Below, piece after piece: positions 1 through 64,000 of a DNA stretch of 64,000 nucleotides (position 1 is its first letter; each line of letters opens with the position of its first letter). Below the pieces are notes generated by a model. The model saw only the letters and a list, made by a program, of their open reading frames with translations, searched no databases and was not told where the DNA came from. The position numbers and the translations under genes were made by a program. Source of the DNA: Bacteroidia bacterium (GTDB lineage Bacteria > Bacteroidota > Bacteroidia > Cytophagales > Cyclobacteriaceae); the NCBI GenBank assembly GCA_030432655.1, contig JAUILA010000017.1, positions 62,001 through 126,000 of the forward strand, written 5' to 3'.

Positions 1-538
1 CACCAACTCCATTGAAAACCCTGGCATCCACACCATTCGCAATTTCCGTGGAATTGTTCAAGCCGAGTACCTGGCGGCCAATGATGTAATCATTATAGCT
101 GACATTGATCACCAGGTCCGCTTTGCCGGTAAGGAATTTCTCTGATTTCCGCCGGAACCAGCGTTTGATAAAATTCATACTGGAACGGAAGGTCCAACCG
201 TGCACGGTATAAATCAGGGGAATCCCCAATTGTTCGGCGATAAAGTACGAATTGGAACAGGCCCGTGCGCCATGAGCATGAATCAGATCAGGTTGTATTT
301 CCCTGGCCAGCGCGCGCACTTGACTTCGGATGCGCAAATCAAACGGCCGGGATGTCGGTATTACGAAAGACGGTACCCCAAGGTCGTAGAGTTTATCGTG
401 CATCGTACCCTCTCCAAACGCGAGAACATAGGATTTATATTTGCGCTGGTTGGCATGTTTTACTAATTCCTGAACATGTGTTTCACCACCGCCTATATGT
501 CCTTGCCTGATTGTATGAAGGATCTTAAACGGCTCCAT
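1..538 (-). CDS. Glycosyltransferase family 4, N-terminal part (cut by window start)
   Basis: Reading the minus strand from an ATG at 538 gives an open frame to the window edge (179 codons, no stop seen). The start is a GT-B glycosyltransferase N-domain: a hydrophobic strand (KILHTIRQGHIGGGETHV, residues 5-22) with the glycine-rich turn and the HV helix typical of GT4 enzymes, then PDLIHAHGAR and LIYTVHGW, which match the usual 'DxIHaH' and 'vHG' strands. GT4 enzymes retain the anomeric configuration and add sugars from nucleotide donors in the cytoplasm. The start overlaps the stop of the upstream GT2 gene by 14 bp, so it is the last seen gene of an exopolysaccharide operon. The sugar cannot be told; the acceptor-binding C-domain is outside the window. 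Confidence 0.85.
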   Translation of the reverse strand, partial: MEPFKILHTIRQGHIGGGETHVQELVKHANQRKYKSYVLAFGEGTMHDKLYDLGVPSFVIPTSRPFDLRIRSQVRALAREIQPDLIHAHGARACSNSYFIAEQLGIPLIYTVHGWTFRSSMNFIKRWFRRKSEKFLTGKADLVINVSYNDYIIGRQVLGLNNSTEIANGVDARVFNGVG

Positions 539-1409
539 CGACCTTTTTTTTATTGCCCAGGTTCCATATAACCGCCTGAATAAATTCATTCGAGTAATGC
601 GCTTTACCTTTCATAAAATTCCTGATAATATTAACGGGAATACTGAAAAGAAGGAGATAAGAGAAGAATATAATTTTTTGATACCAGCGGGTATTTCTTC
701 TTTGAAAAAGAATGCGGTTACGGTTAAGATAAAAATAAGACTTTCGGCCCAGTTTATTGACCGATACAGATTTTTTGTGATGAATTCTGCTGTTATTGGC
801 TACCACAAGGCGGCAACCGGCGTTTTTCAGTTGGACAGACCAATCCATTTCCTCATAATACAGGAAATAAATCTCCGGGAGATAACCGGCAAGCTCAACG
901 CATTCCCGATTGACCAGCATACATGCGCCATGTAAATACGCTGTATCGGATAATGCTTCACCGGACTTTATGACCGTAACGGACCTGTTCCGACCTGTAT
1001 AGGGATTGATCGGTGTAAACCCAGCAAATTCCACTTCATTTTGTGGACCGGTACAAATTATAGGGCTGAGTGCAATGTGCTCCCGGGGATCTTTAACAGC
1101 TGAAATCAGATTATCCAGCTGACCGTCCGGAAAGATGATGTCGTTATTAAGAAGAAGCAAATAATCCCCGGAGGCCGTTCTGATCCCTGAATTAAGGGCA
1201 GCGGCATATCCAAGATTTCGTGTATGAATTACCCGGAACTGCGCTTGTTCATAAATTATCTCATCCGGGTCTGTACTGTTGTCTACAATAACAATTTCAA
1301 CCGGCTGAAAGGACGAGGATAGAATGCTTTGAACAAGGTCCAGTGTGCAAGCCTTCTCATTGTGATTGACCGTGATTGCAGAAACACGCAGTTCGGATTT
1401 CGATATCAT
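525..1409 (-). CDS. Glycosyltransferase family 2 (rhamnosyltransferase-like)
   Basis: A 294-residue GT-A fold protein. The nucleotide-binding strand and turn are seen at VEIVIVDNST (residues 37-46) and the metal-binding DxD-like motif as LLLLNNDI (84-91, NND at 88-90), a form common in WbbL/rhamnosyltransferase-type GT2 proteins. It would move a sugar from a nucleotide donor onto a lipid-linked glycan at the inner face of the cytoplasmic membrane. It overlaps the genes on both sides by a few bases (4 bp with the membrane GT2 before it, 14 bp with the GT4 after it), which indicates translational coupling in an exopolysaccharide operon. Substrate is unknown. Confidence 0.88.
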   Translation of the reverse strand: MISKSELRVSAITVNHNEKACTLDLVQSILSSSFQPVEIVIVDNSTDPDEIIYEQAQFRVIHTRNLGYAAALNSGIRTASGDYLLLLNNDIIFPDGQLDNLISAVKDPREHIALSPIICTGPQNEVEFAGFTPINPYTGRNRSVTVIKSGEALSDTAYLHGACMLVNRECVELAGYLPEIYFLYYEEMDWSVQLKNAGCRLVVANNSRIHHKKSVSVNKLGRKSYFYLNRNRILFQRRNTRWYQKIIFFSYLLLFSIPVNIIRNFMKGKAHYSNEFIQAVIWNLGNKKKVDGAV

Positions 1410-2602
1410 GGCAGGTGATCGTTTTTCAGAACATCCTCAATGGAAAGGGCGGCTGTTACGCTTGTTTTGCCAAACTCTTTTCGGTATTGAGGTGCACTGA
1501 AAACCGCAATAACCTGATTAAACAGGAAGGTGGGAAGTGCAGGCAGATAGCGGACCATTTTATTTCGGATTATGACCCCTGTAAAGAAAATAAAAAACAG
1601 GACAATTGCTGCACCCAGTGCAAATGCCAGGGGTGGGTACACAAATATATTGAGAATTAGCAATATACTGAGCAGGGCAAGATTAAGAAAAACAGGAGGG
1701 CGGACAGTTGCCAAACCGAATACGATCATATTCCAGTTGGTGGTCAGAAATCCACGAATAAATGTCCGGGCAGATTCTTTCATGTTTTCAAAGTAGGCAT
1801 TGATCCACCGGGCCCGTTGTCGACGCATCTGGTTAGCGAGACTGACCTTTTCATCATAGGTGACTGCATGCCTGGCATATGCAATTCGATATCCTTGCTG
1901 GACAAGGTAATTTTGAAGAAGCTTATCTTCACCAAGAAGCAGCATGTCAATATTCTCTTTCTTTTTTTCCAGGAACCTCAGCATGATTTCTTTTTCAACG
2001 CAAAACCCTGACCCGGCGAGGGTAGAGGAAGATCCCGCTTTGAAGAGTAATTCGCGGTCCGTATAATTATAATAAGCTTCATTCAGGGCATCTGCGCGGG
2101 ACAGCGGGCTGTTGGTATTCTTGGCTTTCCGGCGACCCTGAATAATGGAAAAGGGATTCAGAAATGCATTGTTGAGGTGCGTAAGTGATTCGGGATGCGC
2201 CAGGTTATCCGGATCAAAGACGATCACCGCATCGCTTTGATCGTCGAGGTAATCGCAGGCTGTACGTACAGATTTCATCTTTGAGTGAAGTGGCTCAGGC
2301 GGATAGATCACTTTTACTTTCGGGTGATCAAATTCAAATCGTTCTGTTACATTATCCAGAATTACAATAATCTCAAAGTGCGGATATGATCCGCTCAATA
2401 AGGAATCAATGAGCAGTCTGCACATTACCGGCGTTTTGTAGACTGTTATAATACAACTAAAAAACTGGTGTCTTTTTGAGGGATTAGAAGGTGTTTCGGT
2501 ATGGAATAAGGAAATCAGCAGCAACTGCACCGGTACAAGCAAAAACAGGACAAGTGATCCTGCCAGCAGGAAGTTAATGCCCATGAAAATCTCATAAGCC
2601 AT
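1406..2602 (-). CDS. Membrane-bound processive-type glycosyltransferase family 2
   Basis: A 398-residue protein with an N-terminal membrane helix (about 8-33), a cytoplasmic GT-A domain and at least two to three hydrophobic segments near the C-terminus (about 285-370). Motifs: VFDPDN (DxD at 130-132), GED (224-226) and QRARW (262-266), the Q(Q/R)xRW acceptor-site signature of processive enzymes such as cellulose, hyaluronan and poly-GlcNAc synthases. It probably elongates or adds to an extracellular polysaccharide at the inner membrane. It lies 7 bp after the sugar transferase gene and overlaps the next GT2. Whether it is processive cannot be decided from the motifs alone. Confidence 0.85.
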   Translation of the reverse strand: MAYEIFMGINFLLAGSLVLFLLVPVQLLLISLFHTETPSNPSKRHQFFSCIITVYKTPVMCRLLIDSLLSGSYPHFEIIVILDNVTERFEFDHPKVKVIYPPEPLHSKMKSVRTACDYLDDQSDAVIVFDPDNLAHPESLTHLNNAFLNPFSIIQGRRKAKNTNSPLSRADALNEAYYNYTDRELLFKAGSSSTLAGSGFCVEKEIMLRFLEKKKENIDMLLLGEDKLLQNYLVQQGYRIAYARHAVTYDEKVSLANQMRRQRARWINAYFENMKESARTFIRGFLTTNWNMIVFGLATVRPPVFLNLALLSILLILNIFVYPPLAFALGAAIVLFFIFFTGVIIRNKMVRYLPALPTFLFNQVIAVFSAPQYRKEFGKTSVTAALSIEDVLKNDHLP

Positions 2603-2609
2603 GGGTAAA

Positions 2610-3773
2610 CTAATCCTGCTTTTCCTCCTTTTGAAAAAGGACTAGTGGTGTCTTCAGTATAATTTTCAGATCAGACAGGAAAGAGTTGTCCCTGGCATAG
2701 GTTATATCGAGATCGATTCGTTCCTGATCGGACATTTGCTGACTTTTTCTGATTTGCCAGAGTCCGGTGATACCGGCAGGTGCTGCAAAGCGCATTGCCC
2801 ACTGATCCTGGGTCAGTTTTTCGGCCTCATAAAGAGGTAATGGCCTGTTGCCTACAATTGACATATTTCCTTTAATGACATTGAAGAGTTGAGGAAATTC
2901 ATCAAGACTTGTGAGGCGCAGAAAGCTTCCGAGACGCGTTGTCCTGGGGTCATTTTTCGCCTTGAAAAACAGCGATTCATCCACCTCTGATGAAGGCTTG
3001 TAAATATTTAAATGCTTTAACTTCTCCATTTCAGCTTCTGCACCCGCTTTCATCGTACGGAATTTGTAAAAATCAAAAACCCGATAGCCTTTACCTGCCC
3101 TTTTGGATATATACAGTACAGGCCCCCGGGAATCAATTTTAATGGCCAGGGCGATCAGAAGCATTAAAGGAGAAAAGAATATAAGCAGTAAAGAAGCCAG
3201 GACAATGTCGAAGACACGTTTCATTCCCCAGATCTTAAATTCTTCTGCGCCTGACGATGTGCGGGACTGGTTTTGCTCGTCAACATCCGTCGATTCATTC
3301 AGTTCCTTGAGCCGGGTAAGAAATGACATTCGCTGAACAAGATCTTCGGGCGTGATTTCAGCTGTAAAATAATCACTGGCGCCTACGCGAATCGCATGAT
3401 CACGTTCTTCAGCACTAAATTCTTCAGAAATGAAAATTACCGGGACGTTTCTCAGGAACTGGATAGTCCCCAGGGATTTGACAAAATCAAATGGTCTCAG
3501 ACCATCAATTTTGGTATTTATGACGATCAGGCTTGGTTCCTGAGACTGGCGGAAATGCTTTTCCTTTAACCATTTTAGTGCCTCAGGTCCGCTATTTAAT
3601 TTTTCACAATGATAACCACGTTGCGCGAGTTCAGCGCATAGTTGATTGCATTCTCCAATAAACAGATAATAATTGGAAGTTGTGGCGACCTGTTCTTCTT
3701 CAGAATGGTCGGCTATTAGTGGAAAAGCATGTAAAGAGTAAGTAGAGTTTTCCATCATAGGCAAATCAAACAA
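2610..3773 (-). CDS. Initiating sugar transferase with N-terminal degenerate receiver domain
   Basis: The C-terminal 200 residues are a bacterial sugar transferase (PF02397 type, as in WcaJ/EpsL): KRVFDIVLASLLLIFFSPL membrane segment (about 185-203), YKFRTM (236-241), SFLRLTSLDEFPQLFNV, GNMSIVGNRP and GITGLWQ. Such enzymes put the first sugar-1-phosphate onto undecaprenyl phosphate. The N-terminal part (about 35-155) reads as a response-regulator receiver fold, but the phospho-acceptor Asp is Asn86 (in SLIVINTK), the conserved Lys is Ala138 (GASDYFTAE) and the acidic pocket is reduced to GEC. It is therefore a pseudo-receiver, perhaps a regulatory or docking module. It lies 8 bp after the single receiver gene, so both may act together. 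First-sugar identity unknown. Confidence 0.88.
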   Translation of the reverse strand: MFDLPMMENSTYSLHAFPLIADHSEEEQVATTSNYYLFIGECNQLCAELAQRGYHCEKLNSGPEALKWLKEKHFRQSQEPSLIVINTKIDGLRPFDFVKSLGTIQFLRNVPVIFISEEFSAEERDHAIRVGASDYFTAEITPEDLVQRMSFLTRLKELNESTDVDEQNQSRTSSGAEEFKIWGMKRVFDIVLASLLLIFFSPLMLLIALAIKIDSRGPVLYISKRAGKGYRVFDFYKFRTMKAGAEAEMEKLKHLNIYKPSSEVDESLFFKAKNDPRTTRLGSFLRLTSLDEFPQLFNVIKGNMSIVGNRPLPLYEAEKLTQDQWAMRFAAPAGITGLWQIRKSQQMSDQERIDLDITYARDNSFLSDLKIILKTPLVLFQKEEKQD

Positions 3774-3781
3774 GCATCACC

Positions 3782-4177
3782 TTAAATTCCGGAACTCATC
3801 ATTCCGATGTTGGATCTGATGACTCCGCGTACAGTGGAAAGCAACTGTTCAGGATTGAAAGGCTTGGATATATAATCATCCGCGCCTGCCTGCAAGCATT
3901 CTTTTTTCATCCGGGAGTCACTCCAGGAGGAAATAACAATGACAGGGATGCTTCCAAACAAGCCACTTTTCTTCAGATTGACAAGAAAGTCCTTTCCGTC
4001 AATCACAGGTAATTTAATGTCAGTCATGATAAGATCAGGCAACCCGATACGATTCATGTGTCTCATGGCATTACCCACGTTTCCAAAAGCCGCTACATTA
4101 TACTCTTTTTCCAGGACCTTGGTGATGAGCCAACGAATCGCCTCATCATCTTCAATCACTACTACGCTGTACCTCAT
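3782..4177 (-). CDS. Single-domain response regulator
   Basis: 131 residues, almost only a receiver domain. All key residues are present: acidic pocket E9-D10-D11, phospho-acceptor Asp53 in LIMTDIKLP, Ser83 in the VIS strand, and Lys105 in ADDYISKPF. No output domain follows. It is the first gene of the minus-strand exopolysaccharide operon and sits just before a sugar transferase that carries a degenerate receiver. A reasonable inference is that the phosphorylated protein regulates polysaccharide synthesis by protein contact; the partner kinase is not in the window. Confidence 0.9.
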   Translation of the reverse strand: MRYSVVVIEDDEAIRWLITKVLEKEYNVAAFGNVGNAMRHMNRIGLPDLIMTDIKLPVIDGKDFLVNLKKSGLFGSIPVIVISSWSDSRMKKECLQAGADDYISKPFNPEQLLSTVRGVIRSNIGMMSSGI

Positions 4178-4589
4178 TATTCTTTTAATTAAACCAACTT
4201 ATATCGACAATTTCAGCGCTTATGGAAGAAACATGATTAGCAATTACTTCTGCAATACGTATTCTCCCGGACAACTATTATACAAAAAAAAGACCTTAAT
4301 TCCGACTGGCGCGAAACGAAATTGTGGTTTTTTAAAGATGTAGTATATAAAATACCTACAAATAGTGAACTCCAATGGACGATGTCAGGTAATAATATAT
4401 CTGACGGTCAGTCAATTGAGCTCCCCGGTATATACGATTACGGCGTCTAAGGTAACTAAAGAATCAGTATTTTTTATATTGTTTTTTATCTCTGAACTTT
4501 ATGAAATTGACCGGGGCGCTTTTAGCCCACCATGTGGAATATTATTCCTCATTAATTAAACCAGCGATAACATAAATATAATATGAAGG
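4178..4589. other. Intergenic region between divergent genes, no gene seen
   Basis: About 410 bp, AT-rich, between the divergent response regulator (minus) and SRAP gene (plus). Short open frames here have no recognisable content. I see no strong terminator and no perfect TAnnTTTG promoter; it should hold the promoters of both flanking genes. Confidence 0.5.
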
Positions 4590-5351
4590 ATGTGTTATGA
4601 TATAGCTTACATGACCAAGCGAGCCGAAAGATATGCAGATCATTATGCCCTTCCGGTTTCATCCATCGAAAAACTGGGGAAATGGACACCACCCGTCTAT
4701 CATGTCCAGGGATTTTCCCATCCGGATATCCCGGTCATCCTTACCGACAGAGAAGTCCATTTGTTTCACTGGGGGTTGATCCCATTCTGGGTGAAAGACA
4801 GCAAAAGCGCCACGCAACTAAGTAACAGGACACTCAATGCGCGGGGCGAGGAAATGTTTGATAAGCCGTCATTCAGAAAAAGTGCCGGATCAAAGCGATG
4901 TCTTGTGATGGTCGACGGCTTCTACGAGCATTACTGGGAAGACGACAAATCGTATCCGTTTTATATAACTCATGAGAAAGATGAACCATTTTCCCTGGGC
5001 GGAATATGGGACAAGTGGAGAAATGATGCCGGTGATGAAATTTATTCTGTTTCAATTGTTACTACCTCCGCCAATGAACTCATGAGAAAAATCCACAATA
5101 AACCGAAGGCAAGCGAAGGTCCGCGGATGCCACTTGTACTCGAGCCTGAACGCTACGAACCATGGCTGAATGCCCCGGACGATCCGGTAGGGAAAGCTCA
5201 GGTCATGGAACTGGTAAATTCATGCGATCCTCCCTTCCTGACTGCCTGGCCTGTCGACAGACTCAGGGGGAAGGAATACCGCGGAAATGTACCCGGAATC
5301 AGGGAAAAGAAGTCATATACGGAAATTCATGATCCTGTAGCAGGTAGCTGA
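4590..5351 (+). CDS. SRAP / YedK-HMCES family protein (abasic-site DNA-protein crosslinker)
   Basis: 253 residues. The start is fixed by biology: the protein must begin Met-Cys, because Cys2 becomes the catalytic N-terminus that links to abasic sites in single-stranded DNA. The frame beginning ATG TGT at 4590 gives exactly MCYD. Other SRAP marks are WGLIPFW (61-67), NARGE (83-87), RCLVMVDGFYEH (103-114) and the pair His169 ... RMP (179-181). The family shields abasic sites at replication forks. One oddity is a seven- to eight-residue insertion between the conserved His and RMP, which are usually nearly adjacent. No SOS partner genes lie beside it. Confidence 0.92.
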   Translation: MCYDIAYMTKRAERYADHYALPVSSIEKLGKWTPPVYHVQGFSHPDIPVILTDREVHLFHWGLIPFWVKDSKSATQLSNRTLNARGEEMFDKPSFRKSAGSKRCLVMVDGFYEHYWEDDKSYPFYITHEKDEPFSLGGIWDKWRNDAGDEIYSVSIVTTSANELMRKIHNKPKASEGPRMPLVLEPERYEPWLNAPDDPVGKAQVMELVNSCDPPFLTAWPVDRLRGKEYRGNVPGIREKKSYTEIHDPVAGS

Positions 5352-5500
5352 TCCTCGCGGATTGTGGAAATAACTCCACTTATTAGGGTTTTTTATTGAA
5401 TATGAGCCTTAAGTGAACCCGCTCAGCTGCTCTCAGCGGGGTGGCATTGTTTTTTCTCTGTATATACTGAAAATAAGTGATAATCTTAACAGAATTAGCT

Positions 5501-6085
5501 ATGAAATTATTTAAACAATTCATGTTAATGCTTCTTCTGACTGGATTTTCGTTAACAGCGTTCGGTCAGACAGTAGCATCTGACAGAAACCTGAACGTAG
5601 ATATAAGTGAATTTGAAACTTTTGCGTGGTCGAGCCATGCAGCCAATGACAAAGACGTATACTTTCTAAGTAATGCAGTCTTGAAGGCCTATCTGAGAGA
5701 CGCGATCCGGTACGAGCTGGAAGCCAGAAATTTTGAATACAAGCAAAGTAAAAATGCTGATCTTCTGGTAAACTTTCGAATTTTTGACGAACCAGTTACC
5801 CTGGAAGGTTATGAAAAAACCTACGTGGATGAAAATTACTGGGCCGTCAATGAAATCAGGAAAGATATGATAGGAATCAAGCCGGAAGCTGAGGTCCGTA
5901 CGATGGACGACAGAGAAGAGTACTGGCTGAAAAAAGGCAGTCTCATTATCCAACTGGTTCATATTGAATCCGGTCAAATAATCTGGCAAGGGTATGCGGA
6001 TGAGATGTTAAAAGAGTTTGATGATAATGAAATAAAATCAGCCGTGAAGACCATCTTTGATAAAGAGTTTAACTTTTCTTCCTAA
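5501..6085 (+). CDS. DUF4136-like secreted protein
   Basis: 194 residues from the ATG at 5501; an earlier ATG at 5477 in the same frame would put eight residues before a clean signal peptide (MKLFKQFMLMLLLTGFSLTA, cleaved near FGQ), so the later start is preferred. The body fits the DUF4136 pattern: an early 'FETFAW' strand, an amphipathic helix (LRDAIRYELEARNFEY) and NADLLVNFRI, followed by WLKKGSLIIQLV and IIWQGYA. These proteins are exported and of unknown function. A strong terminator follows directly, and the gene appears to be transcribed alone. Confidence 0.75.
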   Translation: MKLFKQFMLMLLLTGFSLTAFGQTVASDRNLNVDISEFETFAWSSHAANDKDVYFLSNAVLKAYLRDAIRYELEARNFEYKQSKNADLLVNFRIFDEPVTLEGYEKTYVDENYWAVNEIRKDMIGIKPEAEVRTMDDREEYWLKKGSLIIQLVHIESGQIIWQGYADEMLKEFDDNEIKSAVKTIFDKEFNFSS

Positions 6086-6109
6086 TCCTGATAACCAATG
6101 ACCAACCAT

Positions 6110-6141
6110 AAAAGGCCTGCCCTCCGGGGCGGGCCTTTTGT
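6110..6141 (+). terminator. Rho-independent terminator
   Basis: Stem AAAGGCCTGCCC / GGGCGGGCCTTT with a short loop and a T-rich tail, 25 bp after the DUF4136 gene. Confidence 0.85.
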
Positions 6142-6333
6142 ATTTTACCGACCCGGAATGCCTGACCCACCCTGAAACCAATTAATCTTCCTGTTATTCT
6201 TACATCAAATGAAGTAAGTATTGGCCTCACGTCCAGCAGGACCTGATTTGTGAATAAAGGTGCTTGACAGGCAGGGTTACCTCGTTATTAATAAGGTGAT
6301 TAATTTATGAATCATCATCAATTTGATTGAGCC

Positions 6334-6840
6334 ATGAAAAGCAAGAATACGTTGTTAACGCTTTTTTTTACATGCATGACGTTGGTGGCTGTCTCTCAAA
6401 GCAAGCCGGCACACCCGTCGCATTTCTATAATTACCTCGGAAAGACTGCTTCCTGGATAGACCGGGAGGTTCGTGCGAGTTATGATCTCAAGATTGAAAA
6501 AAATAAGATAAGTAAGGATTCAGTTCGGTTATCGGTGTACAATTCACTAAGCGACATCAAGGTTACTTTTTACCTTGTTGACGATGCCTGTGATTATATT
6601 TCATTCGATGATTATTCCCTTGACTCGAATCGTGTCCGTTCCTATTTCACCCAATGGTGTTCAGATGTAACGGATCATTTCAAGTTCATTTCAGAGGAAT
6701 ACGAACGTTATCCCATGTTTATGGATATGTCCAGTGATGTGGTTTTCTATATACCTGAAGACCAGAACCTGGAAACAGGTCTACGCTATTTTCTGTTCTC
6801 CGGATTTATCCGGAACGATCAGTTGCTGACGAGCCTGTAG
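6334..6840 (+). CDS. Hypothetical secreted protein
   Basis: 168 residues with a signal peptide (about 1-21, ending VAVSQ). The mature part is rich in Asp/Ser and aromatic residues (DDACDYISFDDYSLDS) and has two Cys, at about residues 89 and 109. I do not recognise the family. It is a single gene bounded by terminators on both sides (6110-6141 and 6862-6896), so it is probably its own transcription unit and acts outside the cytoplasm. Confidence 0.7.
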   Translation: MKSKNTLLTLFFTCMTLVAVSQSKPAHPSHFYNYLGKTASWIDREVRASYDLKIEKNKISKDSVRLSVYNSLSDIKVTFYLVDDACDYISFDDYSLDSNRVRSYFTQWCSDVTDHFKFISEEYERYPMFMDMSSDVVFYIPEDQNLETGLRYFLFSGFIRNDQLLTSL

Positions 6841-6861
6841 ATGCAGCAGTAGTTTGCAGTA

Positions 6862-6896
6862 AAAAGGGTGTCTTCCTGAGGAGGCACCCTTTTTTA
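6862..6896 (+). terminator. Rho-independent terminator
   Basis: Stem GGGTG..CACCC with an inner TCC/GGA pairing and a T6 tail, 22 bp after the preceding stop codon. Confidence 0.8.
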
Positions 6897-6987
6897 TTTC
6901 ATTCCTGTCTGGTTCACAGTACAGAATACAGTTTCTGGGATTTCTGATCAGAAGCTGTATCATTGTGTTTGCCAAATTCACGAATCC

Positions 6988-8235
6988 ATGGAGAATGCTC
7001 CCCTGATATCTAATGATGCCGTTGTGCTGGGCTTGCTGGTGGCCACTGTCGCGGCGGTATTTGCCACTGCTGCTTCGGAAAATCCGGGCTGGAAAAAGTT
7101 TTACCGAGTCGTCCCGACGGTCCTGCTCTGCTACTTTATTCCGTCCATCTACAATACCCTGAATATCATTAACGGTGAGGAGTCGCAGCTGTATTATGTG
7201 GCGTCCAGGTACCTGCTCCCGGCCAGTCTTGTGTTGTTTACCCTGAGTATTGATATCCGTGAAATAATCAAACTTGGCTGGAAGGCTCCGGTTATGTTCA
7301 TTGCCGGCACCATCGGTATTATTGTCGGCGGAGTGGTCGCAATTATGGCGGGCGCCGTGTTTATGCCGGATGTGTTGCGGGAGAATGATTTATGGCGGGG
7401 CATGTCTACCATTGCCGGATCCTGGATCGGTGGCGGAGCCAACCAGACCGCCATGTACGTGGTATTTGAACCACCGCCCGAATTATTTACAAAAATGATC
7501 GCCGTGGATATCATCCTGGCAAACTTGTGGATGGGCTTTCTGCTTTACTGGTCCAAGGACCCTGAACGAATTGACAAAAAATTAAAGGCGGATACCAGCA
7601 ACATTAGTGAAATACAGCAAAATATCGAGAATTACCGCACCCGGATCATGCGCATACCTTCTTTCGCCGACCTGATGACCATTCTTGGGTTTGGGATTGG
7701 TATTACCGGCCTGGCACACCTGCTGGCCGGGGGAATCGCTCCCTGGATCGAAGAGAATTACCCGGTTCTGGCTGAATATTCCCTGACCAGCGTGTTTTTC
7801 TGGGTAGTGGTGATAGCGACCTCCATAGGTGTTGCTCTTTCGTTTACCAGGTACCGACAGCTTGAAGGTGCCGGTGCCTCACGGATTGCCAGCGCATTTC
7901 TGTATATCCTGGTCGCCACCATTGGTATGCAAATGAACCTGATGGATGTCAGGGAAGCACCGGAGTTCTTTCTGCTGGGTCTTATCTGGATAAGTGTTCA
8001 TATTATCATTCTGCTCCTGGTTGCCTGGCTGATCAGGTCACCGTTTTTCTTCGTGGCTGTCGGAAGCCAGGCAAATATAGGCGGGGCTGCATCAGCGCCG
8101 ATCGTCGCCGCGTCTTTTAATCCTTCCCTTGCCCCGGTTGGGGTGTTGTTAGCCGTACTCGGTTACGCCCTGGGCACCTATGGCGCCTATATATGCGCTC
8201 AGTTGATGCGGATGGTTTCTGAGGGCCTTCTGTAA
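6988..8235 (+). CDS. DUF819 family integral membrane protein
   Basis: 415 residues with about ten to eleven hydrophobic helices and little soluble sequence except a charged loop near residues 190-215 (KDPERIDKKLKADT). The pattern (early AVVLGLLVAT, FYRVVPTVLLCYFIPSIYNTL, the glycine-rich GGGANQTAMY segment, and GSQANIGGAASAPIVAASF near the end) matches DUF819 (YjcL-like) proteins, a transporter-like family of unproven substrate with two-fold repeat glycine signatures. The gene is alone between two terminators. The start at 6988 is the first ATG and gives a full-length protein. Confidence 0.85.
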   Translation: MENAPLISNDAVVLGLLVATVAAVFATAASENPGWKKFYRVVPTVLLCYFIPSIYNTLNIINGEESQLYYVASRYLLPASLVLFTLSIDIREIIKLGWKAPVMFIAGTIGIIVGGVVAIMAGAVFMPDVLRENDLWRGMSTIAGSWIGGGANQTAMYVVFEPPPELFTKMIAVDIILANLWMGFLLYWSKDPERIDKKLKADTSNISEIQQNIENYRTRIMRIPSFADLMTILGFGIGITGLAHLLAGGIAPWIEENYPVLAEYSLTSVFFWVVVIATSIGVALSFTRYRQLEGAGASRIASAFLYILVATIGMQMNLMDVREAPEFFLLGLIWISVHIIILLLVAWLIRSPFFFVAVGSQANIGGAASAPIVAASFNPSLAPVGVLLAVLGYALGTYGAYICAQLMRMVSEGLL

Positions 8236-8260
8236 CGAAGGGCACAGGTAAAGGCACAAA

Positions 8261-8286
8261 AAAACAGGCGGAATTTCCGCCTGTTT
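8261..8286. terminator. Bidirectional terminator
   Basis: Perfect hairpin AAACAGGCGGAA / TTCCGCCTGTTT between the convergent DUF819 and GH16 genes; T or A tracts on both sides let it work in both directions. Confidence 0.8.
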
Positions 8287-8331
8287 CTGTGTACGGGAAC
8301 ACAATCGAATAAATATCAGAATTGGGTGTGG

Positions 8332-9423
8332 TTAATTCTCCTGGAACACCCGCACATAATCCACCAGCATTTCCTGCGGGAAAACGGTGGTACCATCAGG
8401 ATTACCCGGCCAGTTCCCGCCAACAGCCACGTTGAAAATGAGGAAATGCGGCAAATGGAATTCACTCAGTCCCGACGGGGTGATATCGATTACATGGAAT
8501 TGCTGATTATCCACCAGCCAGATGATTTCCTCGCTGTCCCAGATGATCGAGAATACATGCCAGGAATCGCCAAAGGTTCCTTCATTCTTTGTCACATCAC
8601 CTCCATAGGATGCATAGGATCCACCATTGTCCCAATGGGTGGTGCCATGCACGGTATTCTCGCGGTTATTTCCCCCGACCATTTCCATAATGTCGATCTC
8701 GCCGCATTTGGGCCAGCCGACTTCATCTATATTTTCTCCGAGCATCCAAAGGGCAGGCCACAAACCTTGTCCCTCCGGAAGAATGGCCCGGATGTCAATA
8801 CGTCCGTAAACAAAGGATTGCTTGCCTTTGGTGATCATGCGGGATGAAGTATATCCTCTTCCGCCGAAACTCTCGCTTTTTGCCGTTATCTTCAGCCATC
8901 CATTCTCCACGCTTGCATTCTCCTCCCTGTAATACTCCAGCTCGTTATTTCCCCAGCCGCAAAGGTCAGGACAGCCGTCACCGATCTCAAATGTCCAGTC
9001 ATCCGAGATGCCGTCTTCAAATTCATCCTGCCAGACCAGCTCATACCCGTCATAGGTAAGGGGGGACTCGTAGCCTGCCTGGGTGGGATCAAGGATTTCA
9101 ATAACCACCGGTTCGCTGTCTGAAATAAATGCTGATTCAGAAGCATGGGCCTGCACGGTAATCGTGTAGGTGCCGGATGCCTCATAAAAATGGGAGAAGT
9201 TTCCACTGTTGGAGTCCACGGTTGGCGCGCCATCTCCAAAGTCAATCCTGTAAAAAGAGGCGTTATCGGCTGTGGCCGAAACGCGAACCATATCATTAAG
9301 TGTGCCTTCGATAGTGACATCGAAACTCAGGTTAGCCGGCAAATCTGCTCCGCCGTCATCACTTCCGCAATTGACAAGCCCTGTCATAAGGAGAAGCAGC
9401 AATAAGTTTATCATAATCTTCAT
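8332..9423 (-). CDS. Glycoside hydrolase family 16 lipoprotein (laminarinase-like) with PKD domain
   Basis: 363 residues. A lipoprotein signal ends in LVNC (Cys19). Residues about 35-110 form a PKD/Ig-like domain (FYRIDFGDG, ASGTYTITV). The catalytic GH16 domain runs from about 127 to the end and has the active-site motif EIDIME (242-247; nucleophile Glu242 and acid/base Glu247), WPALWML before it, and NVAVGGNWPG near the end. The form of the motif and flanks fits endo-beta-1,3-glucanases (laminarinases). It would sit in the outer membrane and cut beta-glucan. It opposes the 3-keto-glycoside operon, and the two probably belong to one glucan-use region. Confidence 0.92.
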   Translation of the reverse strand: MKIMINLLLLLLMTGLVNCGSDDGGADLPANLSFDVTIEGTLNDMVRVSATADNASFYRIDFGDGAPTVDSNSGNFSHFYEASGTYTITVQAHASESAFISDSEPVVIEILDPTQAGYESPLTYDGYELVWQDEFEDGISDDWTFEIGDGCPDLCGWGNNELEYYREENASVENGWLKITAKSESFGGRGYTSSRMITKGKQSFVYGRIDIRAILPEGQGLWPALWMLGENIDEVGWPKCGEIDIMEMVGGNNRENTVHGTTHWDNGGSYASYGGDVTKNEGTFGDSWHVFSIIWDSEEIIWLVDNQQFHVIDITPSGLSEFHLPHFLIFNVAVGGNWPGNPDGTTVFPQEMLVDYVRVFQEN

Positions 9424-9463
9424 CTTGTAAGCTTATTATTGAAATATTCTTAATGGTAAGGTT

Positions 9464-9494
9464 CTAAGATACACACCTTTGTCATTTTTTCAAG
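9464..9494 (-). promoter_or_regulatory. Bacteroidota-type promoter of the GH16 gene
   Basis: On the minus strand, CTTG, then 19 bp, then TATCTTAG (consensus TAnnTTTG with one mismatch), about 40 bp before the GH16 start codon. Confidence 0.5.
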
Positions 9495-9589
9495 TTTGTT
9501 CCGGAGCGGTAATTTGCTCATTAGTTTATGTATCCGGACTGGCAGACGTCGCAAGGAAATGATATATTAGGAGAAAAGTGATAATAAAC

Positions 9590-10972
9590 ATGATGACCCG
9601 CATTACACTACGCCTGACCGGTGTATTCTTTCTGTTAACAATTACCGCAGCTTCAGCCCAATGGAAAAACCTGTCTGCAGGATCCATGGATGACTGGGAG
9701 CAGCGCGGAGGGTCGGCCGATTACTCGCTGGAGAATGGTGTGATTACCGGAACGGCAGTTCCTGATTCTCCGAATTCCTTTCTGTGTACCAAAGAATCAT
9801 ATGGCGATTTCATACTGGAGCTTGACTTCTTTACGGGCACCATGATGAATTCCGGGGTGCAGATCCGGTCTAACACCGATCCGGCCTACCGGGACGGGGC
9901 TGTTCATGGCTACCAGATTGAAATTGATCCGACTTCGCGGGGTTTCACCGGCGGCGTCTATGATGAGCAGCGTCGCGGTTGGCTGTACCCTTTGAGCCGC
10001 AATACCGCTGCCAGTACTGCCCTGAAAATGGGGGACTGGAACCATCTCCGTATTGAAGCAATCGGTAATACAATTAATACCTGGGTAAATGGCGTTCATT
10101 GCGCACGGCTTGTAGACGATCTCACTGCTTCCGGATTCATCGGACTGCAGGTGCACAGCATTGGCAGTGAATCAGGGCTGAATGGTGCGCAGGTACAATG
10201 GAAGAATATCCGGATCATGGAGAATAACCTGGAGGAGCATACCTGGAATAAGAATCCTGCTACTCCCGAACTGAGCTACCTGGTGAATGAGCTGACGGAA
10301 TGGGAGAAAAGAAACGGATTCCGTTTGCTGTGGGATGGCAGCAGCTCTGAAGGATGGCGCGGAGCCAAGCGGGATGATTTTCCGCCGCAGGGGTGGGCGA
10401 TGGAGAACGGTGAATTGACCGTGCAGGCGACGGACGGTGGAGAATCTACCGGGCCTGGAGATATTGTCACGGAGATGAATTTTTCCGACTTTGAACTGGA
10501 GCTGGAATTCAGGATCACGGAAGGCGCAAACAGTGGTATTAAATATTTCGTGGATCCCGCGCTGAATAAAGGGGAGGGGTCTGCCATCGGATGTGAATTC
10601 CAGATCCTGGATGACCAGCGGCATCCGGATGCCAATATGGGGGTTGGGGGCAACCGGAAGGTAGGCTCGTTGTACGACCTCATTACCGCAGAAAATATAT
10701 CTGTTCCAGGCCGGGCCAAACAATTTAAGGGTGTCGGTGCCTGGAACAAGGCGCGAATCGTTTCAAAGAACGGGCACGTGGAGCACTGGTTAAATAATGA
10801 GAAAGTGGTGGAATATGACCGTTTTTCTCAAATGTTCCGCAGCCTGGTGGCGTACAGTAAATACGCTCAGTGGGAGAATTTCGGGCAGTGGCCGGAAGGA
10901 AGTATTCTCCTGCAGGATCATGGAAACACGGTAAGTTTCCGAAGTATAAAAATCAGGGAGCTGAACGAATGA
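9590..10972 (+). CDS. Secreted protein with two DUF1080 (3-keto-disaccharide hydrolase) domains
   Basis: About 460 residues: a signal peptide (ending SAQW) followed by two DUF1080 (PF06439) concanavalin-like domains, about 20-215 and 235-458. Domain 1 shows YGDFILELDFFTG and SGVQIRSN; domain 2 shows WDGSSSEGWRG, FSDFELELEFRI, NSGIKYFV and YSKYAQWENFG. DUF1080 proteins cleave 3-keto-glycosides made by Gfo/Idh-type oxidoreductases. The stop overlaps the ATG of the next gene (ATGA), so it is coupled to an oxidoreductase, which supports that role. An in-frame GTG at 9578 with a nearby AGGAG is an alternative start. The tandem domain arrangement may allow two linked active sites. Confidence 0.85.
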   Translation: MMTRITLRLTGVFFLLTITAASAQWKNLSAGSMDDWEQRGGSADYSLENGVITGTAVPDSPNSFLCTKESYGDFILELDFFTGTMMNSGVQIRSNTDPAYRDGAVHGYQIEIDPTSRGFTGGVYDEQRRGWLYPLSRNTAASTALKMGDWNHLRIEAIGNTINTWVNGVHCARLVDDLTASGFIGLQVHSIGSESGLNGAQVQWKNIRIMENNLEEHTWNKNPATPELSYLVNELTEWEKRNGFRLLWDGSSSEGWRGAKRDDFPPQGWAMENGELTVQATDGGESTGPGDIVTEMNFSDFELELEFRITEGANSGIKYFVDPALNKGEGSAIGCEFQILDDQRHPDANMGVGGNRKVGSLYDLITAENISVPGRAKQFKGVGAWNKARIVSKNGHVEHWLNNEKVVEYDRFSQMFRSLVAYSKYAQWENFGQWPEGSILLQDHGNTVSFRSIKIRELNE

Positions 10973-12168
10973 AAAACCGCTTTACCCGCCGGGATTTTAT
11001 CAAATCATCCGCCGTTCTGGGCGGTGGGGTCCTGCTGAGCCCGGTTTCAGGAGTCATGACACGGCCTGTTGAAAATCTTCGCCTGGGTGTTATCGGGACC
11101 GGAAGCAGAGGCACCGGCTTGATGCGCCTGATGAAGCAGCTGGGTTCCATAGAAGTAGTTGCCTGTGCAGATATTATTCCGTTCCGCCTCCAGGAAGGGC
11201 TTGCGGTTGCCCCCGGCGCAAAAGGATATGCTTCGTTTGAATCGTTGCTCGAAGACCGGCGGGTGGAAGCGGTCGTGATCGCCACTCCCTTCATTACCCA
11301 TGACGAAATTGCCATTGCGGCCCTGGATGCCGGCAAACACATCTATTGTGAGAAAACAATGGCGAAAGGTATTCCGGAAATCCAGTCCGTAGCGGATAAA
11401 GCAAAATCGTCGAATCTGATTTTCCAGACAGGACACCAGTATCACAGCAGTCCGCTTTACAATCGGGTACGGGAAATTATCAGGAGCGGCTACCTGGGGG
11501 AAGTTACTGCCTTTGAGTGTCAATGGAACCGGAACGGTGACTGGAGACGCCCGGTGCCTGATCCGAAATGGGAACGGTTAATTAACTGGAGAATGTACAG
11601 GGAGTATTCTGGCGGACTTGTCGCGGAATTATGTTCTCACCAGATTGATTTCATTAACTGGGTCACAGACAGCCATCCTGAACAGATTACCGGGTTCGGA
11701 GGCATAGATCACTGGAAAGATGGAAGGGAGACCTATGACAATGTGCATATGCTGTTCAGGTACCCGTCCGGACTGGACGCTTCATTTACCTGCACCACTA
11801 CCAATGGATTTGAAGATTACCAGATTAAAATACTTGGAGAGAAGGGGACTATCATTCTAGATTACTCTACGGCAATACTCTATTCAGAAGATCGGGAAGC
11901 GGCTGAGAAGGGACTGGTTGACGGCGTTTCCGGTGCCACCCTGAAAGCCTGGGCAAGGGGAGAAGGGGCCCCTATTGAAGCCCCTTCCAATGATCCAACC
12001 CTGAACGCGCTGCAGCAATTCCATGCCTCAGTGACTGAAGGAGCGCCTGTGATTTCCGATATCCGTACAGGTGCCACTACCGCGAAATGTGTGCAAATGT
12101 CACTGGACGCCATGTATGAAAACAGGATTGTGCATTGGAAAGACTATCCTGAATTAACATTTACCTGA
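10969..12168 (+). CDS. Gfo/Idh/MocA family oxidoreductase, Tat-exported
   Basis: 399 residues from the ATG at 10969, which overlaps the previous stop; this start yields a Tat signal (FTRRDFIKSSAVLGGG, twin Arg at 7-8). A Rossmann fold follows (LGVIGTGSRGTG), then the strand leading to the usual EKP motif, here CEKTMAKG with Thr in place of Pro, and AELCSHQIDF carrying the catalytic-region His and Asp. The family uses NAD(P) to oxidise or reduce sugars; exported members keep the cofactor bound. With the DUF1080 gene it would make or reset 3-keto sugars in the periplasm. The EKT variation may mark a distinct substrate group. Confidence 0.88.
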   Translation: MKNRFTRRDFIKSSAVLGGGVLLSPVSGVMTRPVENLRLGVIGTGSRGTGLMRLMKQLGSIEVVACADIIPFRLQEGLAVAPGAKGYASFESLLEDRRVEAVVIATPFITHDEIAIAALDAGKHIYCEKTMAKGIPEIQSVADKAKSSNLIFQTGHQYHSSPLYNRVREIIRSGYLGEVTAFECQWNRNGDWRRPVPDPKWERLINWRMYREYSGGLVAELCSHQIDFINWVTDSHPEQITGFGGIDHWKDGRETYDNVHMLFRYPSGLDASFTCTTTNGFEDYQIKILGEKGTIILDYSTAILYSEDREAAEKGLVDGVSGATLKAWARGEGAPIEAPSNDPTLNALQQFHASVTEGAPVISDIRTGATTAKCVQMSLDAMYENRIVHWKDYPELTFT

Positions 12169-12179
12169 ACCAAATCATT

Positions 12180-13508
12180 ATGATCAAGCAAAACAGACGT
12201 TCATTTATAAAGCAATCGGCCCTGGCTGGAACAGGAGCGGTCATGTATCTCTCCTCCGGAAGGGTAATGGCATTGCCTCAAACCGAAAACGTAAACATTG
12301 CCATTCTGGGCACCGGAGGAAGGTCTTATGCCCTGGCTCAGGCTATCAATGACTGCAATAACATCAACCTGAGTCATGTGTGTGATGTGGACAGTCTGCG
12401 ACTGGATGCATTTCTTAAAAGTGCCGGGGAGAAATTCGGGAAGGTGCCTGCACGCGAAACGGATTTCCGGCGGATACTGGATAACAAGGATGTTGATGCC
12501 ATTGCCATCGCCACTCCGGAACACTGGCATGCCCCGATGGCGATAATGGGTATGGAATCCGGGAAACATGTATACGTGGAAAAACCGTGCAGTCATAATC
12601 TGAATGAAAATGAATTGCTGGTAGCCGCCTACCGGAGATACGGTAAAGTATGTCAGATGGGTAATCAGCAACGTTCCTCGAATACTTCACAACAGGCAAT
12701 AAGTGATATTCGGGAAGGAATTATCGGGGATGTGTATTACGCCAAAGCATGGTATTCCAATTCCCGGGGCTCGATTGGGAATGGAAAAGAAGTCGCGGTG
12801 CCGGATACCCTGGACTGGGAACTCTGGCAGGGACCTGCCCCGCGTGAGGCTTACCGGGACAACGTGCATCCGTATAACTGGCACTGGTTCCGCAACTGGG
12901 GCACAGGAGAAATTCATAACAACGGTACCCATGAGATTGATATTTGCCGGTGGGCACTGGATGTAGGCCTTCCAACCCGGGTTGTTTCAACGGGTGGACG
13001 GTACCATTTCTCCGACGACTGGGAATTCTATGATACGCAGAATGCGGATTTTGAATTTGATGGTGACAAAATGATCACCTGGGAAGGCAGAAGCTGTAAC
13101 AGTATGAAGCAATACGGCCGGGGCCGGGGTGCCATCATTCACGGGACGAATGGCAGTATTCTGCTGGACAGGGACGGGTATACCCGGTATGACCTGGATG
13201 GTAATGAACTGGAATACTTATCGGAAAAAAATTCAGGCACCAGCTCTTCCACGACAGACACTTCGGGATTTGATTCACTCACAGTGAATCATATGCAGAA
13301 CTTTGTCAATGCGATCCGGAACGGCGAGAAGCTCCAGGCCCCGATCGATGATGCAAGTATAAGCACTCATTTATGTCACTTAGGAAACATTGCACAGGAG
13401 CTACAGCAGAGTTTGTCCGTTGATAAGCAAACCGGTAAAATAATGAACAACCAGAAAGCCATGGATAAGTGGAGCCGGGATTATGCGCCGGGATGGGAGC
13501 TGAGCTGA
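12180..13508 (+). CDS. Gfo/Idh/MocA family oxidoreductase, Tat-exported
   Basis: 442 residues. Tat signal NRRSFIKQSALAGTG (twin Arg 6-7), Rossmann strand VNIAILGTGGRSYA, canonical VEKPCSHN, and the C-terminal-domain motif HNNGTHEIDICRWAL. It is longer than its neighbour and has the insertions common in exported Bacteroidota members. It starts 11 bp after the previous oxidoreductase, so DUF1080 and two oxidoreductases form one operon. Oxidation of the 3-OH of a glycoside, cleavage by DUF1080, and re-reduction of the 3-keto sugar is the expected sequence. Which of the two enzymes acts first cannot be read from sequence. Confidence 0.9.
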   Translation: MIKQNRRSFIKQSALAGTGAVMYLSSGRVMALPQTENVNIAILGTGGRSYALAQAINDCNNINLSHVCDVDSLRLDAFLKSAGEKFGKVPARETDFRRILDNKDVDAIAIATPEHWHAPMAIMGMESGKHVYVEKPCSHNLNENELLVAAYRRYGKVCQMGNQQRSSNTSQQAISDIREGIIGDVYYAKAWYSNSRGSIGNGKEVAVPDTLDWELWQGPAPREAYRDNVHPYNWHWFRNWGTGEIHNNGTHEIDICRWALDVGLPTRVVSTGGRYHFSDDWEFYDTQNADFEFDGDKMITWEGRSCNSMKQYGRGRGAIIHGTNGSILLDRDGYTRYDLDGNELEYLSEKNSGTSSSTTDTSGFDSLTVNHMQNFVNAIRNGEKLQAPIDDASISTHLCHLGNIAQELQQSLSVDKQTGKIMNNQKAMDKWSRDYAPGWELS

Positions 13509-13538
13509 AAGTAAGGCTGTCCGGGGACAACCTTACTT
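13509..13538. terminator. Hairpin terminator between convergent genes
   Basis: AAGTAAGG / CCTTACTT with an inner TGTCC / GGACA stem; it fills the 31-bp space between the oxidoreductase and the TPR gene. Confidence 0.6.
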
Positions 13539-13539
13539 A

Positions 13540-14079
13540 TTACTGTTCATCAGATGCCCAGCGATATGTCAGTGTAGTAGTCGCTATTTTATGCTCCAGC
13601 CTTTCTGATGCATTCTCCAGCGACTCCCACAAGTGCTGGCTGGTACAGGAATTCCGCACTTCTTCAATCATTTGCATGGCCTGGGCATAATTTCCGAGTT
13701 TTTCATACGCGTCAGCTGCCTGCAGCCTGATACTTACGCCAAATGAAGAAGGTTGAATTGGTTCGTTCTCGTAAATGCGAACCACTTTTTCACTTTGACC
13801 ACACCAGTTCAGCATGCGAAGCATCGCACATTTGGCTTCCTGAAAAGAATTATTGATCCTGCAGGCAGTTATGTAATTCTCCAGGGCTTTCTCATACTGC
13901 TCATAGCGAATTTCATACAGCAATCCCTTCAGGAAGTATGCCTCTTCGCACAACGGCTCATCGGCAAGGATTTCCTCCAGTAAGCGCAGGGCCCGGATGT
14001 TCTCCCACTCATCGATAAGGTCCCGTACTTTAAGAAGACGTTCCTCATTGTTTAATAATATGTCAGTATCCATGTACAT
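13540..14079 (-). CDS. TPR-like helical repeat protein
   Basis: About 179 residues from the ATG at 14079 (another ATG lies at 14073; a TTG at 14097 is less likely). The sequence is all helical with TPR spacing: LLEEILADEPLCEEAYFLKGLLYEI..YEKALENYITACRINNSFQEAKCAML, then AADAYEKLGNYAQAMQMIEEV. There is no signal peptide, so it is cytoplasmic and presumably a scaffold for protein contacts. The gene is alone and convergent with the glycan operon; nothing shows its partner. Confidence 0.7.
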   Translation of the reverse strand: MYMDTDILLNNEERLLKVRDLIDEWENIRALRLLEEILADEPLCEEAYFLKGLLYEIRYEQYEKALENYITACRINNSFQEAKCAMLRMLNWCGQSEKVVRIYENEPIQPSSFGVSIRLQAADAYEKLGNYAQAMQMIEEVRNSCTSQHLWESLENASERLEHKIATTTLTYRWASDEQ

Positions 14080-14297
14080 AATGGGTATGGTAATCAAGCC
14101 ATCCGGCTTGAAGTGTTATTACTAATTTTATACAGGTAAATGACCTGGCTGAATGTACCAGGCCGCATGAATACTACGAAGGCATGGTACAGTGCAGACT
14201 TATGACATACGTGTAAAATCGTTTGCTCATAGCTTATCTGTAATGTGGAGGCGAATTAAACAGGTTCAAGGCATATTTCCAAATTCTAAGTCGAAAA

Positions 14298-14317
14298 AAC
14301 CTAACAGTCATTAGGTT
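14298..14317. repeat. Perfect inverted repeat AACCTAA-6-TTAGGTT
   Basis: Seven-base arms with a six-base spacer. The CTAAC/GTTAG core recurs at 14403-14413, 14423-14428 and 14472-14476, so it may be a regulator site. Confidence 0.5.
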
Positions 14318-14469
14318 AAATAATCATAAAGATTTTGTAAAAAAATTGAACTTACTTGATATTGTAAAAATATTATTAATATATTCAGGGGAATTTTAAC
14401 CTCTAACTAACATGCTTGTTTCTGTTAGAATGATTCAAAACAGGGCGCCTTTGCATATTTGAAATATTC

Positions 14470-14553
14470 CTGTTAGCGTATCAGAAGTTACTCGACAAGA
14501 GTAATTTTTGCTAGCTTGCGTTTAAGCCACGGTACGTAGCCGTGGCTTTTTTT
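14470..14553 (+). ncRNA. Candidate small RNA with nested stem and terminator
   Basis: No open frame, but folded structure is clear: outer stem GTTAGC (14472-14477) with GCTAGC (14510-14515), inner hairpin TTACTC (14488-14493) with GAGTAA (14499-14504), then a Rho-independent terminator AGCCACGG / CCGTGGCT with T7 (14525-14553). A terminator here has no gene before it on the plus strand, since the previous gene is on the minus strand. CATATTTG at 14454-14461 resembles a -7 box, but the -33 box is weak. Alternatively it is the leader attenuator of the AraC-type gene that starts at 14617. No known RNA family recognised. Confidence 0.45.
14525..14553 (+). terminator. Rho-independent terminator without an upstream gene
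   Basis: AGCCACGG / CCGTGGCT stem with a seven-base loop followed by seven T. It lies 64 bp before the AraC-type reading frame. Confidence 0.8.
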
Positions 14554-14616
14554 GTTTTAGCTGGTAATGTCAAAAATTTGGAATAAATTACATAACTCAT
14601 TGATTAGTAGTTTTAT

Positions 14617-15480
14617 ATGAGAATAAAACCAGTTGAAGACAAAATTCCATATCAGTTTTTCTGGGATCTGGGCCCGGACAAACGAGTACATGTGGCGCGG
14701 CTAAAAACTACCAATCAGCAGGAACTGGCTATGTCCAATCCGCATCATCTGGGTTATTACGCCCTGCGTTTCATTCACCACGGGAAGGGGGTCATTTACA
14801 TTGACCATGTTCGTGAAGAGATTGAAGAAAACTTTGTCATGCTGGCTACTCCGGACCAGGTTAGCTGGATTGATGTACCGGCGGATGGACACATAGAAGT
14901 AAGCGTGATCGCCTTCAATGAGTTCTTTATTGATGATATGGGGCTTCCCCCGGATATTCAATCCCTGGTGATGGGAGAATTATCCCATGTACACCGTAAG
15001 CTTGACGAAAGCGAACTTGAGCTCTTTCATAAATACATGACCATCATATTCCATGAATTTTATGAACCTTCCTAGCACATGGAGATGATTATTGCCGGAT
15101 TGACCCGCGCATTGTTGTTGCATTTTGTCCGCATCAAAACACAGGCAAAGGGGAAAAGGATGTACTGGAATATTTACCGGCAGTTTCTTGATCTTCTTAA
15201 GAATAATTACCAGACTCATCATTATGTAGCAGATTACTGTGAGATGCTGGGAATTCCGGAAAAGCGTCTTACCCGTGCCTGCAAAGCTGTTACAGATATG
15301 TCAGCCTCAGTGATAATCCAGCGTCACATTGGATTTGAGGCCAAACGGCTGTTGTACTATTCCACCAATACCATCAAAGAGATAAGTTTTCACCTTGGGT
15401 TTAATGACCCGGCCCATTTCAACAAATTCTTTAAGAACATCTACAATCTCACCCCCGGCGAGTACCGAAAAGTACTATAA
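14617..15480 (+). pseudogene. AraC family regulator interrupted by an in-frame TAG
   Basis: Two open frames, 14617-15075 (152 aa) and 15079-15480 (133 aa), are in the same frame and are separated only by TAG at 15073-15075. Read together they form one AraC-type regulator of normal length (about 287 residues): N-terminal cupin-like sensor (FIHHGKGVIYIDHV, ATPDQVSWIDVPADG), helical linker across the stop, and a C-terminal double HTH (ADYCEMLGIPEKRLTRACKAV, then IKEISFHLGFNDPAHFNKFFK and LTPGEYRK). The second part has its own ATG at 15079 and could be made alone as a DNA-binding fragment. Nonsense mutation, sequencing error or real two-part protein are all possible. Confidence 0.75.
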
Positions 15481-15616
15481 AATTGAGGTGAAAGCATGCG
15501 GAAATTCATTAAATGGCGCCTTTAAGCGCATAACTGTCTGAATATCACAAGTTTTGACCGGAATTTTACCGCAAAGCCTTCCTGATTGCTCCGTTAAACA
15601 ATACAGACACTAAGAA

Positions 15617-15827
15617 ATAAGGTTGACACCTTATAGCCGGGAAAAGTTGAGGATTTGTGATGAAGTCCCGGCGCAGGTGCCTCCGGGGCGACTATTGGTT
15701 GAGTTGGGCAAGATGGGTTGTCGTTTAAAGTTCCGGGGCACCTTTTTTCAAAGAATTAAACGTTTCATAGTTGATGTTTGGGGTTTGTTTATAACCGTCC
15801 TCCTGACCAGAGGACGGTTTTTTTATT
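15617..15827 (+). ncRNA. Candidate structured RNA, about 210 nt
   Basis: Four helices can be drawn in order: ATAAGG/CCTTAT (15617-15634); GCCGGGA/TCCCGGC (15636-15642 with 15666-15672); a long imperfect hairpin AGGTGCC..CCGG..CGAC pairing with GTCG..CCGG..GGCACCT (15675-15743); and the terminator AACCGTCCTC/GAGGACGGTT with T7 (15793-15826). That much nested pairing plus a terminator in a region without a gene suggests a transcribed non-coding RNA. It does not look like tmRNA, SRP RNA or RNase P RNA; a 6S-like RNA cannot be excluded. A shorter related segment occurs at 17009-17106. Confidence 0.4.
15793..15826 (+). terminator. Rho-independent terminator
   Basis: Ten-base stem AACCGTCCTC / GAGGACGGTT, seven-base loop, T7 tail. 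The A/T tracts on both sides may also let it end the minus-strand PAP2 transcript. Confidence 0.8.
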
Positions 15828-16630
15828 TAATGGAATACGTCAGCCTCATCCCGCCCGGAAACGGATGGAAAGACAGTTGGCGGCCAGGTTTTCTGAGCCA
15901 TCCCTACTGCCAGGTCGGTGGGAAAATGTTTACCGGCATCCCAGCGGAAGTAGGCATTGGCCAGCGTCAGGGCGGCAGCCGAAGAGAACAACGTTATTTT
16001 AAGTCCCTTCCGGTTCGGATAATAATCACTGAAAACCTTGGCGACAAAGAAGGTAGCGGTTGCGGTGAGAGAGGGATGTCCGCCCGGAAACGAATTTTTG
16101 GACCCGTCCTCACGCCGCACGTCCATTGGTGCGTCGTCTGAGTAGGCAAGTGGACGGTATTTGTCTACATGTCCGGCCGTCATGGAATAAATGCTTCCGG
16201 TGATGGCGATTGCCTCAAAATACATAAGGAAAATGCGCATATAATCCTTGTTTATATTCTTGTCAAAGGCGGGGATTAATCCGAGAGCAAATGACCCGTA
16301 AAAGATGAAATCACTTCGTTTTGCGGCGGCAGTGCTGTACCTGGGCTCCGGGGTCCAACGGTTGATGGCCGCCACATCTCTGGTATAATCAAGGGCAAGT
16401 ATTTCTTCTTCCGTGCTCCCGTTTTTTCTGTAAAGTTGCTTGAAGCCATATCCGGACAGCGCGGATAATCCTACCGCCAGTGGTATTTCCAGTGCTGGCA
16501 TTACCTGGTAAATAGGTTCCTTATCGTTATTTTGATTTGGATACCATTCTTCATTTGAATTCTCATTGCTTACCTGTCCATAGCCGGTGGCAGTCAGAAA
16601 CAACAGAATGGATAACAATATATATTTCAT
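15827..16630 (-). CDS. PAP2 family phosphatase, exported, C-terminus possibly frameshifted
   Basis: 267 residues with a signal peptide (ending GYGQ). PAP2 motifs: GHVDKYRP (motif 1), SFPGGHPS (motif 2, with Gly for the usual Ser) and RWDAGKHFPTD (motif 3). The family removes phosphate from lipid phosphates such as undecaprenyl pyrophosphate or phosphatidic acid at the periplasmic face. After TDLAVGMA the frame gives an odd tail rich in Pro and charged residues, whereas the next frame reads LSFHPFPGGMRLTYSIK and ends at a nearby stop, which looks like the true end of such proteins. A small indel near 15885-15905 is therefore suspected. A possible small gene lies upstream. Confidence 0.85.
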   Translation of the reverse strand: MKYILLSILLFLTATGYGQVSNENSNEEWYPNQNNDKEPIYQVMPALEIPLAVGLSALSGYGFKQLYRKNGSTEEEILALDYTRDVAAINRWTPEPRYSTAAAKRSDFIFYGSFALGLIPAFDKNINKDYMRIFLMYFEAIAITGSIYSMTAGHVDKYRPLAYSDDAPMDVRREDGSKNSFPGGHPSLTATATFFVAKVFSDYYPNRKGLKITLFSSAAALTLANAYFRWDAGKHFPTDLAVGMAQKTWPPTVFPSVSGRDEADVFH

Positions 16631-16649
16631 GATTGATTGTCTGGTTTGG

Positions 16650-16856
16650 TTACTCTGTGAAGTGCAATAACTTCTCCGCCGGGCTGAATCCGGTTACAGA
16701 TGCCTTATAGCCTGAAGGCAGGAGAATGATGGGGAAATAGCACGTCTTTTCAGGTAAAATCACCCACAGATGCCCTTTTTGAATAGGTGAAGCTTCTGTA
16801 GTGCATTCAAACTGTCCGTTATAGACAATTCTAAGGCGGAGATTTACCGTATCCAA
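16650..16856 (-). CDS. Possible small hypothetical protein
   Basis: 68 residues with sensible composition (alternating hydrophobic strands such as LRLRIVYNG, HLWVILPEKTCYFPIILLPSG), no signal peptide and no recognised family. It ends 19 bp before the PAP2 start on the same strand, so it could be the first gene of a two-gene unit. It is short and may be a chance frame; there is no other support. Confidence 0.35.
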   Translation of the reverse strand: MDTVNLRLRIVYNGQFECTTEASPIQKGHLWVILPEKTCYFPIILLPSGYKASVTGFSPAEKLLHFTE

Positions 16857-17165
16857 CTGTTAATCAGCCCGTTAAATATATCAGAGGATAAGGGAAGATA
16901 GGAGAAGGCCGGAGTAAGAAGCGGAGAATAGGTGAAGAAACCGGCAGAAGTGATCCCGATTGGTGAAGAAGGAAGAAAAGTGAGAGAAGGGCAGTGGGGA
17001 GTGAAGTTGAGTTCGGGACACTTCTTTTAAAAGAAATTAAGCATACTTCATAGGTTAGGTTTAGGTTGATTAAGAAAAAGCCACCCGTAACGTCGGGTGG
17101 TTTTTATTTAGGCAGAAGGCAGAAGGAGAGGGGGAAGGAATTAGAGAAGAGAGGGAGAATGCGTG
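16857..17165. other. Purine-rich intergenic region
   Basis: About 309 bp. From about 16886 to 17003 and 17112 to 17160 the plus strand is strongly purine-rich (many AGAAGG/GGAGAA words). In between lies a segment similar to the end of the 15617-15827 candidate RNA, and a terminator. No gene is seen. Confidence 0.5.
17079..17106 (+). terminator. Rho-independent terminator
   Basis: CCACCCG / CGGGTGG with a six-base loop and T5 tail; no plus-strand gene precedes it. Confidence 0.75.
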
Positions 17166-17615
17166 TTACCAGGTGACTGGCAGAATGTGTATTTCCGGGA
17201 AGAATAGCTGCTCCAGAGTGTTCAAAACATCTTGTTCAACAGCTCCTGCCTGAGCGAATGTCAGATAAACAGTGATGATGCCCGAGTATGCCATCGACGT
17301 ATCATTCTCCAGGAGCACCAGACCTTTTTTATCAAAAGCCCGGATTACCTGGCTGACGGCCTGATCCTTGTTGACCGCCTGCACGCTGAAAATGACGCCG
17401 CTGTAAAGCATGGCGAAAAGATAGGAGGGATTCACCGGATAACAAAAAATGTCGACCACCAGGTAGGTACGGCAGTGGAAAGTGACCCGTGTTTTGATTA
17501 TCTTGTTATAATCATGGGAATCCCTGAGAAACAAATAGAAGAATACAGGATCACACTCGAGGAAAGTTACAAGGATGCACGGAAAATTGATGTGGACAAT
17601 ATCCGGCGCATTCAC
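17166..17615 (-). CDS. Hypothetical protein, start uncertain
   Basis: The frame gives up to 149 residues. The last 115 look protein-like (TYLVVDIFCYPVNPSYLFAML, SQVIRAFDKKGLVLLENDT, VEQDVLNTLEQLF) and have host-like codon use, but the first 35 overlap the start of a better supported plus-strand gene at 17514. A shorter form from an internal GTG or ATG is likely. No family recognised. The fold may be a small alpha/beta domain with two repeats of helix and strand. Confidence 0.4.
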   Translation of the reverse strand: MNAPDIVHINFPCILVTFLECDPVFFYLFLRDSHDYNKIIKTRVTFHCRTYLVVDIFCYPVNPSYLFAMLYSGVIFSVQAVNKDQAVSQVIRAFDKKGLVLLENDTSMAYSGIITVYLTFAQAGAVEQDVLNTLEQLFFPEIHILPVTW

Positions 17616-17996
17616 ACCCTGATTATATCATTCGCCGGCGCCGGGTTATACATTTTTTTCGAGCTGATCAAATTTTCTATTGAAGAGGAGAATGTGGATA
17701 TCAGTGAATGGAATATGGCGTTGAAAACAGGTGCCATTGGGTTCGTGCTCAGTATTGTGACCTCATTTTTAGGGTTGGTGGCCAGTCATTACGGGACGAG
17801 TAAAAATGTGCAGTTTCTGAAAAGCCGGATCAATTATCTTGGGCAACTACGGCCAGGTGATACCTATGAGCATAAAGAAGAAAAATTTAATGTGAAGCTC
17901 TTCAACCGGGTGATTCGATTTCTGAATTATCTTTCCATTAGTCTATTAATAGTTTCAATCCTGGCGCTAATGGTCAGTATTGCCAATATTATTTAA
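17514..17996 (+). CDS. Small integral membrane protein
   Basis: 160 residues from the ATG at 17514. The same frame is open further upstream to 17232, but that extension is antisense to another frame and is not protein-like, so the later ATG is chosen. A charged N-terminus (MGIPEKQIEEYRITLEESYKD) is followed by three membrane helices: about 36-54 (IHTLIISFAGAGLYIFFEL), 75-95 (AIGFVLSIVTSFLGLVA) and 138-158 (ISLLIVSILALMVSIA). The segment between the last two is soluble and basic. I do not recognise the family. It may resemble small stress or sensor membrane proteins, but this is not supported. Confidence 0.65.
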   Translation: MGIPEKQIEEYRITLEESYKDARKIDVDNIRRIHTLIISFAGAGLYIFFELIKFSIEEENVDISEWNMALKTGAIGFVLSIVTSFLGLVASHYGTSKNVQFLKSRINYLGQLRPGDTYEHKEEKFNVKLFNRVIRFLNYLSISLLIVSILALMVSIANII

Positions 17997-18169
17997 ATGG
18001 AGCTATCTTCCTCACGGCGTGGGATAATGGGTTTTTTCCAGGGGGGTAATGGCGGCGGATCGATGTCAACATTCCTGTCAGGTTCTGGAGTGATCCTGCG
18101 GGCCGGTTCCGGGCGATGGGGCTGCGGCCACTTTTCAGGTACAGGAATATTTTTTCTTCGCTTCGACAT
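17993..18169 (-). CDS. Possible small proline-rich protein
   Basis: 58 residues from the ATG at 18169 (MSKRRKNIPVPEKWPQP). The sequence is rich in Pro, Arg and Asp (RITPEPDRNVDIDPPPLPPW), so it is probably disordered. It ends convergently with the membrane protein gene, overlapping by four bases. No family recognised; real but unusual or a chance frame. Confidence 0.4.
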   Translation of the reverse strand: MSKRRKNIPVPEKWPQPHRPEPARRITPEPDRNVDIDPPPLPPWKKPIIPRREEDSSI

Positions 18170-18303
18170 CTTTAACAATTTACTAAAAATGTATCTGAGG
18201 GTCAAGTGGTTAGCGCTTTAACCAAAAAAGGCCGCAGGAGGTAAATGATTTTATTTGCTACATTGGCTCTGATGATCAAGGTTAATCATGCAAAGCTTAA
18301 ACC

Positions 18304-18648
18304 ATGAATAGAATTCTTCTTTCGTTAATTTTAATATTGCTTGTCGGCTGCGCAAGAAATGAATCCTATTTACCAGGGAAATGGAGAGACGAACGAGAAG
18401 GGGTTCACTCTTTTAATGCAGATTCATCAATAATGAAAGCTACCATTGACGGTGAACTTCATGAATTGAATTTGGAATGGTTCAATGATTCTACTTTGAA
18501 TTTAATATTTCCTTATAAGGATTGGCCGAATGACTTATATGAATCAACACATTATGTAATTAAAAGATTTAAACGGGATTCGGCAGTGATTACTCAAGTT
18601 ACTGGAGGCAAACCAATTGATGCATGGTATCTTAAAAGAATAAAGTAA
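18304..18648 (+). CDS. Small lipoprotein, hypothetical
   Basis: 114 residues with a clear lipoprotein signal (LILILLVGC, Cys16). The mature part looks like a small lipocalin/META-like beta protein: GKWRDEREGVHSFNADSSIM, ELNLEWFNDSTLNLIF, THYVIKRFKRDSAVI. This is the pattern of proteins that report 'size of residual signal' in Bacteroidota lipoprotein families, but I cannot name it. Its base composition is more AT-rich than the host genes, as is that of the next gene, which suggests recent gain next to the tRNA-Asp integration site. Confidence 0.7.
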   Translation: MNRILLSLILILLVGCARNESYLPGKWRDEREGVHSFNADSSIMKATIDGELHELNLEWFNDSTLNLIFPYKDWPNDLYESTHYVIKRFKRDSAVITQVTGGKPIDAWYLKRIK

Positions 18649-18729
18649 TTGCCTTATCAAATAGGTGCGCTCACTTTAGTTTTTTATAACCGCCTGGAAT
18701 TAACCTACATAATATATAAGGAAAATGAA

Positions 18730-19446
18730 TCAATAGTCTTCATATGATTCCTGAGCAAGAATGTAACCTGCTAGTTGAGTCGAGTTTTTCTCTATTCCTT
18801 CGACAATAGCTCTCATTACGTTTAAAATTTCCCTCCAATACTCAGGTTCATAATTTGTGATCGGGAATAACTCTTCAAGATAAACCTCATACTTATCGTA
18901 TACATTTGTGATATCGATAAAATCTGATTGAGCATACCTGATACCTAAAACCTCAATTTTTATGTTTTCATCGACAATTGTCACGACATAAATTTGAGAT
19001 GATAGCCGTCCTTTCGGTGTAGTTTTAGTTGTAGGTTTACCCCAAAAGCCAATTTTGTAACCTTCGTATCTTATCGGGAATAAACCTTTGAAGATAATCC
19101 GTCCAGTTTCTAGGTTTTGATAACGCATTACTGCATCAATATGACCGAATGAAATAGCAATCCACTCGATTACTCTATTATAAATTTCCTTTTTTGAAAA
19201 ACCCTCGAAATTATATTTATGCTCATACACAAAATACTTCGCCTCTTCATCATATGGTAGAACGGGATACCCATTAAATTCTTCGAGCAGATCTTGCCAT
19301 TCTTTCGCAAGACCTTTGTAGTCAAGTGCAGAAAATTCCTCATTTTCAAATCTTCTTGCTAGGTTATCTATTTCTAATTGATTGGTTTGTGCTATGCTCG
19401 CTTTAAATATTAAGCTCAAAACTAAAGTTAAAAGTAACTTATGCAT
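18730..19446 (-). CDS. DUF4468 (TBP-like fold) secreted protein
   Basis: 238 residues, signal peptide ending SIAQ. The segment YEHKYNFEGFSKKEIYNRVIEWIAISFG, then VMRYQNLETGRIIFKG and the following strand, matches DUF4468 (a TBP-like domain common in exported Bacteroidota proteins), here at about residues 70-165. Function is unknown. The gene is AT-rich compared with the host average and lies directly beside the left attachment site of the island at 19578, so it may be a remnant of an earlier insertion. Confidence 0.75.
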   Translation of the reverse strand: MHKLLLTLVLSLIFKASIAQTNQLEIDNLARRFENEEFSALDYKGLAKEWQDLLEEFNGYPVLPYDEEAKYFVYEHKYNFEGFSKKEIYNRVIEWIAISFGHIDAVMRYQNLETGRIIFKGLFPIRYEGYKIGFWGKPTTKTTPKGRLSSQIYVVTIVDENIKIEVLGIRYAQSDFIDITNVYDKYEVYLEELFPITNYEPEYWREILNVMRAIVEGIEKNSTQLAGYILAQESYEDY

Positions 19447-19577
19447 ATCGTATATTATTTAATATGGTGATTCCTACCATGTAAAATCAAGTACTCATAC
19501 TTTACCTTAACATCTTGTCGCAGTTTAGATATTTTCTTAAGGGAAATAAGAGTAAAACTTAAATCAATCCAGATAGC

Positions 19578-19650
19578 TAAATAAAAAACCCCCTCAGAAT
19601 CACCTGAGAGGGCTTTTAGCTTTGTTTCCGCGGTCCGGACGGGACTCGAA
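19578..19650. repeat. Left attachment site (73-bp direct repeat, copy 1)
   Basis: Identical to 29866-29938. It holds a tRNA-Asp terminator hairpin and a 20-base fragment of the tRNA 3' end (19631-19650), truncated within the T-loop. Confidence 0.92.
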
Positions 19651-19734
19651 AATGGGGTTATAATGCACAATAATTTACCTAAAAGTAGGTTTAAAGCGAT
19701 TAAACGCATATCTTCACACAAGATATTACAATAA

Positions 19735-19760
19735 TTTACTGTCCCCATAGCTGTCCCCAT
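19735..19760. promoter_or_regulatory. Paired CTGTCCCCAT sites at the left end
   Basis: CTGTCCCCAT occurs at 19739-19748 and 19751-19760, spaced 12 bp, ending three bases before the integrase ATG. The same pair with the same spacing is at the right end (29845-29866). Arm-type integrase sites or operators are the likely role. Confidence 0.6.
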
Positions 19761-19763
19761 TTT

Positions 19764-21071
19764 ATGAGCTTAAAAATTCGCGTCCGTAACGATAAAAAGA
19801 ATAGCCGTGGCCAGTGCCCGGTAGTGATTCAATACCAGCACGATTCAGCCACTGTCCGTTTTCCGACTGGGGTAAGTGTACCTCCTCAGTTTGTGGATGA
19901 GGGCCCCAAGGATGGCCGTAGCTGGATTAAGAAAGGCCACAAGGGGTATACCACTGCCAACACCAAAATAAACCAAGTCTGGGCCGAGGTAGACGCCCTA
20001 ATAGCTGACTTGGCCAAGGAGCTGGGACGTGAGCCGACGGCGGGGGAGGTTCGGGATAAAAAGAACGAGCCAAAACAGGAGACCAAAAAGACCGATAAAC
20101 TTATTGAACTGTACCAGGAGTATGCTACTACATTTTCGGGAGCTACTCGCACAGCCAAGTATGCGGCTCTGGATAAGATGAAAGCTTACAATCCACGGGT
20201 AAAGGTAGGTAAGGTAAATCTGGGCTACGTCGACGGGTTTGTGGAGTTTATGCGTAAGGAATTGCAACTGGCTGAGACGACCATAGGTAAAACCATAAAG
20301 GACTTGAAAGCGGGTATACATTACTTTCACGATCGGGGCTGGATTGAACCGGAAACCTTTTACGCTATCAATCCTAAAAAATTTAAGGTAACCGAGTACA
20401 AGCCTACCCACGACCAGGAGAAAACATTTCTTACCCGTGAGGAGATGGCTGTAGTTATTCAATATGATAAGCCGCTGCCTGAGCATTTGCAGAACGCCCT
20501 GGAGCGTAACATCGTGCAGCTGCAGACAGGGCTCAGGGTGGGAGATACCCAGCGTATTGAGCCCTCTATGGTACTGGGTGGAGAGATTATTATGCGGAGC
20601 CAGAAAACAGATACCACCATGCGTATACCGCTTACCACCAAAGTGCAGGACATTCTAAAGCGGCACAGCTATACACTGCCCGAGCAGTCAGACCAGAAGT
20701 ATAACAAGGCCCTCAAAACCCTGTATAAAACCTTAGGCCTGGATAGGGCCGTGCAGTGGCCAAAGTACAAATTTGAGAAATGGCCGGACGATCGGAAACA
20801 GGAAGTACAGGACTGGCAGAAAGAGCAGAACCATAAGAGTATGGCAAAAGACTATATCCTGGTTCCACTATTCGCCGTTGCGAGCTCGCACATGGCCGTA
20901 CGTTCGTTTATTACAGTGGCCGAGGAGCTGGGCATGAGCTTAAACGATGTCTGCCACGTTACGGGAAAGACCGCCAAGATCATTCAAAAACACTACTGGG
21001 GAAACAACAAGGAGAGCCGTATGCAGGGCATGTCTAAGTTCGACCAGGCATTTAATCAGCAGGTCGGATGA
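19764..21071 (+). CDS. int: Tyrosine recombinase (island integrase)
   Basis: 435 residues: N-terminal arm-binding domain of the Bacteroidota type (1-45), SAM-like core-binding domain (about 112-205), catalytic domain (about 222-425). Catalytic residues seen: Arg258 in QTGLRVGD, Lys281 in RSQKTDTTMRIPL, His376 in SSHMAVRSF and Tyr411 in KHYWG. Two positions deviate: the usual HxxR reads H-M-A-V with Arg one residue later (380), and the box-II His of 'GH' is Lys402 (VTGKTAK). It would insert the island into tRNA-Asp. It starts right behind the left end sites, so it may control its own expression. Function may be intact or weakened. Confidence 0.88.
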   Translation: MSLKIRVRNDKKNSRGQCPVVIQYQHDSATVRFPTGVSVPPQFVDEGPKDGRSWIKKGHKGYTTANTKINQVWAEVDALIADLAKELGREPTAGEVRDKKNEPKQETKKTDKLIELYQEYATTFSGATRTAKYAALDKMKAYNPRVKVGKVNLGYVDGFVEFMRKELQLAETTIGKTIKDLKAGIHYFHDRGWIEPETFYAINPKKFKVTEYKPTHDQEKTFLTREEMAVVIQYDKPLPEHLQNALERNIVQLQTGLRVGDTQRIEPSMVLGGEIIMRSQKTDTTMRIPLTTKVQDILKRHSYTLPEQSDQKYNKALKTLYKTLGLDRAVQWPKYKFEKWPDDRKQEVQDWQKEQNHKSMAKDYILVPLFAVASSHMAVRSFITVAEELGMSLNDVCHVTGKTAKIIQKHYWGNNKESRMQGMSKFDQAFNQQVG

Positions 21072-21586
21072 TAGAGCGAATAGAGGACTTTCTAAGGCGT
21101 CACTTATCCCCTGACCTGGCAATGGATGCTGACGTAATTCATGCCAACGCCCGCAACCTCCAGCTGGCAATTAATTTCGACACCCATTTTTTAAAAAACG
21201 AACAAAATCTGAGGGATTTTTTAAGGGTCCGCGGCGTTGGGGGAGAGGACAATTGGTCCCGGGCCAGCCATTCCCCCACTGACATGGTAAAAGTGGCTGT
21301 AATACACTGGCTCCATGCAATTTATACACGTTTCCCGAGGCAGAGCTTTAAGGGTGGTAAAGATCAAATGATACTAAATACTCTAGAGGAGTTTGACATG
21401 GAAACGCTCTGGAGTAAACAGACAGGTATAGCGCGTACCGTGGGTTCCATATCCCGTACATTATCGGACAACAAACCCAATAAATTTATCCATTCCGGTC
21501 CGGAAGGTATTACAGTCGATACGGTTAAAATCCTGCTCCCACCTGAGGACAGGGAGGACTGGAGCAGCAAAAATTTTACATTGTAG
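21068..21586 (+). CDS. Unknown island protein coupled to integrase
   Basis: 172 residues. Its ATG overlaps the integrase stop (ATGA), so both are translated together. No signal peptide or membrane segment. Content is mixed helical with many charged residues (IEDFLRRHLSPDLAMDADVIH, VKVAVIHWLHAIYTRF, GIARTVGSISRTLSDN). I do not recognise a family. Its place between int and the Xis-like gene suggests a role in recombination control or lysogeny, but nothing in the sequence proves it. Confidence 0.7.
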   Translation: MIERIEDFLRRHLSPDLAMDADVIHANARNLQLAINFDTHFLKNEQNLRDFLRVRGVGGEDNWSRASHSPTDMVKVAVIHWLHAIYTRFPRQSFKGGKDQMILNTLEEFDMETLWSKQTGIARTVGSISRTLSDNKPNKFIHSGPEGITVDTVKILLPPEDREDWSSKNFTL

Positions 21587-21649
21587 TTAGCCAATTCGGT
21601 CCTTCTTATTACAGGACATTGCAGGCATGTTTCATTTAAATAACATGTC

Positions 21650-21865
21650 ATGGAAAATTCAATCACGCCTGTTAACTACGGGCTCCCAATTCCCTTAAGA
21701 ACTGTTTGCGACCAGCTCGGAGTCTCACGCCGGTGGGTGTACGATATGATCGACCGGGGTAAACTGCGGCAGTATAAAATCGGTAAAAAGGTCTTTTTCA
21801 AAGCCAGCGAAATTATGGCGGCTTTAGAGGAGGATAAGAGAGGAAAGGAGGTCGCCAATGCCTGA
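21650..21865 (+). CDS. Helix-turn-helix excisionase-like protein
   Basis: 71 residues forming a MerR/AlpA-type winged HTH (HTH_17): IPLRTVCDQLGVSRRWVYDMIDRG, then QYKIGKKVFFKASEIMAAL, which is the recognition helix followed by the wing. Such small proteins in Bacteroidota mobile elements act as excisionases or as activators of excision genes. It overlaps the next gene (rep) by 8 bp, so regulation of excision and replication may be linked. The long basic tail is short here. Confidence 0.85.
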   Translation: MENSITPVNYGLPIPLRTVCDQLGVSRRWVYDMIDRGKLRQYKIGKKVFFKASEIMAALEEDKRGKEVANA

Positions 21866-23885
21866 GACAAAAAAAGCCCCGGCCGGACGAGGACCGAGGC
21901 AAAGTATCAATTCTGCAGCAGGTGAGAAAGATACGCAAAAAATCTCATTTTTCCGTACTAAGCGCTCTAAACGTCCGAACCAATTAACCGTAAATCAAGT
22001 GCTTGCGGGTATTCGTGACGGAGAGTACAGGGAGCTTGTGGAAGAGCTGCAGGAAATACTGGAGACCGAAGGAGTGGAGGCCTACAAGGCAGCTAAGAAC
22101 AGTACAGGCATTCCCTGTTTTACCGCCTCCGCCGTATGCGAGGGAGGCCATAGTCGAGATCATATGATGGCCCACACTGGCCTAATAATTATAGACGTGG
22201 ACCCCGGCGCCAACCCAAAGCTAGATATTGATGAGCTCCGGGAGGATGACAATTTTCTGGCCGTACATCTGTCCCTATCAGGCCGCGGTGCCGCTATCTG
22301 GCTACGATGCAACCCGGATAACCATAAAGGAGTTTATGCGGAAGCCACTGAGTACCTGCAGCGCGAGTATGGGCTAAAGGTGGACAGCTCCGCCGACGAC
22401 GTTACCCGTTTACGGTTTGTATCCTATGACCCCGATATGAAGGAGCCCAACTGGGATGCACCAGTATGGGATGGGATTATTATCGAAAAACAAGTGCCCC
22501 AGACTGGACCAGCGCCGGAAATTGACTTTGTCGACTTGGAGGGTGTGGAGGAACGGATAGAATGGGCCGAAAAAAAGGGCATTCCGGTATTTGAAACCGA
22601 GGAGGACTACTTTAAAAAAATGATCGTCCCATTGTCTGCCTACGGAGAGGAGGCTTACCACTATACTAAACGACTGGTTAAGGTCTGGGAGGATGCCACC
22701 GGCAAGACCTCAGACAGAGACCTGCGGGAAGACTGGGAACGTGCGCAAAGGGACTATCCACCTAAAGCTGGGGGTATCAAACTCGGCAGTTTTATAGATG
22801 CCTTCAAAGAGGCAGGATACGGCCCTAAGGTCAGCCTGAGCCGGAAAGGTAAGAAGGGCCGGCCTAAGGGTAGTAAAAATAAAAAGAAGACCCCGGGAAA
22901 ACTGCGCAACCTTTACGACGTCGGTACCGAGCTGACCGATCGTATTATTGCAGCAGAGCCGGGCGTACCATTAGTTGAAAATTTCATTATCACCGGAGAA
23001 CTGACCCTTATGGCAGGCCCTAACAACGTAGGTAAATCCATTCAAGCAATACAGTGGGGGGTAGATGTGGCCAGAGGCCATAAGCGTGTGCTTTACATAG
23101 ACTGGGAGCTGAGTTATCAGCAACACAAACCCCGGTACGAGGGGTATCCATGGCCCGAATATTTTGCCCGGTCCAGCCGTCAAAAGTTCTGGGAGCAGGA
23201 TATGGGTACCGATGACCTGATAAATATATTGGGGAATATGGTCGAAGAATATCAGCCTGCGTTATTGATAATAGATAATATTACAGCCATAGAAGGTACT
23301 GGAGATACCACTCAGGCAGTGGACGCTAAGGCCGTAATGGAATGGTTAACGGAGTTCAAACGAATACAGCCAGATATGGGCATACTTGTGCTTATGCACA
23401 CGGTAAAAATCAAAAAATATATGCCCCTGTCTCTTAAAGACGTCCGCGGCTCTGGGGTCTACTCTGATTTAACAGACAGTGTCGTGATAATGAACCGAGT
23501 GAAACCAACTGAAGCCGATGAGACCCCGCAGGTTTATTTAAAACAGGAGAAGACCAGGACAGGGCGTACTGTCTACGGTGAGCATAACTGCCTGGTAAAA
23601 CGAATAGCGAATTCACAGGACGCTAATTTCCTCCACTTTACCACAGTCGGAGACAGGTACAACGAGGAGGAGCTGGTAAGTGGGGGCGACCATATCTCAG
23701 AACGTGACCGTTTTAAGATCGAGGACCAAACACGTGCCCGGATTGCCTGGCGATTGAAGCTAACGCACAATTTCACCCACGATGACCTGGCCGAACTACT
23801 GGAGTTTAAACACAAATCCCGGGTAACCGAAATGTTCCAACGCAATAAATTTGTACGTGCACCTGGGGGTGAATCCGAACTATAA
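21858..23885 (+). CDS. Replication protein: VirE-N/BT4734-like domain, AT-hook and RecA-type ATPase
   Basis: 675 residues. Domain 1 (about 40-205) matches the VirE N-terminal/BT4734-like fold: LTVNQVLAGIRDGEY, GIPCFTAS, HTGLIIIDVDP (107-116), SLSGRGAAIWL, RLRFVSYDPD. A basic stretch at 332-344 contains the classic AT-hook GRPKGSKNK. Domain 2 (about 350-600) is a RepA/AAA_25-like ATPase: Walker A GPNNVGKS (387-394), Walker B LLIIDN (469-474), VLMHTVK sensor strand. A short HTH-like segment ends the protein. It resembles the primase-helicase proteins of plasmids and satellites and lies directly before an iteron/AT-rich origin, which it probably opens. No Rep nicking motif was seen. Confidence 0.82.
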   Translation: MPETKKAPAGRGPRQSINSAAGEKDTQKISFFRTKRSKRPNQLTVNQVLAGIRDGEYRELVEELQEILETEGVEAYKAAKNSTGIPCFTASAVCEGGHSRDHMMAHTGLIIIDVDPGANPKLDIDELREDDNFLAVHLSLSGRGAAIWLRCNPDNHKGVYAEATEYLQREYGLKVDSSADDVTRLRFVSYDPDMKEPNWDAPVWDGIIIEKQVPQTGPAPEIDFVDLEGVEERIEWAEKKGIPVFETEEDYFKKMIVPLSAYGEEAYHYTKRLVKVWEDATGKTSDRDLREDWERAQRDYPPKAGGIKLGSFIDAFKEAGYGPKVSLSRKGKKGRPKGSKNKKKTPGKLRNLYDVGTELTDRIIAAEPGVPLVENFIITGELTLMAGPNNVGKSIQAIQWGVDVARGHKRVLYIDWELSYQQHKPRYEGYPWPEYFARSSRQKFWEQDMGTDDLINILGNMVEEYQPALLIIDNITAIEGTGDTTQAVDAKAVMEWLTEFKRIQPDMGILVLMHTVKIKKYMPLSLKDVRGSGVYSDLTDSVVIMNRVKPTEADETPQVYLKQEKTRTGRTVYGEHNCLVKRIANSQDANFLHFTTVGDRYNEEELVSGGDHISERDRFKIEDQTRARIAWRLKLTHNFTHDDLAELLEFKHKSRVTEMFQRNKFVRAPGGESEL

Positions 23886-23914
23886 TGAGACGAAAAAAGG
23901 GTACCCCCACCTAC

Positions 23915-24051
23915 TACGACCGAACACCGAACACCTTAAAAACCCCCTATACTATATATATAAGCATAAAATATATATATGAGTGTTCGGTTTAAGGGGT
24001 GAGCGCATATACAAAAATAATAGATGTTCGGCGTTCGGTGTTCGGGTGAAC
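23915..24051. other. Replication origin of the island (iterons around an AT-rich block)
   Basis: Two tandem CGAACAC heptamers (23921-23934), then about 35 bp of almost pure A/T (about 23948-23980), then inverted GTGTTCGG (23983-23990) and three tandem TGTTCGG/CGTTCGG heptamers (24025-24045). The arms are also inverted further out (ACACCTTAAA against TTTAAGGGGTG). Iterons flanking an AT-rich unwinding block immediately behind rep is the layout known for SaPI/PICI origins. Confidence 0.8.
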
Positions 24052-24113
24052 GTTTACAGGTAGTTAAAAAAGGCGGAGCTATTTGCGGCACGCCACCTGG
24101 ATGACGGAACTAT

Positions 24114-24242
24114 TTAAACAAGTTCGACAATAAGGATAATTAAAATGAAGACAGCGGCTATCCAGAGGGCTATTGTATAAATACGCTCCTCTTGCTTTAG
24201 AGATTTCATCCATTTTTTATTTCTGTCCTTCTGATTTTCCAT
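24114..24242 (-). CDS. Small single-pass membrane protein
   Basis: 42 residues on the opposite strand to its neighbours: a charged head (MENQKDRNKKWMKSLKQEER) and one long hydrophobic helix (IYTIALWIAAVFILIILIV). It has its own ATG and stop and lies between the origin and the terminase. Small membrane proteins of this shape occur as holin-like, toxin or regulator peptides in phage-related elements, but no family can be named. It may also be a chance frame, although the head/helix split is typical of a real product. Confidence 0.5.
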   Translation of the reverse strand: MENQKDRNKKWMKSLKQEERIYTIALWIAAVFILIILIVELV

Positions 24243-24458
24243 TTAAACCAAGATAGTCAAAATTTCTCTGTCTGTCACGTGGCCTCCGGTTGCAGCCTAT
24301 AAGCCTTAAGACCCTCGAACCACGGCAATTACCGGAACATAATTAAGTCAAATTTTATAGTTGTGAGTCTGTATAGGACTCGAATAATTGCTTATATTGC
24401 ATTTAAATGAATTTATTGTAACATGGGGACAGTAAAGGGGCCAGTAAACGAGGAGAAA
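24243..24458. other. Leader region of terminase, with a tRNA-like fragment
   Basis: No gene. 24364-24386 reads on the minus strand as TTCGAGTCC plus a possible acceptor end, i.e. like the 3' part of a tRNA cut within its T-loop, the same way as the left att. A further ATGGGGACAGTAAA site (inverse of TTTACTGTCCCCAT) lies at 24423-24436. Confidence 0.45.
24423..24436 (-). promoter_or_regulatory. Inverted copy of the TTTACTGTCCCCAT end motif before terminase
   Basis: Exact inverse of 19735-19748, 23 bp before the TerS start at 24459. It links the control of the packaging genes to the sites at the island ends. Confidence 0.6.
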
Positions 24459-24866
24459 ATGGTAGAAAAACCACTCACTGAGTTACAGGAACGATTTGTT
24501 CACGAGTTCCTGAAAATTGGTAGGGCAGGGGCTGCTGCCCAGGCGGCAGGTTATGCTCGTAACTCCGCGCATATTTCGGCTTACCGACTTTTACAGGACC
24601 CGAGAGTGGCCGCCAGGCTGGAAGAGTTGCGACGTACGGTTTTGTCCCCCGATATGGTTACCCGTGAGGCCTTGTTAGGCTCGATGGTACGCGACTACAT
24701 GGAACTGACGTCAGCACAGCAACGAATAAAGGCGGCTGAGTCTATTGCACGGGTGGCGGGAATAAGTGGGGTAACTAATGTGGAGGTAGGGGCAGACCGG
24801 CGGTCTGTTACATTCATTCTGCCAGATGGTAAAGAGGTTATGAAACTTGACAAAATCAATGACTGA
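24459..24866 (+). CDS. terS: Terminase small subunit
   Basis: 135 residues from the ATG at 24459 (GGAG six bases before it; an ATG at 24423 lies within a repeat motif and would add unlikely residues). The N-terminal HTH region fits Terminase_2 (PF03592): LTELQERFVHEFLKIGRAGAAAQAAGY, then SAHISAYRLLQDPRVAARLEEL. TerS recognises the packaging (pac/cos) site and recruits TerL. In satellites, a divergent TerS redirects a helper phage's packaging to the satellite genome. Here it overlaps the gene of a complete TerL by eight bases. Confidence 0.88.
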   Translation: MVEKPLTELQERFVHEFLKIGRAGAAAQAAGYARNSAHISAYRLLQDPRVAARLEELRRTVLSPDMVTREALLGSMVRDYMELTSAQQRIKAAESIARVAGISGVTNVEVGADRRSVTFILPDGKEVMKLDKIND

Positions 24867-26157
24867 GGCCACTGCCATAGACTTGCAGGCAAGCATTAAT
24901 AAGGTATTCCAGCCGTTGCTGTACACCCAACAGCGCATTGTATTAATGCTGGGGTCTGCTGGTTCAGGAAAATCCGTATTCTGTGCTCAAAAGCTGGTCA
25001 TACGGTGTCTTATGGAGGGAAACCACCGCTTTCTGGCCGTACGCAAAGTACAGCGGACCTTGAGGGAGTCGGTATGGTCGGAGGTACTTTGGCTTATTGA
25101 CGAGTGGAGGCTGCGAGAGGTGACCGAAATTCAGATTAATAAGAGTGAAATGTGGATAGGTATTGGGAACAGCAGAATTATCTGCACTGGGCTAGACGAC
25201 CCTGAGAAGATAAAATCCATATCAGGCATTACAGGAATTTGGGTTGAGGAACTGAGTGAGCTATCATTTGACGAGTTCACACAGCTAAACCTGCGCTTGC
25301 GTAACTCGACCTCACATTACAGACAGATTCTAGGTTCATTTAATCCAGTATCGGAGGATTCATGGATTAAGCGCATGTACTATGACAAGGAGCACCCAGA
25401 CGTAATACGCCATAAGAGCACATACCTTCAGAATCCGTACTTAGATGAGTCCTACCGCTTGACATTAGAGCAGTACAAAGAAACGAACCCACTGTACTAC
25501 CAGATTTACGTGCTTGCCGAATGGGGCTTACGGGATAAAGCCGGAAAATTTCTCTGGGCATGGGAGCCTGATAAACATGTCAGTGAGAAACCACGGTACA
25601 TCCCTCAGCTCGCACTGCGTCTGTCCTTTGACTTTAATATAGAGCCGTTTGCGGTGTCGGTGTACCAAAGGCTCGACGGAAACACCCTCCATATATTCGA
25701 TAAAATCCGGCTTAATGACTCAGATATTTACGCGGTATGCGACACGATAAAATCCATGTATCCGCGAGCAGTATATATTTGTACCGGCGATGCTTCCGGT
25801 AAAAACCTGACTGGTACCACTCGGGGAAAAACATCGTATTGGCAAATCATTCGCCAGCAGCTCAACCTCAGTAATGCCCAGCTGCGAATACGTTCCAAGA
25901 ACATCGATTTAATAAATAGCCGTGTCCGATGCAATGCTGCTCTACGCACTAAGAATATTCTGGTCCATCCACGCTGTGAAGAGCTAATACACGACGCCAC
26001 CTACGCCAGTGTGGATGCAGAGGGCGTACTGGTCAAAGACCGGGAGGCCAATAAAAATGATTTTTTGGATACATTCCGCTATCTACTGGATGCGGAGTGG
26101 CCAACAATAATTCCAAACCACAAAAATTATGACACCAGATCAATCGAAACTCAATGA
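24859..26157 (+). CDS. terL: Terminase large subunit
   Basis: 432 residues from ATG 24859 (a TTG twelve bases earlier is less likely). PBSX-type TerL: Walker A GSAGSGKS (32-39), Walker B GIWVEEL (126-132), coupling motif around LGSFNP, and the RNase-H-like nuclease with acidic residues at FDFN (258), TGDASG (311) and KNDFLDTF (401/404). Both ATPase and nuclease parts are whole, so it is probably active. It pumps DNA into a procapsid through a portal. No portal or capsid gene follows, which is what makes this element look like a satellite that brings its own motor. Confidence 0.9.
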   Translation: MTEATAIDLQASINKVFQPLLYTQQRIVLMLGSAGSGKSVFCAQKLVIRCLMEGNHRFLAVRKVQRTLRESVWSEVLWLIDEWRLREVTEIQINKSEMWIGIGNSRIICTGLDDPEKIKSISGITGIWVEELSELSFDEFTQLNLRLRNSTSHYRQILGSFNPVSEDSWIKRMYYDKEHPDVIRHKSTYLQNPYLDESYRLTLEQYKETNPLYYQIYVLAEWGLRDKAGKFLWAWEPDKHVSEKPRYIPQLALRLSFDFNIEPFAVSVYQRLDGNTLHIFDKIRLNDSDIYAVCDTIKSMYPRAVYICTGDASGKNLTGTTRGKTSYWQIIRQQLNLSNAQLRIRSKNIDLINSRVRCNAALRTKNILVHPRCEELIHDATYASVDAEGVLVKDREANKNDFLDTFRYLLDAEWPTIIPNHKNYDTRSIETQ

Positions 26158-26473
26158 CACCGTAGTTCGGCTATTTGCTGATTTACTCGCCGTAGGCGAT
26201 TTATCTCAACCTCTCTCACTGCAGGTTAAGGCTGTAATGAAAATTCAGCTGGAGGCTGCTGAGAGACAGCGAGGAGGAGAATTCTATAAGACACGCGAGA
26301 GCATGGAGGAGGAGCGATACCTTGCGCCTATACTCTGCGCATTGACGCGTGATATGCGCCGTATAATGAACCAGCACCACCACTTTGCACAGCAGAATGC
26401 AAGGGAGGAAATGCGCATAAAAGAAAAGGAGTTAAATTTTAAACAGCATAACGATGAGCAAAACAATATTTGA
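26129..26473 (+). CDS. Unknown helical protein after terminase
   Basis: 114 residues; overlaps the terL end by 29 bp and the next gene by 20 bp. Helical and charged throughout (LSLQVKAVMKIQLEAAERQRGGEFYK, REEMRIKEKELNFKQHNDEQ), with a long coiled-coil-like C-terminus. No family recognised. Helical proteins next to terminase often act in packaging or capsid assembly, so this is a candidate for a packaging adaptor or capsid-redirecting factor; this is inference from position only. Confidence 0.7.
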   Translation: MTPDQSKLNDTVVRLFADLLAVGDLSQPLSLQVKAVMKIQLEAAERQRGGEFYKTRESMEEERYLAPILCALTRDMRRIMNQHHHFAQQNAREEMRIKEKELNFKQHNDEQNNI

Positions 26474-27302
26474 AACAGTTGCCGCGGAGGTTGAAAAACT
26501 TGACCTGGGCGATTTTCGGAATACATCCGACCGGGTAAATCTGATTAACCAGGTGGCCAGTCAGTTGGACGTCAACGGCCAGCAGGTCGTGAGGAGAGGG
26601 CTTAATACCTCGGCAGATATTCCGGCCATGATAAAGAAAGCTGCGCCGCAATTTCTGCAGGCTAAAACATTGGGGCGCTATGTGCCGAGGTACCCGGACA
26701 ATCTGGGCAAGAGTGCCGATGAGCTCCGGCACATGCGGCAAGCTAATTTCAGTTTTCTGGACAGCTATACACGAAACCGTGGTTTTGTGTTCAAGAGTGA
26801 CAAGGAGCGGCAGGAGCTTCTTGATAGGCTTTCAAGTCAGTACAATTTTGAATGGAACACAGAAAAGCAGCCGGTGGCTAGAAAGCTTCACAAAGGGATG
26901 TGGTGCAAAGAGCAGCCAGCCAAGGAGGTGGTAGACACTGCGCTGGGCGACCTGCTCGACACTGAAGAGACCCAATGGGCGCAAATGGAACAGCGCGCAA
27001 AGTTCAGAAAGAAAGCCGCGGAAATGCTCGGTTTTGAGGGGCAGCAGTTGGATGAAAAACAGCGTAAGAACTTGGAGGACCTTACCGAAGTCGTACAGGC
27101 TCGCTCCGAGCGCTGTGACACGTTTCTGGCTGATAAGGAACGGGTTCAACCAGATGTAGAAGGATACCGTGCTGCCATTCGCGCGCGGCAGCTCCATACC
27201 CTCGGGCATGAGTCCACGGATACGATGAGTATCAACGAACAAACAAGGCTTAACGCCTCGGTGGAAAGTACACTGAAAAATGAGCTGGGCTATGGCGGAT
27301 GA
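26454..27302 (+). CDS. Unknown island protein (largest of the post-terminase genes)
   Basis: 282 residues, soluble, no signal peptide. Mostly helical, with RRGLNTSADIPAMIKKAAPQFLQAKTLGRYVPRYPDNL, a paired-Trp/Cys segment KGMWCKEQPAKE, and a long charged helix (FRKKAAEMLGFEGQQLDEKQRKNLEDLTEVVQARSE). It is too short for a standard portal and has no major-capsid or protease signature that I can see. Its place and coupling with terminase suggest a structural, scaffold or helper-interference role. Structure prediction would be the way to decide. Confidence 0.7.
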   Translation: MSKTIFETVAAEVEKLDLGDFRNTSDRVNLINQVASQLDVNGQQVVRRGLNTSADIPAMIKKAAPQFLQAKTLGRYVPRYPDNLGKSADELRHMRQANFSFLDSYTRNRGFVFKSDKERQELLDRLSSQYNFEWNTEKQPVARKLHKGMWCKEQPAKEVVDTALGDLLDTEETQWAQMEQRAKFRKKAAEMLGFEGQQLDEKQRKNLEDLTEVVQARSERCDTFLADKERVQPDVEGYRAAIRARQLHTLGHESTDTMSINEQTRLNASVESTLKNELGYGG

Positions 27303-27576
27303 AATTAAGAGGTACCAGGACAAACTACTGGAGCTCCAGTACAATCAGGTTTACGACGGGCTCACGTTCGTTAATCCACGGCTGCAGGATTCAATGAGAG
27401 ATTACATTCGTGGCCTTGTCGAACACAAGTACCGGCTGGAGCTGGACGACGACCTGAATTTGGTCCTCCGAGATAAGAACAGCCCACACCTAGACGCGTA
27501 CGATGAAAAAGACCGAAAACTTACTCTTGGCCAGGTACTGTGGAAGGAGCTCGACGCCTACCTAAAGAAAAGCTAG
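27292..27576 (+). CDS. Unknown small island protein
   Basis: 94 residues from the ATG at 27292, which overlaps the previous stop by eleven bases. Content: KRYQDKLLELQYNQVYDGLTF, MRDYIRGLVEHKYRLELDDDLNLVLRDKNSPH and KLTLGQVLWKELDAYLKK. Acidic and helical, no family recognised. It is the last gene before the operon terminator at 27603-27631, so TerS, TerL and three unknown genes form one packaging transcript. Confidence 0.65.
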   Translation: MADEIKRYQDKLLELQYNQVYDGLTFVNPRLQDSMRDYIRGLVEHKYRLELDDDLNLVLRDKNSPHLDAYDEKDRKLTLGQVLWKELDAYLKKS

Positions 27577-27602
27577 TTTTAGTTGTGGTGTGTTTAAATC
27601 CG

Positions 27603-27631
27603 CCCCCGGTCTCGTGTAGACTGGGGGTTTT
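27603..27631 (+). terminator. Rho-independent terminator of the terminase operon
   Basis: CCCCCGGTCT / AGACTGGGGG stem, five-base loop, T4 tail, 26 bp after the last gene of the operon. Confidence 0.85.
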
Positions 27632-27730
27632 AATAAATAATAGGTTACAATTATACTTTTTTTAGAATTCATATAAAGGGTGGTGATACGTCTAATGAGT
27701 TTTCGTCCCCAGCTATAGAACTAAAATAAT

Positions 27731-27761
27731 TTTAGTGTTAATTATTTTTATTTTATATTTG
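27731..27761 (+). promoter_or_regulatory. Strong Bacteroidota-type promoter of the cargo pair
   Basis: TTTA (consensus TTTG), 19 bp, TATATTTG (perfect TAnnTTTG), ending 26 bp before the ATG at 27788. Confidence 0.65.
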
Positions 27762-27787
27762 CAATGTTTCACAAAAGCAACTAAATC

Positions 27788-27934
27788 ATGGGTAAGTATC
27801 TTAAAAAGACCGCTAATAATAAGCGTTTGAGTGCGTCTAAGGTCAAGACTCAAGCAGATAAATTTCAATTGCACATTTATACCGCAGCGGAAGTTGAAAA
27901 TACCCGTATTAAAGCTTATCCAATTCTGGCCTAG
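27788..27934 (+). CDS. Small basic protein of the cargo pair
   Basis: 48 residues, basic (MGKYLKKTANNKRLSASKVKTQ), with a beta-like end (KFQLHIYTAAEVENTRIK). It follows an excellent promoter and is separated by only nine bases from the next gene, so the pair is one unit. Small basic gene plus larger partner is a layout of toxin-antitoxin or anti-phage pairs, but no family is recognised. Too short for certainty by itself; promoter and spacing support it. Confidence 0.5.
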   Translation: MGKYLKKTANNKRLSASKVKTQADKFQLHIYTAAEVENTRIKAYPILA

Positions 27935-27943
27935 AATCCCTTA

Positions 27944-28462
27944 ATGTTTAATCAGGGATATCCTACAACTCTAGTTAAGAAAGAATCCGTCAATGACAGA
28001 GAGCATTTAGAGAGCCGGATATACACATTTCGAATATCTAATAGAACCCGATTTCGCGTTGAGATAGACAGGTATAGCCTCAATATATTTATAGTTAAAT
28101 TTTGCCTAGCAAACAGCACCGCAAAGAATAAATATAGTGTTTTAGCAAATGTGGGTGTTACGGAGGCGAGTAGAATAATTCGGACCAGCCTAGATGTTTG
28201 TTTAAATATTGCAAGAACAGAGGCGCCAAACGCCTCCTTTGGGTTTATAGGTTCTGAAAAAGAACAGGAGGATAAACATAATACAACTAGATTTAGAATC
28301 TACAAGCTATTGTGTATTTCTTCCTTTAGTAAGGATAATTATCTACATGTAGATGATATAGATAGGAGCGCCTACCTTATTGTAAGCAAAAACAATTCAA
28401 ATCCAGAAAAAATTGCAAGGAGGGCCGCAAAATTTTTCGCACGGATCTATGAATGGGAATAA
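27944..28462 (+). CDS. Unknown accessory protein of the cargo pair
   Basis: 172 residues, soluble alpha/beta content: YTFRISNRTRFRVEIDRYSLNIFIVKF, NASFGFIGSEKEQEDKHNTTRFRIYKLLC, RSAYLIVSKNN. The strong central segment FGFIG....TRFRIYKL followed by a 'SAYLIV' strand looks conserved in type, but I cannot name the family. It lies in the accessory zone between the terminase operon and att, where satellites carry anti-phage or virulence genes. It is AT-rich compared with int and rep. Confidence 0.65.
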   Translation: MFNQGYPTTLVKKESVNDREHLESRIYTFRISNRTRFRVEIDRYSLNIFIVKFCLANSTAKNKYSVLANVGVTEASRIIRTSLDVCLNIARTEAPNASFGFIGSEKEQEDKHNTTRFRIYKLLCISSFSKDNYLHVDDIDRSAYLIVSKNNSNPEKIARRAAKFFARIYEWE

Positions 28463-28485
28463 CTTAAAACATGGAAATGTTAGCT

Positions 28486-28992
28486 TTAATAGCTCTTTTT
28501 TTGATATTCAATAATAAGCTTTTTAGCTTTTATTGTTGGGGAAAGCCCTTTATCTATTGATTGCTTTGTCACTTCTAAAAATTTCTCAAGGTAAATCTTT
28601 TCATTGGTCATATGCCAAAGATACACAGTATCAAAATTTTCAGAGAATTTCGACAGGTGCACACGAATTTGTTTTAGTAAATTCGACTCTAAATAGGCGG
28701 ATTGGGTATCTATATAATTCATGAGTGAGTTGTAGTTCGCGAAAAACGGCGGATTCTCTGCCGGCTGCTTAGTATGCAAGAACCGATTAAAATCCCTTTC
28801 TAAATCCTGTAATCGTCTATGTATTTCTTCCAGTGCGTTCACCTCTTTTCGCTTACGATTTAGTTTTGTGTCGATTCGAACTCGATTGCCACTTTCTAAA
28901 AACCTATCATAAAAATATTTAAGGATAAATGCTGTCACTCCACCAATTAAACCAGAGATGAGGTTAGTGAGATTTATTAATGTCTCCTCCAT
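28486..28992 (-). CDS. Membrane-anchored coiled-coil protein
   Basis: 168 residues. N-terminal membrane segment (LINLTNLISGLIGGVTAFILKYF, about 5-27), then a long charged helical part with coiled-coil character (RKRKEVNALEEIHRRLQDLERDFNRF) and a second helical part to the C-terminus. It is the last gene of a four-gene minus-strand group; its ATG overlaps the stop of the gene before it (TAATG). No family named. Single-pass anchors with cytoplasmic helical domains occur in phage-defence and lysis-related proteins, but this is not proof. Confidence 0.65.
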   Translation of the reverse strand: MEETLINLTNLISGLIGGVTAFILKYFYDRFLESGNRVRIDTKLNRKRKEVNALEEIHRRLQDLERDFNRFLHTKQPAENPPFFANYNSLMNYIDTQSAYLESNLLKQIRVHLSKFSENFDTVYLWHMTNEKIYLEKFLEVTKQSIDKGLSPTIKAKKLIIEYQKKSY

Positions 28993-29192
28993 TAAGTGAT
29001 TATTATAATAGAACCGTCAATAAGTGTCTCGTTTGTGTGCCAGGCAAACCGTTTACCAGTCCGTTGACATTCCCGGACCATTCTATAGGTCTTGTCCCAG
29101 CCGTAGCTGAGCAGTGCCTCTTCCACTGGTTGGTTGGGGTACTTATCAGCATATGCATATATTGTGGCGAATATGGCAAATGGCTCGATCAT
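28992..29192 (-). CDS. Small unknown cargo protein
   Basis: 66 residues (FAIFATIYAYADKYPNQPVEEALLSYGW, then YRMVRECQRTGKRFAWHTNETL). Soluble, no motif recognised. It is coupled to the membrane protein gene behind it (one-base overlap of stop and start) and starts 12 bp after the previous gene, so it is a member of the cargo operon. Confidence 0.5.
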   Translation of the reverse strand: MIEPFAIFATIYAYADKYPNQPVEEALLSYGWDKTYRMVRECQRTGKRFAWHTNETLIDGSIIIIT

Positions 29193-29204
29193 CTGATTCT
29201 ATCA

Positions 29205-29405
29205 CTAATAAGTCAAATAATCCTTAATTTGTTGAAGAGCTTTTTTATTATTGGCATACTCTACAATTACACTACCATATTCCCCCAAATGGAGCTGCCA
29301 GAATTTTCCATCAATATCAAGACCTTGTATACAGGATAAGTCAGTTAAGCAGTGCTCAACATTATTAATATCCTTGAGGGTTATAAGTAAATTATCTTTA
29401 TCCAT
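29205..29405 (-). CDS. Small unknown cargo protein
   Basis: 66 residues with beta-rich content (LLITLKDINNVEHCLTDLSC, KFWQLHLGEYGSVIVEYANN). Two Cys, no known motif. Its start overlaps the end of the preceding gene by eight bases, which supports that it is real and translated together with the neighbours. Confidence 0.55.
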   Translation of the reverse strand: MDKDNLLITLKDINNVEHCLTDLSCIQGLDIDGKFWQLHLGEYGSVIVEYANNKKALQQIKDYLTY

Positions 29406-29769
29406 GTTGATAACAATACCCTGAGGCTGATTTGGTAATACGTTTACATCTAGCTCCGGCCTTAGTCTTACCTCTACACTGCCTAGAGGTAGACGTAGGA
29501 CTCGTCCTTGTAGGTGTGGTGGTCTTACTGGCCGAGTTCACTGTGGTAGTAGGTTTGCATACGGAACATGCTGTAAGCCCAAGTTTTTTGGCATCTTCAA
29601 GCGCTACAGCTGTACCACTAGCGCTAGCGTAATGGCAAGTCTTTGTATGATACTTCTTACCGGTCTTAGTTTTATAAACAGTAGTGGTCTCCTTCTTTAC
29701 AGCTGGGCTTTGAGCTGAGGTATAACCGTTTGATGTGAGAAAGAGGGTAAGTAAAATTAGTATTCTCAT
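29398..29769 (-). CDS. Secreted zinc-site protein of the cargo operon
   Basis: 123 residues with a signal peptide (ending TSAQ). Two Cys/His modules: a YHTKTCHYASASG..LEDAKKLGLTACSVCKP segment, which is the C/C..CxxC pattern of Ada-like metal modules also found at the end of secreted nucleases, and a C-terminal CRGKTKAGARCKRIT..YCYQHG segment, a CxxxTxxGxxCxR...CxxH zinc module. The Thr/Ser-rich linker between them is likely flexible. It is the first gene of the cargo operon and would act outside the cytoplasm, perhaps DNA-binding; no nuclease domain is present. Confidence 0.7.
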   Translation of the reverse strand: MRILILLTLFLTSNGYTSAQSPAVKKETTTVYKTKTGKKYHTKTCHYASASGTAVALEDAKKLGLTACSVCKPTTTVNSASKTTTPTRTSPTSTSRQCRGKTKAGARCKRITKSASGYCYQHG

Positions 29770-29843
29770 AAAGCTGGACTGTAGAACCGATAGTAATTTA
29801 ATAATACTGCAATAATTCTACCTACCAAACCAAGAAAATAATG

Positions 29844-29866
29844 ACTGTCCCCAATACTGTCCCCAT
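29844..29866. promoter_or_regulatory. Paired CTGTCCCCA(T) sites at the right end
   Basis: CTGTCCCCA at 29845-29853 and CTGTCCCCAT at 29857-29866, spaced 12 bp as at the left end and in the same orientation, touching the right att repeat. Likely arm-type integrase sites. Confidence 0.6.
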
Positions 29867-29900
29867 AAATAAAAAACCCCCTCAGAATCACCTGAGAGGG
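29866..29900 (-). terminator. Terminator of tRNA-Asp
   Basis: On the minus strand a stem (CCCTCTCAG with CTGAGGGGG) followed by T6. It is part of the att repeat, so insertion keeps the tRNA transcript unchanged. Confidence 0.75.
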
Positions 29901-29938
29901 CTTTTAGCTTTGTTTCCGCGGTCCGGACGGGACTCGAA
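29866..29938. repeat. Right attachment site (73-bp direct repeat, copy 2)
   Basis: Identical to 19578-19650. It covers the tRNA-Asp terminator and the 3'-terminal 20 bases of the intact tRNA (29919-29938). Confidence 0.92.
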
Positions 29939-29992
29939 CCCGCGACCTCCTGCGTGACAGGCAGGCATTCTAACCAACTGAACTACCGGACC
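29919..29992 (-). tRNA. tRNA-Asp (anticodon GUC)
   Basis: Read on the minus strand: acceptor GGTCCGG / CCGGACC, D-arm with AGTTGGTTAGA, anticodon arm CCTGCCTGTCACGCAGG with anticodon GTC, T-arm GCGGGTTCGAGTCCCGT, discriminator G. CCA is not encoded. All arms are paired, so the gene is whole although its 3' end is the integration target of the island. Confidence 0.97.
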
Positions 29993-30009
29993 ATTGAATA
30001 ACAGTGGTG

Positions 30010-30041
30010 CAAATGTATAGGGCTCATATATCATTTGCAAC
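30010..30041 (-). promoter_or_regulatory. Promoter of tRNA-Asp
   Basis: On the minus strand GTTG, 20 bp, TACATTTG (perfect TAnnTTTG), ending 17 bp before the tRNA 5' end. A clean example of the Bacteroidota promoter form. Confidence 0.7.
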
Positions 30042-30219
30042 ACTTCCCTGAAAAAAAAGGTCAACTTTTTCATATGCCTCTGCGTCATCAGTGTCAACTT
30101 CTTCCCAGCCAAAAATTTAGGATCACAGGGGCTTCCCGGGCACTGTTAATTGAATGTCGAATATATGAACTAAGGCCTGACGGTTCCCGTTTTATTATTG
30201 TACCAAAATCAACTACGTT

Positions 30220-30582
30220 ATGGTCAATATATTATCAGAACCCGCACCGGATACGCTGGCCATTCAGGTCACCGGTAAGCTGAATAAAAAAGATTATAAC
30301 ATAATCTTGCCGGTGCTGGAAAGCAAAATAGGTGAATTCGGAAAGATCAACCTGCTCGTCGAAGTGGATGATATGAAAGGCATGTCATCCGGCGCGGTCT
30401 GGGAAGAGGTCCGGTTTGATGCGGAGCATATTAATGACTTCAAGCGCGTGGCGGTTGTCGGTGATGAACACTGGCTCGAGTGGACTTCCAAGTTTGCAGA
30501 TCCGTTTACCCCGGCCCAGATCCGGTATTTCAATAAGGCCAACATGAAAGAAGCCACCGACTGGGTGCTGTCAGATAACTGA
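30220..30582 (+). CDS. SpoIIAA-like / STAS domain protein (PF11964-like)
   Basis: 120 residues, cytoplasmic. Fits the SpoIIAA-like (DUF3478) family: LAIQVTGKLNKKDYNIILPVLES, GKINLLVEVDDMKGMS, VWEEVRFDAEHINDFKRVAVVGDEHW and a final RYFNKANMKEATDWV. These proteins have a STAS/Sec14-like lipid- or protein-binding fold of unclear role. Monocistronic, right after the tRNA. The longer open frame that starts earlier (30035) in another frame is not a gene. Confidence 0.8.
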   Translation: MVNILSEPAPDTLAIQVTGKLNKKDYNIILPVLESKIGEFGKINLLVEVDDMKGMSSGAVWEEVRFDAEHINDFKRVAVVGDEHWLEWTSKFADPFTPAQIRYFNKANMKEATDWVLSDN

Positions 30583-30584
30583 GA

Positions 30585-31160
30585 TCACTCAGGGGTGATC
30601 ATGATGTGGGCCCGGTAAGTGCCTGCATCCATAAGCCAGGGTGCCCCCGGCGCAATAGGCTTCAACGGAAGTCCCGTTGTTTCGCTGGTGGCAAAGGGGA
30701 TATATATAACATAACGTTCCTTGCCGCCATTTACCTCTCCCGTTTCCCAGTTGATAATCCCTTCATCTCCGTAGAAAATGAATAACGTCGTCGGTTGCTG
30801 AGGCATGGATAGTTTTCCATCGTTAACTTCCCCATCCCGTATCGAAAATACATCCATTCTTCCCTTCCCTTCGGCCCTGAGTTCACGGCCGCGCTTCATG
30901 AAGGGTTCCAGGTCCTTATGATAACAGGCAATGTTGATCCCGTCCGAAGCCGGATTATCCGCCAGGCATATTAGGTCATTGGTGCCCTGATGCAACACCT
31001 CCATTTTTCCGTCATCTGTAAAACCCATGACAGTTGCATTTTCCCGCATTTCTTCGGGCGCTGCCAGAAGTGCTGTTTTGAGTACCACTTCGCGGGAGCG
31101 TTCCTGGGCCATCGCGGAAATCATGAACATTGAAAGAAGGAGGGTAAGAAAGGTTTTCAT
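30585..31160 (-). CDS. Hypothetical secreted protein
   Basis: 191 residues from the ATG at 31160, which gives a clear signal peptide (MKTFLTLLLSMFMISAMAQ); an in-frame ATG at 31211 would hide it. Mature part: LKTALLAAPEEMRENATVMGFTDDGKMEVLHQGTNDLICLADNP, then GEINDGK.. and a final MDAGTYRAHIMITPE strand. Two Cys near DLICLA and IACYHK. I do not recognise the family. It is divergent from the following lipoprotein gene. Confidence 0.7.
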   Translation of the reverse strand: MKTFLTLLLSMFMISAMAQERSREVVLKTALLAAPEEMRENATVMGFTDDGKMEVLHQGTNDLICLADNPASDGINIACYHKDLEPFMKRGRELRAEGKGRMDVFSIRDGEVNDGKLSMPQQPTTLFIFYGDEGIINWETGEVNGGKERYVIYIPFATSETTGLPLKPIAPGAPWLMDAGTYRAHIMITPE

Positions 31161-31292
31161 GTGTGTAGGTGTTAGGTCATGGAATATCGTGATAAATGCG
31201 TTGAAAATCAACCCGTTCGACTGTGCCAGGCCATGGTTGACCGGTTCTTTTCACTATATTGAATGACAACCATACCATAAACCACACAAAAC

Positions 31293-32288
31293 ATGAGCAA
31301 AGCAACCTTCAAATTCCTGTTCTTATCCTTACTGATACACAGTTGTTCATCTGCCCCTGACAGCCAGGACGCAACCACTGAAGCCGAACCGGCCGTGGGA
31401 GAATCCGCCCCTGAATCCTGGCCTGACTACGGAAACGTACTGAATGTCACGACGAATCAGATTGATATCCAGCTGTCAGATTCTATAATAATGTCCGGTC
31501 TGACGACTGTCCGTTATGTCAATAAATCATCCATGACCCACTTTATCCGGTTTGAGAAAATGCCGGTGGTAGACGGCGAACAAAAAACCGTGAACGACCT
31601 GGTGGAGGAAATTGACCCGATATTCGCCGAAGGGATGAGCCTCATCAATGAAGGTAAGGCGGAAGAGGGCATGCAGGCATTCGGCAAGATCCCGGCCTGG
31701 TTCGGACAACTGGAATTCGTTGGCGGTATCGGTATTATAGGGCCGGAAAGTACCGCCCAGGCTACGTTCAACCTGCCTCCGGGTACTTATACGATCGAGT
31801 GTTACATTAAATCAAACGGCGTATTCCATACCAGCCAGGGTATGGTCGCCGGACTCGTTGCAGAACAATCAGACAGTGCGCCCGCAAGCATACCGGAAGC
31901 AGATGTTGTGATTAATGTAAATGAAGATGGCTATGACATGCAAGGGAATCCGGCTGCCGGACTCCAGTCATTTCGCGTAAACTTCCATACGAGCACGGTT
32001 CATGAAAATTTTGCCATGGCGGATGTTAATGTCGTGAGACTTGATGATTCGACCAATCCCAATGCGGTACAGGTCTGGATGAACTGGGCCGACCCCAACG
32101 CTTTTGGTACGCCCGCTCCGGCTATGTTTGTCGGTGGTATCCAGGAAATGCCCGCAGGAAATTCGGGTGTTTTTACTGTCCGCCTGGAACCAGGGGAGTA
32201 CGCACTGATCGCGGAAGTTCCGGAATCAAATGCCAAGGGCCTGTTCAAACGGTTTACCGTTCCCGGTGCTTCGGCGATGGCTGAGTAA
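31293..32288 (+). CDS. Lipoprotein with beta-sandwich domains, hypothetical
   Basis: 331 residues. Lipoprotein signal LLIHSC (Cys18) and a Ser/Glu-rich spacer. Two similar beta domains follow (about 45-195 and 205-325): the first shows TVRYVNKSSMTHFIRFEKMP and LPPGTYTIECYIKSNGVFH, the second VNVVRLDD, MPAGNSGVFTVRLEPGEYALIAEVP. The turn 'PGxYxL/I..E/C' at the end of each domain is typical of cupredoxin-like or plastocyanin-like extracellular domains without visible copper ligands. Function unknown; outer surface likely. Confidence 0.7.
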   Translation: MSKATFKFLFLSLLIHSCSSAPDSQDATTEAEPAVGESAPESWPDYGNVLNVTTNQIDIQLSDSIIMSGLTTVRYVNKSSMTHFIRFEKMPVVDGEQKTVNDLVEEIDPIFAEGMSLINEGKAEEGMQAFGKIPAWFGQLEFVGGIGIIGPESTAQATFNLPPGTYTIECYIKSNGVFHTSQGMVAGLVAEQSDSAPASIPEADVVINVNEDGYDMQGNPAAGLQSFRVNFHTSTVHENFAMADVNVVRLDDSTNPNAVQVWMNWADPNAFGTPAPAMFVGGIQEMPAGNSGVFTVRLEPGEYALIAEVPESNAKGLFKRFTVPGASAMAE

Positions 32289-32465
32289 ATTCGTAGCTGC
32301 ATTTCCACAGTTACCTTCATCCGCCTGCCGTATATGAGCCTGAACATGGCCCGTATGCTTGCACCGCGCGGATGGCATGAAATCTGAAACTTGTAACAAT
32401 GATCTTTGCCTTAGCCGGGGAAAAATCATTGATTTTATGTTTAATTCATGCTATCTCATCAGTTT

Positions 32466-33041
32466 ATGGCACACGATAACCTTAAAGAATACCGGGAAAA
32501 ACGTAAGGGAGGTAATTCCGGCGAGCCCGATGGTACCAGGAATACGGACAACCGGAAAAACGTATTCTCCTTCCAGGAGCATGCTGCCAGTACCCATCAC
32601 TATGATTTCCGCCTGGCATGTGACGGGGTATTAAAATCCTGGTCGGTCCCCAAAGGCCCATCAACAGACCCACGCGACAAACGCCTGGCCATTCAGACCG
32701 AAGACCATCCCATGGATTACCTGGATTTCGAAGGAACAATTCCGGAAGGTAATTATGGCGCCGGCAACGTGCTGCTCTGGGACATGGGTACGTATGATTT
32801 GCCGGAGAATACAGATCAGGATGCTCTTTCCGAATCTATTGACAAGGGACATTTTAAGGTGATACTGCATGGGAAAAAAGTGCAGGGCGGATACGCTATG
32901 ACGCGCATTGACGAAGAAAAGAATCACTGGCTGCTGGTTAAAAGGGACGATGAGGAGGCCGATGCCCGCCGCAACCCGGTCAGCACCGAACCTGAATCAG
33001 TGAAATCAGAAAAGACCATTAAAGATATGGATAATGAGTGA
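32466..33041 (+). CDS. LigD-type 3'-phosphoesterase as separate protein
   Basis: 191 residues from ATG 32466. It is the phosphoesterase domain of bacterial DNA ligase D: VFSFQEHAASTHHYDFRLACDGVLKSWSVPKGPS (with HHYDFRL holding metal-binding His and Asp), RLAIQTEDHPMDYLDFEGTIPEGNYGAG, and KVQGGYAMTRI..NHWLLVKRDDEEAD. It trims 3' ends during non-homologous end joining. Here it is an independent gene that overlaps the ligase gene by 8 bp; usually it is fused in one LigD chain. Confidence 0.9.
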   Translation: MAHDNLKEYREKRKGGNSGEPDGTRNTDNRKNVFSFQEHAASTHHYDFRLACDGVLKSWSVPKGPSTDPRDKRLAIQTEDHPMDYLDFEGTIPEGNYGAGNVLLWDMGTYDLPENTDQDALSESIDKGHFKVILHGKKVQGGYAMTRIDEEKNHWLLVKRDDEEADARRNPVSTEPESVKSEKTIKDMDNE

Positions 33042-33999
33042 CCGCACAGTTAAGAAAAAGATGCCCGGTTGGACCGGACCTATGCTGGCCACGCTGACCG
33101 AGGATTATTTTTCAGATCCGGACTGGATCTATGAGCGTAAACTGGACGGGGTCAGATGCCTTGTTTTTAAGGATGAAAAAAACGTACGTATCCTGTCCAG
33201 GAATAAGAATCAGCTCAATAATATGTATCCGGAAATTGAAAAGGCATTGTTGTCGGCTGACAACGAATCGTTCATAGCGGACGGCGAACTGGTCACGTTC
33301 GACGGTGAGCTCACCAGCTTTTCCCGCTTACAGCAACGGATTAATGTATCAGATCCTTCGGAGGATCTGATAAAGAAGGTACCGGTGATTCTTTACCTGT
33401 TCGATCTGCTTTATCAAGATGGCTACGATCTGACCAGGCTACCTCTGCGGGAACGCAAATCACTTCTGAAGAAAAATCTGAAATTCACTGATCCCATACG
33501 GTTTTGTGCGCACATCAATGAGAATGGGATGGATTTTTATAAAGAAGCCTGCGAAAAGGGCTGGGAAGGTATCATTGCCAAGCGTGCCGATTCGGTCTAT
33601 CATCATTCCCGCTCAAAGGACTGGCTTAAGTTTAAATGCGTACATCAGCAGGAATTTGTCGTGGTCGGCTATACCGAACCCCGGGGTGAACGAAAAGGAT
33701 TTGGCGCCATGCTGGTGGCCTATTATGAGAAAGATCAGCTTCACTATGCCGGCAAGGTCGGAACGGGGTATTCAGATAAGGAACTTAGCGAACTGTATCA
33801 AAAGATGAGTAAATTGAAAAGTAAAAAAGTGCCCTTACAAGAAGAGGTGAAGGAATCGGGCGTTCACTGGATCCGACCCGAACTGGTGGCAGAGATCGGA
33901 TTTACCGAATGGACCAATGACCACAAACTCAGACATCCGCGGTACCTGGGATTGCGCCAGGATAAATCGGCCAGGGAAGTAATCAGGGAAGCACCATGA
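33034..33999 (+). CDS. LigD-type ATP-dependent DNA ligase as separate protein
   Basis: 321 residues. Adenylation motif ERKLDGVR (Lys36 of KLDG), then EIEKALL..SFIADGELVTFDG (motif III region), LYLFDLLY, EGIIAKRADSVY and DWLKFKC (motif V), and the OB-fold with GYTEPRGERKGFGAMLVAYY. It seals DNA ends in NHEJ. It lies between the phosphoesterase and polymerase genes, overlapping each by a few bases, which keeps their expression equal, as in a fused LigD. No Ku gene is in the window. Confidence 0.93.
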   Translation: MSDRTVKKKMPGWTGPMLATLTEDYFSDPDWIYERKLDGVRCLVFKDEKNVRILSRNKNQLNNMYPEIEKALLSADNESFIADGELVTFDGELTSFSRLQQRINVSDPSEDLIKKVPVILYLFDLLYQDGYDLTRLPLRERKSLLKKNLKFTDPIRFCAHINENGMDFYKEACEKGWEGIIAKRADSVYHHSRSKDWLKFKCVHQQEFVVVGYTEPRGERKGFGAMLVAYYEKDQLHYAGKVGTGYSDKELSELYQKMSKLKSKKVPLQEEVKESGVHWIRPELVAEIGFTEWTNDHKLRHPRYLGLRQDKSAREVIREAP

Positions 34000-34883
34000 A
34001 ACAATATAAATTTGACATCAGCAATCCGGACAAAGTGCTGTTTCCTGGCAGTGGATTTATCAAAAAGGATATCCTTGAATATTATGAAAGGATATCCGAT
34101 CACATTCTCCCGCATCTCAAAAACCGTCCGTTAATGATGCAACGATTCCCCGATGGCATTGAAAATGACGGATTTTACCAGAAAAACGCGTCGGATTATT
34201 TTCCGGACTGGATAGAGACGATTGAGCTGAGCAAAGAAGACGGTACGGTCAATCATGTGCTCTGCAATAACACAGATACCTTGCTCTACCTGGTAAATCA
34301 GGGCACAATAGCTTTTCATACCTGGCTGAGCACCACAGAGGTAGTCAGCAACCCTGATAAGCTGATAATTGACCTGGATCCCTCGCAGAAATTTTCACAG
34401 GTCCGTAAGGCGGCGCGCGCCCTTCGTGATATCCTTGAAAAATTCTCCATCACTTCATTCCTTATGACTACCGGTTCACGTGGCTTACACATCGTCATTC
34501 CACTGGACAGTAATGAGGATTTTGACGCGAGCCGGAAGGCCGGGAGAATAATTGGCCGCTATGCCTGCCGCATCAACCCCGAAATATTCACGATGGAAAC
34601 CTACAAAAAGGACCGTGACGGAAAATTGTATTTTGATATCCAGCGAAATGCCTGGGCGCAGACAGCTATTACGCCATACAGCCTTAGACCACGGGATGGT
34701 GCGCCTGTAGCTACGCCCATCGATTGGGACGAGGCGGGCGACACAAACCTTAAGAGTGATAAATATACGCTGAAGAATATTTTCAGGAGACTGGCTCAGA
34801 AAGAATCAAGCTGGAAATCATTCAACCGGCACCGGTACAATGCAGAGACCCTTTTTAAAAAGTTCGAAAAGGAGCTGGACTAG
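33996..34883 (+). CDS. LigD-type polymerase/primase as separate protein
   Basis: 295 residues of the archaeo-eukaryotic primase-like POL domain of LigD: ISNPDKVLFPGSGFIKKDILEYYE, PLMMQRFPDGI, metal-binding LIIDLDPS (Asp126, Asp128), TTGSRGLHIVIPL and TAITPYSLRPRDGAPVATPIDWDE. It fills gaps and adds nucleotides, including ribonucleotides, at breaks. It completes the split LigD set (PE, ligase, POL). It overlaps the ligase gene by four bases and ends convergently with the aquaporin gene, overlapping its stop by four bases. Confidence 0.93.
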   Translation: MKQYKFDISNPDKVLFPGSGFIKKDILEYYERISDHILPHLKNRPLMMQRFPDGIENDGFYQKNASDYFPDWIETIELSKEDGTVNHVLCNNTDTLLYLVNQGTIAFHTWLSTTEVVSNPDKLIIDLDPSQKFSQVRKAARALRDILEKFSITSFLMTTGSRGLHIVIPLDSNEDFDASRKAGRIIGRYACRINPEIFTMETYKKDRDGKLYFDIQRNAWAQTAITPYSLRPRDGAPVATPIDWDEAGDTNLKSDKYTLKNIFRRLAQKESSWKSFNRHRYNAETLFKKFEKELD

Positions 34884-35596
34884 CCAACCAGGGGAATATA
34901 TCCCTCAATCATTATGAACAATACCGCAGCCGCAATGGCGCCCAGTATGGGGCCTACAACGGGCACCCAGGCATAGGACCAGTTGCTGCTTCCTTTAACC
35001 ACCAGGGCATGAAAAATGCGGGGGGAGAGATCCCGGGCCGGATTGATGGCATATCCTGTAGCGCCGCCGATTGCCAGGCCAATGGCCATCACAATCAGGG
35101 CTACCGGAAAGGCATTCAATGATCCAAGGCCGTCGCCGTCTGCCAGGTAGAAAATCGGGTAGACCAGGGCGAATGTGCCAATGGCCTCGGTAAGCACGTT
35201 ATGGCGGTAATTTTTAATAGCCGGGCCGGTGGAAAAGACGCCCAGTTTCGTGGCAATATCCGGCGTGGCCCGAAAGTGATCAATATACGCCAGGTAAGCC
35301 AGCATCGATCCGACAAAAGCACCGATCATCTGGGCAGTGATGTACGCCGGTACAGATCCCCAGGAAAATTTACCAGCCACTGCCAGGCCTATCGTCACGG
35401 CCGGATTGATGTGCGCACCGCTTATTGGTCCGGCTACAAACACACCGATAAATACAGCCAGACCCCAGCCAAATCCGATGACCATCCAGCCCGAATTGTT
35501 TCCAAAGGTATTTTTAAGGGAGACATTGGCATTGATACCGGTTCCGAAGAGCATTAACAATCCAGTGCCAATCAGTTCGCCAAGAAATTCTTTCAT
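34880..35596 (-). CDS. Aquaporin / glycerol facilitator family protein
   Basis: 238 residues from the ATG at 35596 (MKEFLGELIGTGLLMLFG). Six membrane helices and two NPA loops: GAHINPAVT (first) and AINPARDLSPR (second). The Asp after NPAR is typical of glycerol-conducting members (GlpF-like) rather than strict water channels. It would let glycerol or other small polyols pass the inner membrane. No glycerol kinase lies beside it. Confidence 0.92.
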   Translation of the reverse strand: MKEFLGELIGTGLLMLFGTGINANVSLKNTFGNNSGWMVIGFGWGLAVFIGVFVAGPISGAHINPAVTIGLAVAGKFSWGSVPAYITAQMIGAFVGSMLAYLAYIDHFRATPDIATKLGVFSTGPAIKNYRHNVLTEAIGTFALVYPIFYLADGDGLGSLNAFPVALIVMAIGLAIGGATGYAINPARDLSPRIFHALVVKGSSNWSYAWVPVVGPILGAIAAAVLFIMIEGYIPLVG

Positions 35597-35682
35597 AATA
35601 AACCTGGAGGATTTAGCCGGTAATATAGTATAATAAATCACTTGTTCGTAGTTTTTACGATCGCAATTCTGTGATTGCCTCC

Positions 35683-37113
35683 ATGACGTCTACATCCACA
35701 TACGACGCAATTATCGTGGGCAGCGGTCCGAACGGGCTCGCCGCCGCAATTCGCCTTCAGCAGGCTGGTTTACGCACGCTTGTGCTTGAGCAGGCGGCAA
35801 CGGCAGGAGGGGCTACCCGGACTGAAGAGCTGACCCTTCCCGGATTCCGGCACGATGTCGGGTCGGCCATTCACCCGCTTGCCTTTGCATCTCCCTTTTT
35901 GCGTACATTACCCCTGGAGCAGCATGGCCTGGAATGGGTATTTCCCGAAATCCCTTTTGCCCATGCATTGCCAGGCGGTAAGGCACGAATGTGTTACCGG
36001 GATATTGAGCGCACCGCATCTCAGCTGGGAGTCGATCATAAACGATATTCCCAGCTGATGAACAGGCTGACTCGCCAGTGGGAGGATATCGAGGATACCT
36101 TGCTTGGTCCTTTGTCTGTACCTTCCAATCCTTTCTCCCTGTTAAATTTCGGATTGCAGGCCATTCTTCCGGCCGACCGTTTCAACAAATGGAATTTTCG
36201 GGAGCCGGAAACGCGGGCGTTATTTATGGGTGCAGCCGCCCATGCCATAATGCCCCTTACCTGGTGGGGCACGGCCTCGTTCGGAATGGTGCTCACTTTG
36301 CTCGCACACAAAACGGGCTGGCCGTTTCCGAAAGGCGGGGCCGGAAGGCTGACGGCAGCCATGGCCGATTTTTATCGGTCCTCGGGCGGGGAAATCCGCC
36401 TGGAAACGAAGGTAAGTGACCTGGAACGCCTGCCGGATACGCGGACAATTTTATTGGACATGACACCCGAACAGCTTCTGCATTTGAAAAACTCCGGGTT
36501 GTCAACCGGGTACAGGCGACAGCTTGAGCGCTACAAGTACGGGGCAGGGGTGTGTAAGGTCGACTGGGCGCTGCGTGAGCCTGTCCCGTTTACCCATCCG
36601 GACTTGAGAAGGGCAGGTACCATCCACTTCGGAGATTCTGCCCGGGCCATCGTGGAGGCAGAGGCTGGCGTATTCTCCGGAAAAACATCGCCAACCCCGT
36701 ACGTGTTATTTGCCCAGCATTCGGTCTTCGACGAATCGCGGGCGCCGGAAGGAAATCATACTGCCTGGGCTTACTGCCACGTTCCGCTTAACAGTGATCT
36801 GGATCAGTCAGGGCAAATTGAAGACCAGATCGAAAAAGCCGCTCCAGGTTTTCGGGATGTGGTCCTGTCCCGTTCGGTGAAAACAACCAAACTAATGGAA
36901 GAATGGAATCCCAACCTGGTGGGCGGGGATATCAATGGGGGACGCCAAGACCTGACGCAGCTGTTTACCCGCCCGGTGAGAAAACTGAAACCTTACCGGA
37001 CTTCCCGCGCCAATCTGTACATTTGCTCTTCATCCACCCCTCCGGGCGGAGGAGTGCATGGCATGTGCGGCTATCATGCCGCCAAAACAGTACTAAAAGA
37101 TCATTTTAACTAA
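35683..37113 (+). CDS. FAD-dependent oxidoreductase, phytoene desaturase-like
   Basis: 476 residues from the ATG at 35683. FAD-binding dinucleotide fold at the start (AIIVGSGPNGLAAAIRLQQAG), the 'EQAATAGGATRTEE' and 'GSAIHPLAF' segments of the carotene-desaturase/NAD(P)-FAD superfamily, and a C-terminal ICSSSTPPGGGVHGMCGYHAA segment that closes the FAD site. The substrate is not clear; related genes are often annotated as phytoene dehydrogenase-like without carotenoid partners. It starts 86 bp from the divergent aquaporin start and is followed 6 bp later by an SDR gene. Confidence 0.85.
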   Translation: MTSTSTYDAIIVGSGPNGLAAAIRLQQAGLRTLVLEQAATAGGATRTEELTLPGFRHDVGSAIHPLAFASPFLRTLPLEQHGLEWVFPEIPFAHALPGGKARMCYRDIERTASQLGVDHKRYSQLMNRLTRQWEDIEDTLLGPLSVPSNPFSLLNFGLQAILPADRFNKWNFREPETRALFMGAAAHAIMPLTWWGTASFGMVLTLLAHKTGWPFPKGGAGRLTAAMADFYRSSGGEIRLETKVSDLERLPDTRTILLDMTPEQLLHLKNSGLSTGYRRQLERYKYGAGVCKVDWALREPVPFTHPDLRRAGTIHFGDSARAIVEAEAGVFSGKTSPTPYVLFAQHSVFDESRAPEGNHTAWAYCHVPLNSDLDQSGQIEDQIEKAAPGFRDVVLSRSVKTTKLMEEWNPNLVGGDINGGRQDLTQLFTRPVRKLKPYRTSRANLYICSSSTPPGGGVHGMCGYHAAKTVLKDHFN

Positions 37114-37119
37114 CTCGAT

Positions 37120-37908
37120 ATGGAATTTCAGGATAAGCATATACTAATCACAGGCGGAAGTTCAGGAATTGGCAAGGCGTTGCTGGCCGAATTCATCGAA
37201 CGCGGCTGCAGGAACCTGGCAATTGTGGGCAGGGACCAGGAAAAGCTTGAGGCGGTTGCCGGAGAATACAGGGATGCTGAAATTCTTACACTACAGGGCG
37301 ATGTAGCACAGGTGGAGGATCTCAATCGTATTGTCACAGTCCTCTCTGAAAAATGGGGCGTGCTGGATATCCTCGTAAACAACGCCGGGGTGGTAAGTGC
37401 CGGGTTACTGGAGAATATGTCGGATGAGGATATTATCAGCCAGGTGAATATTAATGTTACAGGCGTGCTTCTGCTGACCAGGAAGTGCCTCCCTCTGCTG
37501 CAGAAAAGCAAAGGAGGAGCCCTGATCGGGGTTTCATCGGGGCTTGGGTATATTGCCAACCCGTTCTATAGTGTATACGCCGCGACCAAGGCGGCCGTAA
37601 GGCAATTCAGCGATGCTATGCGCCGGGAACTTCATCAGTATCCGATTCACGTCATGACTATTTATCCGACGGCAACAGACACGCCGATGATGACCAATGC
37701 GGCAGTGGATAACATGGATGATCCGGCGATGGTGGCCCGTGAATCCATCGACGGCCTTGTTATGGGTAAGATCAATGTGATCTTTGGGGGAGAGCAACGG
37801 CTGGATGATATCCGGACGAATTTCCTGGACCCCCTTAAAATGGATGAAAAATCCATATCCAGGTACGAAGAACTAAAAGAAAGAACCGCGAAGCACCGCG
37901 CCATGTAA
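37120..37908 (+). CDS. Short-chain dehydrogenase/reductase
   Basis: 262 residues. NAD(P)-binding TGGSSGIG (10-17), NNAG, catalytic Ser in IGVSSG and YSVYAATKAAV (Tyr and Lys of YxxxK). It is of the classical SDR type, oxidising or reducing a keto/hydroxy group. It is translated right after the FAD oxidoreductase, and the pullulanase gene starts only 2 bp after its stop, so all three may be one transcript even though their functions seem unrelated. Confidence 0.9.
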   Translation: MEFQDKHILITGGSSGIGKALLAEFIERGCRNLAIVGRDQEKLEAVAGEYRDAEILTLQGDVAQVEDLNRIVTVLSEKWGVLDILVNNAGVVSAGLLENMSDEDIISQVNINVTGVLLLTRKCLPLLQKSKGGALIGVSSGLGYIANPFYSVYAATKAAVRQFSDAMRRELHQYPIHVMTIYPTATDTPMMTNAAVDNMDDPAMVARESIDGLVMGKINVIFGGEQRLDDIRTNFLDPLKMDEKSISRYEELKERTAKHRAM

Positions 37909-37910
37909 TT

Positions 37911-39926
37911 ATGAAAATAGTGAACCGAAAACTCTTGCTGGCTGGGCTGATCGGCCTTACCGGCTGTAATCCGGGTACTCCCGAGGGCAATACTTATGAA
38001 GATGACCGGTATCCGTTATACACGGGCAGCGACCTGGGAATGAATTACTCAGCTGATCGCACAGCATTCCGGATGTGGTCGCCTGACGCCGATTCAGTCA
38101 AATTGCACCTGTACTCCATGGGGCACGGTGATAACCGCACCGGTACCTTTGCAATGGAACGTGACACGAAGGGAACCTGGGTGTATGCGCTGGAAGGAGA
38201 CCAGAAAGGCAACTATTATACCTATCAGATCCTGTACCAGGGAAACTGGCTGGATGAAAAACCGGATCTCTACGCGGTCGCCACCGGGGTCAATGGCCAT
38301 CGGTCCATGATCCTGGATCTGGATGCCACGGACCCGGAAGGCTGGGAGAATGACCAGCGCCCGGCCCTGGCGAATCCGACCGATATTGTACTGTATGAAG
38401 TCCACATCCGGGACTTCACAATAGCGCCATCATCCGGTGTGAAAAACAAAGGAAAATACCTGGGGATGGTGGAAGAAGGGACACGCAACAGCGCCGGTGC
38501 GGCAACAGGGCTGGATCACCTTAAACATATGGGAGTGACGCATGTACACCTGCTTCCGGCATTTGATCACCGCAGTATCGACGAATCGCGTCTTGATTCC
38601 GCGCAGTTTAACTGGGGCTATGACCCGTTGAATTACAATGTGCCGGAAGGAAGCTTTGCCACTGACCCCTATGACGGGAGTGTCCGGGTGCGTGAATTCA
38701 AGCAAATGGTAAAGGGGCTGCATGATAACGGGATTCGCGTGATCATGGACGTGGTATACAACCACACCGGCCAGACTATGGAGTCCAATTTCAACCAGCT
38801 GGTTCCGGACTATTTCTACCGGTTCCGGGAAGACGGGACCTTCTCAGATGCTTCCGCCTGCGGCAATGAGACCGCCTCAGAAAAAGAGATGATGCGGAAG
38901 TTTATGATTGAATCGGTTAAATACTGGGCCGAAGAATACCACGTGGATGGTTTCCGTTTTGACCTGATGGGGATTCACGATATTGAAACCATGAATGAGA
39001 TCGCTGCCTCATTGCATGAAATGGATTCCACCATATTTATATATGGAGAAGGGTGGACCGCCGGAACCTCACCGTTGCCGGATACTGCGCAGGCGGTTAA
39101 AAAGAATACCTACCTGATGCCTGGTGTGGCAGCTTTCAGCGATGATCTTCGGGACGGACTCAAAGGCAGTGTCTTCGATCATGAAGACCGTGGCTTTGCC
39201 AGTGGTAAGAAGCAAATGAAAGAAAGTGTCAAATTCGGGGTGGTGGCATCCACTCAGCACCCGGGTGTGCAATACGATTCAGTGAATTACAGTCGCGCTG
39301 CCTGGGCAGCGGAACCGCGTCAAACCATTAATTATGTTTCCTGCCATGACAATCATACCCTGTATGACAAACTGAAGATCTCAGTTCCGGATGCCACACC
39401 GGATGAAATCGCCTCCATGCATCGCCTCGCCAATACTATTGTGCTGACTTCGCAGGGTATTCCTTTCCTTCATGCCGGAGTGGAGTTTATGAGAACAAAG
39501 GAGGGAGTGGAGAATTCGTATAATTCTCCGGACAGTATCAATCAACTGAACTGGCAACGAAAAACAGACCATGAGTTGCATGTTGCCTACTACCAGGCAC
39601 TGATCAGTATCCGCCGCAAGCATCCGGTATTCAGGCTGACCTCAGCCGACCAGATCAGGGAGCAGTTAACTTTCCATGATACGGATGATGACCTGCTGGT
39701 AGTGTATGAGGTAGATGGGAGCAATCTGGAGGATAACTGGCAAAAGGTGCTGGTGGCTGCGAACGGATCGGAAACACCAACTTCTTTCCAACTGCCCGGT
39801 GATGGAGAATGGATCGTGGCTTCTGACGGCAAGATCATCGACGAAAATGGATTAAGAAAAGCAGATGCCGGAGCAATGTTGTCCGTGCCTGCTTATTCAG
39901 CCATGATCCTTTTTAAATCTGAATGA
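37911..39926 (+). CDS. Type I pullulanase-like GH13 lipoprotein
   Basis: 671 residues. Lipoprotein signal (LIGLTGC, Cys19). CBM48-like N-domain (TAFRMWSPDADSVKLHLYS), then GH13 with FNWGYDPLNYNVPEGSF (the pullulanase YNWGYDP signature), VIMDVVYNHT (region I), VDGFRFDLMGIHD (nucleophile Asp), FIYGEGWTAG (acid Glu) and NYVSCHDNHT (last Asp/His pair). It would cut alpha-1,6 branches of starch, glycogen or pullulan on the outer surface. Neighbouring genes do not make a full starch locus (no SusC/D). Confidence 0.93.
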   Translation: MKIVNRKLLLAGLIGLTGCNPGTPEGNTYEDDRYPLYTGSDLGMNYSADRTAFRMWSPDADSVKLHLYSMGHGDNRTGTFAMERDTKGTWVYALEGDQKGNYYTYQILYQGNWLDEKPDLYAVATGVNGHRSMILDLDATDPEGWENDQRPALANPTDIVLYEVHIRDFTIAPSSGVKNKGKYLGMVEEGTRNSAGAATGLDHLKHMGVTHVHLLPAFDHRSIDESRLDSAQFNWGYDPLNYNVPEGSFATDPYDGSVRVREFKQMVKGLHDNGIRVIMDVVYNHTGQTMESNFNQLVPDYFYRFREDGTFSDASACGNETASEKEMMRKFMIESVKYWAEEYHVDGFRFDLMGIHDIETMNEIAASLHEMDSTIFIYGEGWTAGTSPLPDTAQAVKKNTYLMPGVAAFSDDLRDGLKGSVFDHEDRGFASGKKQMKESVKFGVVASTQHPGVQYDSVNYSRAAWAAEPRQTINYVSCHDNHTLYDKLKISVPDATPDEIASMHRLANTIVLTSQGIPFLHAGVEFMRTKEGVENSYNSPDSINQLNWQRKTDHELHVAYYQALISIRRKHPVFRLTSADQIREQLTFHDTDDDLLVVYEVDGSNLEDNWQKVLVAANGSETPTSFQLPGDGEWIVASDGKIIDENGLRKADAGAMLSVPAYSAMILFKSE

Positions 39927-40156
39927 GTAAGCTGGTTTAAATCCGACTGAACTTTACATTTAGTACATATCCGGTACCGGCCGGAGAAGGCATTTTATCG
40001 TTGAAATCAGTCATTTATCCCTGGTTTTTACAAATTCTTTAAAATTTTTCGACGAAAACGGTTACAAAACATACATCACTTGTATACAGCTTTAGCTGCA
40101 GCCCCGCAACCTTGAAAAAGGAGTTGAAGCAATAAGAAGTGAACTGAAAGTAACCT

Positions 40157-41446
40157 ATGAAATTGAAAATTAAAAGGATGATTTTGCCGGTGTTGTTTGC
40201 GCTGAGTTTCAGTGCAGCAGGTCAGAATTATCCGACACCTTCCAATGATAATGTCAGCCTGGATGAAGATACCAACATCCTGATCGATGTACTGGCAAAT
40301 GATTCGGACCCGGATAATGATCTTGATCCGGCCAGTCTGACTGTTGCCAACGTGCCTGGTTACGGGCTGGCTGTAGTTCAGGGAACAAAAATACAGTACA
40401 CGCCGGATCCCGATTTTTTTGGGTGGGACACATTCTCCTACGAAATTTCGGATCAGACCGGCAATACGGTCGCGGTGGCGGTGTATATTATAGTGAACGG
40501 CATCAATGATGCACCTACCAGTGCCGACCGGAGTATCACAATCAACGAGGATGAAACCTATACCTTCTCCGGAGCCGATTTCATTTACAACGACGTTGAC
40601 GGGGACTGCTTTAATGGTTTTAAGATAACCTCACCGCTATATCCTGAGCTTGGGGAATTGTTGTATGACGGGAATCCGGTCGAACTGGATTTTATCTATG
40701 CAGATCCCGAGCTGCTTCAATTTGTGCCCGTTGCCGATACGACCGGAATCACTGAATTTGATTTCAGGGTAGTGGACGATCAGGGTGCTGAAAGTGATGA
40801 TTATACCATGACCATTACCATCCTGGATGTTAATGATGCCCCGGCCACGGCAGATATTGTGGTGGATATGAGCTGGAATTCCATATTTGATTTTACCACT
40901 GAGCTCACCTATTCAGATCAGGAAATGGATCCTATGGCCGGGTACATACTAACGTCCTTACCGGCGAAGGGTGCACTTACCTACAACAATTTTCCAGCGG
41001 CAACAAATGTGATTTACACAGATTTCAGCATGCTCGCATACGAACCGGAAGAGAATGAACATGACATACCTTATACCAGTTTCACCTTACTGGTCGAGGA
41101 TGCCCGAGGGGCGCAAAGCGATCAGGTCATGGTGACGGTAAATGTTCATTATGAAGAATATCCAATAGAGATTTCGCAGGGATTCTCGCCAAACGGGGAT
41201 GACATAAACGACCAGTGGTATATCCGCAATATTGAGTACTATTCTTCCAACCGCATTCAGATCTATAACCGGTGGGGGAGTCTTGTCAGGGTTATAGAGG
41301 GATATGATAACGAAACACGAGCCTGGAGAGGAGAGAGTGAAAACGGTGTGTTCGGTAACGAAGTGACGGATGGTTCCTATTTCTATGTGATTTCTCTTGG
41401 AGATGGGTCCGGACCCCTGCAGGGATACGTGGTTTTAAGTCGATAA
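40157..41446 (+). CDS. T9SS-exported protein with Ig/cadherin-like repeats and CHU_C domain
   Basis: 429 residues. Signal peptide (ending SAAGQ), three Ig/cadherin-like repeats (about 30-120, 122-225, 228-325) marked by VLANDSDPDND, IVNGINDAPTSAD and ILDVNDAPATAD, and a C-terminal gliding-motility-type CHU_C domain (about 335-429): ISQGFSPNGDDINDQWYIR, IQIYNRWGSLV and GSYFYVISLG. The last domain is the type B sorting signal for the type IX secretion system, so the protein is put on or beyond the cell surface. It leads an operon with PorP/SprF and an OmpA protein. Confidence 0.92.
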   Translation: MKLKIKRMILPVLFALSFSAAGQNYPTPSNDNVSLDEDTNILIDVLANDSDPDNDLDPASLTVANVPGYGLAVVQGTKIQYTPDPDFFGWDTFSYEISDQTGNTVAVAVYIIVNGINDAPTSADRSITINEDETYTFSGADFIYNDVDGDCFNGFKITSPLYPELGELLYDGNPVELDFIYADPELLQFVPVADTTGITEFDFRVVDDQGAESDDYTMTITILDVNDAPATADIVVDMSWNSIFDFTTELTYSDQEMDPMAGYILTSLPAKGALTYNNFPAATNVIYTDFSMLAYEPEENEHDIPYTSFTLLVEDARGAQSDQVMVTVNVHYEEYPIEISQGFSPNGDDINDQWYIRNIEYYSSNRIQIYNRWGSLVRVIEGYDNETRAWRGESENGVFGNEVTDGSYFYVISLGDGSGPLQGYVVLSR

Positions 41447-41455
41447 TCAGCTTTT

Positions 41456-42388
41456 ATGAAAAGAATTATACTATTCATCTTTATGATTTGTACCGGGGCC
41501 ATGGTAAATGCACAACAGCAGGCCATGTTCTCCCAGTACATGTTCAACCCGGTAGCCATTAACCCGGCCTATGCCGGCTCCAATGGCGCGCTGACTGCCT
41601 CGGTTTTATCGCGGTCGCAATGGACTTCACTCGACGGAGCTCCCAGCACACAGACATTCTCCATTCACGGACCTGTGAAATACTCGAGAGCGTCGTTTGG
41701 CGGACAGTTATATCATGACCAGATAACGGTCAGTAATTACTATGGCGTATACGGTTTTTATTCCTACTACATACCGCTGGCCGAAAATGTAAAGCTGAGC
41801 TTCGGGCTTCGGGCCGGTGCATCCTACTATCAGGCCGACATGACCCAGCTGGACCTGTATTATCCGGAAATGGATTATACCAGTGACCCGGTCTTCATGT
41901 CAAGTTCATTTGGTGGATGGCTGCCGAATGTCGGAGCAGGTATTTACCTGTACAGTGACCGGACCTATTTTGGTATGTCCATGCCTGAAATAATCAATAA
42001 TGAAATTGAAACCTCGGTGGAATCCGTTAACGGGCGCCAGCAGATGCACTACTTCATTCACGGAGGCCATGTTTTTGAACTGGGTCGCTCCCTTAAACTG
42101 AAGCCTAACTTCCTGGTCAAAGGTGTTAAAGGTGCCCCGGTGCAGGTAGACCTGAACGCAAACCTCCTGATCAGGGATGTGCTTTGGGTAGGGGCATCTT
42201 ACCGGTGGGACGAATCCATCGCAGCCCTGGTGGAGATTGATTTCAGCAAACAATGGCGGATCGGGTATTCTTATGATATGCCAAACGGGGATGACCTGGG
42301 ACCTTTTCATAATGGTTCGCATGAATTCCTGATAAGCTACCGCTTTATCCGTAACAAAAATATGGCAATTACACCAAGATATTTCTGA
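41456..42388 (+). CDS. PorP/SprF family outer-membrane protein
   Basis: 310 residues. Signal peptide followed by the family signature QAMFSQYMFNPVAINPAYAGSNGAL, then a beta-barrel with repeated aromatic strands and a final HEFLISYRF strand. PorP/SprF proteins sit in the outer membrane and work with T9SS cargo of type B sorting, often one for each partner adhesin. The gene directly before it encodes such a CHU_C protein, so it is the probable partner; the OmpA protein behind it completes the common trio. Confidence 0.94.
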   Translation: MKRIILFIFMICTGAMVNAQQQAMFSQYMFNPVAINPAYAGSNGALTASVLSRSQWTSLDGAPSTQTFSIHGPVKYSRASFGGQLYHDQITVSNYYGVYGFYSYYIPLAENVKLSFGLRAGASYYQADMTQLDLYYPEMDYTSDPVFMSSSFGGWLPNVGAGIYLYSDRTYFGMSMPEIINNEIETSVESVNGRQQMHYFIHGGHVFELGRSLKLKPNFLVKGVKGAPVQVDLNANLLIRDVLWVGASYRWDESIAALVEIDFSKQWRIGYSYDMPNGDDLGPFHNGSHEFLISYRFIRNKNMAITPRYF

Positions 42389-42390
42389 GA

Positions 42391-44403
42391 ATGATACGCG
42401 CTATACTACTACTTACTGGTTTTCTGACAGTCTTTGGTTCACTTAAGGCACAGCATCGGCAAGTGTTGCTGGGTGATTCACTGTACCGTCATTATAGCTA
42501 CGCCAAGGCTGTAAAACATTATGAAAAAGCCCTGAAAAAGGTGGATGATCCAATTCACGTTCATGAGCGGCTGGCGAATTGTTATTATAAACTCAGGGAT
42601 TATGATCAGGCGCTCACGCAATATGAGCAGGCCATTTCAGGAAGCAAAGACTGGTCTGAAGAATCAAGATGGAATTATCTCCACGTTCAGCGTTCAGCAG
42701 GAAATGATGAAGCCGTGCGAAAGTATGTGGCAGAATGGGCTTCATTAAACAAAGAGCTGGCCGGGTCGGTGAGTACAGGGATCCAGGCAGAGTATCTGTA
42801 TTTCATTGATTCGGCCGCCTTTGAAGTAACTCTTACGGTAGTGAATACCGACCGGTCAGAATTTGCACCGGCTTATTACCAGGACGGTCTGGTCTTTGCC
42901 TCTTCCCGTAAAGAAGGCAACGCGTCTTCAAAAAAGTATCACTGGGATGGCGGGTATTACCTGGATCTCTACTATGCTCCGCTGAAGGGAGGCCCTTCGG
43001 TAGCACCCACTCCGGTTGGGGCGAATACCACGTTTCACGACGGTCCGCTGGCCTTCTATGATAATGACCGGAAAGTAATATTCACCCGGAATGAGCCTGG
43101 CAAGTCCCGGGACGGACTGCGGACACTTATGCTGATGCATGCAGATGTTTTGCCAAACGGTTCGTGGGTCAATATTGAAGAGTTGTCCCTGAATGATCCG
43201 GGATATTCCCTGTCACATCCGGCAATAACGGCCGACATGAAGCGGTTGTATTTCGTTTCGGATATGCCGGGAGGCCATGGTGGCACTGATATCTGGTATT
43301 CTGAGAGGTCCGGCGATCATTGGGGTCAACCAGTCAATATGGGTCCGGAAATCAATACCGCGGGAAATGAAATGTTTCCTTATCTGCGGGGCGATGAATT
43401 TTTCTTTGCCTCGGACGGGCATCCTGGTCTGGGCGGACTTGACATATTCATTGCGGAAGAGATTGGAAAAAAGGCATTTATGATTCGTAATGCCGGTTAT
43501 CCGCTTAATACCAGCCGCGACGACTTCGGCTTAATTACGCGCAATGGAAGGGAGGGGTTCTTTTCTTCCAACCGGGCAGGTCAGGACGATATTTACTCCT
43601 TCATCCGGGATAAAACACTTGTGGACATTTTCTACGTGGATGAAAAGGATCAGTCCCTGGATAGTGTGAGTACGGAGAAGGAAGGCAGGAAGATCATGCC
43701 CACCGGAGACCGGACCCACCTGTTGCTGCCGGTGAACTCGGTTACAGGTTTACATGCGAGCCGGGAGAATTATGCAGACACGGCCTTTTCCATTGAGACG
43801 GGCGATGAATTTTACCTGGCCCGGACCATACCCATGCGCTATGCTCTGGACAGGGGACTGGTGGATATTTATCCTATTGCCTCTGAGGGCCGTGTGGATT
43901 TCTACCTGGGACTGCCTGAAAAGCTGGTGTATGCAGACGAAGCCGGTCATTGGGAAAGGGACCTTGACATCGTTCGAATTGAAGACATGCCCGACTTCAA
44001 TATGTTGCAGAATATCAGCAAAATACTGGATCAGAATGGATTTGACGTGGTGGTAAAAGACACGATATCCGCTGTATTCTTTGATTTTGACAAACATGTA
44101 ATTCGCTCTCGAGAAAAAACAAATCTTGACAGACTAATTTCGCTGCTTGATCGTTATCCTGCTTCCGGTGTCGTTGTATCTGCCCATACAGATATCAGGG
44201 GGTCAAATGCCTATAATGATAAGCTGGCAGAACGAAGAGCCATTTCGACCAGGGATTACCTGATTGCTAATGGTATTTCTTCCGAGAGAATAACGATGCA
44301 CTTCTACGGCGAACGTAAATTGTGGATCGAATGCTCGAAATGTACAGAAGAAGAGCATCAGCTCAACCGGCGTGCTGTTTTTGGAGTGAATAAAGAAGAA
44401 TAA
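42391..44403 (+). CDS. OmpA family protein with TPR and PD40-like repeats (T9SS-associated)
   Basis: 670 residues: signal peptide, TPR helices (about 28-95, YAKAVKHYEKALKK..YDQALTQYEQAI), PD40/beta-propeller-type repeats (about 150-400, e.g. MKRLYFVSDMPGGHGGTDIWYSER, EFFFASDGHPGLGGLDIF), and a C-terminal OmpA domain (about 555-670) that binds peptidoglycan (AHTDIRGSNAYNDKLAERRA). Such three-part proteins follow PorP and CHU_C genes and are thought to tie the complex to the cell wall. It starts 2 bp after the porP stop. Confidence 0.92.
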   Translation: MIRAILLLTGFLTVFGSLKAQHRQVLLGDSLYRHYSYAKAVKHYEKALKKVDDPIHVHERLANCYYKLRDYDQALTQYEQAISGSKDWSEESRWNYLHVQRSAGNDEAVRKYVAEWASLNKELAGSVSTGIQAEYLYFIDSAAFEVTLTVVNTDRSEFAPAYYQDGLVFASSRKEGNASSKKYHWDGGYYLDLYYAPLKGGPSVAPTPVGANTTFHDGPLAFYDNDRKVIFTRNEPGKSRDGLRTLMLMHADVLPNGSWVNIEELSLNDPGYSLSHPAITADMKRLYFVSDMPGGHGGTDIWYSERSGDHWGQPVNMGPEINTAGNEMFPYLRGDEFFFASDGHPGLGGLDIFIAEEIGKKAFMIRNAGYPLNTSRDDFGLITRNGREGFFSSNRAGQDDIYSFIRDKTLVDIFYVDEKDQSLDSVSTEKEGRKIMPTGDRTHLLLPVNSVTGLHASRENYADTAFSIETGDEFYLARTIPMRYALDRGLVDIYPIASEGRVDFYLGLPEKLVYADEAGHWERDLDIVRIEDMPDFNMLQNISKILDQNGFDVVVKDTISAVFFDFDKHVIRSREKTNLDRLISLLDRYPASGVVVSAHTDIRGSNAYNDKLAERRAISTRDYLIANGISSERITMHFYGERKLWIECSKCTEEEHQLNRRAVFGVNKEE

Positions 44404-44422
44404 ACGTTATTATTTGGTTGTT

Positions 44423-44470
44423 AAAAGGATCGTGCTGGCAATAGCAATATTGTCAGCCGGTCCTTTTACT
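44423..44470 (+). terminator. Terminator of the T9SS-associated operon
   Basis: Long hairpin beginning AAAAGGA and ending TCCTTTT, with inner CAATA/TATTG pairing, 20 bp after the OmpA gene. Confidence 0.7.
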
Positions 44471-44511
44471 TTTTCAAGCCAGTTCAAAACAGTTTTACCT
44501 GCAGGTATGAA

Positions 44512-44542
44512 TTGGCCATTCCTTTTATTTATTCTATTTTTG
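44512..44542 (+). promoter_or_regulatory. Promoter of accA
   Basis: TTG, 20 bp, TATTTTTG (perfect TAnnTTTG), ending 25 bp before the accA start codon. Confidence 0.65.
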
Positions 44543-44567
44543 TTCTCAGAATCATTAACTGCATCAC

Positions 44568-45515
44568 ATGCAACTGGACTTTGAGAAACCAATCGTGGAG
44601 CTTGAGGCAAAACTTGAGGGGATGAAACAGATCGCGCGCGAAAGCGACGTGGATGTCACCGAAGCGATCAAGACCCTGGAAAAGAAAATTCACGGACTCA
44701 AAAAAGAGATTTTTGAGAACCTGACCCGCTGGCAACGCGTTCAGCTGTCCCGTCATCCCGAGCGCCCCTATGCACTGGATTATATTTATGAGATCGCTGA
44801 TGATTTCATCGAACTCCATGGTGACAGGAATGTCCGGGACGACAAGGCTATGGTAGGTGGATTTGGTTCGATCGATGGCAAAACGTTTATGCTGATCGGG
44901 CAACAAAAAGGGCGGAATACCAAGGACAGGCAGTACCGCAATTTTGGGATGGCCAACCCGGAAGGGTATCGCAAAGCATTGCGCCTTATGAAGCTGGCGG
45001 AGAAGTTCAATAAGCCTATTGTTACCCTGATCGACACCCCGGGCGCATTTCCCGGGCTGGAAGCCGAGGAACGTGGGCAGGGCGAGGCAATTGCCCGCAA
45101 CCTGAAGGAAATGTTCATGCTCAAGGTACCAGTAATTTGTATTGTGATCGGTGAAGGTGCCTCCGGCGGAGCCCTGGGAATAGCCATTGGTGACAAAGTG
45201 CTGATGCTGGAGAATACCTGGTATTCGGTTATATCACCTGAATCCTGTTCGTCTATCCTCTGGCGCAGCTGGGAATACAAAGAGCAGGCGGCTGAAGCGT
45301 TGAAACTAACCGCAGAAGATATGACCGGACTGGGTTTGGTGGATGGAATAATCAGGGAGCCTTTGGGCGGTGCCCATACCGACCTGAAATATATGGCAAA
45401 ACAGGTCAAATCGGCGATTAAAAAAGAAACCGGAGAGTTGGAAAAGCTGAGCACTGACGACCGGATCAGTAAGCGGATCGACAAGTTCTGCAATATGGGA
45501 GTATTCGAAGGATAA
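44568..45515 (+). CDS. accA: Acetyl-CoA carboxylase, carboxyltransferase subunit alpha
   Basis: 315 residues, the normal length. AccA features: N-terminal helices ([20 protein letters not shown]), [83 protein letters not shown] and [20 protein letters not shown]. With AccD it transfers carboxyl from biotin to acetyl-CoA, the first step of fatty acid synthesis. It has its own promoter and is followed closely by an MBL hydrolase gene. Confidence 0.97.
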
Positions 45516-45522
45516 TTCCCTG

Positions 45523-46365
45523 ATGGAGCTAAGCATCATTCATACCGGTAATTTCAAACTCGACGGCGGAGCCATGTTCGGGGTTGTCCCCAAAACCATC
45601 TGGCAGCGAACTAATCCTGCCGATGATAATAATATGTGCTCGTGGTCCATGCGATGCCTGCTGATCAAACAAGGTGATCGCGCCATGCTGATCGATAACG
45701 GGATCGGGAACAAGCAAAGCGAGAAATTCTTCAGTTACTACTACCTGCACGGCGACCACAGCCTGGACGGGTCTTTAAAGAAAGCAGGATTGTCTCCTGA
45801 TGACATTACGGATATGTTTCATACCCATCTGCATTTCGACCATTGTGGTGGCGGGGTTGTCCAAACGGCTGACCAGGAATATTCGCTTAAATTTCCAAAC
45901 GCAACCTACTGGTCCCATGCGGATCACTGGGAATGGGCTACGGTACCGAATGCACGTGAAAAAGCCAGTTTTTTATCGGAAAATATTCTCCCGATCCAGG
46001 AGAGCGGGCATCTTGAATTCAAAACAGGAGATACAGGCAGCCTTATGGAGGATGTTGAATTTATCACCGTCAATGGGCATACAGATAAGCAGATGCTGCC
46101 TGTGATTCAATATAAAGGTCATACCATAGTGTTTGTCGCAGACCTCCTTCCTTCAGTCGGACATATTCCTTTGCCGTACGTTATGGGATATGATACACGT
46201 CCGCTGCTTACCCTTGATGAGAAGGAAAAATTCCTGAAAGAAGCGGCGGACAATAAATACATTTTATTCCTGGAACACGATTCTCAGCATGAATGCTGTA
46301 CTGTAAAGCATACAGATAAAGGGGTTCGGCTGGATGAGACCTTCCAACTTTCCGACCTTGGCTAG
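45523..46365 (+). CDS. Metallo-beta-lactamase fold hydrolase
   Basis: 280 residues. Metal motif HTHLHFDH (100-107, HxHxDH), then the later metal-binding His in VNGHTDKQML, Asp in VFVADLLPS and His in LEHDSQHE. Of the AHL-lactonase/ quorum-quenching-like or AttM-type subgroup by overall shape, but the substrate is unknown. The gene begins 7 bp after accA and ends 3 bp before the patatin gene, so it is in one operon with lipid-related genes. Confidence 0.9.
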   Translation: MELSIIHTGNFKLDGGAMFGVVPKTIWQRTNPADDNNMCSWSMRCLLIKQGDRAMLIDNGIGNKQSEKFFSYYYLHGDHSLDGSLKKAGLSPDDITDMFHTHLHFDHCGGGVVQTADQEYSLKFPNATYWSHADHWEWATVPNAREKASFLSENILPIQESGHLEFKTGDTGSLMEDVEFITVNGHTDKQMLPVIQYKGHTIVFVADLLPSVGHIPLPYVMGYDTRPLLTLDEKEKFLKEAADNKYILFLEHDSQHECCTVKHTDKGVRLDETFQLSDLG

Positions 46366-46368
46366 CTT

Positions 46369-47136
46369 ATGAGCGATAGTCCCCGAATTGGTCTGGTACT
46401 TTCCGGTGGAGGCATTCGCGGCGTGGCACATCTTGGGGTGATTAAGGCGCTCGAAGAAAGAAAAATTCCCATTCACGAAATAGCCGGCGTCAGTGCCGGG
46501 GCAATAGTTGGAGCCATGTATGGGTCAGGACATTCTCCGGATGAGATCCTGGGATTAATAAAAAAGATCACTACCTGGCAATTCCTTCAGCCGGCATTCA
46601 ATTTCCGTGGCGTACTGCGAATTGATATTCTCCGGAAATTTCTCAGTCAGCATATCACCGACAACCGGTTTGAAGGATTGAATATTCCCCTCACCGTAGG
46701 CGCAACCAATTTAACCTATGGGGTAACGGATTATTTTTCTGCCGGTCCGCTGGTTGAGGCTGTATGTGCTTCCTCGTGCGTGCCGGTACTTTTTGATCCT
46801 ATGAAAATAGGGGATCAATGGTATATTGATGGCGGAGTTCTGAATAACCTGCCGGCCGAACCTGTTCGCGAATCCTGCGATATCCTGATCGGTGTGCATA
46901 CTAATCCTGTTGAGGAAGATTTTATGGCGACAAACGCCCGCCAGGTCATGGAACGGGCCCTTATGATGGCCATAGGAAAGAATGTGGAGCAAAGCCGCAA
47001 ATTATGTGATCATTTCATCGAACCGCCCACCCTGGGGATATTCCGGGTCAACGACCTGGCCTCTGCGGATGTAATATTTAATACGGGATATTACGCAATG
47101 CTTGAATATTTGGATAATAACAGCATTATCGATTGA
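46369..47136 (+). CDS. Patatin-like phospholipase
   Basis: 255 residues. Oxyanion motif GGGIRG (13-18), nucleophile elbow GVSAG (40-44, Ser42) and catalytic Asp in DGGVLNNLPAEPV. RssA/YchK-like size without membrane anchors. It would hydrolyse acyl chains from membrane lipids. It follows the MBL gene in the accA unit and is the last gene of that run. Confidence 0.92.
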   Translation: MSDSPRIGLVLSGGGIRGVAHLGVIKALEERKIPIHEIAGVSAGAIVGAMYGSGHSPDEILGLIKKITTWQFLQPAFNFRGVLRIDILRKFLSQHITDNRFEGLNIPLTVGATNLTYGVTDYFSAGPLVEAVCASSCVPVLFDPMKIGDQWYIDGGVLNNLPAEPVRESCDILIGVHTNPVEEDFMATNARQVMERALMMAIGKNVEQSRKLCDHFIEPPTLGIFRVNDLASADVIFNTGYYAMLEYLDNNSIID

Positions 47137-47305
47137 TCAGGCAGCGTGTTTTACGGCTGAATAGCACGTTCCGGACTAGTCAGCTAATAGTCAGACACAT
47201 GTAGGGATTCAATACGTAATGATTTATTTGATCCGATTCGCTACCATACCTTTACGCCTGACAACCCAATTACTATTTTTATTTAATAATTAACTTATTT
47301 TTAAA

Positions 47306-47890
47306 ATGAAAAAGCTTTTATTATTTGTCGCTGTAATTTTTTTATGTGCTACAGCAAGTGAAGCCCAGGTTAAATTCGGAATTAAAGGAGGATTGAATAT
47401 AGCCTCTGTTGATTTTGAGTCCAGTGGTATTTCTATCTCACCTGATTCCAAGATTGGATTTCACGCGGGAGCTATGGCTAAGCTTTCTATCGCTGAACAG
47501 TTTTCAGTACAACCTGAACTGCTTTACTCAGTGGAAGGAGCCACCTTTGATTTTGATGGCGATGAGATGGATATCAACATGAATTTTGTAAATATCCCGG
47601 TACTTTTTACCTATAATCCGGCCGAGATTTTTTCAATTCACGTAGGACCTCAGATCGGAATCCCTGTTACGGCGGAATTTGAATCGGAAGGACAGACAGA
47701 GGATATTAAAGACGACATCAAGTCGATCAACCTTTCGGCTGCCATTGGTGCTGCTGTTGAATTGGACAACGGGTTCACCGGAGGCGTTCGTTACAATCTT
47801 GGACTGAGCGATCTCAATGATACGGAGGATGATGGTTCAATTAAGACCAACGCATTTCAGGTTTATGTCGGATATTTTTTCAGCCGATAA
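47306..47890 (+). CDS. Small outer-membrane beta-barrel protein (porin family)
   Basis: 194 residues, signal peptide ending SEAQ. Strands typical of PF13568-like barrels: KFGIKGGLNIAS, IGFHAGAMAKLSI, SVQPELLYSVEGA, and a terminal NAFQVYVGYFFSR. It is a paralogue of the gene at 48712, sharing the GIKGGLN start and the FDFDGDEMD / FNFDGDDLE turn. Likely an eight-stranded barrel of unknown role in the outer membrane. Confidence 0.88.
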   Translation: MKKLLLFVAVIFLCATASEAQVKFGIKGGLNIASVDFESSGISISPDSKIGFHAGAMAKLSIAEQFSVQPELLYSVEGATFDFDGDEMDINMNFVNIPVLFTYNPAEIFSIHVGPQIGIPVTAEFESEGQTEDIKDDIKSINLSAAIGAAVELDNGFTGGVRYNLGLSDLNDTEDDGSIKTNAFQVYVGYFFSR

Positions 47891-47910
47891 TTAAAATCAG
47901 TAATTTCGAA

Positions 47911-47937
47911 AAGTCAGGCATTGCCTGACTTTTTTTT
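47911..47937 (+). terminator. Rho-independent terminator
   Basis: Hairpin AAGTCAGGCAA / TTGCCTGACTT with T8, 21 bp after the barrel gene. Confidence 0.85.
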
Positions 47938-47975
47938 ACTATTCAATGTTTTTTTAAATCAATAATTATCCAAGA

Positions 47976-48563
47976 ATGAAAAGATTTCTATTAACAATTG
48001 CTCTTGTAACCGGCCTTGGGGTTTTAGTCAATGCCCAGCAATTCCCGGTGAAATCCGGAGTTGGTGTGAATGAAGAAAACGAGGTGCTTTCCGCCCCCAT
48101 TTTTTTACCAGGTGAGAATTCGCTGGAAGCTTCCAAAGCTGCACCCTGGCGTGTCGGAGTTGGCCTTGGCTGGGGCAGCGAAATTGAAGAACTGGGATTT
48201 GGCGTAAATGCTGAGTTTTTTCTTAACGACAAAATCTCATTGAATCCCGGGTTCATATTTTTCCTGGTTGATGATGGTCCGTTTGACAACCAGAATTTCT
48301 GGACAATGAATATCAATGCGAACTATTATTTTGCCCAGGAAGGATCTGTGGATTTCTACGGCCTGGGTGGGTTGAACCTGTCTACTTACTCCTGGAAAAG
48401 TAACGGAGAGAAAGATTCGAACACCGAGCTGGGAATTAACCTGGGTATCGGTGCCAACTTTGATGTAGGAGGAACTGTTCAGCCTTATGCTGAAATGAAA
48501 TATGTATTAGGCGATTATGATCAGCTGGTCCTGTTTTTCGGAGCCAAGATTGATATCAACTAA
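47976..48563 (+). CDS. Outer-membrane beta-barrel protein
   Basis: 195 residues, signal peptide ending VNAQ. A barrel-like sequence of alternating aromatic strands (WRVGVGLGWGSEIEELGFGVNAEFFLNDKISLNPGFIFFL, WTMNINANYYF, VQPYAEMKYVLG, LVLFFGAKIDIN). It is not close in sequence to the barrels on either side, although in the same position and size. Function unknown. Confidence 0.82.
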   Translation: MKRFLLTIALVTGLGVLVNAQQFPVKSGVGVNEENEVLSAPIFLPGENSLEASKAAPWRVGVGLGWGSEIEELGFGVNAEFFLNDKISLNPGFIFFLVDDGPFDNQNFWTMNINANYYFAQEGSVDFYGLGGLNLSTYSWKSNGEKDSNTELGINLGIGANFDVGGTVQPYAEMKYVLGDYDQLVLFFGAKIDIN

Positions 48564-48587
48564 TAGATCTTAACCTGTAGATCATTT

Positions 48588-48616
48588 AAAAGCACCCGAA
48601 TTCCGGGTGCTTTTTT
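48588..48616 (+). terminator. Rho-independent terminator
   Basis: AAAAGCACCCG / CGGGTGCTTTT stem with T6, 25 bp after the second barrel gene. Confidence 0.85.
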
Positions 48617-48711
48617 GTTTTGTAAGTAACTGTACGTCAGGGTTTAATATTACGAATAATTCTTTGGTCTGAATTTTGGAAAGAAGTCAGTCTAACCAAA
48701 GACTAACAGTA

Positions 48712-49293
48712 ATGACAAGACGTATCATTTTTACAGCCGCACTGCTATTGGCAGCAGGCACAGCGACGATGGCACAGTTCCAGCTTGGCGTGAAAGGGGG
48801 GCTCAACCTTTCAGAGCTTTCCATGGATAATATCAGTACGAATACCAGGACCGGCTATCATCTCGGGGCATTCACTTCGGTTAAGTTTGGCAAGGTAGCT
48901 ATTCAACCTGAAGTCATTTTTTCCCAGCAGGGAACAAAGTTCAATTTTGACGGAGACGACCTTGAGTCTAATTTTTCCTACATCAATGTTCCGGTTATTC
49001 TGAAGCTTTACCTGCTGGGTGGACTGAACCTACAGATCGGTCCGCAATTTGGCTACCTGACCAGTGCCGAATCAGATTTTAATCCGATCGAAGAAATGGG
49101 AAGCAGGAATGTACGATCATTTTACGATAACGCAGACATCTCCCTTGCCCTTGGGTTTGGAATCGACCTGCCATTCAACGTGAATCTTGATTTTAGATAC
49201 AACAAAGGCCTGAATGATATCGCGGATTCCAACCTGGCGGCGACGCAGAACCAGGTGTTCCAGGTATCGGCCGGTATCCGGATTATAGACTGA
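48712..49293 (+). CDS. Small outer-membrane beta-barrel protein (porin family)
   Basis: 193 residues from the ATG at 48712 (MTRRIIFTAALLLAAGTATMAQ signal peptide; an earlier ATG at 48676 is not needed). Paralogue of the 47306 gene: FQLGVKGGLNLSELS, YHLGAFTSVKF, IQPEVIFSQQGTKFNFDGDD, YINVPVILKLYL, IQIGPQFG-like strand and a VFQVSAGIRII end. PF13568-type barrel. The two related barrels with a third unrelated one between them suggest duplication followed by change of use. Confidence 0.88.
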   Translation: MTRRIIFTAALLLAAGTATMAQFQLGVKGGLNLSELSMDNISTNTRTGYHLGAFTSVKFGKVAIQPEVIFSQQGTKFNFDGDDLESNFSYINVPVILKLYLLGGLNLQIGPQFGYLTSAESDFNPIEEMGSRNVRSFYDNADISLALGFGIDLPFNVNLDFRYNKGLNDIADSNLAATQNQVFQVSAGIRIID

Positions 49294-49326
49294 AAAGAAG
49301 GAGGAAATTCCCGGACCGGCAGGATC

Positions 49327-50613
49327 TTATTCGACAATAAACAGGTAGAAGTTCTTTTTGCCTTTCTGAGCAAGAATATACTTATCCTGCAACAGTCGTA
49401 CCTCCGGCCGGGCATCCGGGTCCTGTAATTTTGATTTGTTCAGGCTGACACCCCCTTGTTTTATCATTCTTTTTGCTTCACCACGGGAGCTGAAAATCTG
49501 ATTATCGCTGAGGTCAGAAAGCAAGACACAAACATTCTCACAGGAATTCAATGTTTCCTGATCAATGGCTATCTGCGGAATTCCCTGCAATACCCCAAGC
49601 AGGGTTTTTTCATCCAGCTTGTCCAGTTCGTCTGTTGTACTTTTCCCAAACAGAATGCGGCTGGCTTCAATGGCCGTATCATAATCATCCCGCGAATGAG
49701 CCCGAACCGTAACGTCCTCGGCCAGGGTTTTTTGTAGCAACCGGCTCCCTGGATTCTCACGATGTTCTGTAATTAGACTTTCGATTTCCTCCCGCGACTT
49801 CAGGGTGAAAATGCGAATATAGTTTTCAGCATCTTCGTCAGAGGCGTTCAACCAGTACTGGTAGAATTTATAAGGAGATGTTTTCTCGGGATCAAGCCAG
49901 ACATTGCCGCCCTCGGTTTTGCCGAATTTGGTGCCATCGGCTTTCTTGATCAGCGGGGTGGTTATGGCAAATGCCTCGCCCTGTACTTTTCTGCGGATCA
50001 GCTCAGTACCGGTCACGATATTGCCCCACTGGTCACTGCCGCCCAGCTGTACCTTGCATCCCTTGTTTTCGTAGAGCCAGAGAAAATCATATCCCTGGAT
50101 GAGCTGGTAGGAGAATTCTGTAAAGGACAACCCCGTTTCAAGGCGTTTCTGTACAGATTCCTTCGCCATCATGTAATTGACGGTAATATGTTTTCCAACC
50201 TCGCGTATGAAATCAAGAAAATTGTAGTTTTTAAACCAATCGTAATTGTTAACAATTTCTGCCGAGGTTTCTCCGCTGTCGAAATCAAGGAACTTCTCAA
50301 GTTGTGCCCTTATTCCTTTCAGGTTTTTCTCCAAGATATCTGCCGAGAGCAGGTTCCGTTCCGCAGATTTTCCCGAGGGGTCGCCTACCATACCCGTGGC
50401 ACCCCCGACCAGCGCCACCGGCTTATGACCGGCACGTTGCAGATGTACGAGTGTCATGATCTGTACCAGGCTGCCAATGTGCAATGAATCTGAAGTCGGA
50501 TCAAAACCGATATAGGCCGGGGTCACTTGTTCATTCATGTATTCTTCCACCCCGGGGGTCATATCATGTATCATTCCCCTCCATTGCAGTTCCTCTACGA
50601 AATTCTTGCTCAT
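49327..50613 (-). CDS. tyrS: Tyrosyl-tRNA synthetase
   Basis: 428 residues from the ATG at 50613 ([17 protein letters not shown]); an in-frame ATG at 50640 is less likely because it lies in the promoter region. Class I motifs: HIGS (45-48, the HIGH motif), [25 protein letters not shown] (tyrosine/tRNA site), and KFGKTEGG (the KMSKS-type loop). The C-terminal S4-like RNA-binding domain ([24 protein letters not shown]) is present. It charges tRNA-Tyr. Confidence 0.97.
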
Positions 50614-50637
50614 TGATTGGCTTTTTTGTGACGGATG

Positions 50638-50645
50638 CAAATATA
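50638..50645 (-). promoter_or_regulatory. -7 promoter box of tyrS
   Basis: TATATTTG on the minus strand (perfect TAnnTTTG) 25 bp before the start; the -33 box is not a good match. Confidence 0.4.
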
Positions 50646-50753
50646 AAAATTACGCGTACGAAAAAGAATCGGAGGGATTATTTCGCCGTATTTCACCCCC
50701 TTCATATTCCGTTGATGTAAAAGAGTTGTCCGTTTGACATAATTAACGGAAGA

Positions 50754-50784
50754 TTTGCAACCTGATAAGCAGAATATCAGTTTG
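50754..50784 (+). promoter_or_regulatory. Promoter of the RND efflux operon
   Basis: TTTG, 19 bp, TCAGTTTG (TAnnTTTG with one mismatch), 33 bp before the adaptor gene. Confidence 0.55.
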
Positions 50785-50817
50785 AAAAACTAAAGGTCAA
50801 AAACTCAACATAATTGC

Positions 50818-51993
50818 ATGCAACTAAGACAGATCATCATTGTTGTCGTTGGAGTAAGTATTATAGGTGGTTCATTCGTACTCGGCAACTACCTCAGCAA
50901 CCTGAAGGAGGAGCCCGAAGTAAAGGCTGTTCCGGAGGTCAAGCGATACGTCCAAACCGACCGGGTCGCCTATAAGGAGCTTCCCACGGAGATTATTGCC
51001 CACGGACGGGTTAGGTCGGCCCATTCACTGGATGCGATTGCCGAAGTTTCCGGAATCATGACGCGCGGATCCGTTCCACTCAAGGAAGGGCAGAAATTCA
51101 GCAAAGGCACGCTTCTTTATAAAATAGATGATACGGAGGCGCGGCTCAACCTGCAGTCGATGAAAAGTAATTTCCTCAGGGATCTTGCCGCAATCCTGCC
51201 TGACCTGAAAATTGATTTCAACGAAAACTTCAGTGCCTGGGAGGAATATTTTCAGAAAATTTCACTTGATGCACCAATTCCGCCACTGCCGGAACATAAA
51301 TCCACCAAAGAGAAAACCTTCCTGGCCACCCGTAATATTTTCAGCAGCTTTTACGGAATTAAGAGTGCTGAAGTTAACTTAAGTAAATACAGGGTTCATG
51401 CACCATTTAACGGGGCGATTGCTGAGGTGGTACTGGAGACCGGATCGTTTGTAAACCCAGGCACAAGGATCGCCAGGCTGATACAATCGGAACAAATGGA
51501 AATAAAGGTTGATGTCAGTACCGATGATATCCGCTGGATCACAATAGGGTCAAGCGGAACAATCCTGTCCGAAGACAATAATCAGGAGTGGAATGGAAAG
51601 GTGGTGAGGATTGGAGAATTTGTCAACGAAGCCACGCAGTCCATCGATGTTTTTCTGTCGGTGGATAATACCTCTGACGGAATGTATGACGGAGAGTACC
51701 TGAAGGTTAAGATTCCCGGACGAACCGTTCCGGAAGGAATGGAGATACCCCGTGCTGCCCTGATCAATCACGATCAGGTGTATACACTGGAAGACAGTAT
51801 TCTCCGGGTAAAGAAGGTCAACCTCGTTAAGCTTAACAACGAGACTGCAATCTTTAACGGACTTCCGGAAGGAAGTGAAATCGTGGTCGAACCACTAATC
51901 AACGCTCATAATAATATGAAGGCGTTCCGCAAAGACAATCCGGGCAAGGACATAGACCTGGAAATATCTGAAATAGACAGCACACCAGAATAA
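50818..51993 (+). CDS. RND efflux periplasmic adaptor protein
   Basis: 391 residues. N-terminal membrane helix (IIIVVVGVSIIGGSFVLGNYL, about 6-26), then the membrane fusion protein fold: VRSAHSLDAIAEVSGIMTRGSVPLKEGQKFSKGTLLYKID (lipoyl-type half), KYRVHAPFNGAIAEVVLETGSFVNPG (second half), and the beta-barrel part with LSVDNTSDGMYDGEYLKVKIPG. It joins the inner-membrane pump to the outer-membrane channel. First gene of a three-gene efflux operon. Confidence 0.94.
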   Translation: MQLRQIIIVVVGVSIIGGSFVLGNYLSNLKEEPEVKAVPEVKRYVQTDRVAYKELPTEIIAHGRVRSAHSLDAIAEVSGIMTRGSVPLKEGQKFSKGTLLYKIDDTEARLNLQSMKSNFLRDLAAILPDLKIDFNENFSAWEEYFQKISLDAPIPPLPEHKSTKEKTFLATRNIFSSFYGIKSAEVNLSKYRVHAPFNGAIAEVVLETGSFVNPGTRIARLIQSEQMEIKVDVSTDDIRWITIGSSGTILSEDNNQEWNGKVVRIGEFVNEATQSIDVFLSVDNTSDGMYDGEYLKVKIPGRTVPEGMEIPRAALINHDQVYTLEDSILRVKKVNLVKLNNETAIFNGLPEGSEIVVEPLINAHNNMKAFRKDNPGKDIDLEISEIDSTPE

Positions 51994-52004
51994 TCCGATT
52001 TGAG

Positions 52005-55000
52005 ATGAACGCTACTGTTAAAAGCCTGGTGGCTTACTTTGTCAAGTTTCCTATACTTGCCAACATAATTATTGCCCTGACCCTGATTGCCGGGGTATTC
52101 AGCCTGGTCAGCACCACCAAGTCATTCTTTCCATCCCGGCCTGATAAGAATATTGTTATCCAGGTCGTGTATCCCGGGGCATCTCCCGAGGAAATGGAAG
52201 AAGGTGTCACGCTGAAAGTCGAAGAAGCACTTACCAGTATTGCCGGTATTGACGAACTCATTTCAACGAGTTCTGAAAATTCGGCGAATATTACCGTGGT
52301 GACGCTTGAGAGTTATGACATCGATGAAGTTTATACGGAGGTAAAGAATGCTGTTGACGGCATCAGTTCATTTCCGGTCAGCGCGGAAAAGCCAATCATT
52401 TACAAGCAAAGACAGAATTCGACTGCACAGTGGCTGGCCCTGACCGGTGATGTTGAGCTAAATGTACTGGATCAGTATGCCAAGGATATCAAGGACGACC
52501 TGCTTGCTTCCGGAATTATTTCCCAGGTGAATATCATGGGGCTGAGCGATAAGGAGATATCAATTGAGGTGTCAGAAGAAGACCTTGCACGGTTCGGGCT
52601 CACTTTTGACCAGGTTGCCGAGTCGGTGAGACAAAACAACCGGGACATATCTGCAGGCTCCATCAAGTCTTCACGTGAAGAAATTCTGATCAGGTCCAGG
52701 GCCAAGGAAACAGAAGCACAATTGATTGGTGAGATCATCGTCCGGTCTAATAGTGATGGAAGCAACTTGTTACTAAAGGATATAGCTACCATTCGTGAGC
52801 AATACGCGGATACACCAAACAGCGCCTTCCTGAACGGGGAACGTTCTGTTTTTATCCAGGTAAATAAGCTGGAGAATGAGGATCTGGAGGATATTTCCGC
52901 ATTTGTAAAACCTTATGTGGAGGAATTTAACCAGGGGAATTCCGGCGTTCAGCTGCACCTGACCTGGGATTTTATGGATATGCTTAACCAGCGGCTTAAC
53001 CTGCTTACGAGCAATGGGGTTGCCGGATTGATCCTGGTCCTTATCGCACTGGGCACCTTTCTTAGCCTTAGGTTATCGTTCTGGGTGGCCTGGGGAATTC
53101 CGTCGAGCTTCCTGGGGATGTTCATCCTGGGCTCGTTTGTAGGGTTAACCATCAACATGATCTCCCTTTTCGGAATGATCCTGGTGATTGGAATCCTGGT
53201 GGATGACGGGATCGTTATCGCGGAGAATATTTATACGCATTTTGAAAAACACAGGAATCCGATCAGAGCGGCCATTGAAGGGACGTTAGAGGTAATTCCT
53301 GCGGTCTTTACTTCAGTACTTACAACGATTGTCGCGTTTACGCCCTTGTTATTGCTGACAGGTGGATTTGAGTTTATGAAGGATATGGCCTATGTGGTCA
53401 TCTTCTCGCTAGGTTTCTCACTGCTGGAAGCATTTTTCGTGTTACCGGCCCACCTGGCCAGTAAGAAGGTCCTTAGTATTAAAAAGGAAGATACGTTCAG
53501 CTATAAAATTCGCAAAAGGATCAACCAGGGGGTGGATTTTCTGAGGTATAACTTATACGGAAATGCGCTGAAGTATACCCTTAAATACCGCATTATCTCC
53601 GTTTGTTTTATCCTCGCCTTGTTTCCGCTGATGTACGGACTTTTCGGCGGAGGGTTTATAAAGAGCACCTTTTTCCCGCAGATTCCATTCAACAGCTTCA
53701 ATGTTAATATTGCTTTTAAACCAGGTGAACGGGAATCAAAGGTGGAAGCCTACCTCGACAGGTTTGAGGATGCCATCTGGCAGGTTAATGAAGACCTCAA
53801 AGCGGATCTGGATACAGATGAGGACATTATTAATTATACCTTCGGCAATATCGGAAGTACCGGGGATGGGTCTGACCAGGGAGGTCATGCCGGTAATATC
53901 AACGTATTCTATGATGAACTTGATGATTACGGAATCAACAGTTTTGATTTGATCGAGCGCATCAGCGAGCGGATTGGCCCAGTCCCGGAAGCGGAAAAAT
54001 TCAATATCGGCGGAGCCAATCGCTGGGGCAAACCGGTATCCATACGACTCCTCGGAAAGAACTTCGAAGAACTTGAGGCAGCCAGGGATTATATGAAGGA
54101 GGAGCTTAAGAAGATCACCGAACTGAAAGATATCCAGGACAATGTGGCTGTCGGCAGACGGGAAATGTTGTTTGATCTGACACCCCAGGCATATTTTCTT
54201 GGACTGACTCACAATGATATCACACGGCAAATCAGGCAGGGCTTTTTCGGGGAAGAAGTCCAGCGGCTGCAGAAAGGAGATGACGAAGTGCGCGTATGGG
54301 TACGTTATCCGGGTTCCGGCAGGCTGAGTATTGGTCAGCTCGAGGAAATGAAAGTGAAGACGCCGGAAGGAGAAAAGTATCCGCTGACCCAGGTTTCGGA
54401 TTATGAAATTGAGCGTGGTGTGTCGGGAATCAGGCATTACAACACCAGCCGGGCGGTTACTGTGGAGGCTGATCTGACTGATCCGTTTGGCGAAGTGCCA
54501 CCAATCCTGGAAAAAGTAAGAAACGATATAGTCCCCCGGCTTCTGGCAGATTATCCGTCCGTGAATGTTGATTACGGGGGACAGGCGCAGGAAAGTCAGC
54601 GGGCTGGAAATGAGATCATGACCTATTTCGGAGGAGCTTTTCTTCTTATCTTCTTTATCATCATGATTACATTCCGCTCGTTTTATCAGGCAGTGCTGAT
54701 CATCGCTATGATTCCAATCGGATGGATTGGCGCATCGATCGGGCATGGACTGGAAGGATTACCGGTATCATTGCTCAGTGCCTGGGGAATGATCGCCTTG
54801 TCAGGCGTAATTATTAATGATGCTGTGGTTTTCCTTGCGAAATTTAATTCACTCATAAAAGAAGATGGTTTGACGGTCTACCAGGCCGCCTATAATGCGG
54901 GAATCGCCCGATTCCGGGCCATTATGCTGACTTCACTGACTACGGTGGCAGGGTTGTGGCCGCTGATCATGGAGAAGAGTTTTCAGGCCCAGTTCCTGAT

Positions 55001-55202
55001 CCCCATGGCAGTGTCCGTGGCGTATGGTGTACTGATTGGCACCGTCATTATTCTCCTGTTCTTCCCGCCGCTGATCATGTTCTTCAATGATGTCCGCCGC
55101 TATGCCCGCTGGTTATGGGACGGGGAGAAACCATCCGCTGAAGACGTGGAGAGAGTATTGATTGATGACCGGAGATTGGAAGAATATAAAGAATCAGCAT
55201 GA
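52005..55202 (+). CDS. RND family efflux transporter permease
   Basis: 1065 residues, full size. Twelve membrane helices in two halves with two large periplasmic loops; start FPILANIIIALTLIAGVFSLVSTTKSFFPS, TM4 region FGMILVIGILVDDGIVIAENIY (with the proton-relay Asp pair), and the second half with ILIAMIPIGWIGASIG and GVIINDAVVFLAKFN. AcrB/MexB-type superfamily (AcrD/HAE1 group). Exports small compounds by proton flow. It starts 11 bp after the adaptor and overlaps the TolC-type gene by four bases. Confidence 0.96.
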   Translation: MNATVKSLVAYFVKFPILANIIIALTLIAGVFSLVSTTKSFFPSRPDKNIVIQVVYPGASPEEMEEGVTLKVEEALTSIAGIDELISTSSENSANITVVTLESYDIDEVYTEVKNAVDGISSFPVSAEKPIIYKQRQNSTAQWLALTGDVELNVLDQYAKDIKDDLLASGIISQVNIMGLSDKEISIEVSEEDLARFGLTFDQVAESVRQNNRDISAGSIKSSREEILIRSRAKETEAQLIGEIIVRSNSDGSNLLLKDIATIREQYADTPNSAFLNGERSVFIQVNKLENEDLEDISAFVKPYVEEFNQGNSGVQLHLTWDFMDMLNQRLNLLTSNGVAGLILVLIALGTFLSLRLSFWVAWGIPSSFLGMFILGSFVGLTINMISLFGMILVIGILVDDGIVIAENIYTHFEKHRNPIRAAIEGTLEVIPAVFTSVLTTIVAFTPLLLLTGGFEFMKDMAYVVIFSLGFSLLEAFFVLPAHLASKKVLSIKKEDTFSYKIRKRINQGVDFLRYNLYGNALKYTLKYRIISVCFILALFPLMYGLFGGGFIKSTFFPQIPFNSFNVNIAFKPGERESKVEAYLDRFEDAIWQVNEDLKADLDTDEDIINYTFGNIGSTGDGSDQGGHAGNINVFYDELDDYGINSFDLIERISERIGPVPEAEKFNIGGANRWGKPVSIRLLGKNFEELEAARDYMKEELKKITELKDIQDNVAVGRREMLFDLTPQAYFLGLTHNDITRQIRQGFFGEEVQRLQKGDDEVRVWVRYPGSGRLSIGQLEEMKVKTPEGEKYPLTQVSDYEIERGVSGIRHYNTSRAVTVEADLTDPFGEVPPILEKVRNDIVPRLLADYPSVNVDYGGQAQESQRAGNEIMTYFGGAFLLIFFIIMITFRSFYQAVLIIAMIPIGWIGASIGHGLEGLPVSLLSAWGMIALSGVIINDAVVFLAKFNSLIKEDGLTVYQAAYNAGIARFRAIMLTSLTTVAGLWPLIMEKSFQAQFLIPMAVSVAYGVLIGTVIILLFFPPLIMFFNDVRRYARWLWDGEKPSAEDVERVLIDDRRLEEYKESA

Positions 55203-56599
55203 TGTTTAAGTATCTGTTATATAGTCTATTAATAACTTTGTTATCAAGTGTAAGTTTAAAAGCGCAAAACGATGAAGGTACTGCTTTGTCGTTGTCCGAT
55301 GCCATTCGAATCGGGCTTGCGCACAACTATGATATTCTTATTGAGGAGAGGAATGTAGAAATTGACCGGCGAAATAATTCGTGGGGAGAAGCGGGGCGTT
55401 ACCCGAATGTCACGATTAACGGGACGTTCAATAACGGGATATCAAATGTTAACCAGGGGGATCAGTTTTTTAACGGCCAGACCTTTCCCGGTTTTGAGCT
55501 GAACAACCAGCGATCTGCTTCGGTGATCCCGAGTGTCGGACTGGATTGGACATTATTCAAAGGAAATCAGATCAATATCAGCAAGCAGCGTCTGGAAAAC
55601 CTTGAACGGGAAAGCCAGGGGAATGCAGAGATAGTGGTGGCGAATACGGTGCAGTTGATTGTACTCAGTTATTACCAGGTGGTCCTGGAACAGGAAAGAC
55701 TGGACGCCTTTGAGGAGCAGCTCCGTTTGTCCAGGGATAAATGGCGGTATACGGAATTGCGGGGTGAAATCGGAAGTGCGGTAAGTTCTGATCTGTTGCT
55801 GGAAGAGACCAATTACCTGAACGATTCGGTAAATTATATCAACCAGGAACTTGCCTACAGGAACGCGCTGCGTGCCCTTAATTTTGTCCTCGGTGAAACG
55901 GATGTGGAACGGTCATATGACATGACAAATTCGCTAAAGGATGAATTGGATCACATGGATTATTCCAACCTGATCCAGGATCTTGAGGAGAAGAACATTG
56001 ATTTACGCAAGCAGTATATCACACAGGCTATTCTGGCAAATAACGTTTCCATTCAGCAGGCCAACAGGTATCCGGAACTGAGATTGCAGGCTGGTTATTC
56101 CTGGACGAGATCCGTACAGGACCTTACGAATGCCAACAGTCCATCGTCGGATTTCCAGGCACCACCCGAGCCGAGCATCACCAACCGGGGAAATTATTAT
56201 GCCAACCTGACCTTATCGTTTACCCTGTTTAACGGGAACCGGATAAACAGGGCGATTAAAAACGCAATGGAAGAGGAGAACATCGGTGAAATACAAACTG
56301 AACGGTTGAAGGCAAGCGTATACCGCGATCTCGCAGATTCGTACGATCAATATGAGATGCGCCAGAAGATATATGCGATCAATGACCGGAAAGAAGACGC
56401 GGCTGCCCTGAATCTTGAAATTTCCACGGAAAAATACAGAAATGGTACTGTAAATTCATTTGATTTCCGTACGGTTCAAAACAACCGTCTTTTAGCCTCC
56501 ATCACCCGGCTGGAATCTATGTATGACATAATTGATTCCAAAGTGGCATTAATGAGATTGACGGGCAATCTGCTGAATGCTTTCGTAGCAGAGGAGTAA
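55199..56599 (+). CDS. TolC family outer-membrane efflux channel
   Basis: 466 residues with a signal peptide (ending SLKAQ). TolC fold: two repeats of helix pairs and strands (LSDAIRIGLAHNYDILIEERNVEIDRRNN; LDWTLFKGNQINISKQRLENLE; LTLSFTLFNGNRINRAIKNAMEE; KYRNGTVNSFDFRTVQNNRLLAS). It forms the exit duct of the RND pump. Third gene of the operon, overlapping the permease stop. Confidence 0.95.
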   Translation: MMFKYLLYSLLITLLSSVSLKAQNDEGTALSLSDAIRIGLAHNYDILIEERNVEIDRRNNSWGEAGRYPNVTINGTFNNGISNVNQGDQFFNGQTFPGFELNNQRSASVIPSVGLDWTLFKGNQINISKQRLENLERESQGNAEIVVANTVQLIVLSYYQVVLEQERLDAFEEQLRLSRDKWRYTELRGEIGSAVSSDLLLEETNYLNDSVNYINQELAYRNALRALNFVLGETDVERSYDMTNSLKDELDHMDYSNLIQDLEEKNIDLRKQYITQAILANNVSIQQANRYPELRLQAGYSWTRSVQDLTNANSPSSDFQAPPEPSITNRGNYYANLTLSFTLFNGNRINRAIKNAMEEENIGEIQTERLKASVYRDLADSYDQYEMRQKIYAINDRKEDAAALNLEISTEKYRNGTVNSFDFRTVQNNRLLASITRLESMYDIIDSKVALMRLTGNLLNAFVAEE

Positions 56600-56655
56600 A
56601 TCTTTGGCAAAATCTCATCTAATTGATAACATTGCCATCTAAATCCATTTACTCT

Positions 56656-57129
56656 ATGAAACAACCAGACGCGCTCAACCAGGTGGCCGCTTTCCACCGT
56701 ACCTTTCAACACCCGATTCTTGAAGAACCCCGGATCCCTTCGTCCGATCGCTGCGCGTTGCGGGTCTCGTTGCTGGCAGAGGAGCTGGAAGAACTTCAGG
56801 AAGCCATTACCAATAATGACCTGGTGGAAGTAGCTGATGCTCTTTGCGACCTGCAATATGTGCTTAGCGGAGCTATTCTTGAATTCGGGCTGGCGGATAA
56901 GTTTAAAGAGCTGTTCGACGAAGTACAACGTTCAAATATGAGCAAAGCCTGCGATACAGAAGAAGAGGCCCGGGCAACAGTGAAGCATTATGCTGAAGAG
57001 CGGGATACCGAATGTTACTATAAAGAGATTGATGGCAAATTTCTTGTTTTCCGGACCGGAGACAACAAGACCATAAAGTCAGTGAATTATTCTCCTGCTG
57101 ATCTGACTGAGATACTCAATAAAAAGTAA
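56656..57129 (+). CDS. MazG-like nucleoside triphosphate pyrophosphohydrolase
   Basis: 157 residues from ATG 56656. All-helical NTP-PPase fold (MazG/HisE group): VAAFHRTFQHPIL, LLAEELEELQEAITNNDLVEVADALCDLQYVLSG (EELEEL and the D..D metal ligands) and DEVQRSNMSKAC. It cleaves nucleoside triphosphates to monophosphate and pyrophosphate (house-cleaning or signalling nucleotides). A C-terminal extension (FLVFRTGDNKTIKSVNYSPADL) is common in Bacteroidota members. Not clearly linked to the efflux operon. Confidence 0.88.
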   Translation: MKQPDALNQVAAFHRTFQHPILEEPRIPSSDRCALRVSLLAEELEELQEAITNNDLVEVADALCDLQYVLSGAILEFGLADKFKELFDEVQRSNMSKACDTEEEARATVKHYAEERDTECYYKEIDGKFLVFRTGDNKTIKSVNYSPADLTEILNKK

Positions 57130-57158
57130 GGCGAGCCGGGAGACCGGGCATAAAAAAA

Positions 57159-57192
57159 CCCTGCAGCAATTGACAATGCAATACTGCAGGGT
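57159..57192. terminator. Hairpin terminator between convergent genes
   Basis: ACCCTGCAG / CTGCAGGGT stem with a 17-base loop, between the MazG-like gene and the minus-strand small genes. Confidence 0.6.
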
Positions 57193-57237
57193 GAGAGCTT
57201 AAAAAATCTAGTAGTAACTTCGTTTAAAAAATAATCC

Positions 57238-57480
57238 TCACACGTAAAATTCTAACTGGATCACCGGAGCATTCTCCAGTGGTATTGGGCGCACGCCCAG
57301 AATAACAGATGTATTGAAAACCTCAATAAATTCACTCCTGCTGATCCGCTCCCTGCTGATGCCCGGTTTAATGCGATGATACTGCATCCTGCCTGACTTA
57401 TTTGCAGTCGCACTGTACGCCATCCTGTACTTAAACGGGATAGGGGAGGGGACATACCTGAATTTCTTTGAAAGCTCCAT
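57238..57480 (-). CDS. Small hypothetical protein, second of a pair
   Basis: 80 residues, basic (KFRYVPSPIPFKYRMAYSATANKSGRMQYHRIKPGISRERISRSEF) and then beta-like (EVFNTSVILGVRPIPLENAPVIQLEFYV). No family recognised. It follows the other small gene by 9 bp on the same strand. Its composition agrees with a real gene, but function is open; basic N-part could bind nucleic acid. Confidence 0.55.
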   Translation of the reverse strand: MELSKKFRYVPSPIPFKYRMAYSATANKSGRMQYHRIKPGISRERISRSEFIEVFNTSVILGVRPIPLENAPVIQLEFYV

Positions 57481-57489
57481 GTCATGGTA

Positions 57490-57732
57490 TTAAACATTCC
57501 TGAACTCCGCATAGATCATTGAATTCTGTAGCTGATTATACTGAGACAGAAGCACATACGCATTGTCAGGTACGTAGTTAAAGTTATGCTTTAACTCTTT
57601 AATCTTTTTAGACAACTCATTCACGTAAAAACGGATCTGATCCTGGTTCCTGCAATTCCTGGGCTTTTCAAAATGCCGGCTGACAAACCTGTCAAATTCC
57701 AAATCCAGCTTTCTCTTTTCAAATGGGCTCAT
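57490..57732 (-). CDS. Small hypothetical protein, first of a pair
   Basis: 80 residues, helical and basic: FEKRKLDLEFDRFVSRHFEKPRNCRNQDQIRFYVNELSKKIKELKHNF, then YVPDNAYVLLSQYNQLQNSMIYAEF. It has the look of a conserved cytoplasmic protein, but no domain is recognised. Its start codon touches the first copy of a 21-bp repeat (57733-57753), and a second copy lies 75 bp upstream, so it is likely controlled by a DNA-binding protein, perhaps itself. Confidence 0.65.
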   Translation of the reverse strand: MSPFEKRKLDLEFDRFVSRHFEKPRNCRNQDQIRFYVNELSKKIKELKHNFNYVPDNAYVLLSQYNQLQNSMIYAEFRNV

Positions 57733-57753
57733 AATATTGTGTAATAATGCACA
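57733..57753. repeat. 21-bp operator-like repeat, copy 1
   Basis: Contains ATTGTG-8-CACAAT dyad symmetry. Identical to 57808-57828. It adjoins the ATG of the small gene at 57732, where binding would block translation start or transcription. Confidence 0.65.
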
Positions 57754-57807
57754 ATGATATATGCGATTATAATTCTTTATTTTATATAAAACAATTATTT
57801 ACAAATA

Positions 57808-57828
57808 AATATTGTGTAATAATGCACA
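57808..57828. repeat. 21-bp operator-like repeat, copy 2
   Basis: Exact copy of 57733-57753, offset by 75 bp, in the same orientation. Together they frame the probable promoter of the two small genes. Confidence 0.65.
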
Positions 57829-57926
57829 TTTGTTTAAAATTCTTTGAGGATCGATTTCTTGGACACGGTCTTTCTTGGCGATGTGGTTGATTCTAATTAC
57901 TTTTATGAAGTACAAATCATTGATAA

Positions 57927-58829
57927 ATGGAAGAATCATCCGCTGCAGACGGTTTTTTATATGTCTGGCATACCATCATGATTATCGGCGCCGTCGGGTT
58001 TCTGATCATGGCAATTGTAACATTCATTCAGTACAAGGTCAGACTTGCAGCACATAAAGAGCCGAAAGACAAATACGACTTTATACGCAATCATGAAATC
58101 CGCAATTACAAGCGGTTTTTCATTTTCCTGTCCATCTCAGTAGCCTGTATCATCAATACGTATGGTATGTCGTCCATAGAATTTCACATTATATGGTTTG
58201 CGGTGAGGATATTTATTTCGCTGGCAGGCGCATTACTGGTCGGATATACCGCGTTGCTCATCCTGCAGTATTATTATCCAACGATCATGCACAAAAAGCT
58301 GAAGAAGCTTCGTTATACACCCAGGATCAATCCGGAAAACGGTCATGAGATGCGGCTCTTAGGCGAGCACGAAGAGGATGTTCACCTGGAAGAAGGAATG
58401 CAGGCCGAGGAGAATATTTTTAGTGTGGATTATGATGTATGGGTGGATGAGTCTACCGGATATACGAAGATTGAAAAATACCCGGGACACCTTGAGGCAT
58501 TGCAGTGTAACAACTGCGGTTTCTACACTATGAAGGTGGTGAGAGAGGAAATAATAGAACCACCTACGCCCGAAAAAGACGGGGAACTTATTAAGCACTA
58601 TCAATGTGAATATTGCAAGTCTATTCGTGCCACACAGTTTCATATTGTACGGGACAGTTATCAGAATTGGGCTGCGAGCCATCCTCAGCATGATCCGGAC
58701 GGGAAAGGAATAGGCATGGTGCGGATAGAGATTATAACGACCGGCGGTGAGCGGCGCATTTTTGAATTTCAGAGCACCGACCAGGCGGAGAAATTCCTGG
58801 GTGAATATGAAAATACGCCTGCCGGATAG
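57927..58829 (+). CDS. Membrane protein with zinc-ribbon-like domain
   Basis: 300 residues. Two to four N-terminal membrane helices (WHTIMIIGAVGFLIMAIVTFIQY, FFIFLSISVACIINTYG, AVRIFISLAGALLVGYTALLILQYY), then a soluble domain with paired Cys: QCNNCGFYTMK ... YQCEYCKSIRA, a CxxC...CxxC zinc-ribbon-like site at about 192-235. C-terminal part is soluble with IEIITTGGERRIFEFQSTD. A Bacteroidota-wide kind of membrane protein, but I cannot assign a role. Confidence 0.75.
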   Translation: MEESSAADGFLYVWHTIMIIGAVGFLIMAIVTFIQYKVRLAAHKEPKDKYDFIRNHEIRNYKRFFIFLSISVACIINTYGMSSIEFHIIWFAVRIFISLAGALLVGYTALLILQYYYPTIMHKKLKKLRYTPRINPENGHEMRLLGEHEEDVHLEEGMQAEENIFSVDYDVWVDESTGYTKIEKYPGHLEALQCNNCGFYTMKVVREEIIEPPTPEKDGELIKHYQCEYCKSIRATQFHIVRDSYQNWAASHPQHDPDGKGIGMVRIEIITTGGERRIFEFQSTDQAEKFLGEYENTPAG

Positions 58830-58921
58830 GTAATCGGGTATTAATTTCAGAAAAAAGCACATCCTGGCATCTTTTTGGATGTTAATGCGTTAATTAGAAA
58901 GATTTAAAAGTTGAAGATTTG

Positions 58922-60988
58922 ATGAAGCAAGTAATTCTCGCACTACTGCCTCTCGCCTTGTTCCTTAGTTTTGTAGGGTACCAGGCACCCGAGGGGGCGT
59001 TTTTTGACCAGGCCGTTTCTGATAGTACCCAGTTAGAACCAAAATCCTATTACGGGGAAGAGGCCAAACTTATCACCCAGATACTGGATACGTATCACTA
59101 TAAACGGATTAAGCTGGATGACAGCCTTTCATCCGTGATTCTTGATGAATATCTGGATGTACTGGATAATAACCACAGTTATTTCCTTCAATCCGATATA
59201 GCATCTTTTGATAAGTACCGGTATGAGATAGATGATATGTTGCGGGATGGAGATGTCCAGTTTGCCTTTGACATCTACAACTTTTTCAGCGAACGGTTTG
59301 CGGATCGCGTACAATATGTGAATGATACTTTGCTTACATCGTCTTTTGATTATACCCTTGAAGAGAACTACAATGTTGACAGGTCAGACGAGCCGTTCCC
59401 GGCGAGTAAGGAAGAATTAAATGACCTGTGGCGGAAAATAGTGAAAAGCCAGGCGCTTAATCTAAAACTCAGCGGTAAAGAGCCGGATGAAGTTAATGAT
59501 GTAATTAAGAAGCGCTATGAGCGTTTTGCAAAAGCCATTAATCAATATAAATCTGAAGACGTATTTGAAATTTTCATGAATTCGGTAGCGGAGACGTTTG
59601 ATCCCCATACCAATTATTTTTCTCCACGTACGTCTGACAGGTTCCAGCAGAACATGCGGTTATCCCTGGAAGGAATCGGGGCGCGTTTACAAACGGAGAA
59701 TGATTACACAAAAGTGGTTCAGATTGTCCCGGGCGGACCAGCAGATAAGAGCGACCTGCTGCATGAGAATGATAGAATTATCGGAGTGGCCCAGGGTGAG
59801 GACGGCGATGTCGTGGATGTGATCGGTTGGAGAATTGATGATGTGGTGGATCTGATCAAAGGTCCGAAAGGCACAGTTGTTCGCCTTGAAATTCTTCCTG
59901 CTGAGTCAGGTGTGGATGGACCTTCAGAGGAGATTACGATTGTCCGGGATAAGGTGAAGCTTGAAGACCAGAAAGCCAAGGCAAAAATACTGACGCACAA
60001 CCAGGATGGTAAGAGTTACAGGATCGGCGTTATTGAGTTACCCAGTTTTTATATGGATTTCGAGGCTTACCAGAGCGGAGATCCGAATTATACTTCCACA
60101 ACCCGGGATGTGAAGAATCTTATTGATGACCTGAATAAGCAGGGTATTGATGGATTGATCATGGACCTGAGGGATAATGGAGGCGGGTCACTTTCAGAAG
60201 CTATAGACCTGACAGGATTATTTATTGAAAAGGGTCCGGTGGTTCAGGTAAAATATCCCAATGAAAAGATCGACCTGGGAGAAGACGAAGACCCGCAAGT
60301 GGTGTATAACGGTCCCATGGCGGTTATGATCAACCGTTTCAGCGCATCGGCTTCAGAGATTTTTGCAGGTGCCATTCAGGATTATAACCGGGGAGTGGTT
60401 ATAGGGGAACAGACGTTTGGTAAGGGTACTGTACAAAGTATGATTGACCTGGGAAGATATCTGAAAGTTCCGGAAGGCGAGCAAGTAGGCCAGCTGAAAC
60501 TTACATTACAGAAATTTTACCGGGTCACGGGAAGCAGCACGCAGCACCTTGGCGTTACTCCGGATGTGAGCCTGCCGTCTGCTTTTGATGCTGATGAGTT
60601 TGGTGAAAGCGCTAATAAAAGTGCCCTTCCATGGGACCAGATCCGTCCGACTCGTTTTCAGGCAACCAATGACGTTAACCGGCAGCTTGTTACCCGTCTG
60701 AATGAAGATTATGATGCCAGACTGCAAACAGATCAGGAATTAATGAATCTCATTGCGGAGACAGCCGAATTGAAAAGTAATCTTGAAAAAACCAGAGTTT
60801 CTCTGAATTACGAAGTCCGAAAAAAGGAAATGGAAGAAGCAGAAAAGCGGCGTGCAGCCCGAAATTCGATGGACGGTACGAAGATTGATAAAGAGAACAA
60901 AACGGTCCAGGAATCTACGGATATTGATGACAAATACCTGAAAGAGGGAGTCATTATATTCTCCGATCTGCTCAGTGCAATAGGCTAA
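58922..60988 (+). CDS. Carboxy-terminal processing protease (S41, Prc/Tsp-like)
   Basis: 688 residues from ATG 58922. Signal-like N-terminus; helical N-domain (TQILDTYHYKRIKLDDSLSSVILDEYLDVLDNNHSYFL); PDZ domain with SLEGIGARLQTENDYTKVVQIVPGGPADKSDLLHENDRIIGV (about 240-330); protease core with DLRDNGGGSLSEAIDL, nucleophile Ser in RFSASASEIFAGAIQDY and Lys in FGKGTVQS. C-terminal DUF3340-like helices follow. It cleaves exported proteins and wall enzymes in the periplasm. A single gene ended by a strong terminator. Confidence 0.95.
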   Translation: MKQVILALLPLALFLSFVGYQAPEGAFFDQAVSDSTQLEPKSYYGEEAKLITQILDTYHYKRIKLDDSLSSVILDEYLDVLDNNHSYFLQSDIASFDKYRYEIDDMLRDGDVQFAFDIYNFFSERFADRVQYVNDTLLTSSFDYTLEENYNVDRSDEPFPASKEELNDLWRKIVKSQALNLKLSGKEPDEVNDVIKKRYERFAKAINQYKSEDVFEIFMNSVAETFDPHTNYFSPRTSDRFQQNMRLSLEGIGARLQTENDYTKVVQIVPGGPADKSDLLHENDRIIGVAQGEDGDVVDVIGWRIDDVVDLIKGPKGTVVRLEILPAESGVDGPSEEITIVRDKVKLEDQKAKAKILTHNQDGKSYRIGVIELPSFYMDFEAYQSGDPNYTSTTRDVKNLIDDLNKQGIDGLIMDLRDNGGGSLSEAIDLTGLFIEKGPVVQVKYPNEKIDLGEDEDPQVVYNGPMAVMINRFSASASEIFAGAIQDYNRGVVIGEQTFGKGTVQSMIDLGRYLKVPEGEQVGQLKLTLQKFYRVTGSSTQHLGVTPDVSLPSAFDADEFGESANKSALPWDQIRPTRFQATNDVNRQLVTRLNEDYDARLQTDQELMNLIAETAELKSNLEKTRVSLNYEVRKKEMEEAEKRRAARNSMDGTKIDKENKTVQESTDIDDKYLKEGVIIFSDLLSAIG

Positions 60989-61017
60989 CGCGTAAAAGAC
61001 GATTTTGAAATCAATAG

Positions 61018-61050
61018 CCCTGAGGTGTGTATATGCCTCAGGGTTTTTTT
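61018..61050 (+). terminator. Rho-independent terminator
   Basis: CCCTGAGG / CCTCAGGG stem, ten-base loop, T7 tail, 29 bp after the protease gene. Confidence 0.85.
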
Positions 61051-61093
61051 ATATTCAGCTAAACGCTGAAGCCTGTCCATGCGTTAAATAGAT

Positions 61094-61516
61094 ATGCTGA
61101 TGAGAAGAACGTTGCTCTTTGTGTGTTTTATGCTTGTTTCATTTTACGGAACTGCACAGGAAGACGATGGTTCACTACTGAAGAAAAGTATCTATTTCGG
61201 CGGCGGAAGCTATTATATTGATCAGCAACAAATCGACGAATTAAAAGAATTCATTGACGGGGTTGAAAACCTTCAGTTTTACGAAGTGAATATTTTCAGC
61301 CATACCGATCCGATAGGAGGAAAGGAGTACAACGAATGGCTGTCGAAGAAACGTAGTGAGGCGGTATATAATGAATTGCTTGGGATCGATGTGCCCAACG
61401 AAATCATTAAAATACGCGACTTTGATTATTCCAATGCGCTGTACACTAACCGGTCTAATGGCGGTCGCCGAATGAACCGGCGGGTCGATGTAATTCTTTG
61501 GCCTGTTGTTTTCTGA
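61094..61516 (+). CDS. OmpA-like domain secreted protein
   Basis: 140 residues, signal peptide ending YGTAQ. The rest is one OmpA-type peptidoglycan-binding domain: KSIYFGGGSYYIDQQQIDELKEFIDG, VNIFSHTDPIGGKEYNEWLSKKRSEAVYNEL, and GGRRMNRRVDVILWP. Without barrel or TPR part it is a minimal form, in the periplasm. An ATG six bases later is an equal start choice. Confidence 0.82.
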   Translation: MLMRRTLLFVCFMLVSFYGTAQEDDGSLLKKSIYFGGGSYYIDQQQIDELKEFIDGVENLQFYEVNIFSHTDPIGGKEYNEWLSKKRSEAVYNELLGIDVPNEIIKIRDFDYSNALYTNRSNGGRRMNRRVDVILWPVVF

Positions 61517-61519
61517 AAC

Positions 61520-62233
61520 TTACTTCGAAGGTGGTTTACTGGGCCTTACTTCAATTTTACTGGGAAGTGTCCTCGGATGCATGTGCAACAGATCAGACAC
61601 CATTTGCCCTATATCTTCAATCTGAATCTTCCACGAATCTGTCTCATCCGGCACATGGTCATTAAAGTAGGTGGCCACAGAACCAGGCATGATGGTGGTC
61701 ACCTTGATATCCTCATTCCGCAGATCAAGCATTACTGACTGGGAAAAACCTGTGAGCCCGAACTTACTGGCGTTATAAGCGGCACCACCGGCAAAGAAAT
61801 TAGTACCTGCCAGGCTCGATATAGTTATTATGTACCCTTTGCTTTTCTTCAACGCCGGCAACGCTGCCTTAACAGTGAAAAACACCCCGGTGAGGTTGGT
61901 GTCGATCGTCTGCTGCCATTGATCAACTGACATATCTTCGATAGATGCGAAATGTCCGACACCGGCATTTGCCACCACTACATCGATACTGCCCCATTTA
62001 TCAAGAACTTTAGCAACACAGGCTTCAAGCTCCTCCATGGATCTGACATCGCAGCGTACGGTAAGAACTTCTCCTTTACCTGAAAGCTCGCCGGATGCTT
62101 TGTCAAGGTCTGACTCTGTTCGTCCTGTTATCGCTACCTTCATCCCTTCACTCAGAAGCGATTCAGCAATTCCATAACCTATTCCTTTGCTTCCCCCTGT
62201 GATCAGGGCTACTTTATTTTTTAGATCTGTCAT
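61520..62233 (-). CDS. Short-chain dehydrogenase/reductase
   Basis: 237 residues. TGGSKGIGYGIA (NAD(P) site), NAGVGHF, catalytic Ser in ITISSLAG and AAYNASKFGL (Tyr and Lys). Classical SDR of the FabG-like type; a 3-oxoacyl or sugar alcohol substrate is possible. It is convergent with the OmpA-like gene and not part of a fatty acid operon. Confidence 0.92.
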   Translation of the reverse strand: MTDLKNKVALITGGSKGIGYGIAESLLSEGMKVAITGRTESDLDKASGELSGKGEVLTVRCDVRSMEELEACVAKVLDKWGSIDVVVANAGVGHFASIEDMSVDQWQQTIDTNLTGVFFTVKAALPALKKSKGYIITISSLAGTNFFAGGAAYNASKFGLTGFSQSVMLDLRNEDIKVTTIMPGSVATYFNDHVPDETDSWKIQIEDIGQMVSDLLHMHPRTLPSKIEVRPSKPPSK

Positions 62234-62291
62234 TTTGATTGTCTGGTTTGTATAGACAACAAGTTTTTTCCGGCTTGTGTTACCTTATTTT

Positions 62292-63497
62292 TTAAAAAAG
62301 TCTCAGCTGTCCGCGGGATGCCCTGTCATCCATTACGGTTCTTCCACCATATTCCGACCTGCTTCTCATTCTTTCTTCCCTGATAACCTGATCAAACTTT
62401 CCTGCATCCGGTAAAAACTTCTTTTCCATTTCACCCGAAAGTTGCTGCAGCCGCTTTAGGGCCCTGGTCTTATCACTGTAACCTATTCTGCTTCGGTCAA
62501 CAATGTGTTTCATCGAGCGGATAGTCTGGTCGTATACTTTCAATGGTACCGGGAAAGGATGTCCGTCTTTTCCGCCGTGCGCAAAGGAGAAACGTGCCGG
62601 ATCCTCGAACCGTGAGGGAGTACCGTGGATCACCTCGCTGACCAGGACCAGGGACTGCAGCGTACGCGGACCCAGCCCCTTAGTCAACAAAAAGTCATCA
62701 AAAGTTTCCTGTCCGGCTTCTTCCCGTGATAATGCAAGTACAGCTCCGAGGCGCTTTAAATTCACATCTCCGGCACGAACGTCATGATGAGCCGGCATCA
62801 AAATTTTCCGCATTTCTCCCGGCAGGGCAGGGTGATCATCGCGGACGAGCGACATGACGGCTGCTTTGGTGGTCCTGGCCTCGTGTGCAGTGAGATTCAG
62901 CAGCTTGCCCTGGTTTCTCCCGCAAACAGCTGTATGAGGAGTTTCCGTAAAATCTTTCACACCCGAAGAATGCCAGTGATATCTCCGGGCATAACCGGAT
63001 TTATCATTCATTCCCTGTTGAATGACTGCCCATTCCCCGTCACGCGTAATGATAAAATTATGGAGATACAATTGAAAACCATCCTGTATTGCGGTATTAT
63101 CTACCTTAGCACTCAGCCGGCTCTTTCTGGCCAGTTCGAGCCCGTCCTGGCCTGTACGCTCGCCAAAAGCCATCAGTTCGTCCGGGGTACGAAGCGAATG
63201 CTTGCCGCGACCACCGCAAACCTGGATACCGAGGTCACTGTACCGGTCGTTAAGTGCACCCTTAAGCGCACCCATTACCGAGGTGGTAATGCCTGATGAA
63301 TGCCAGTCCATGCCCAGCACACAACCAAAGGATTGAAACCACATGGGATCACTGAGCCGCGTCAGAAAGCCATGCATACCGTATTCGGCAACAATGGACT
63401 CTGTGATAAGTCCGCCAAGTTCTTTCATTCTCTTAGCCAGCCAATAGGGGACTTTCCCTCCATGTAATGGTATATCGGCATATCCGGATCGTTTCAT
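62292..63497 (-). CDS. DUF763 family protein
   Basis: 401 residues. The start MKRSGYADIPLHGGKVPYWLAKRMKELGGLI and the block FGCVLGMDWHSSGITTSVMGALK fit DUF763 (PF05559), as do IITRDGEWAVIQQGMN, YHWHSSGVKDFTETPHTAVCG and MLSHHDV-like PAHHDVRAGDVNLKRL. The family is present in archaea and scattered bacteria and may be a nuclease or DNA-binding enzyme; the biological role is not known. The gene is single, between an SDR gene and miaA. Confidence 0.85.
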   Translation of the reverse strand: MKRSGYADIPLHGGKVPYWLAKRMKELGGLITESIVAEYGMHGFLTRLSDPMWFQSFGCVLGMDWHSSGITTSVMGALKGALNDRYSDLGIQVCGGRGKHSLRTPDELMAFGERTGQDGLELARKSRLSAKVDNTAIQDGFQLYLHNFIITRDGEWAVIQQGMNDKSGYARRYHWHSSGVKDFTETPHTAVCGRNQGKLLNLTAHEARTTKAAVMSLVRDDHPALPGEMRKILMPAHHDVRAGDVNLKRLGAVLALSREEAGQETFDDFLLTKGLGPRTLQSLVLVSEVIHGTPSRFEDPARFSFAHGGKDGHPFPVPLKVYDQTIRSMKHIVDRSRIGYSDKTRALKRLQQLSGEMEKKFLPDAGKFDQVIREERMRSRSEYGGRTVMDDRASRGQLRLF

Positions 63498-63527
63498 ACC
63501 CGAAATTACTAATAAATTTAGTAAATA

Positions 63528-64000
63528 CTAATATAATTTCTGTAAAATGCTGTCCAGCTGCTGAGAAAGGGGCAGCATCCCGTTTACACTATAAAGTCTG
63601 ACGCCCTGCCGTTCCATTCTCCGGAACCAGGTCATCTGACGCTTGGCAAACCGGTGGATCTCCGTTTCAAGCCTGGAAATTAATTCATCCCGGCTCATCT
63701 TGCCCTGAAGATGCAAAGTCACATATTTGTATTCCAGCCCGTAATAAATCATATCGACGGGCGACAGTCGTTTAAGCAGCGCACGTACTTCATCCACCAA
63801 TCCTTCTTCCAATCGCTGATGAAGGCGGACCGATATCCTGCGGCGTCTTTCTTCCCTGGGAATATCAACTACAAAGCAAATGAATTCCCCAGGCGTGATT
63901 TCCTGGTCCGGAAGCGGATGATTTTGCAGAAACTCCTGAATTTCGATGGCACGTACCATCCGTTTCTCTGACTTAAAATCGACCGGATAAGCCAATTCCG
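63528..64000 (-). CDS. miaA: tRNA dimethylallyltransferase, C-terminal part (cut by window end)
   Basis: About 157 residues up to the window edge; the N-terminal P-loop part is outside. The piece matches the MiaA tail: VDFKSEKRMVRAIEIQEF, LHQRLEEGLVDEVRALLKRL, YKYVTLHLQGKMSRDELISRLETEIHRFAKRQMTWFRRM. MiaA adds the isopentenyl group to A37 in tRNAs that read UNN codons. The open frame continues to position 64000 without a start that fits the family, so the gene is partial here. Confidence 0.93.
   Translation of the reverse strand, partial: ELAYPVDFKSEKRMVRAIEIQEFLQNHPLPDQEITPGEFICFVVDIPREERRRRISVRLHQRLEEGLVDEVRALLKRLSPVDMIYYGLEYKYVTLHLQGKMSRDELISRLETEIHRFAKRQMTWFRRMERQGVRLYSVNGMLPLSQQLDSILQKLY

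Follow-up and report, generated by a model that had tools for sequence, protein, structure and literature searches.

The locus analysed here raises the question of what a chromosomal island does with a complete tailed-phage packaging motor when no particle genes are recognised beside it. Known phage satellites take the head and terminase of a helper phage whole, redirect them with a TerS of their own, or make a whole head; SaPIs and PICIs measure ~10 kb and carry iterons. The island, called E1 below, lies in a window of 64,000 nucleotides (the whole stretch of DNA analysed) from a member of the Bacteroidota. The answer that we favor, with a probability of about 0.58, is that E1 is a SaPI/PICI-like satellite whose own TerS-TerL motor would load helper procapsids. 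Since the motor is complete and particle genes were not recognised, E1 probably packs its DNA into shells taken from a helper phage.

E1 comprises 10,288 bp inside tRNA-Asp and is flanked by perfect 73-bp direct repeats (19578-19650 and 29866-29938; 100% identical, spacing 10,288) with no further matching base at either side. The span 19578-29938 includes both att copies, and the single-copy element is 19651-29938 (or 19578-29865). The left copy, attL, repeats the tRNA-Asp 3' end and terminator, and the right copy, attR, overlaps the 3' end of the tRNA gene itself (29918-29992, minus strand) and a terminator-like hairpin. A tandem ACTGTCCCCAT pair at 19738-19760 (plus strand) is a probable arm-type site of the integrase, and a second tandem pair adjoins attR (29844-29866, plus strand). 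At one mismatch or fewer, five of the six ACTGTCCCCAT matches in the window fall inside E1 (mean in shuffles, 1.32). An inverted, degenerate copy of the pair is found at the TerS start (24423-24448, minus strand), its 30-nt arms being 83% complementary to 19735-19764. Att-like and arm-like sequence together occupies 24367-24448. This might mark an old att site into which TerS, TerL and the genes that follow entered together; the resemblance may also be chance.

The genes are described here from the left end. A tyrosine integrase of 435 aa (19764-21071, plus strand; Phage_int_SAM_5 and Arm-DNA-bind_5 above Pfam cut-offs) gives E1, like SaPIs and PICIs, an integrase with a specific attachment site. 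It overlaps a 172-aa gene (21068-21586, plus strand) with no significant match in Pfam, PHROGs or NCBIfam. An excisionase-like HTH_17 regulator of 71 aa follows (21650-21865, plus strand; Pfam 1.4e-11, phrog_66 excisionase/regulator 2.5e-7, TIGR01764 4.8e-11), and then a 675-aa Rep (21858-23885, plus strand) in which a BT4734-like_N primase-type domain (Pfam, 2.3e-16) is fused to an AAA_25 helicase (Pfam, 3e-12; phrog_239 primase/helicase, 2e-21). An earlier sequence-only reading had described a ~10.3-kb segment in tRNA-Asp with integrase, Xis-like HTH, Rep, TerS and TerL, and the repeats and profiles agree with it. Its iteron origin is borne out in part. Around a 79% AT stretch at 23920-24045 (no strand assigned), GTGTTCGG-type iterons form a putative replication origin, with four of the five exact matches and 6 of the 37 total matches (one mismatch or fewer) inside these 126 bp, but the window total is not above chance (shuffles, mean 40.4). 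The Poisson P of the cluster, ~7e-11, should be interpreted with caution as it is uncorrected, concerns one stretch and uses a motif chosen from the site itself; by top 7-mer count per 130-bp window the stretch (4) is level with two other places. E1 thus has the primase/rep-then-origin order of PICIs and SaPIs, with the origin recognised by clustered repeats only. A promoter scan returned 21 sites, against 16.6 by chance.

Behind the putative origin lies the terminase. TerS (147 aa, 24423-24866, plus strand; Terminase_2 3.8e-12, phrog_51 2.5e-15), which may in fact begin at a downstream ATG (24459), is adjacent to and overlaps TerL (436 aa, 24847-26157, plus strand; Terminase_3 7.9e-49), and the motifs are intact. 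TerL is of PBSX type (TIGR01547 above cut-off) and keeps Walker A (36-43), the Walker B region (132-135) and D262, D315 and D408, which we take to be the acidic positions of the nuclease. These catalytic motifs are conserved alignment columns shared with relatives at 41-44% identity. In a TerL tree of 144 rows, from which L183, L175, L150 and rows outside 370-530 aa were left out, the placement of E1 was weakly supported (76, then 93).

The remaining genes decide whether this motor has a shell of its own. Directly after terL come a 114-aa gene overlapping it (26129-26473; no significant match in Pfam, PHROGs or NCBIfam), a 282-aa gene (26454-27302; weak Pfam DotZ match of 0.0054, below cut-off) and a 98-aa gene overlapping its neighbour (27280-27576; no Pfam or significant PHROGs match, weak PADLOC matches of 0.0026 and 0.0093), all on the plus strand. 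An accessory 172-aa gene of low GC (0.36) follows (27944-28462, plus strand; no significant match in Pfam, PHROGs or NCBIfam), and the island ends, by the ORF list and Pfam, with four accessory minus-strand ORFs of 168, 66, 66 and 123 aa (28486-29769), the last with a DUF5763 match slightly below cut-off. Nine ORFs of E1 are without clear function. Portal, capsid, tail and lysis genes were recognised in none of its 14 proteins by Pfam, and structural genes in none of 10 plus-strand proteins by PHROGs, 10 by NCBIfam and 9 by PADLOC. A portal or capsid among the proteins without clear function would have told against a satellite of this kind; the profile searches recognised none there.

The genes without clear function could nevertheless hide structural roles, and E1 would then be a capsid-forming satellite resembling cfPICIs, with a portal and capsid too diverged for recognition. 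The 114-, 282- and 98-aa genes occupy a frequent place of head genes, and a comparison with the ORFs of the fetched loci gave no relatives of their proteins. The 282-aa protein found no match in phages and no significant one in PDB sequences, Pfam, PHROGs or NCBIfam, and across 196 family genomes the host alone matched it. Against this, all three proteins are too small for a usual portal (480-576 aa in phages with a related TerL), and the predicted model of the 282-aa protein, at low confidence (mean pLDDT 46, no alignment), consists of helices only, unlike the HK97-fold shell. We consider a hidden capsid very improbable; as a guess, the 282-aa protein is a candidate actor on the capsid of a helper.

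Compared with described satellites, E1 shows both shared and differing features. In the available text of PMC6092414, SaPIs and PICIs share with E1 an att site, int, an excision or regulatory HTH, a fused primase-rep with the origin after it, accessory genes at one end and the lack of recognised structural genes; some carry TerS, which E1 has as well. Two features differ. First, SaPIs and PICIs have TerS alone or a cos site, whereas E1 has the whole TerS-TerL pair and so departs from the SaPI-type pattern of TerS without TerL. Secondly, as far as that text describes them, Gram-positive PICIs transcribe the excision gene and replication module opposite to the regulator (PMC6092414), whereas int, the 172-aa gene, HTH, Rep, TerS and TerL of E1 are all on the plus strand; the comparison is with the Gram-positive layout. 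The cfPICI and Mulch/Flayer satellites carry both terminase subunits together with portal, major capsid and connector or adapter proteins, according to passages of PMC10690885. E1 has both subunits in common with them, but next to its terminase no portal, major capsid, protease or connectors were recognised. PICMIs, in the accessible sections of PMC10803314, have a minimal set without identifiable packaging genes and sit next to fis, unlike E1 with its tRNA-Asp site and TerS-TerL. As the sequence-only reading had proposed, a Bacteroidota element of this layout was absent from the literature searched, a coverage missing key primary papers.

Nor does E1 have the portal, capsid and tail genes of an intact tailed prophage. 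The main rival to a satellite is a reduced prophage, a temperate phage stripped of head, tail and lysis genes, with int, rep and terS-terL left as a dying or only replicating remnant; we regard this as unlikely, though a serious contender. No relatives came out of single-sequence scans, in which TerL was run against genome and viral contigs and the 282-aa protein, Rep and Int against viral contigs. Two viral-contig scans with alignments gave at least 600 candidate stretches each, of which 80 loci were kept each, and the best 80 of 333 loci were kept from a genome-contig scan with an alignment. Among the matches listed, the closest TerLs (46-50%, best tblastn segment) belong to the uncultured tailed-phage contigs L216, L217, L218, L220 and L260. 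Tape-measure-sized proteins follow TerL in four of the five (L216, L217, L220 and L260; the L218 stretch is short), and portals are present, three complete and one as a start only; E1 has neither gene, in contrast to L216, L217, L220, L260 and the family member G124. More distant TerL contigs, e.g. L224 and L230, have Rep-like N-domains. Uncultured phage contigs in which Rep lies ahead of TerL hold relatives of both the Rep N-domain and the TerL of E1, a pattern to be expected of a reduced prophage. Moreover, a second copy of E1 was not found in the genomes searched.

The state of the island argues the other way. Its genes are compact and overlapping, the core genes are all full length and the att repeats are perfect. 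Codon statistics favor the annotated frame in 12 of 14 ORFs (several by small margins; 2/4 among the minus-strand accessory ORFs). When E1 was compared by blastx (E<=1) with the ORFs of the fetched loci, its own copy dropped, only int, rep, terS and terL matched and no structural-gene fragments appeared.

Searches of genomes bear on the same point. TerL matched in 6/196 family genomes (E<=1e-3), 6/395 phylum-drawn genomes (E<=1e-15) and, by profile, 9/395 class-drawn genomes (E<=1e-30), the host included each time. Four of the five other family genomes read as prophages (G051 is outside this reading), and the 5 other phylum-drawn and 8 other class-drawn genomes show no TerL match with an E1-type int and Rep. 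The 285 fetched loci comprise 248 with TerL, 12 with int and TerL, 12 with Rep and TerL and 2 with all three, the co-occurrence counts being lower bounds since 6 sequences underlie the int profile and 5 the Rep profile, most of them from Bacteroidota. The two loci with all three are L185 and the window's own copy (L053). A relative with the whole gene set was not seen, which is a point against a satellite. Rep matched in 61/196 family genomes, host included. By profile, TerL is absent from 20 Rep-matching stretches in 19 of the 60 other family genomes, and by gene sizes and similarities we read most such stretches, the island E3 apart, as mobilisable elements.

Two sister islands speak against a remnant. 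E2 (L317), in the same genome, occupies tRNA-Ala (~9.7 kb, 46-bp repeat) and has int, a 181-aa gene, HTH, Rep (BT4734_N by Pfam) and TerS in the front order of E1, with iteron-like repeats at the Rep end. E3 (L325/L326; ~7.5 kb) occurs in two other species of the family and has int, a 201-aa gene, HTH, a Rep-like gene (blastp to E2) and a TerS-like gene, with arm-type-like pairs near both ends as in E1. Its copies agree at 99.985% over 6,468 bp and 99.904% over 1,038 bp, and the 20-kb stretches around them share no other sequence, the flanks being unlike. A reduced prophage does not readily account for the same front half in several islands, one common to two species. The sisters differ from E1 in lacking TerL, so that E2 shows the SaPI-type pattern, and in having TerS proteins of other types; a 94-aa protein of E3 resembles genes directly upstream of TerL. 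The integrases of E1 and E2 are hardly alike (E1 and E3, 7e-14), and comparison of the 172-, 181- and 201-aa genes, which hold the same place, did not demonstrate homology. Sister island cargo includes a possible defence gene with a TIR domain.

A terminally redundant record of like content, MT836267.1, also tells against a remnant. This unannotated 11.4-kb faecal record, flagged UNVERIFIED, has an exact 124-bp terminal repeat and encodes an integrase, a CI-like repressor, a primase-helicase, a TerS-like protein and TerL; among 10 proteins scanned, terminase gave the only structural match. The TerS call is weak (phrog_641 1.1e-4, the top match being a family without known function). It resembles E1 in gene content and repeated ends but belongs to a different lineage (TerL 48% to another faecal record and 44% to a Blautia phage) and has the CI-like repressor. 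L185, with int, HTH, TerL and a VapE-like primase, is a possible further motor-carrying satellite; TerL was the only structural match among 10 proteins scanned, and the 21 kb around it showed neither a flanking repeat nor a tRNA. Six further faecal records whose Int or Rep is similar (MT836838, MT836914, MT836511, MT835951, MT837501, MT839118) had no TerL by profile, and MT836860 and MT840013 were taken as phage fragments because they have no terminal repeat and more long ORFs beyond the TerL match.

The profiles searched revealed no helper prophage in the host draft (50 contigs), which had no second TerL, no phrog_15220, no portal of TerL-related phages, and no PF05065 capsid or PF04860 portal, families that may miss such phages. 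This is a point against a satellite; a related prophage with a portal lies in G124 (L050 TerL, 31.6% over 244 aa). For phrog_7376 neither the host nor the controls gave a match. The terminase might instead serve mainly as a weapon or decoy that blocks the helper portal or cuts its DNA, the island spreading otherwise, e.g. by generalised packaging. Satellites commonly interfere with helpers, packaging included, in the available text of PMC10690885 and PMC6092414, and E1 has no portal or capsid to fix a packaging role, but a whole, motif-complete TerS-TerL pair exceeds the needs of a decoy, and we think this use quite improbable. The proposal that E1 packages itself with its own motor into helper particles is favored by its anatomy, the TerS-bearing sisters, MT836267.1 and the kinship of TerL with tailed phages that encode their structural genes at other places of their genomes, and weakened by the missing helper and the rival of a reduced prophage.

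From gene content we infer the following cycle for the satellite. Int would excise E1 from tRNA-Asp, the HTH protein acting as excision factor or regulator, and replication by Rep would start at the iteron origin and probably yield concatemers. TerS would select island DNA and TerL pump it into procapsids. A helper would supply portal, shell and tail; since TerL must fit the portal, this helper is most likely a phage whose TerL is related. With both subunits of its own, E1 would not need the terminase of the helper and could compete for empty shells, and the 282-aa and neighbouring genes may, as a guess, redirect or resize the helper capsid.

If this reading holds, E1 varies a known theme of phage parasitism in a new way. 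More tentatively, and at a little less than even odds, motor-carrying satellites would form a distinct class with sizes of ~10-11 kb, represented in two or more unrelated lineages (E1 and MT836267.1, with L185 a possible third), having their own complete TerS-TerL, stealing only procapsids and tails, and standing between TerS-only SaPIs and cfPICIs; beside the TerS-only islands in this bacterial family, they would be part of the first SaPI-like satellite family in Bacteroidota per the literature searched. A motor without a shell would ask how far a terminase works on a foreign portal, and E1 would offer a natural system for portal-terminase matching. It would also mean SaPI-like transfer in Bacteroidota, with possible TIR-domain defence cargo in a sister island.

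The island E1 (19578-29938) is flanked by perfect 73-nt direct repeats at 19578-19650 and 29866-29938, recovered in a repeat search of the window, with no further matching base at either side. The right copy overlaps a terminator-like hairpin and the 3' end of tRNA-Asp (29918-29992, minus strand), and counting one att copy the island measures 10,288 bp; the perfect repeats and the tRNA overlap bear out the earlier, sequence-only reading of a ~10.3-kb element in tRNA-Asp. Tandem ACTGTCCCCAT pairs lie at both ends, and similar pairs near the ends of a further island, E3; we read them as putative integrase arm sites. An inverted, degenerate pair of this type is found at the TerS start. Just upstream of TerS, 24367-24448 holds att-like and inverted arm-like sequence, which perhaps marks the point at which a terminase module was once joined to an int-Rep module, or arose by chance.

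On the plus strand E1 encodes, in order, an integrase, a 172-aa protein without family match, an HTH_17/excisionase-like protein, a Rep with a BT4734-like_N domain fused to an AAA_25 ATPase and, after an intergenic stretch, TerS (Terminase_2) and TerL (Terminase_3, PBSX type), so that the integrase, Xis-like HTH, Rep, TerS and TerL previously called by eye are all confirmed by profile matches. TerL retains, in conserved alignment columns, Walker A, the Walker B region and three acidic nuclease positions, which we take to be catalytic. Behind TerL follow three overlapping plus-strand genes of 114, 282 and 98 aa, without significant family match. Five ORFs make up the right end, the first on the plus strand and the others on the minus strand; their GC is lower overall (0.32-0.45 versus 0.46-0.52), and one of them falls narrowly short of the DUF5763 cut-off. 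Codon statistics favour the annotated frame in 12 of the 14 ORFs, several by small margins, but not in the 66-aa ORF at 29205-29405 or in a 123-aa ORF. SaPI origins have two repeat groups around an AT-rich stretch. Behind Rep of E1, two groups of GTGTTCGG-type repeats flank a stretch of 79% AT, and the iteron origin proposed earlier stands in part: the repeats are clustered there, yet the motif is not enriched window-wide (37 matches versus 40.4 by chance), and in a plain 7-mer count the repeat stretch ties with two other places in the window.

That E1 is without recognisable portal, capsid, tail or lysis genes also held, as none was matched in Pfam, PHROGs, NCBIfam or PADLOC (the protein set differed by library), and blastx at E<=1 against the ORFs of retrieved loci, own copy excluded, returned nothing outside int, rep and terminase. 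The 282-aa protein had no relative among phages or in the 195 other family genomes and no significant match among PDB sequences; an alignment-free model of it contained helices only, at a poor mean pLDDT of 46. A structural gene hidden among the E1 proteins is unlikely.

We favor, at a probability of about 0.58, the interpretation that E1 is a SaPI/PICI-like phage satellite with its own TerS-TerL motor, which would account for its replication and packaging genes, the missing shell genes and the sister islands. As a satellite, E1 would excise, replicate and be packaged, and would need a helper from outside the host genome. Among the matches listed, the best relatives of its TerL are in five uncultured tailed-phage contigs, L216, L217, L218, L220 and L260. 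Identity in their best segments, which start at residues 13-18 and end at residues 422-431 of the 436, is 46-50%. A tape-measure-sized protein lies behind TerL in L216, L217, L220 and L260, and PHROGs assigned to L216 a tape measure, phrog_15220 and a portal (phrog_7376). For L217 and L260 the portal is assigned by 41-43% identity to the L216 portal, as the PHROGs matches of L260 itself are weak unknowns; L220 has the portal start only, at the locus end, and the L218 stretch ends too early to judge. Related loci occur in a Bacteroidetes MAG (L136), in the host-family genome G124 and in L137, labelled Firmicutes. Near the terminase, L216 (1187-5970) and L137 (7581-14042) contain series of genes that, by the starts of their sequences alone, look like glycosyltransferase and sugar-enzyme genes. 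If E1 were a reduced prophage, this would explain the relatives that its Rep and TerL have in phage contigs where Rep lies upstream of TerL, but on its own this reading does not account for borders that are clean and genes that are intact and compact, and we consider it rather improbable. The two explanations are compatible; satellites may arise through reduction.

The sequence-only reading had suggested looking in this or related strains for an intact prophage that could act as helper. In the host genome, a 4.95-Mb draft of 50 contigs, there is no second TerL, no PF05065 and no PF04860, and a portal profile built from L216, L217, L260 and L136 and run on eight genomes or records matched only G124 (5e-99) and the L216 record, itself a profile member, with nothing in the other six, host and G098 included. 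A helper, if any, is not seen in the host assembly; a related portal is present in the family member G124, which together with G098 also carries phrog_15220 (196 family genomes searched).

The Rep search also matched host contig C40, where E2 (2948-12684 of stretch L317, C40 24000-36837) occupies tRNA-Ala, bounded by two perfect copies of a 46-bp repeat (2902-2947 and 12639-12684). E2 contains int, a 181-aa gene, HTH_17, Rep (BT4734_N; AAA_25 just below cut-off) and a TerS that matches phrog_6299 (7.5e-19) and no Pfam terminase. At the end of Rep, ACGTCCGC occurs five times; no TerL was seen in E2. Its TIR_2-domain gene (L317 4789-5388) possibly encodes defence cargo. Judged by its genes, E2, the second island of the host genome, is SaPI-like with TerS only. 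The 7.5-kb E3 was found in 2 of 20 further Rep stretches, from two species of the same genus (L325 7550-15037, genome G053; L326 6116-14947, genome G113). Its genes are int, one of 201 aa, HTH, one for an ATPase, one whose product is Rep-N-like by blastp to E2 Rep, and one for a TerS-like protein of 94 aa. The latter matches 15 of 247 ORFs directly upstream of TerL (best 4.2e-14, L234; 2.9e-5 in L216), and in PHROGs function-unknown families only. The E3 copies are 99.985% identical over 6,468 bp and 99.904% over 1,038 bp, and the rest of the 20-kb stretches has no similarity, a pattern that points to recent transfer, barring contamination in one of the assemblies. The L326 copy is split by a 393-aa ORF that we read as transposase-like.

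A known-phage search with L216 TerL reached MT836267.1, an unannotated, UNVERIFIED faecal record of 11,458 bp that is probably a complete circle, since an identical 124-bp sequence stands at both ends. Besides integrase, CI-like repressor and primase-helicase, it encodes a TerL and a TerS-like protein; the latter matches phrog_641 at 1.1e-4, while its best match is a family without known function. The TerL shares 48% identity with another faecal record and 44% with a Blautia phage. A scan of ten proteins, roughly half the ORFs, gave no structural match beyond the terminase, and the protein that follows terL, of 265 aa, cannot be aligned with the 282-aa protein of E1. MT836267.1 appears to be an independent case of a TerS-TerL element, of a lineage other than that of E1. 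Positions 7542-19646 of L185, a Bacteroidetes MAG locus with integrase, HTH, TerL and a VapE-like primase-helicase, are a possible third case; apart from TerL no structural match occurred in 10 proteins scanned, and borders were not found.

Solitary TerL genes were also seen. In Ignavibacteria and related MAGs (L044/L175, L046/L183, L173, L201) the surroundings are mostly host-like, judged from sequence starts, and the same holds for L179, L193, L190 and L165, judged from gene sizes alone; no portal or capsid was seen beside TerL in any of these loci. L173 and L201 have downstream chromosomal genes in common, so TerL may be vertically kept in these two, perhaps domesticated or as part of a gene transfer agent. 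Three small ORFs upstream of TerL in L046 may be phage genes. Solitary ~460-aa TerL genes amid chromosomal genes also occur in L305, L306, L307 (genus g288), L164 and L168, with neighbour genes common to L306, L307 and L164.

In the portions of the literature consulted, PICIs are described with TerS or cos (PMC6092414), cfPICIs and the Streptomyces Mulch/Flayer satellites with terminase along with portal and capsid (PMC10690885), and PICMIs and AH14b with no identified terminase (PMC10803314, PMC4936722); portions of PMC11389934, PMC13376191, PMC11977359, PMC12946183 and PMC12324425 were also drawn on. The layout had been put forward as new among described Bacteroidota elements, and no Bacteroidota satellite with TerS-TerL and without capsid was among the literature matches listed, although an earlier description is possible, the primary cfPICI, VEIME, tycheposon and SatelliteFinder papers lying outside this scope. 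Judged from its genes, E1 would work like a PICI. However, it does not have the divergent layout that these portions give for Gram-positive PICIs, nor the capsid genes of cfPICIs. We therefore file E1 as a putative novel form of phage satellite, PICI-like in its working yet outside the cfPICIs.
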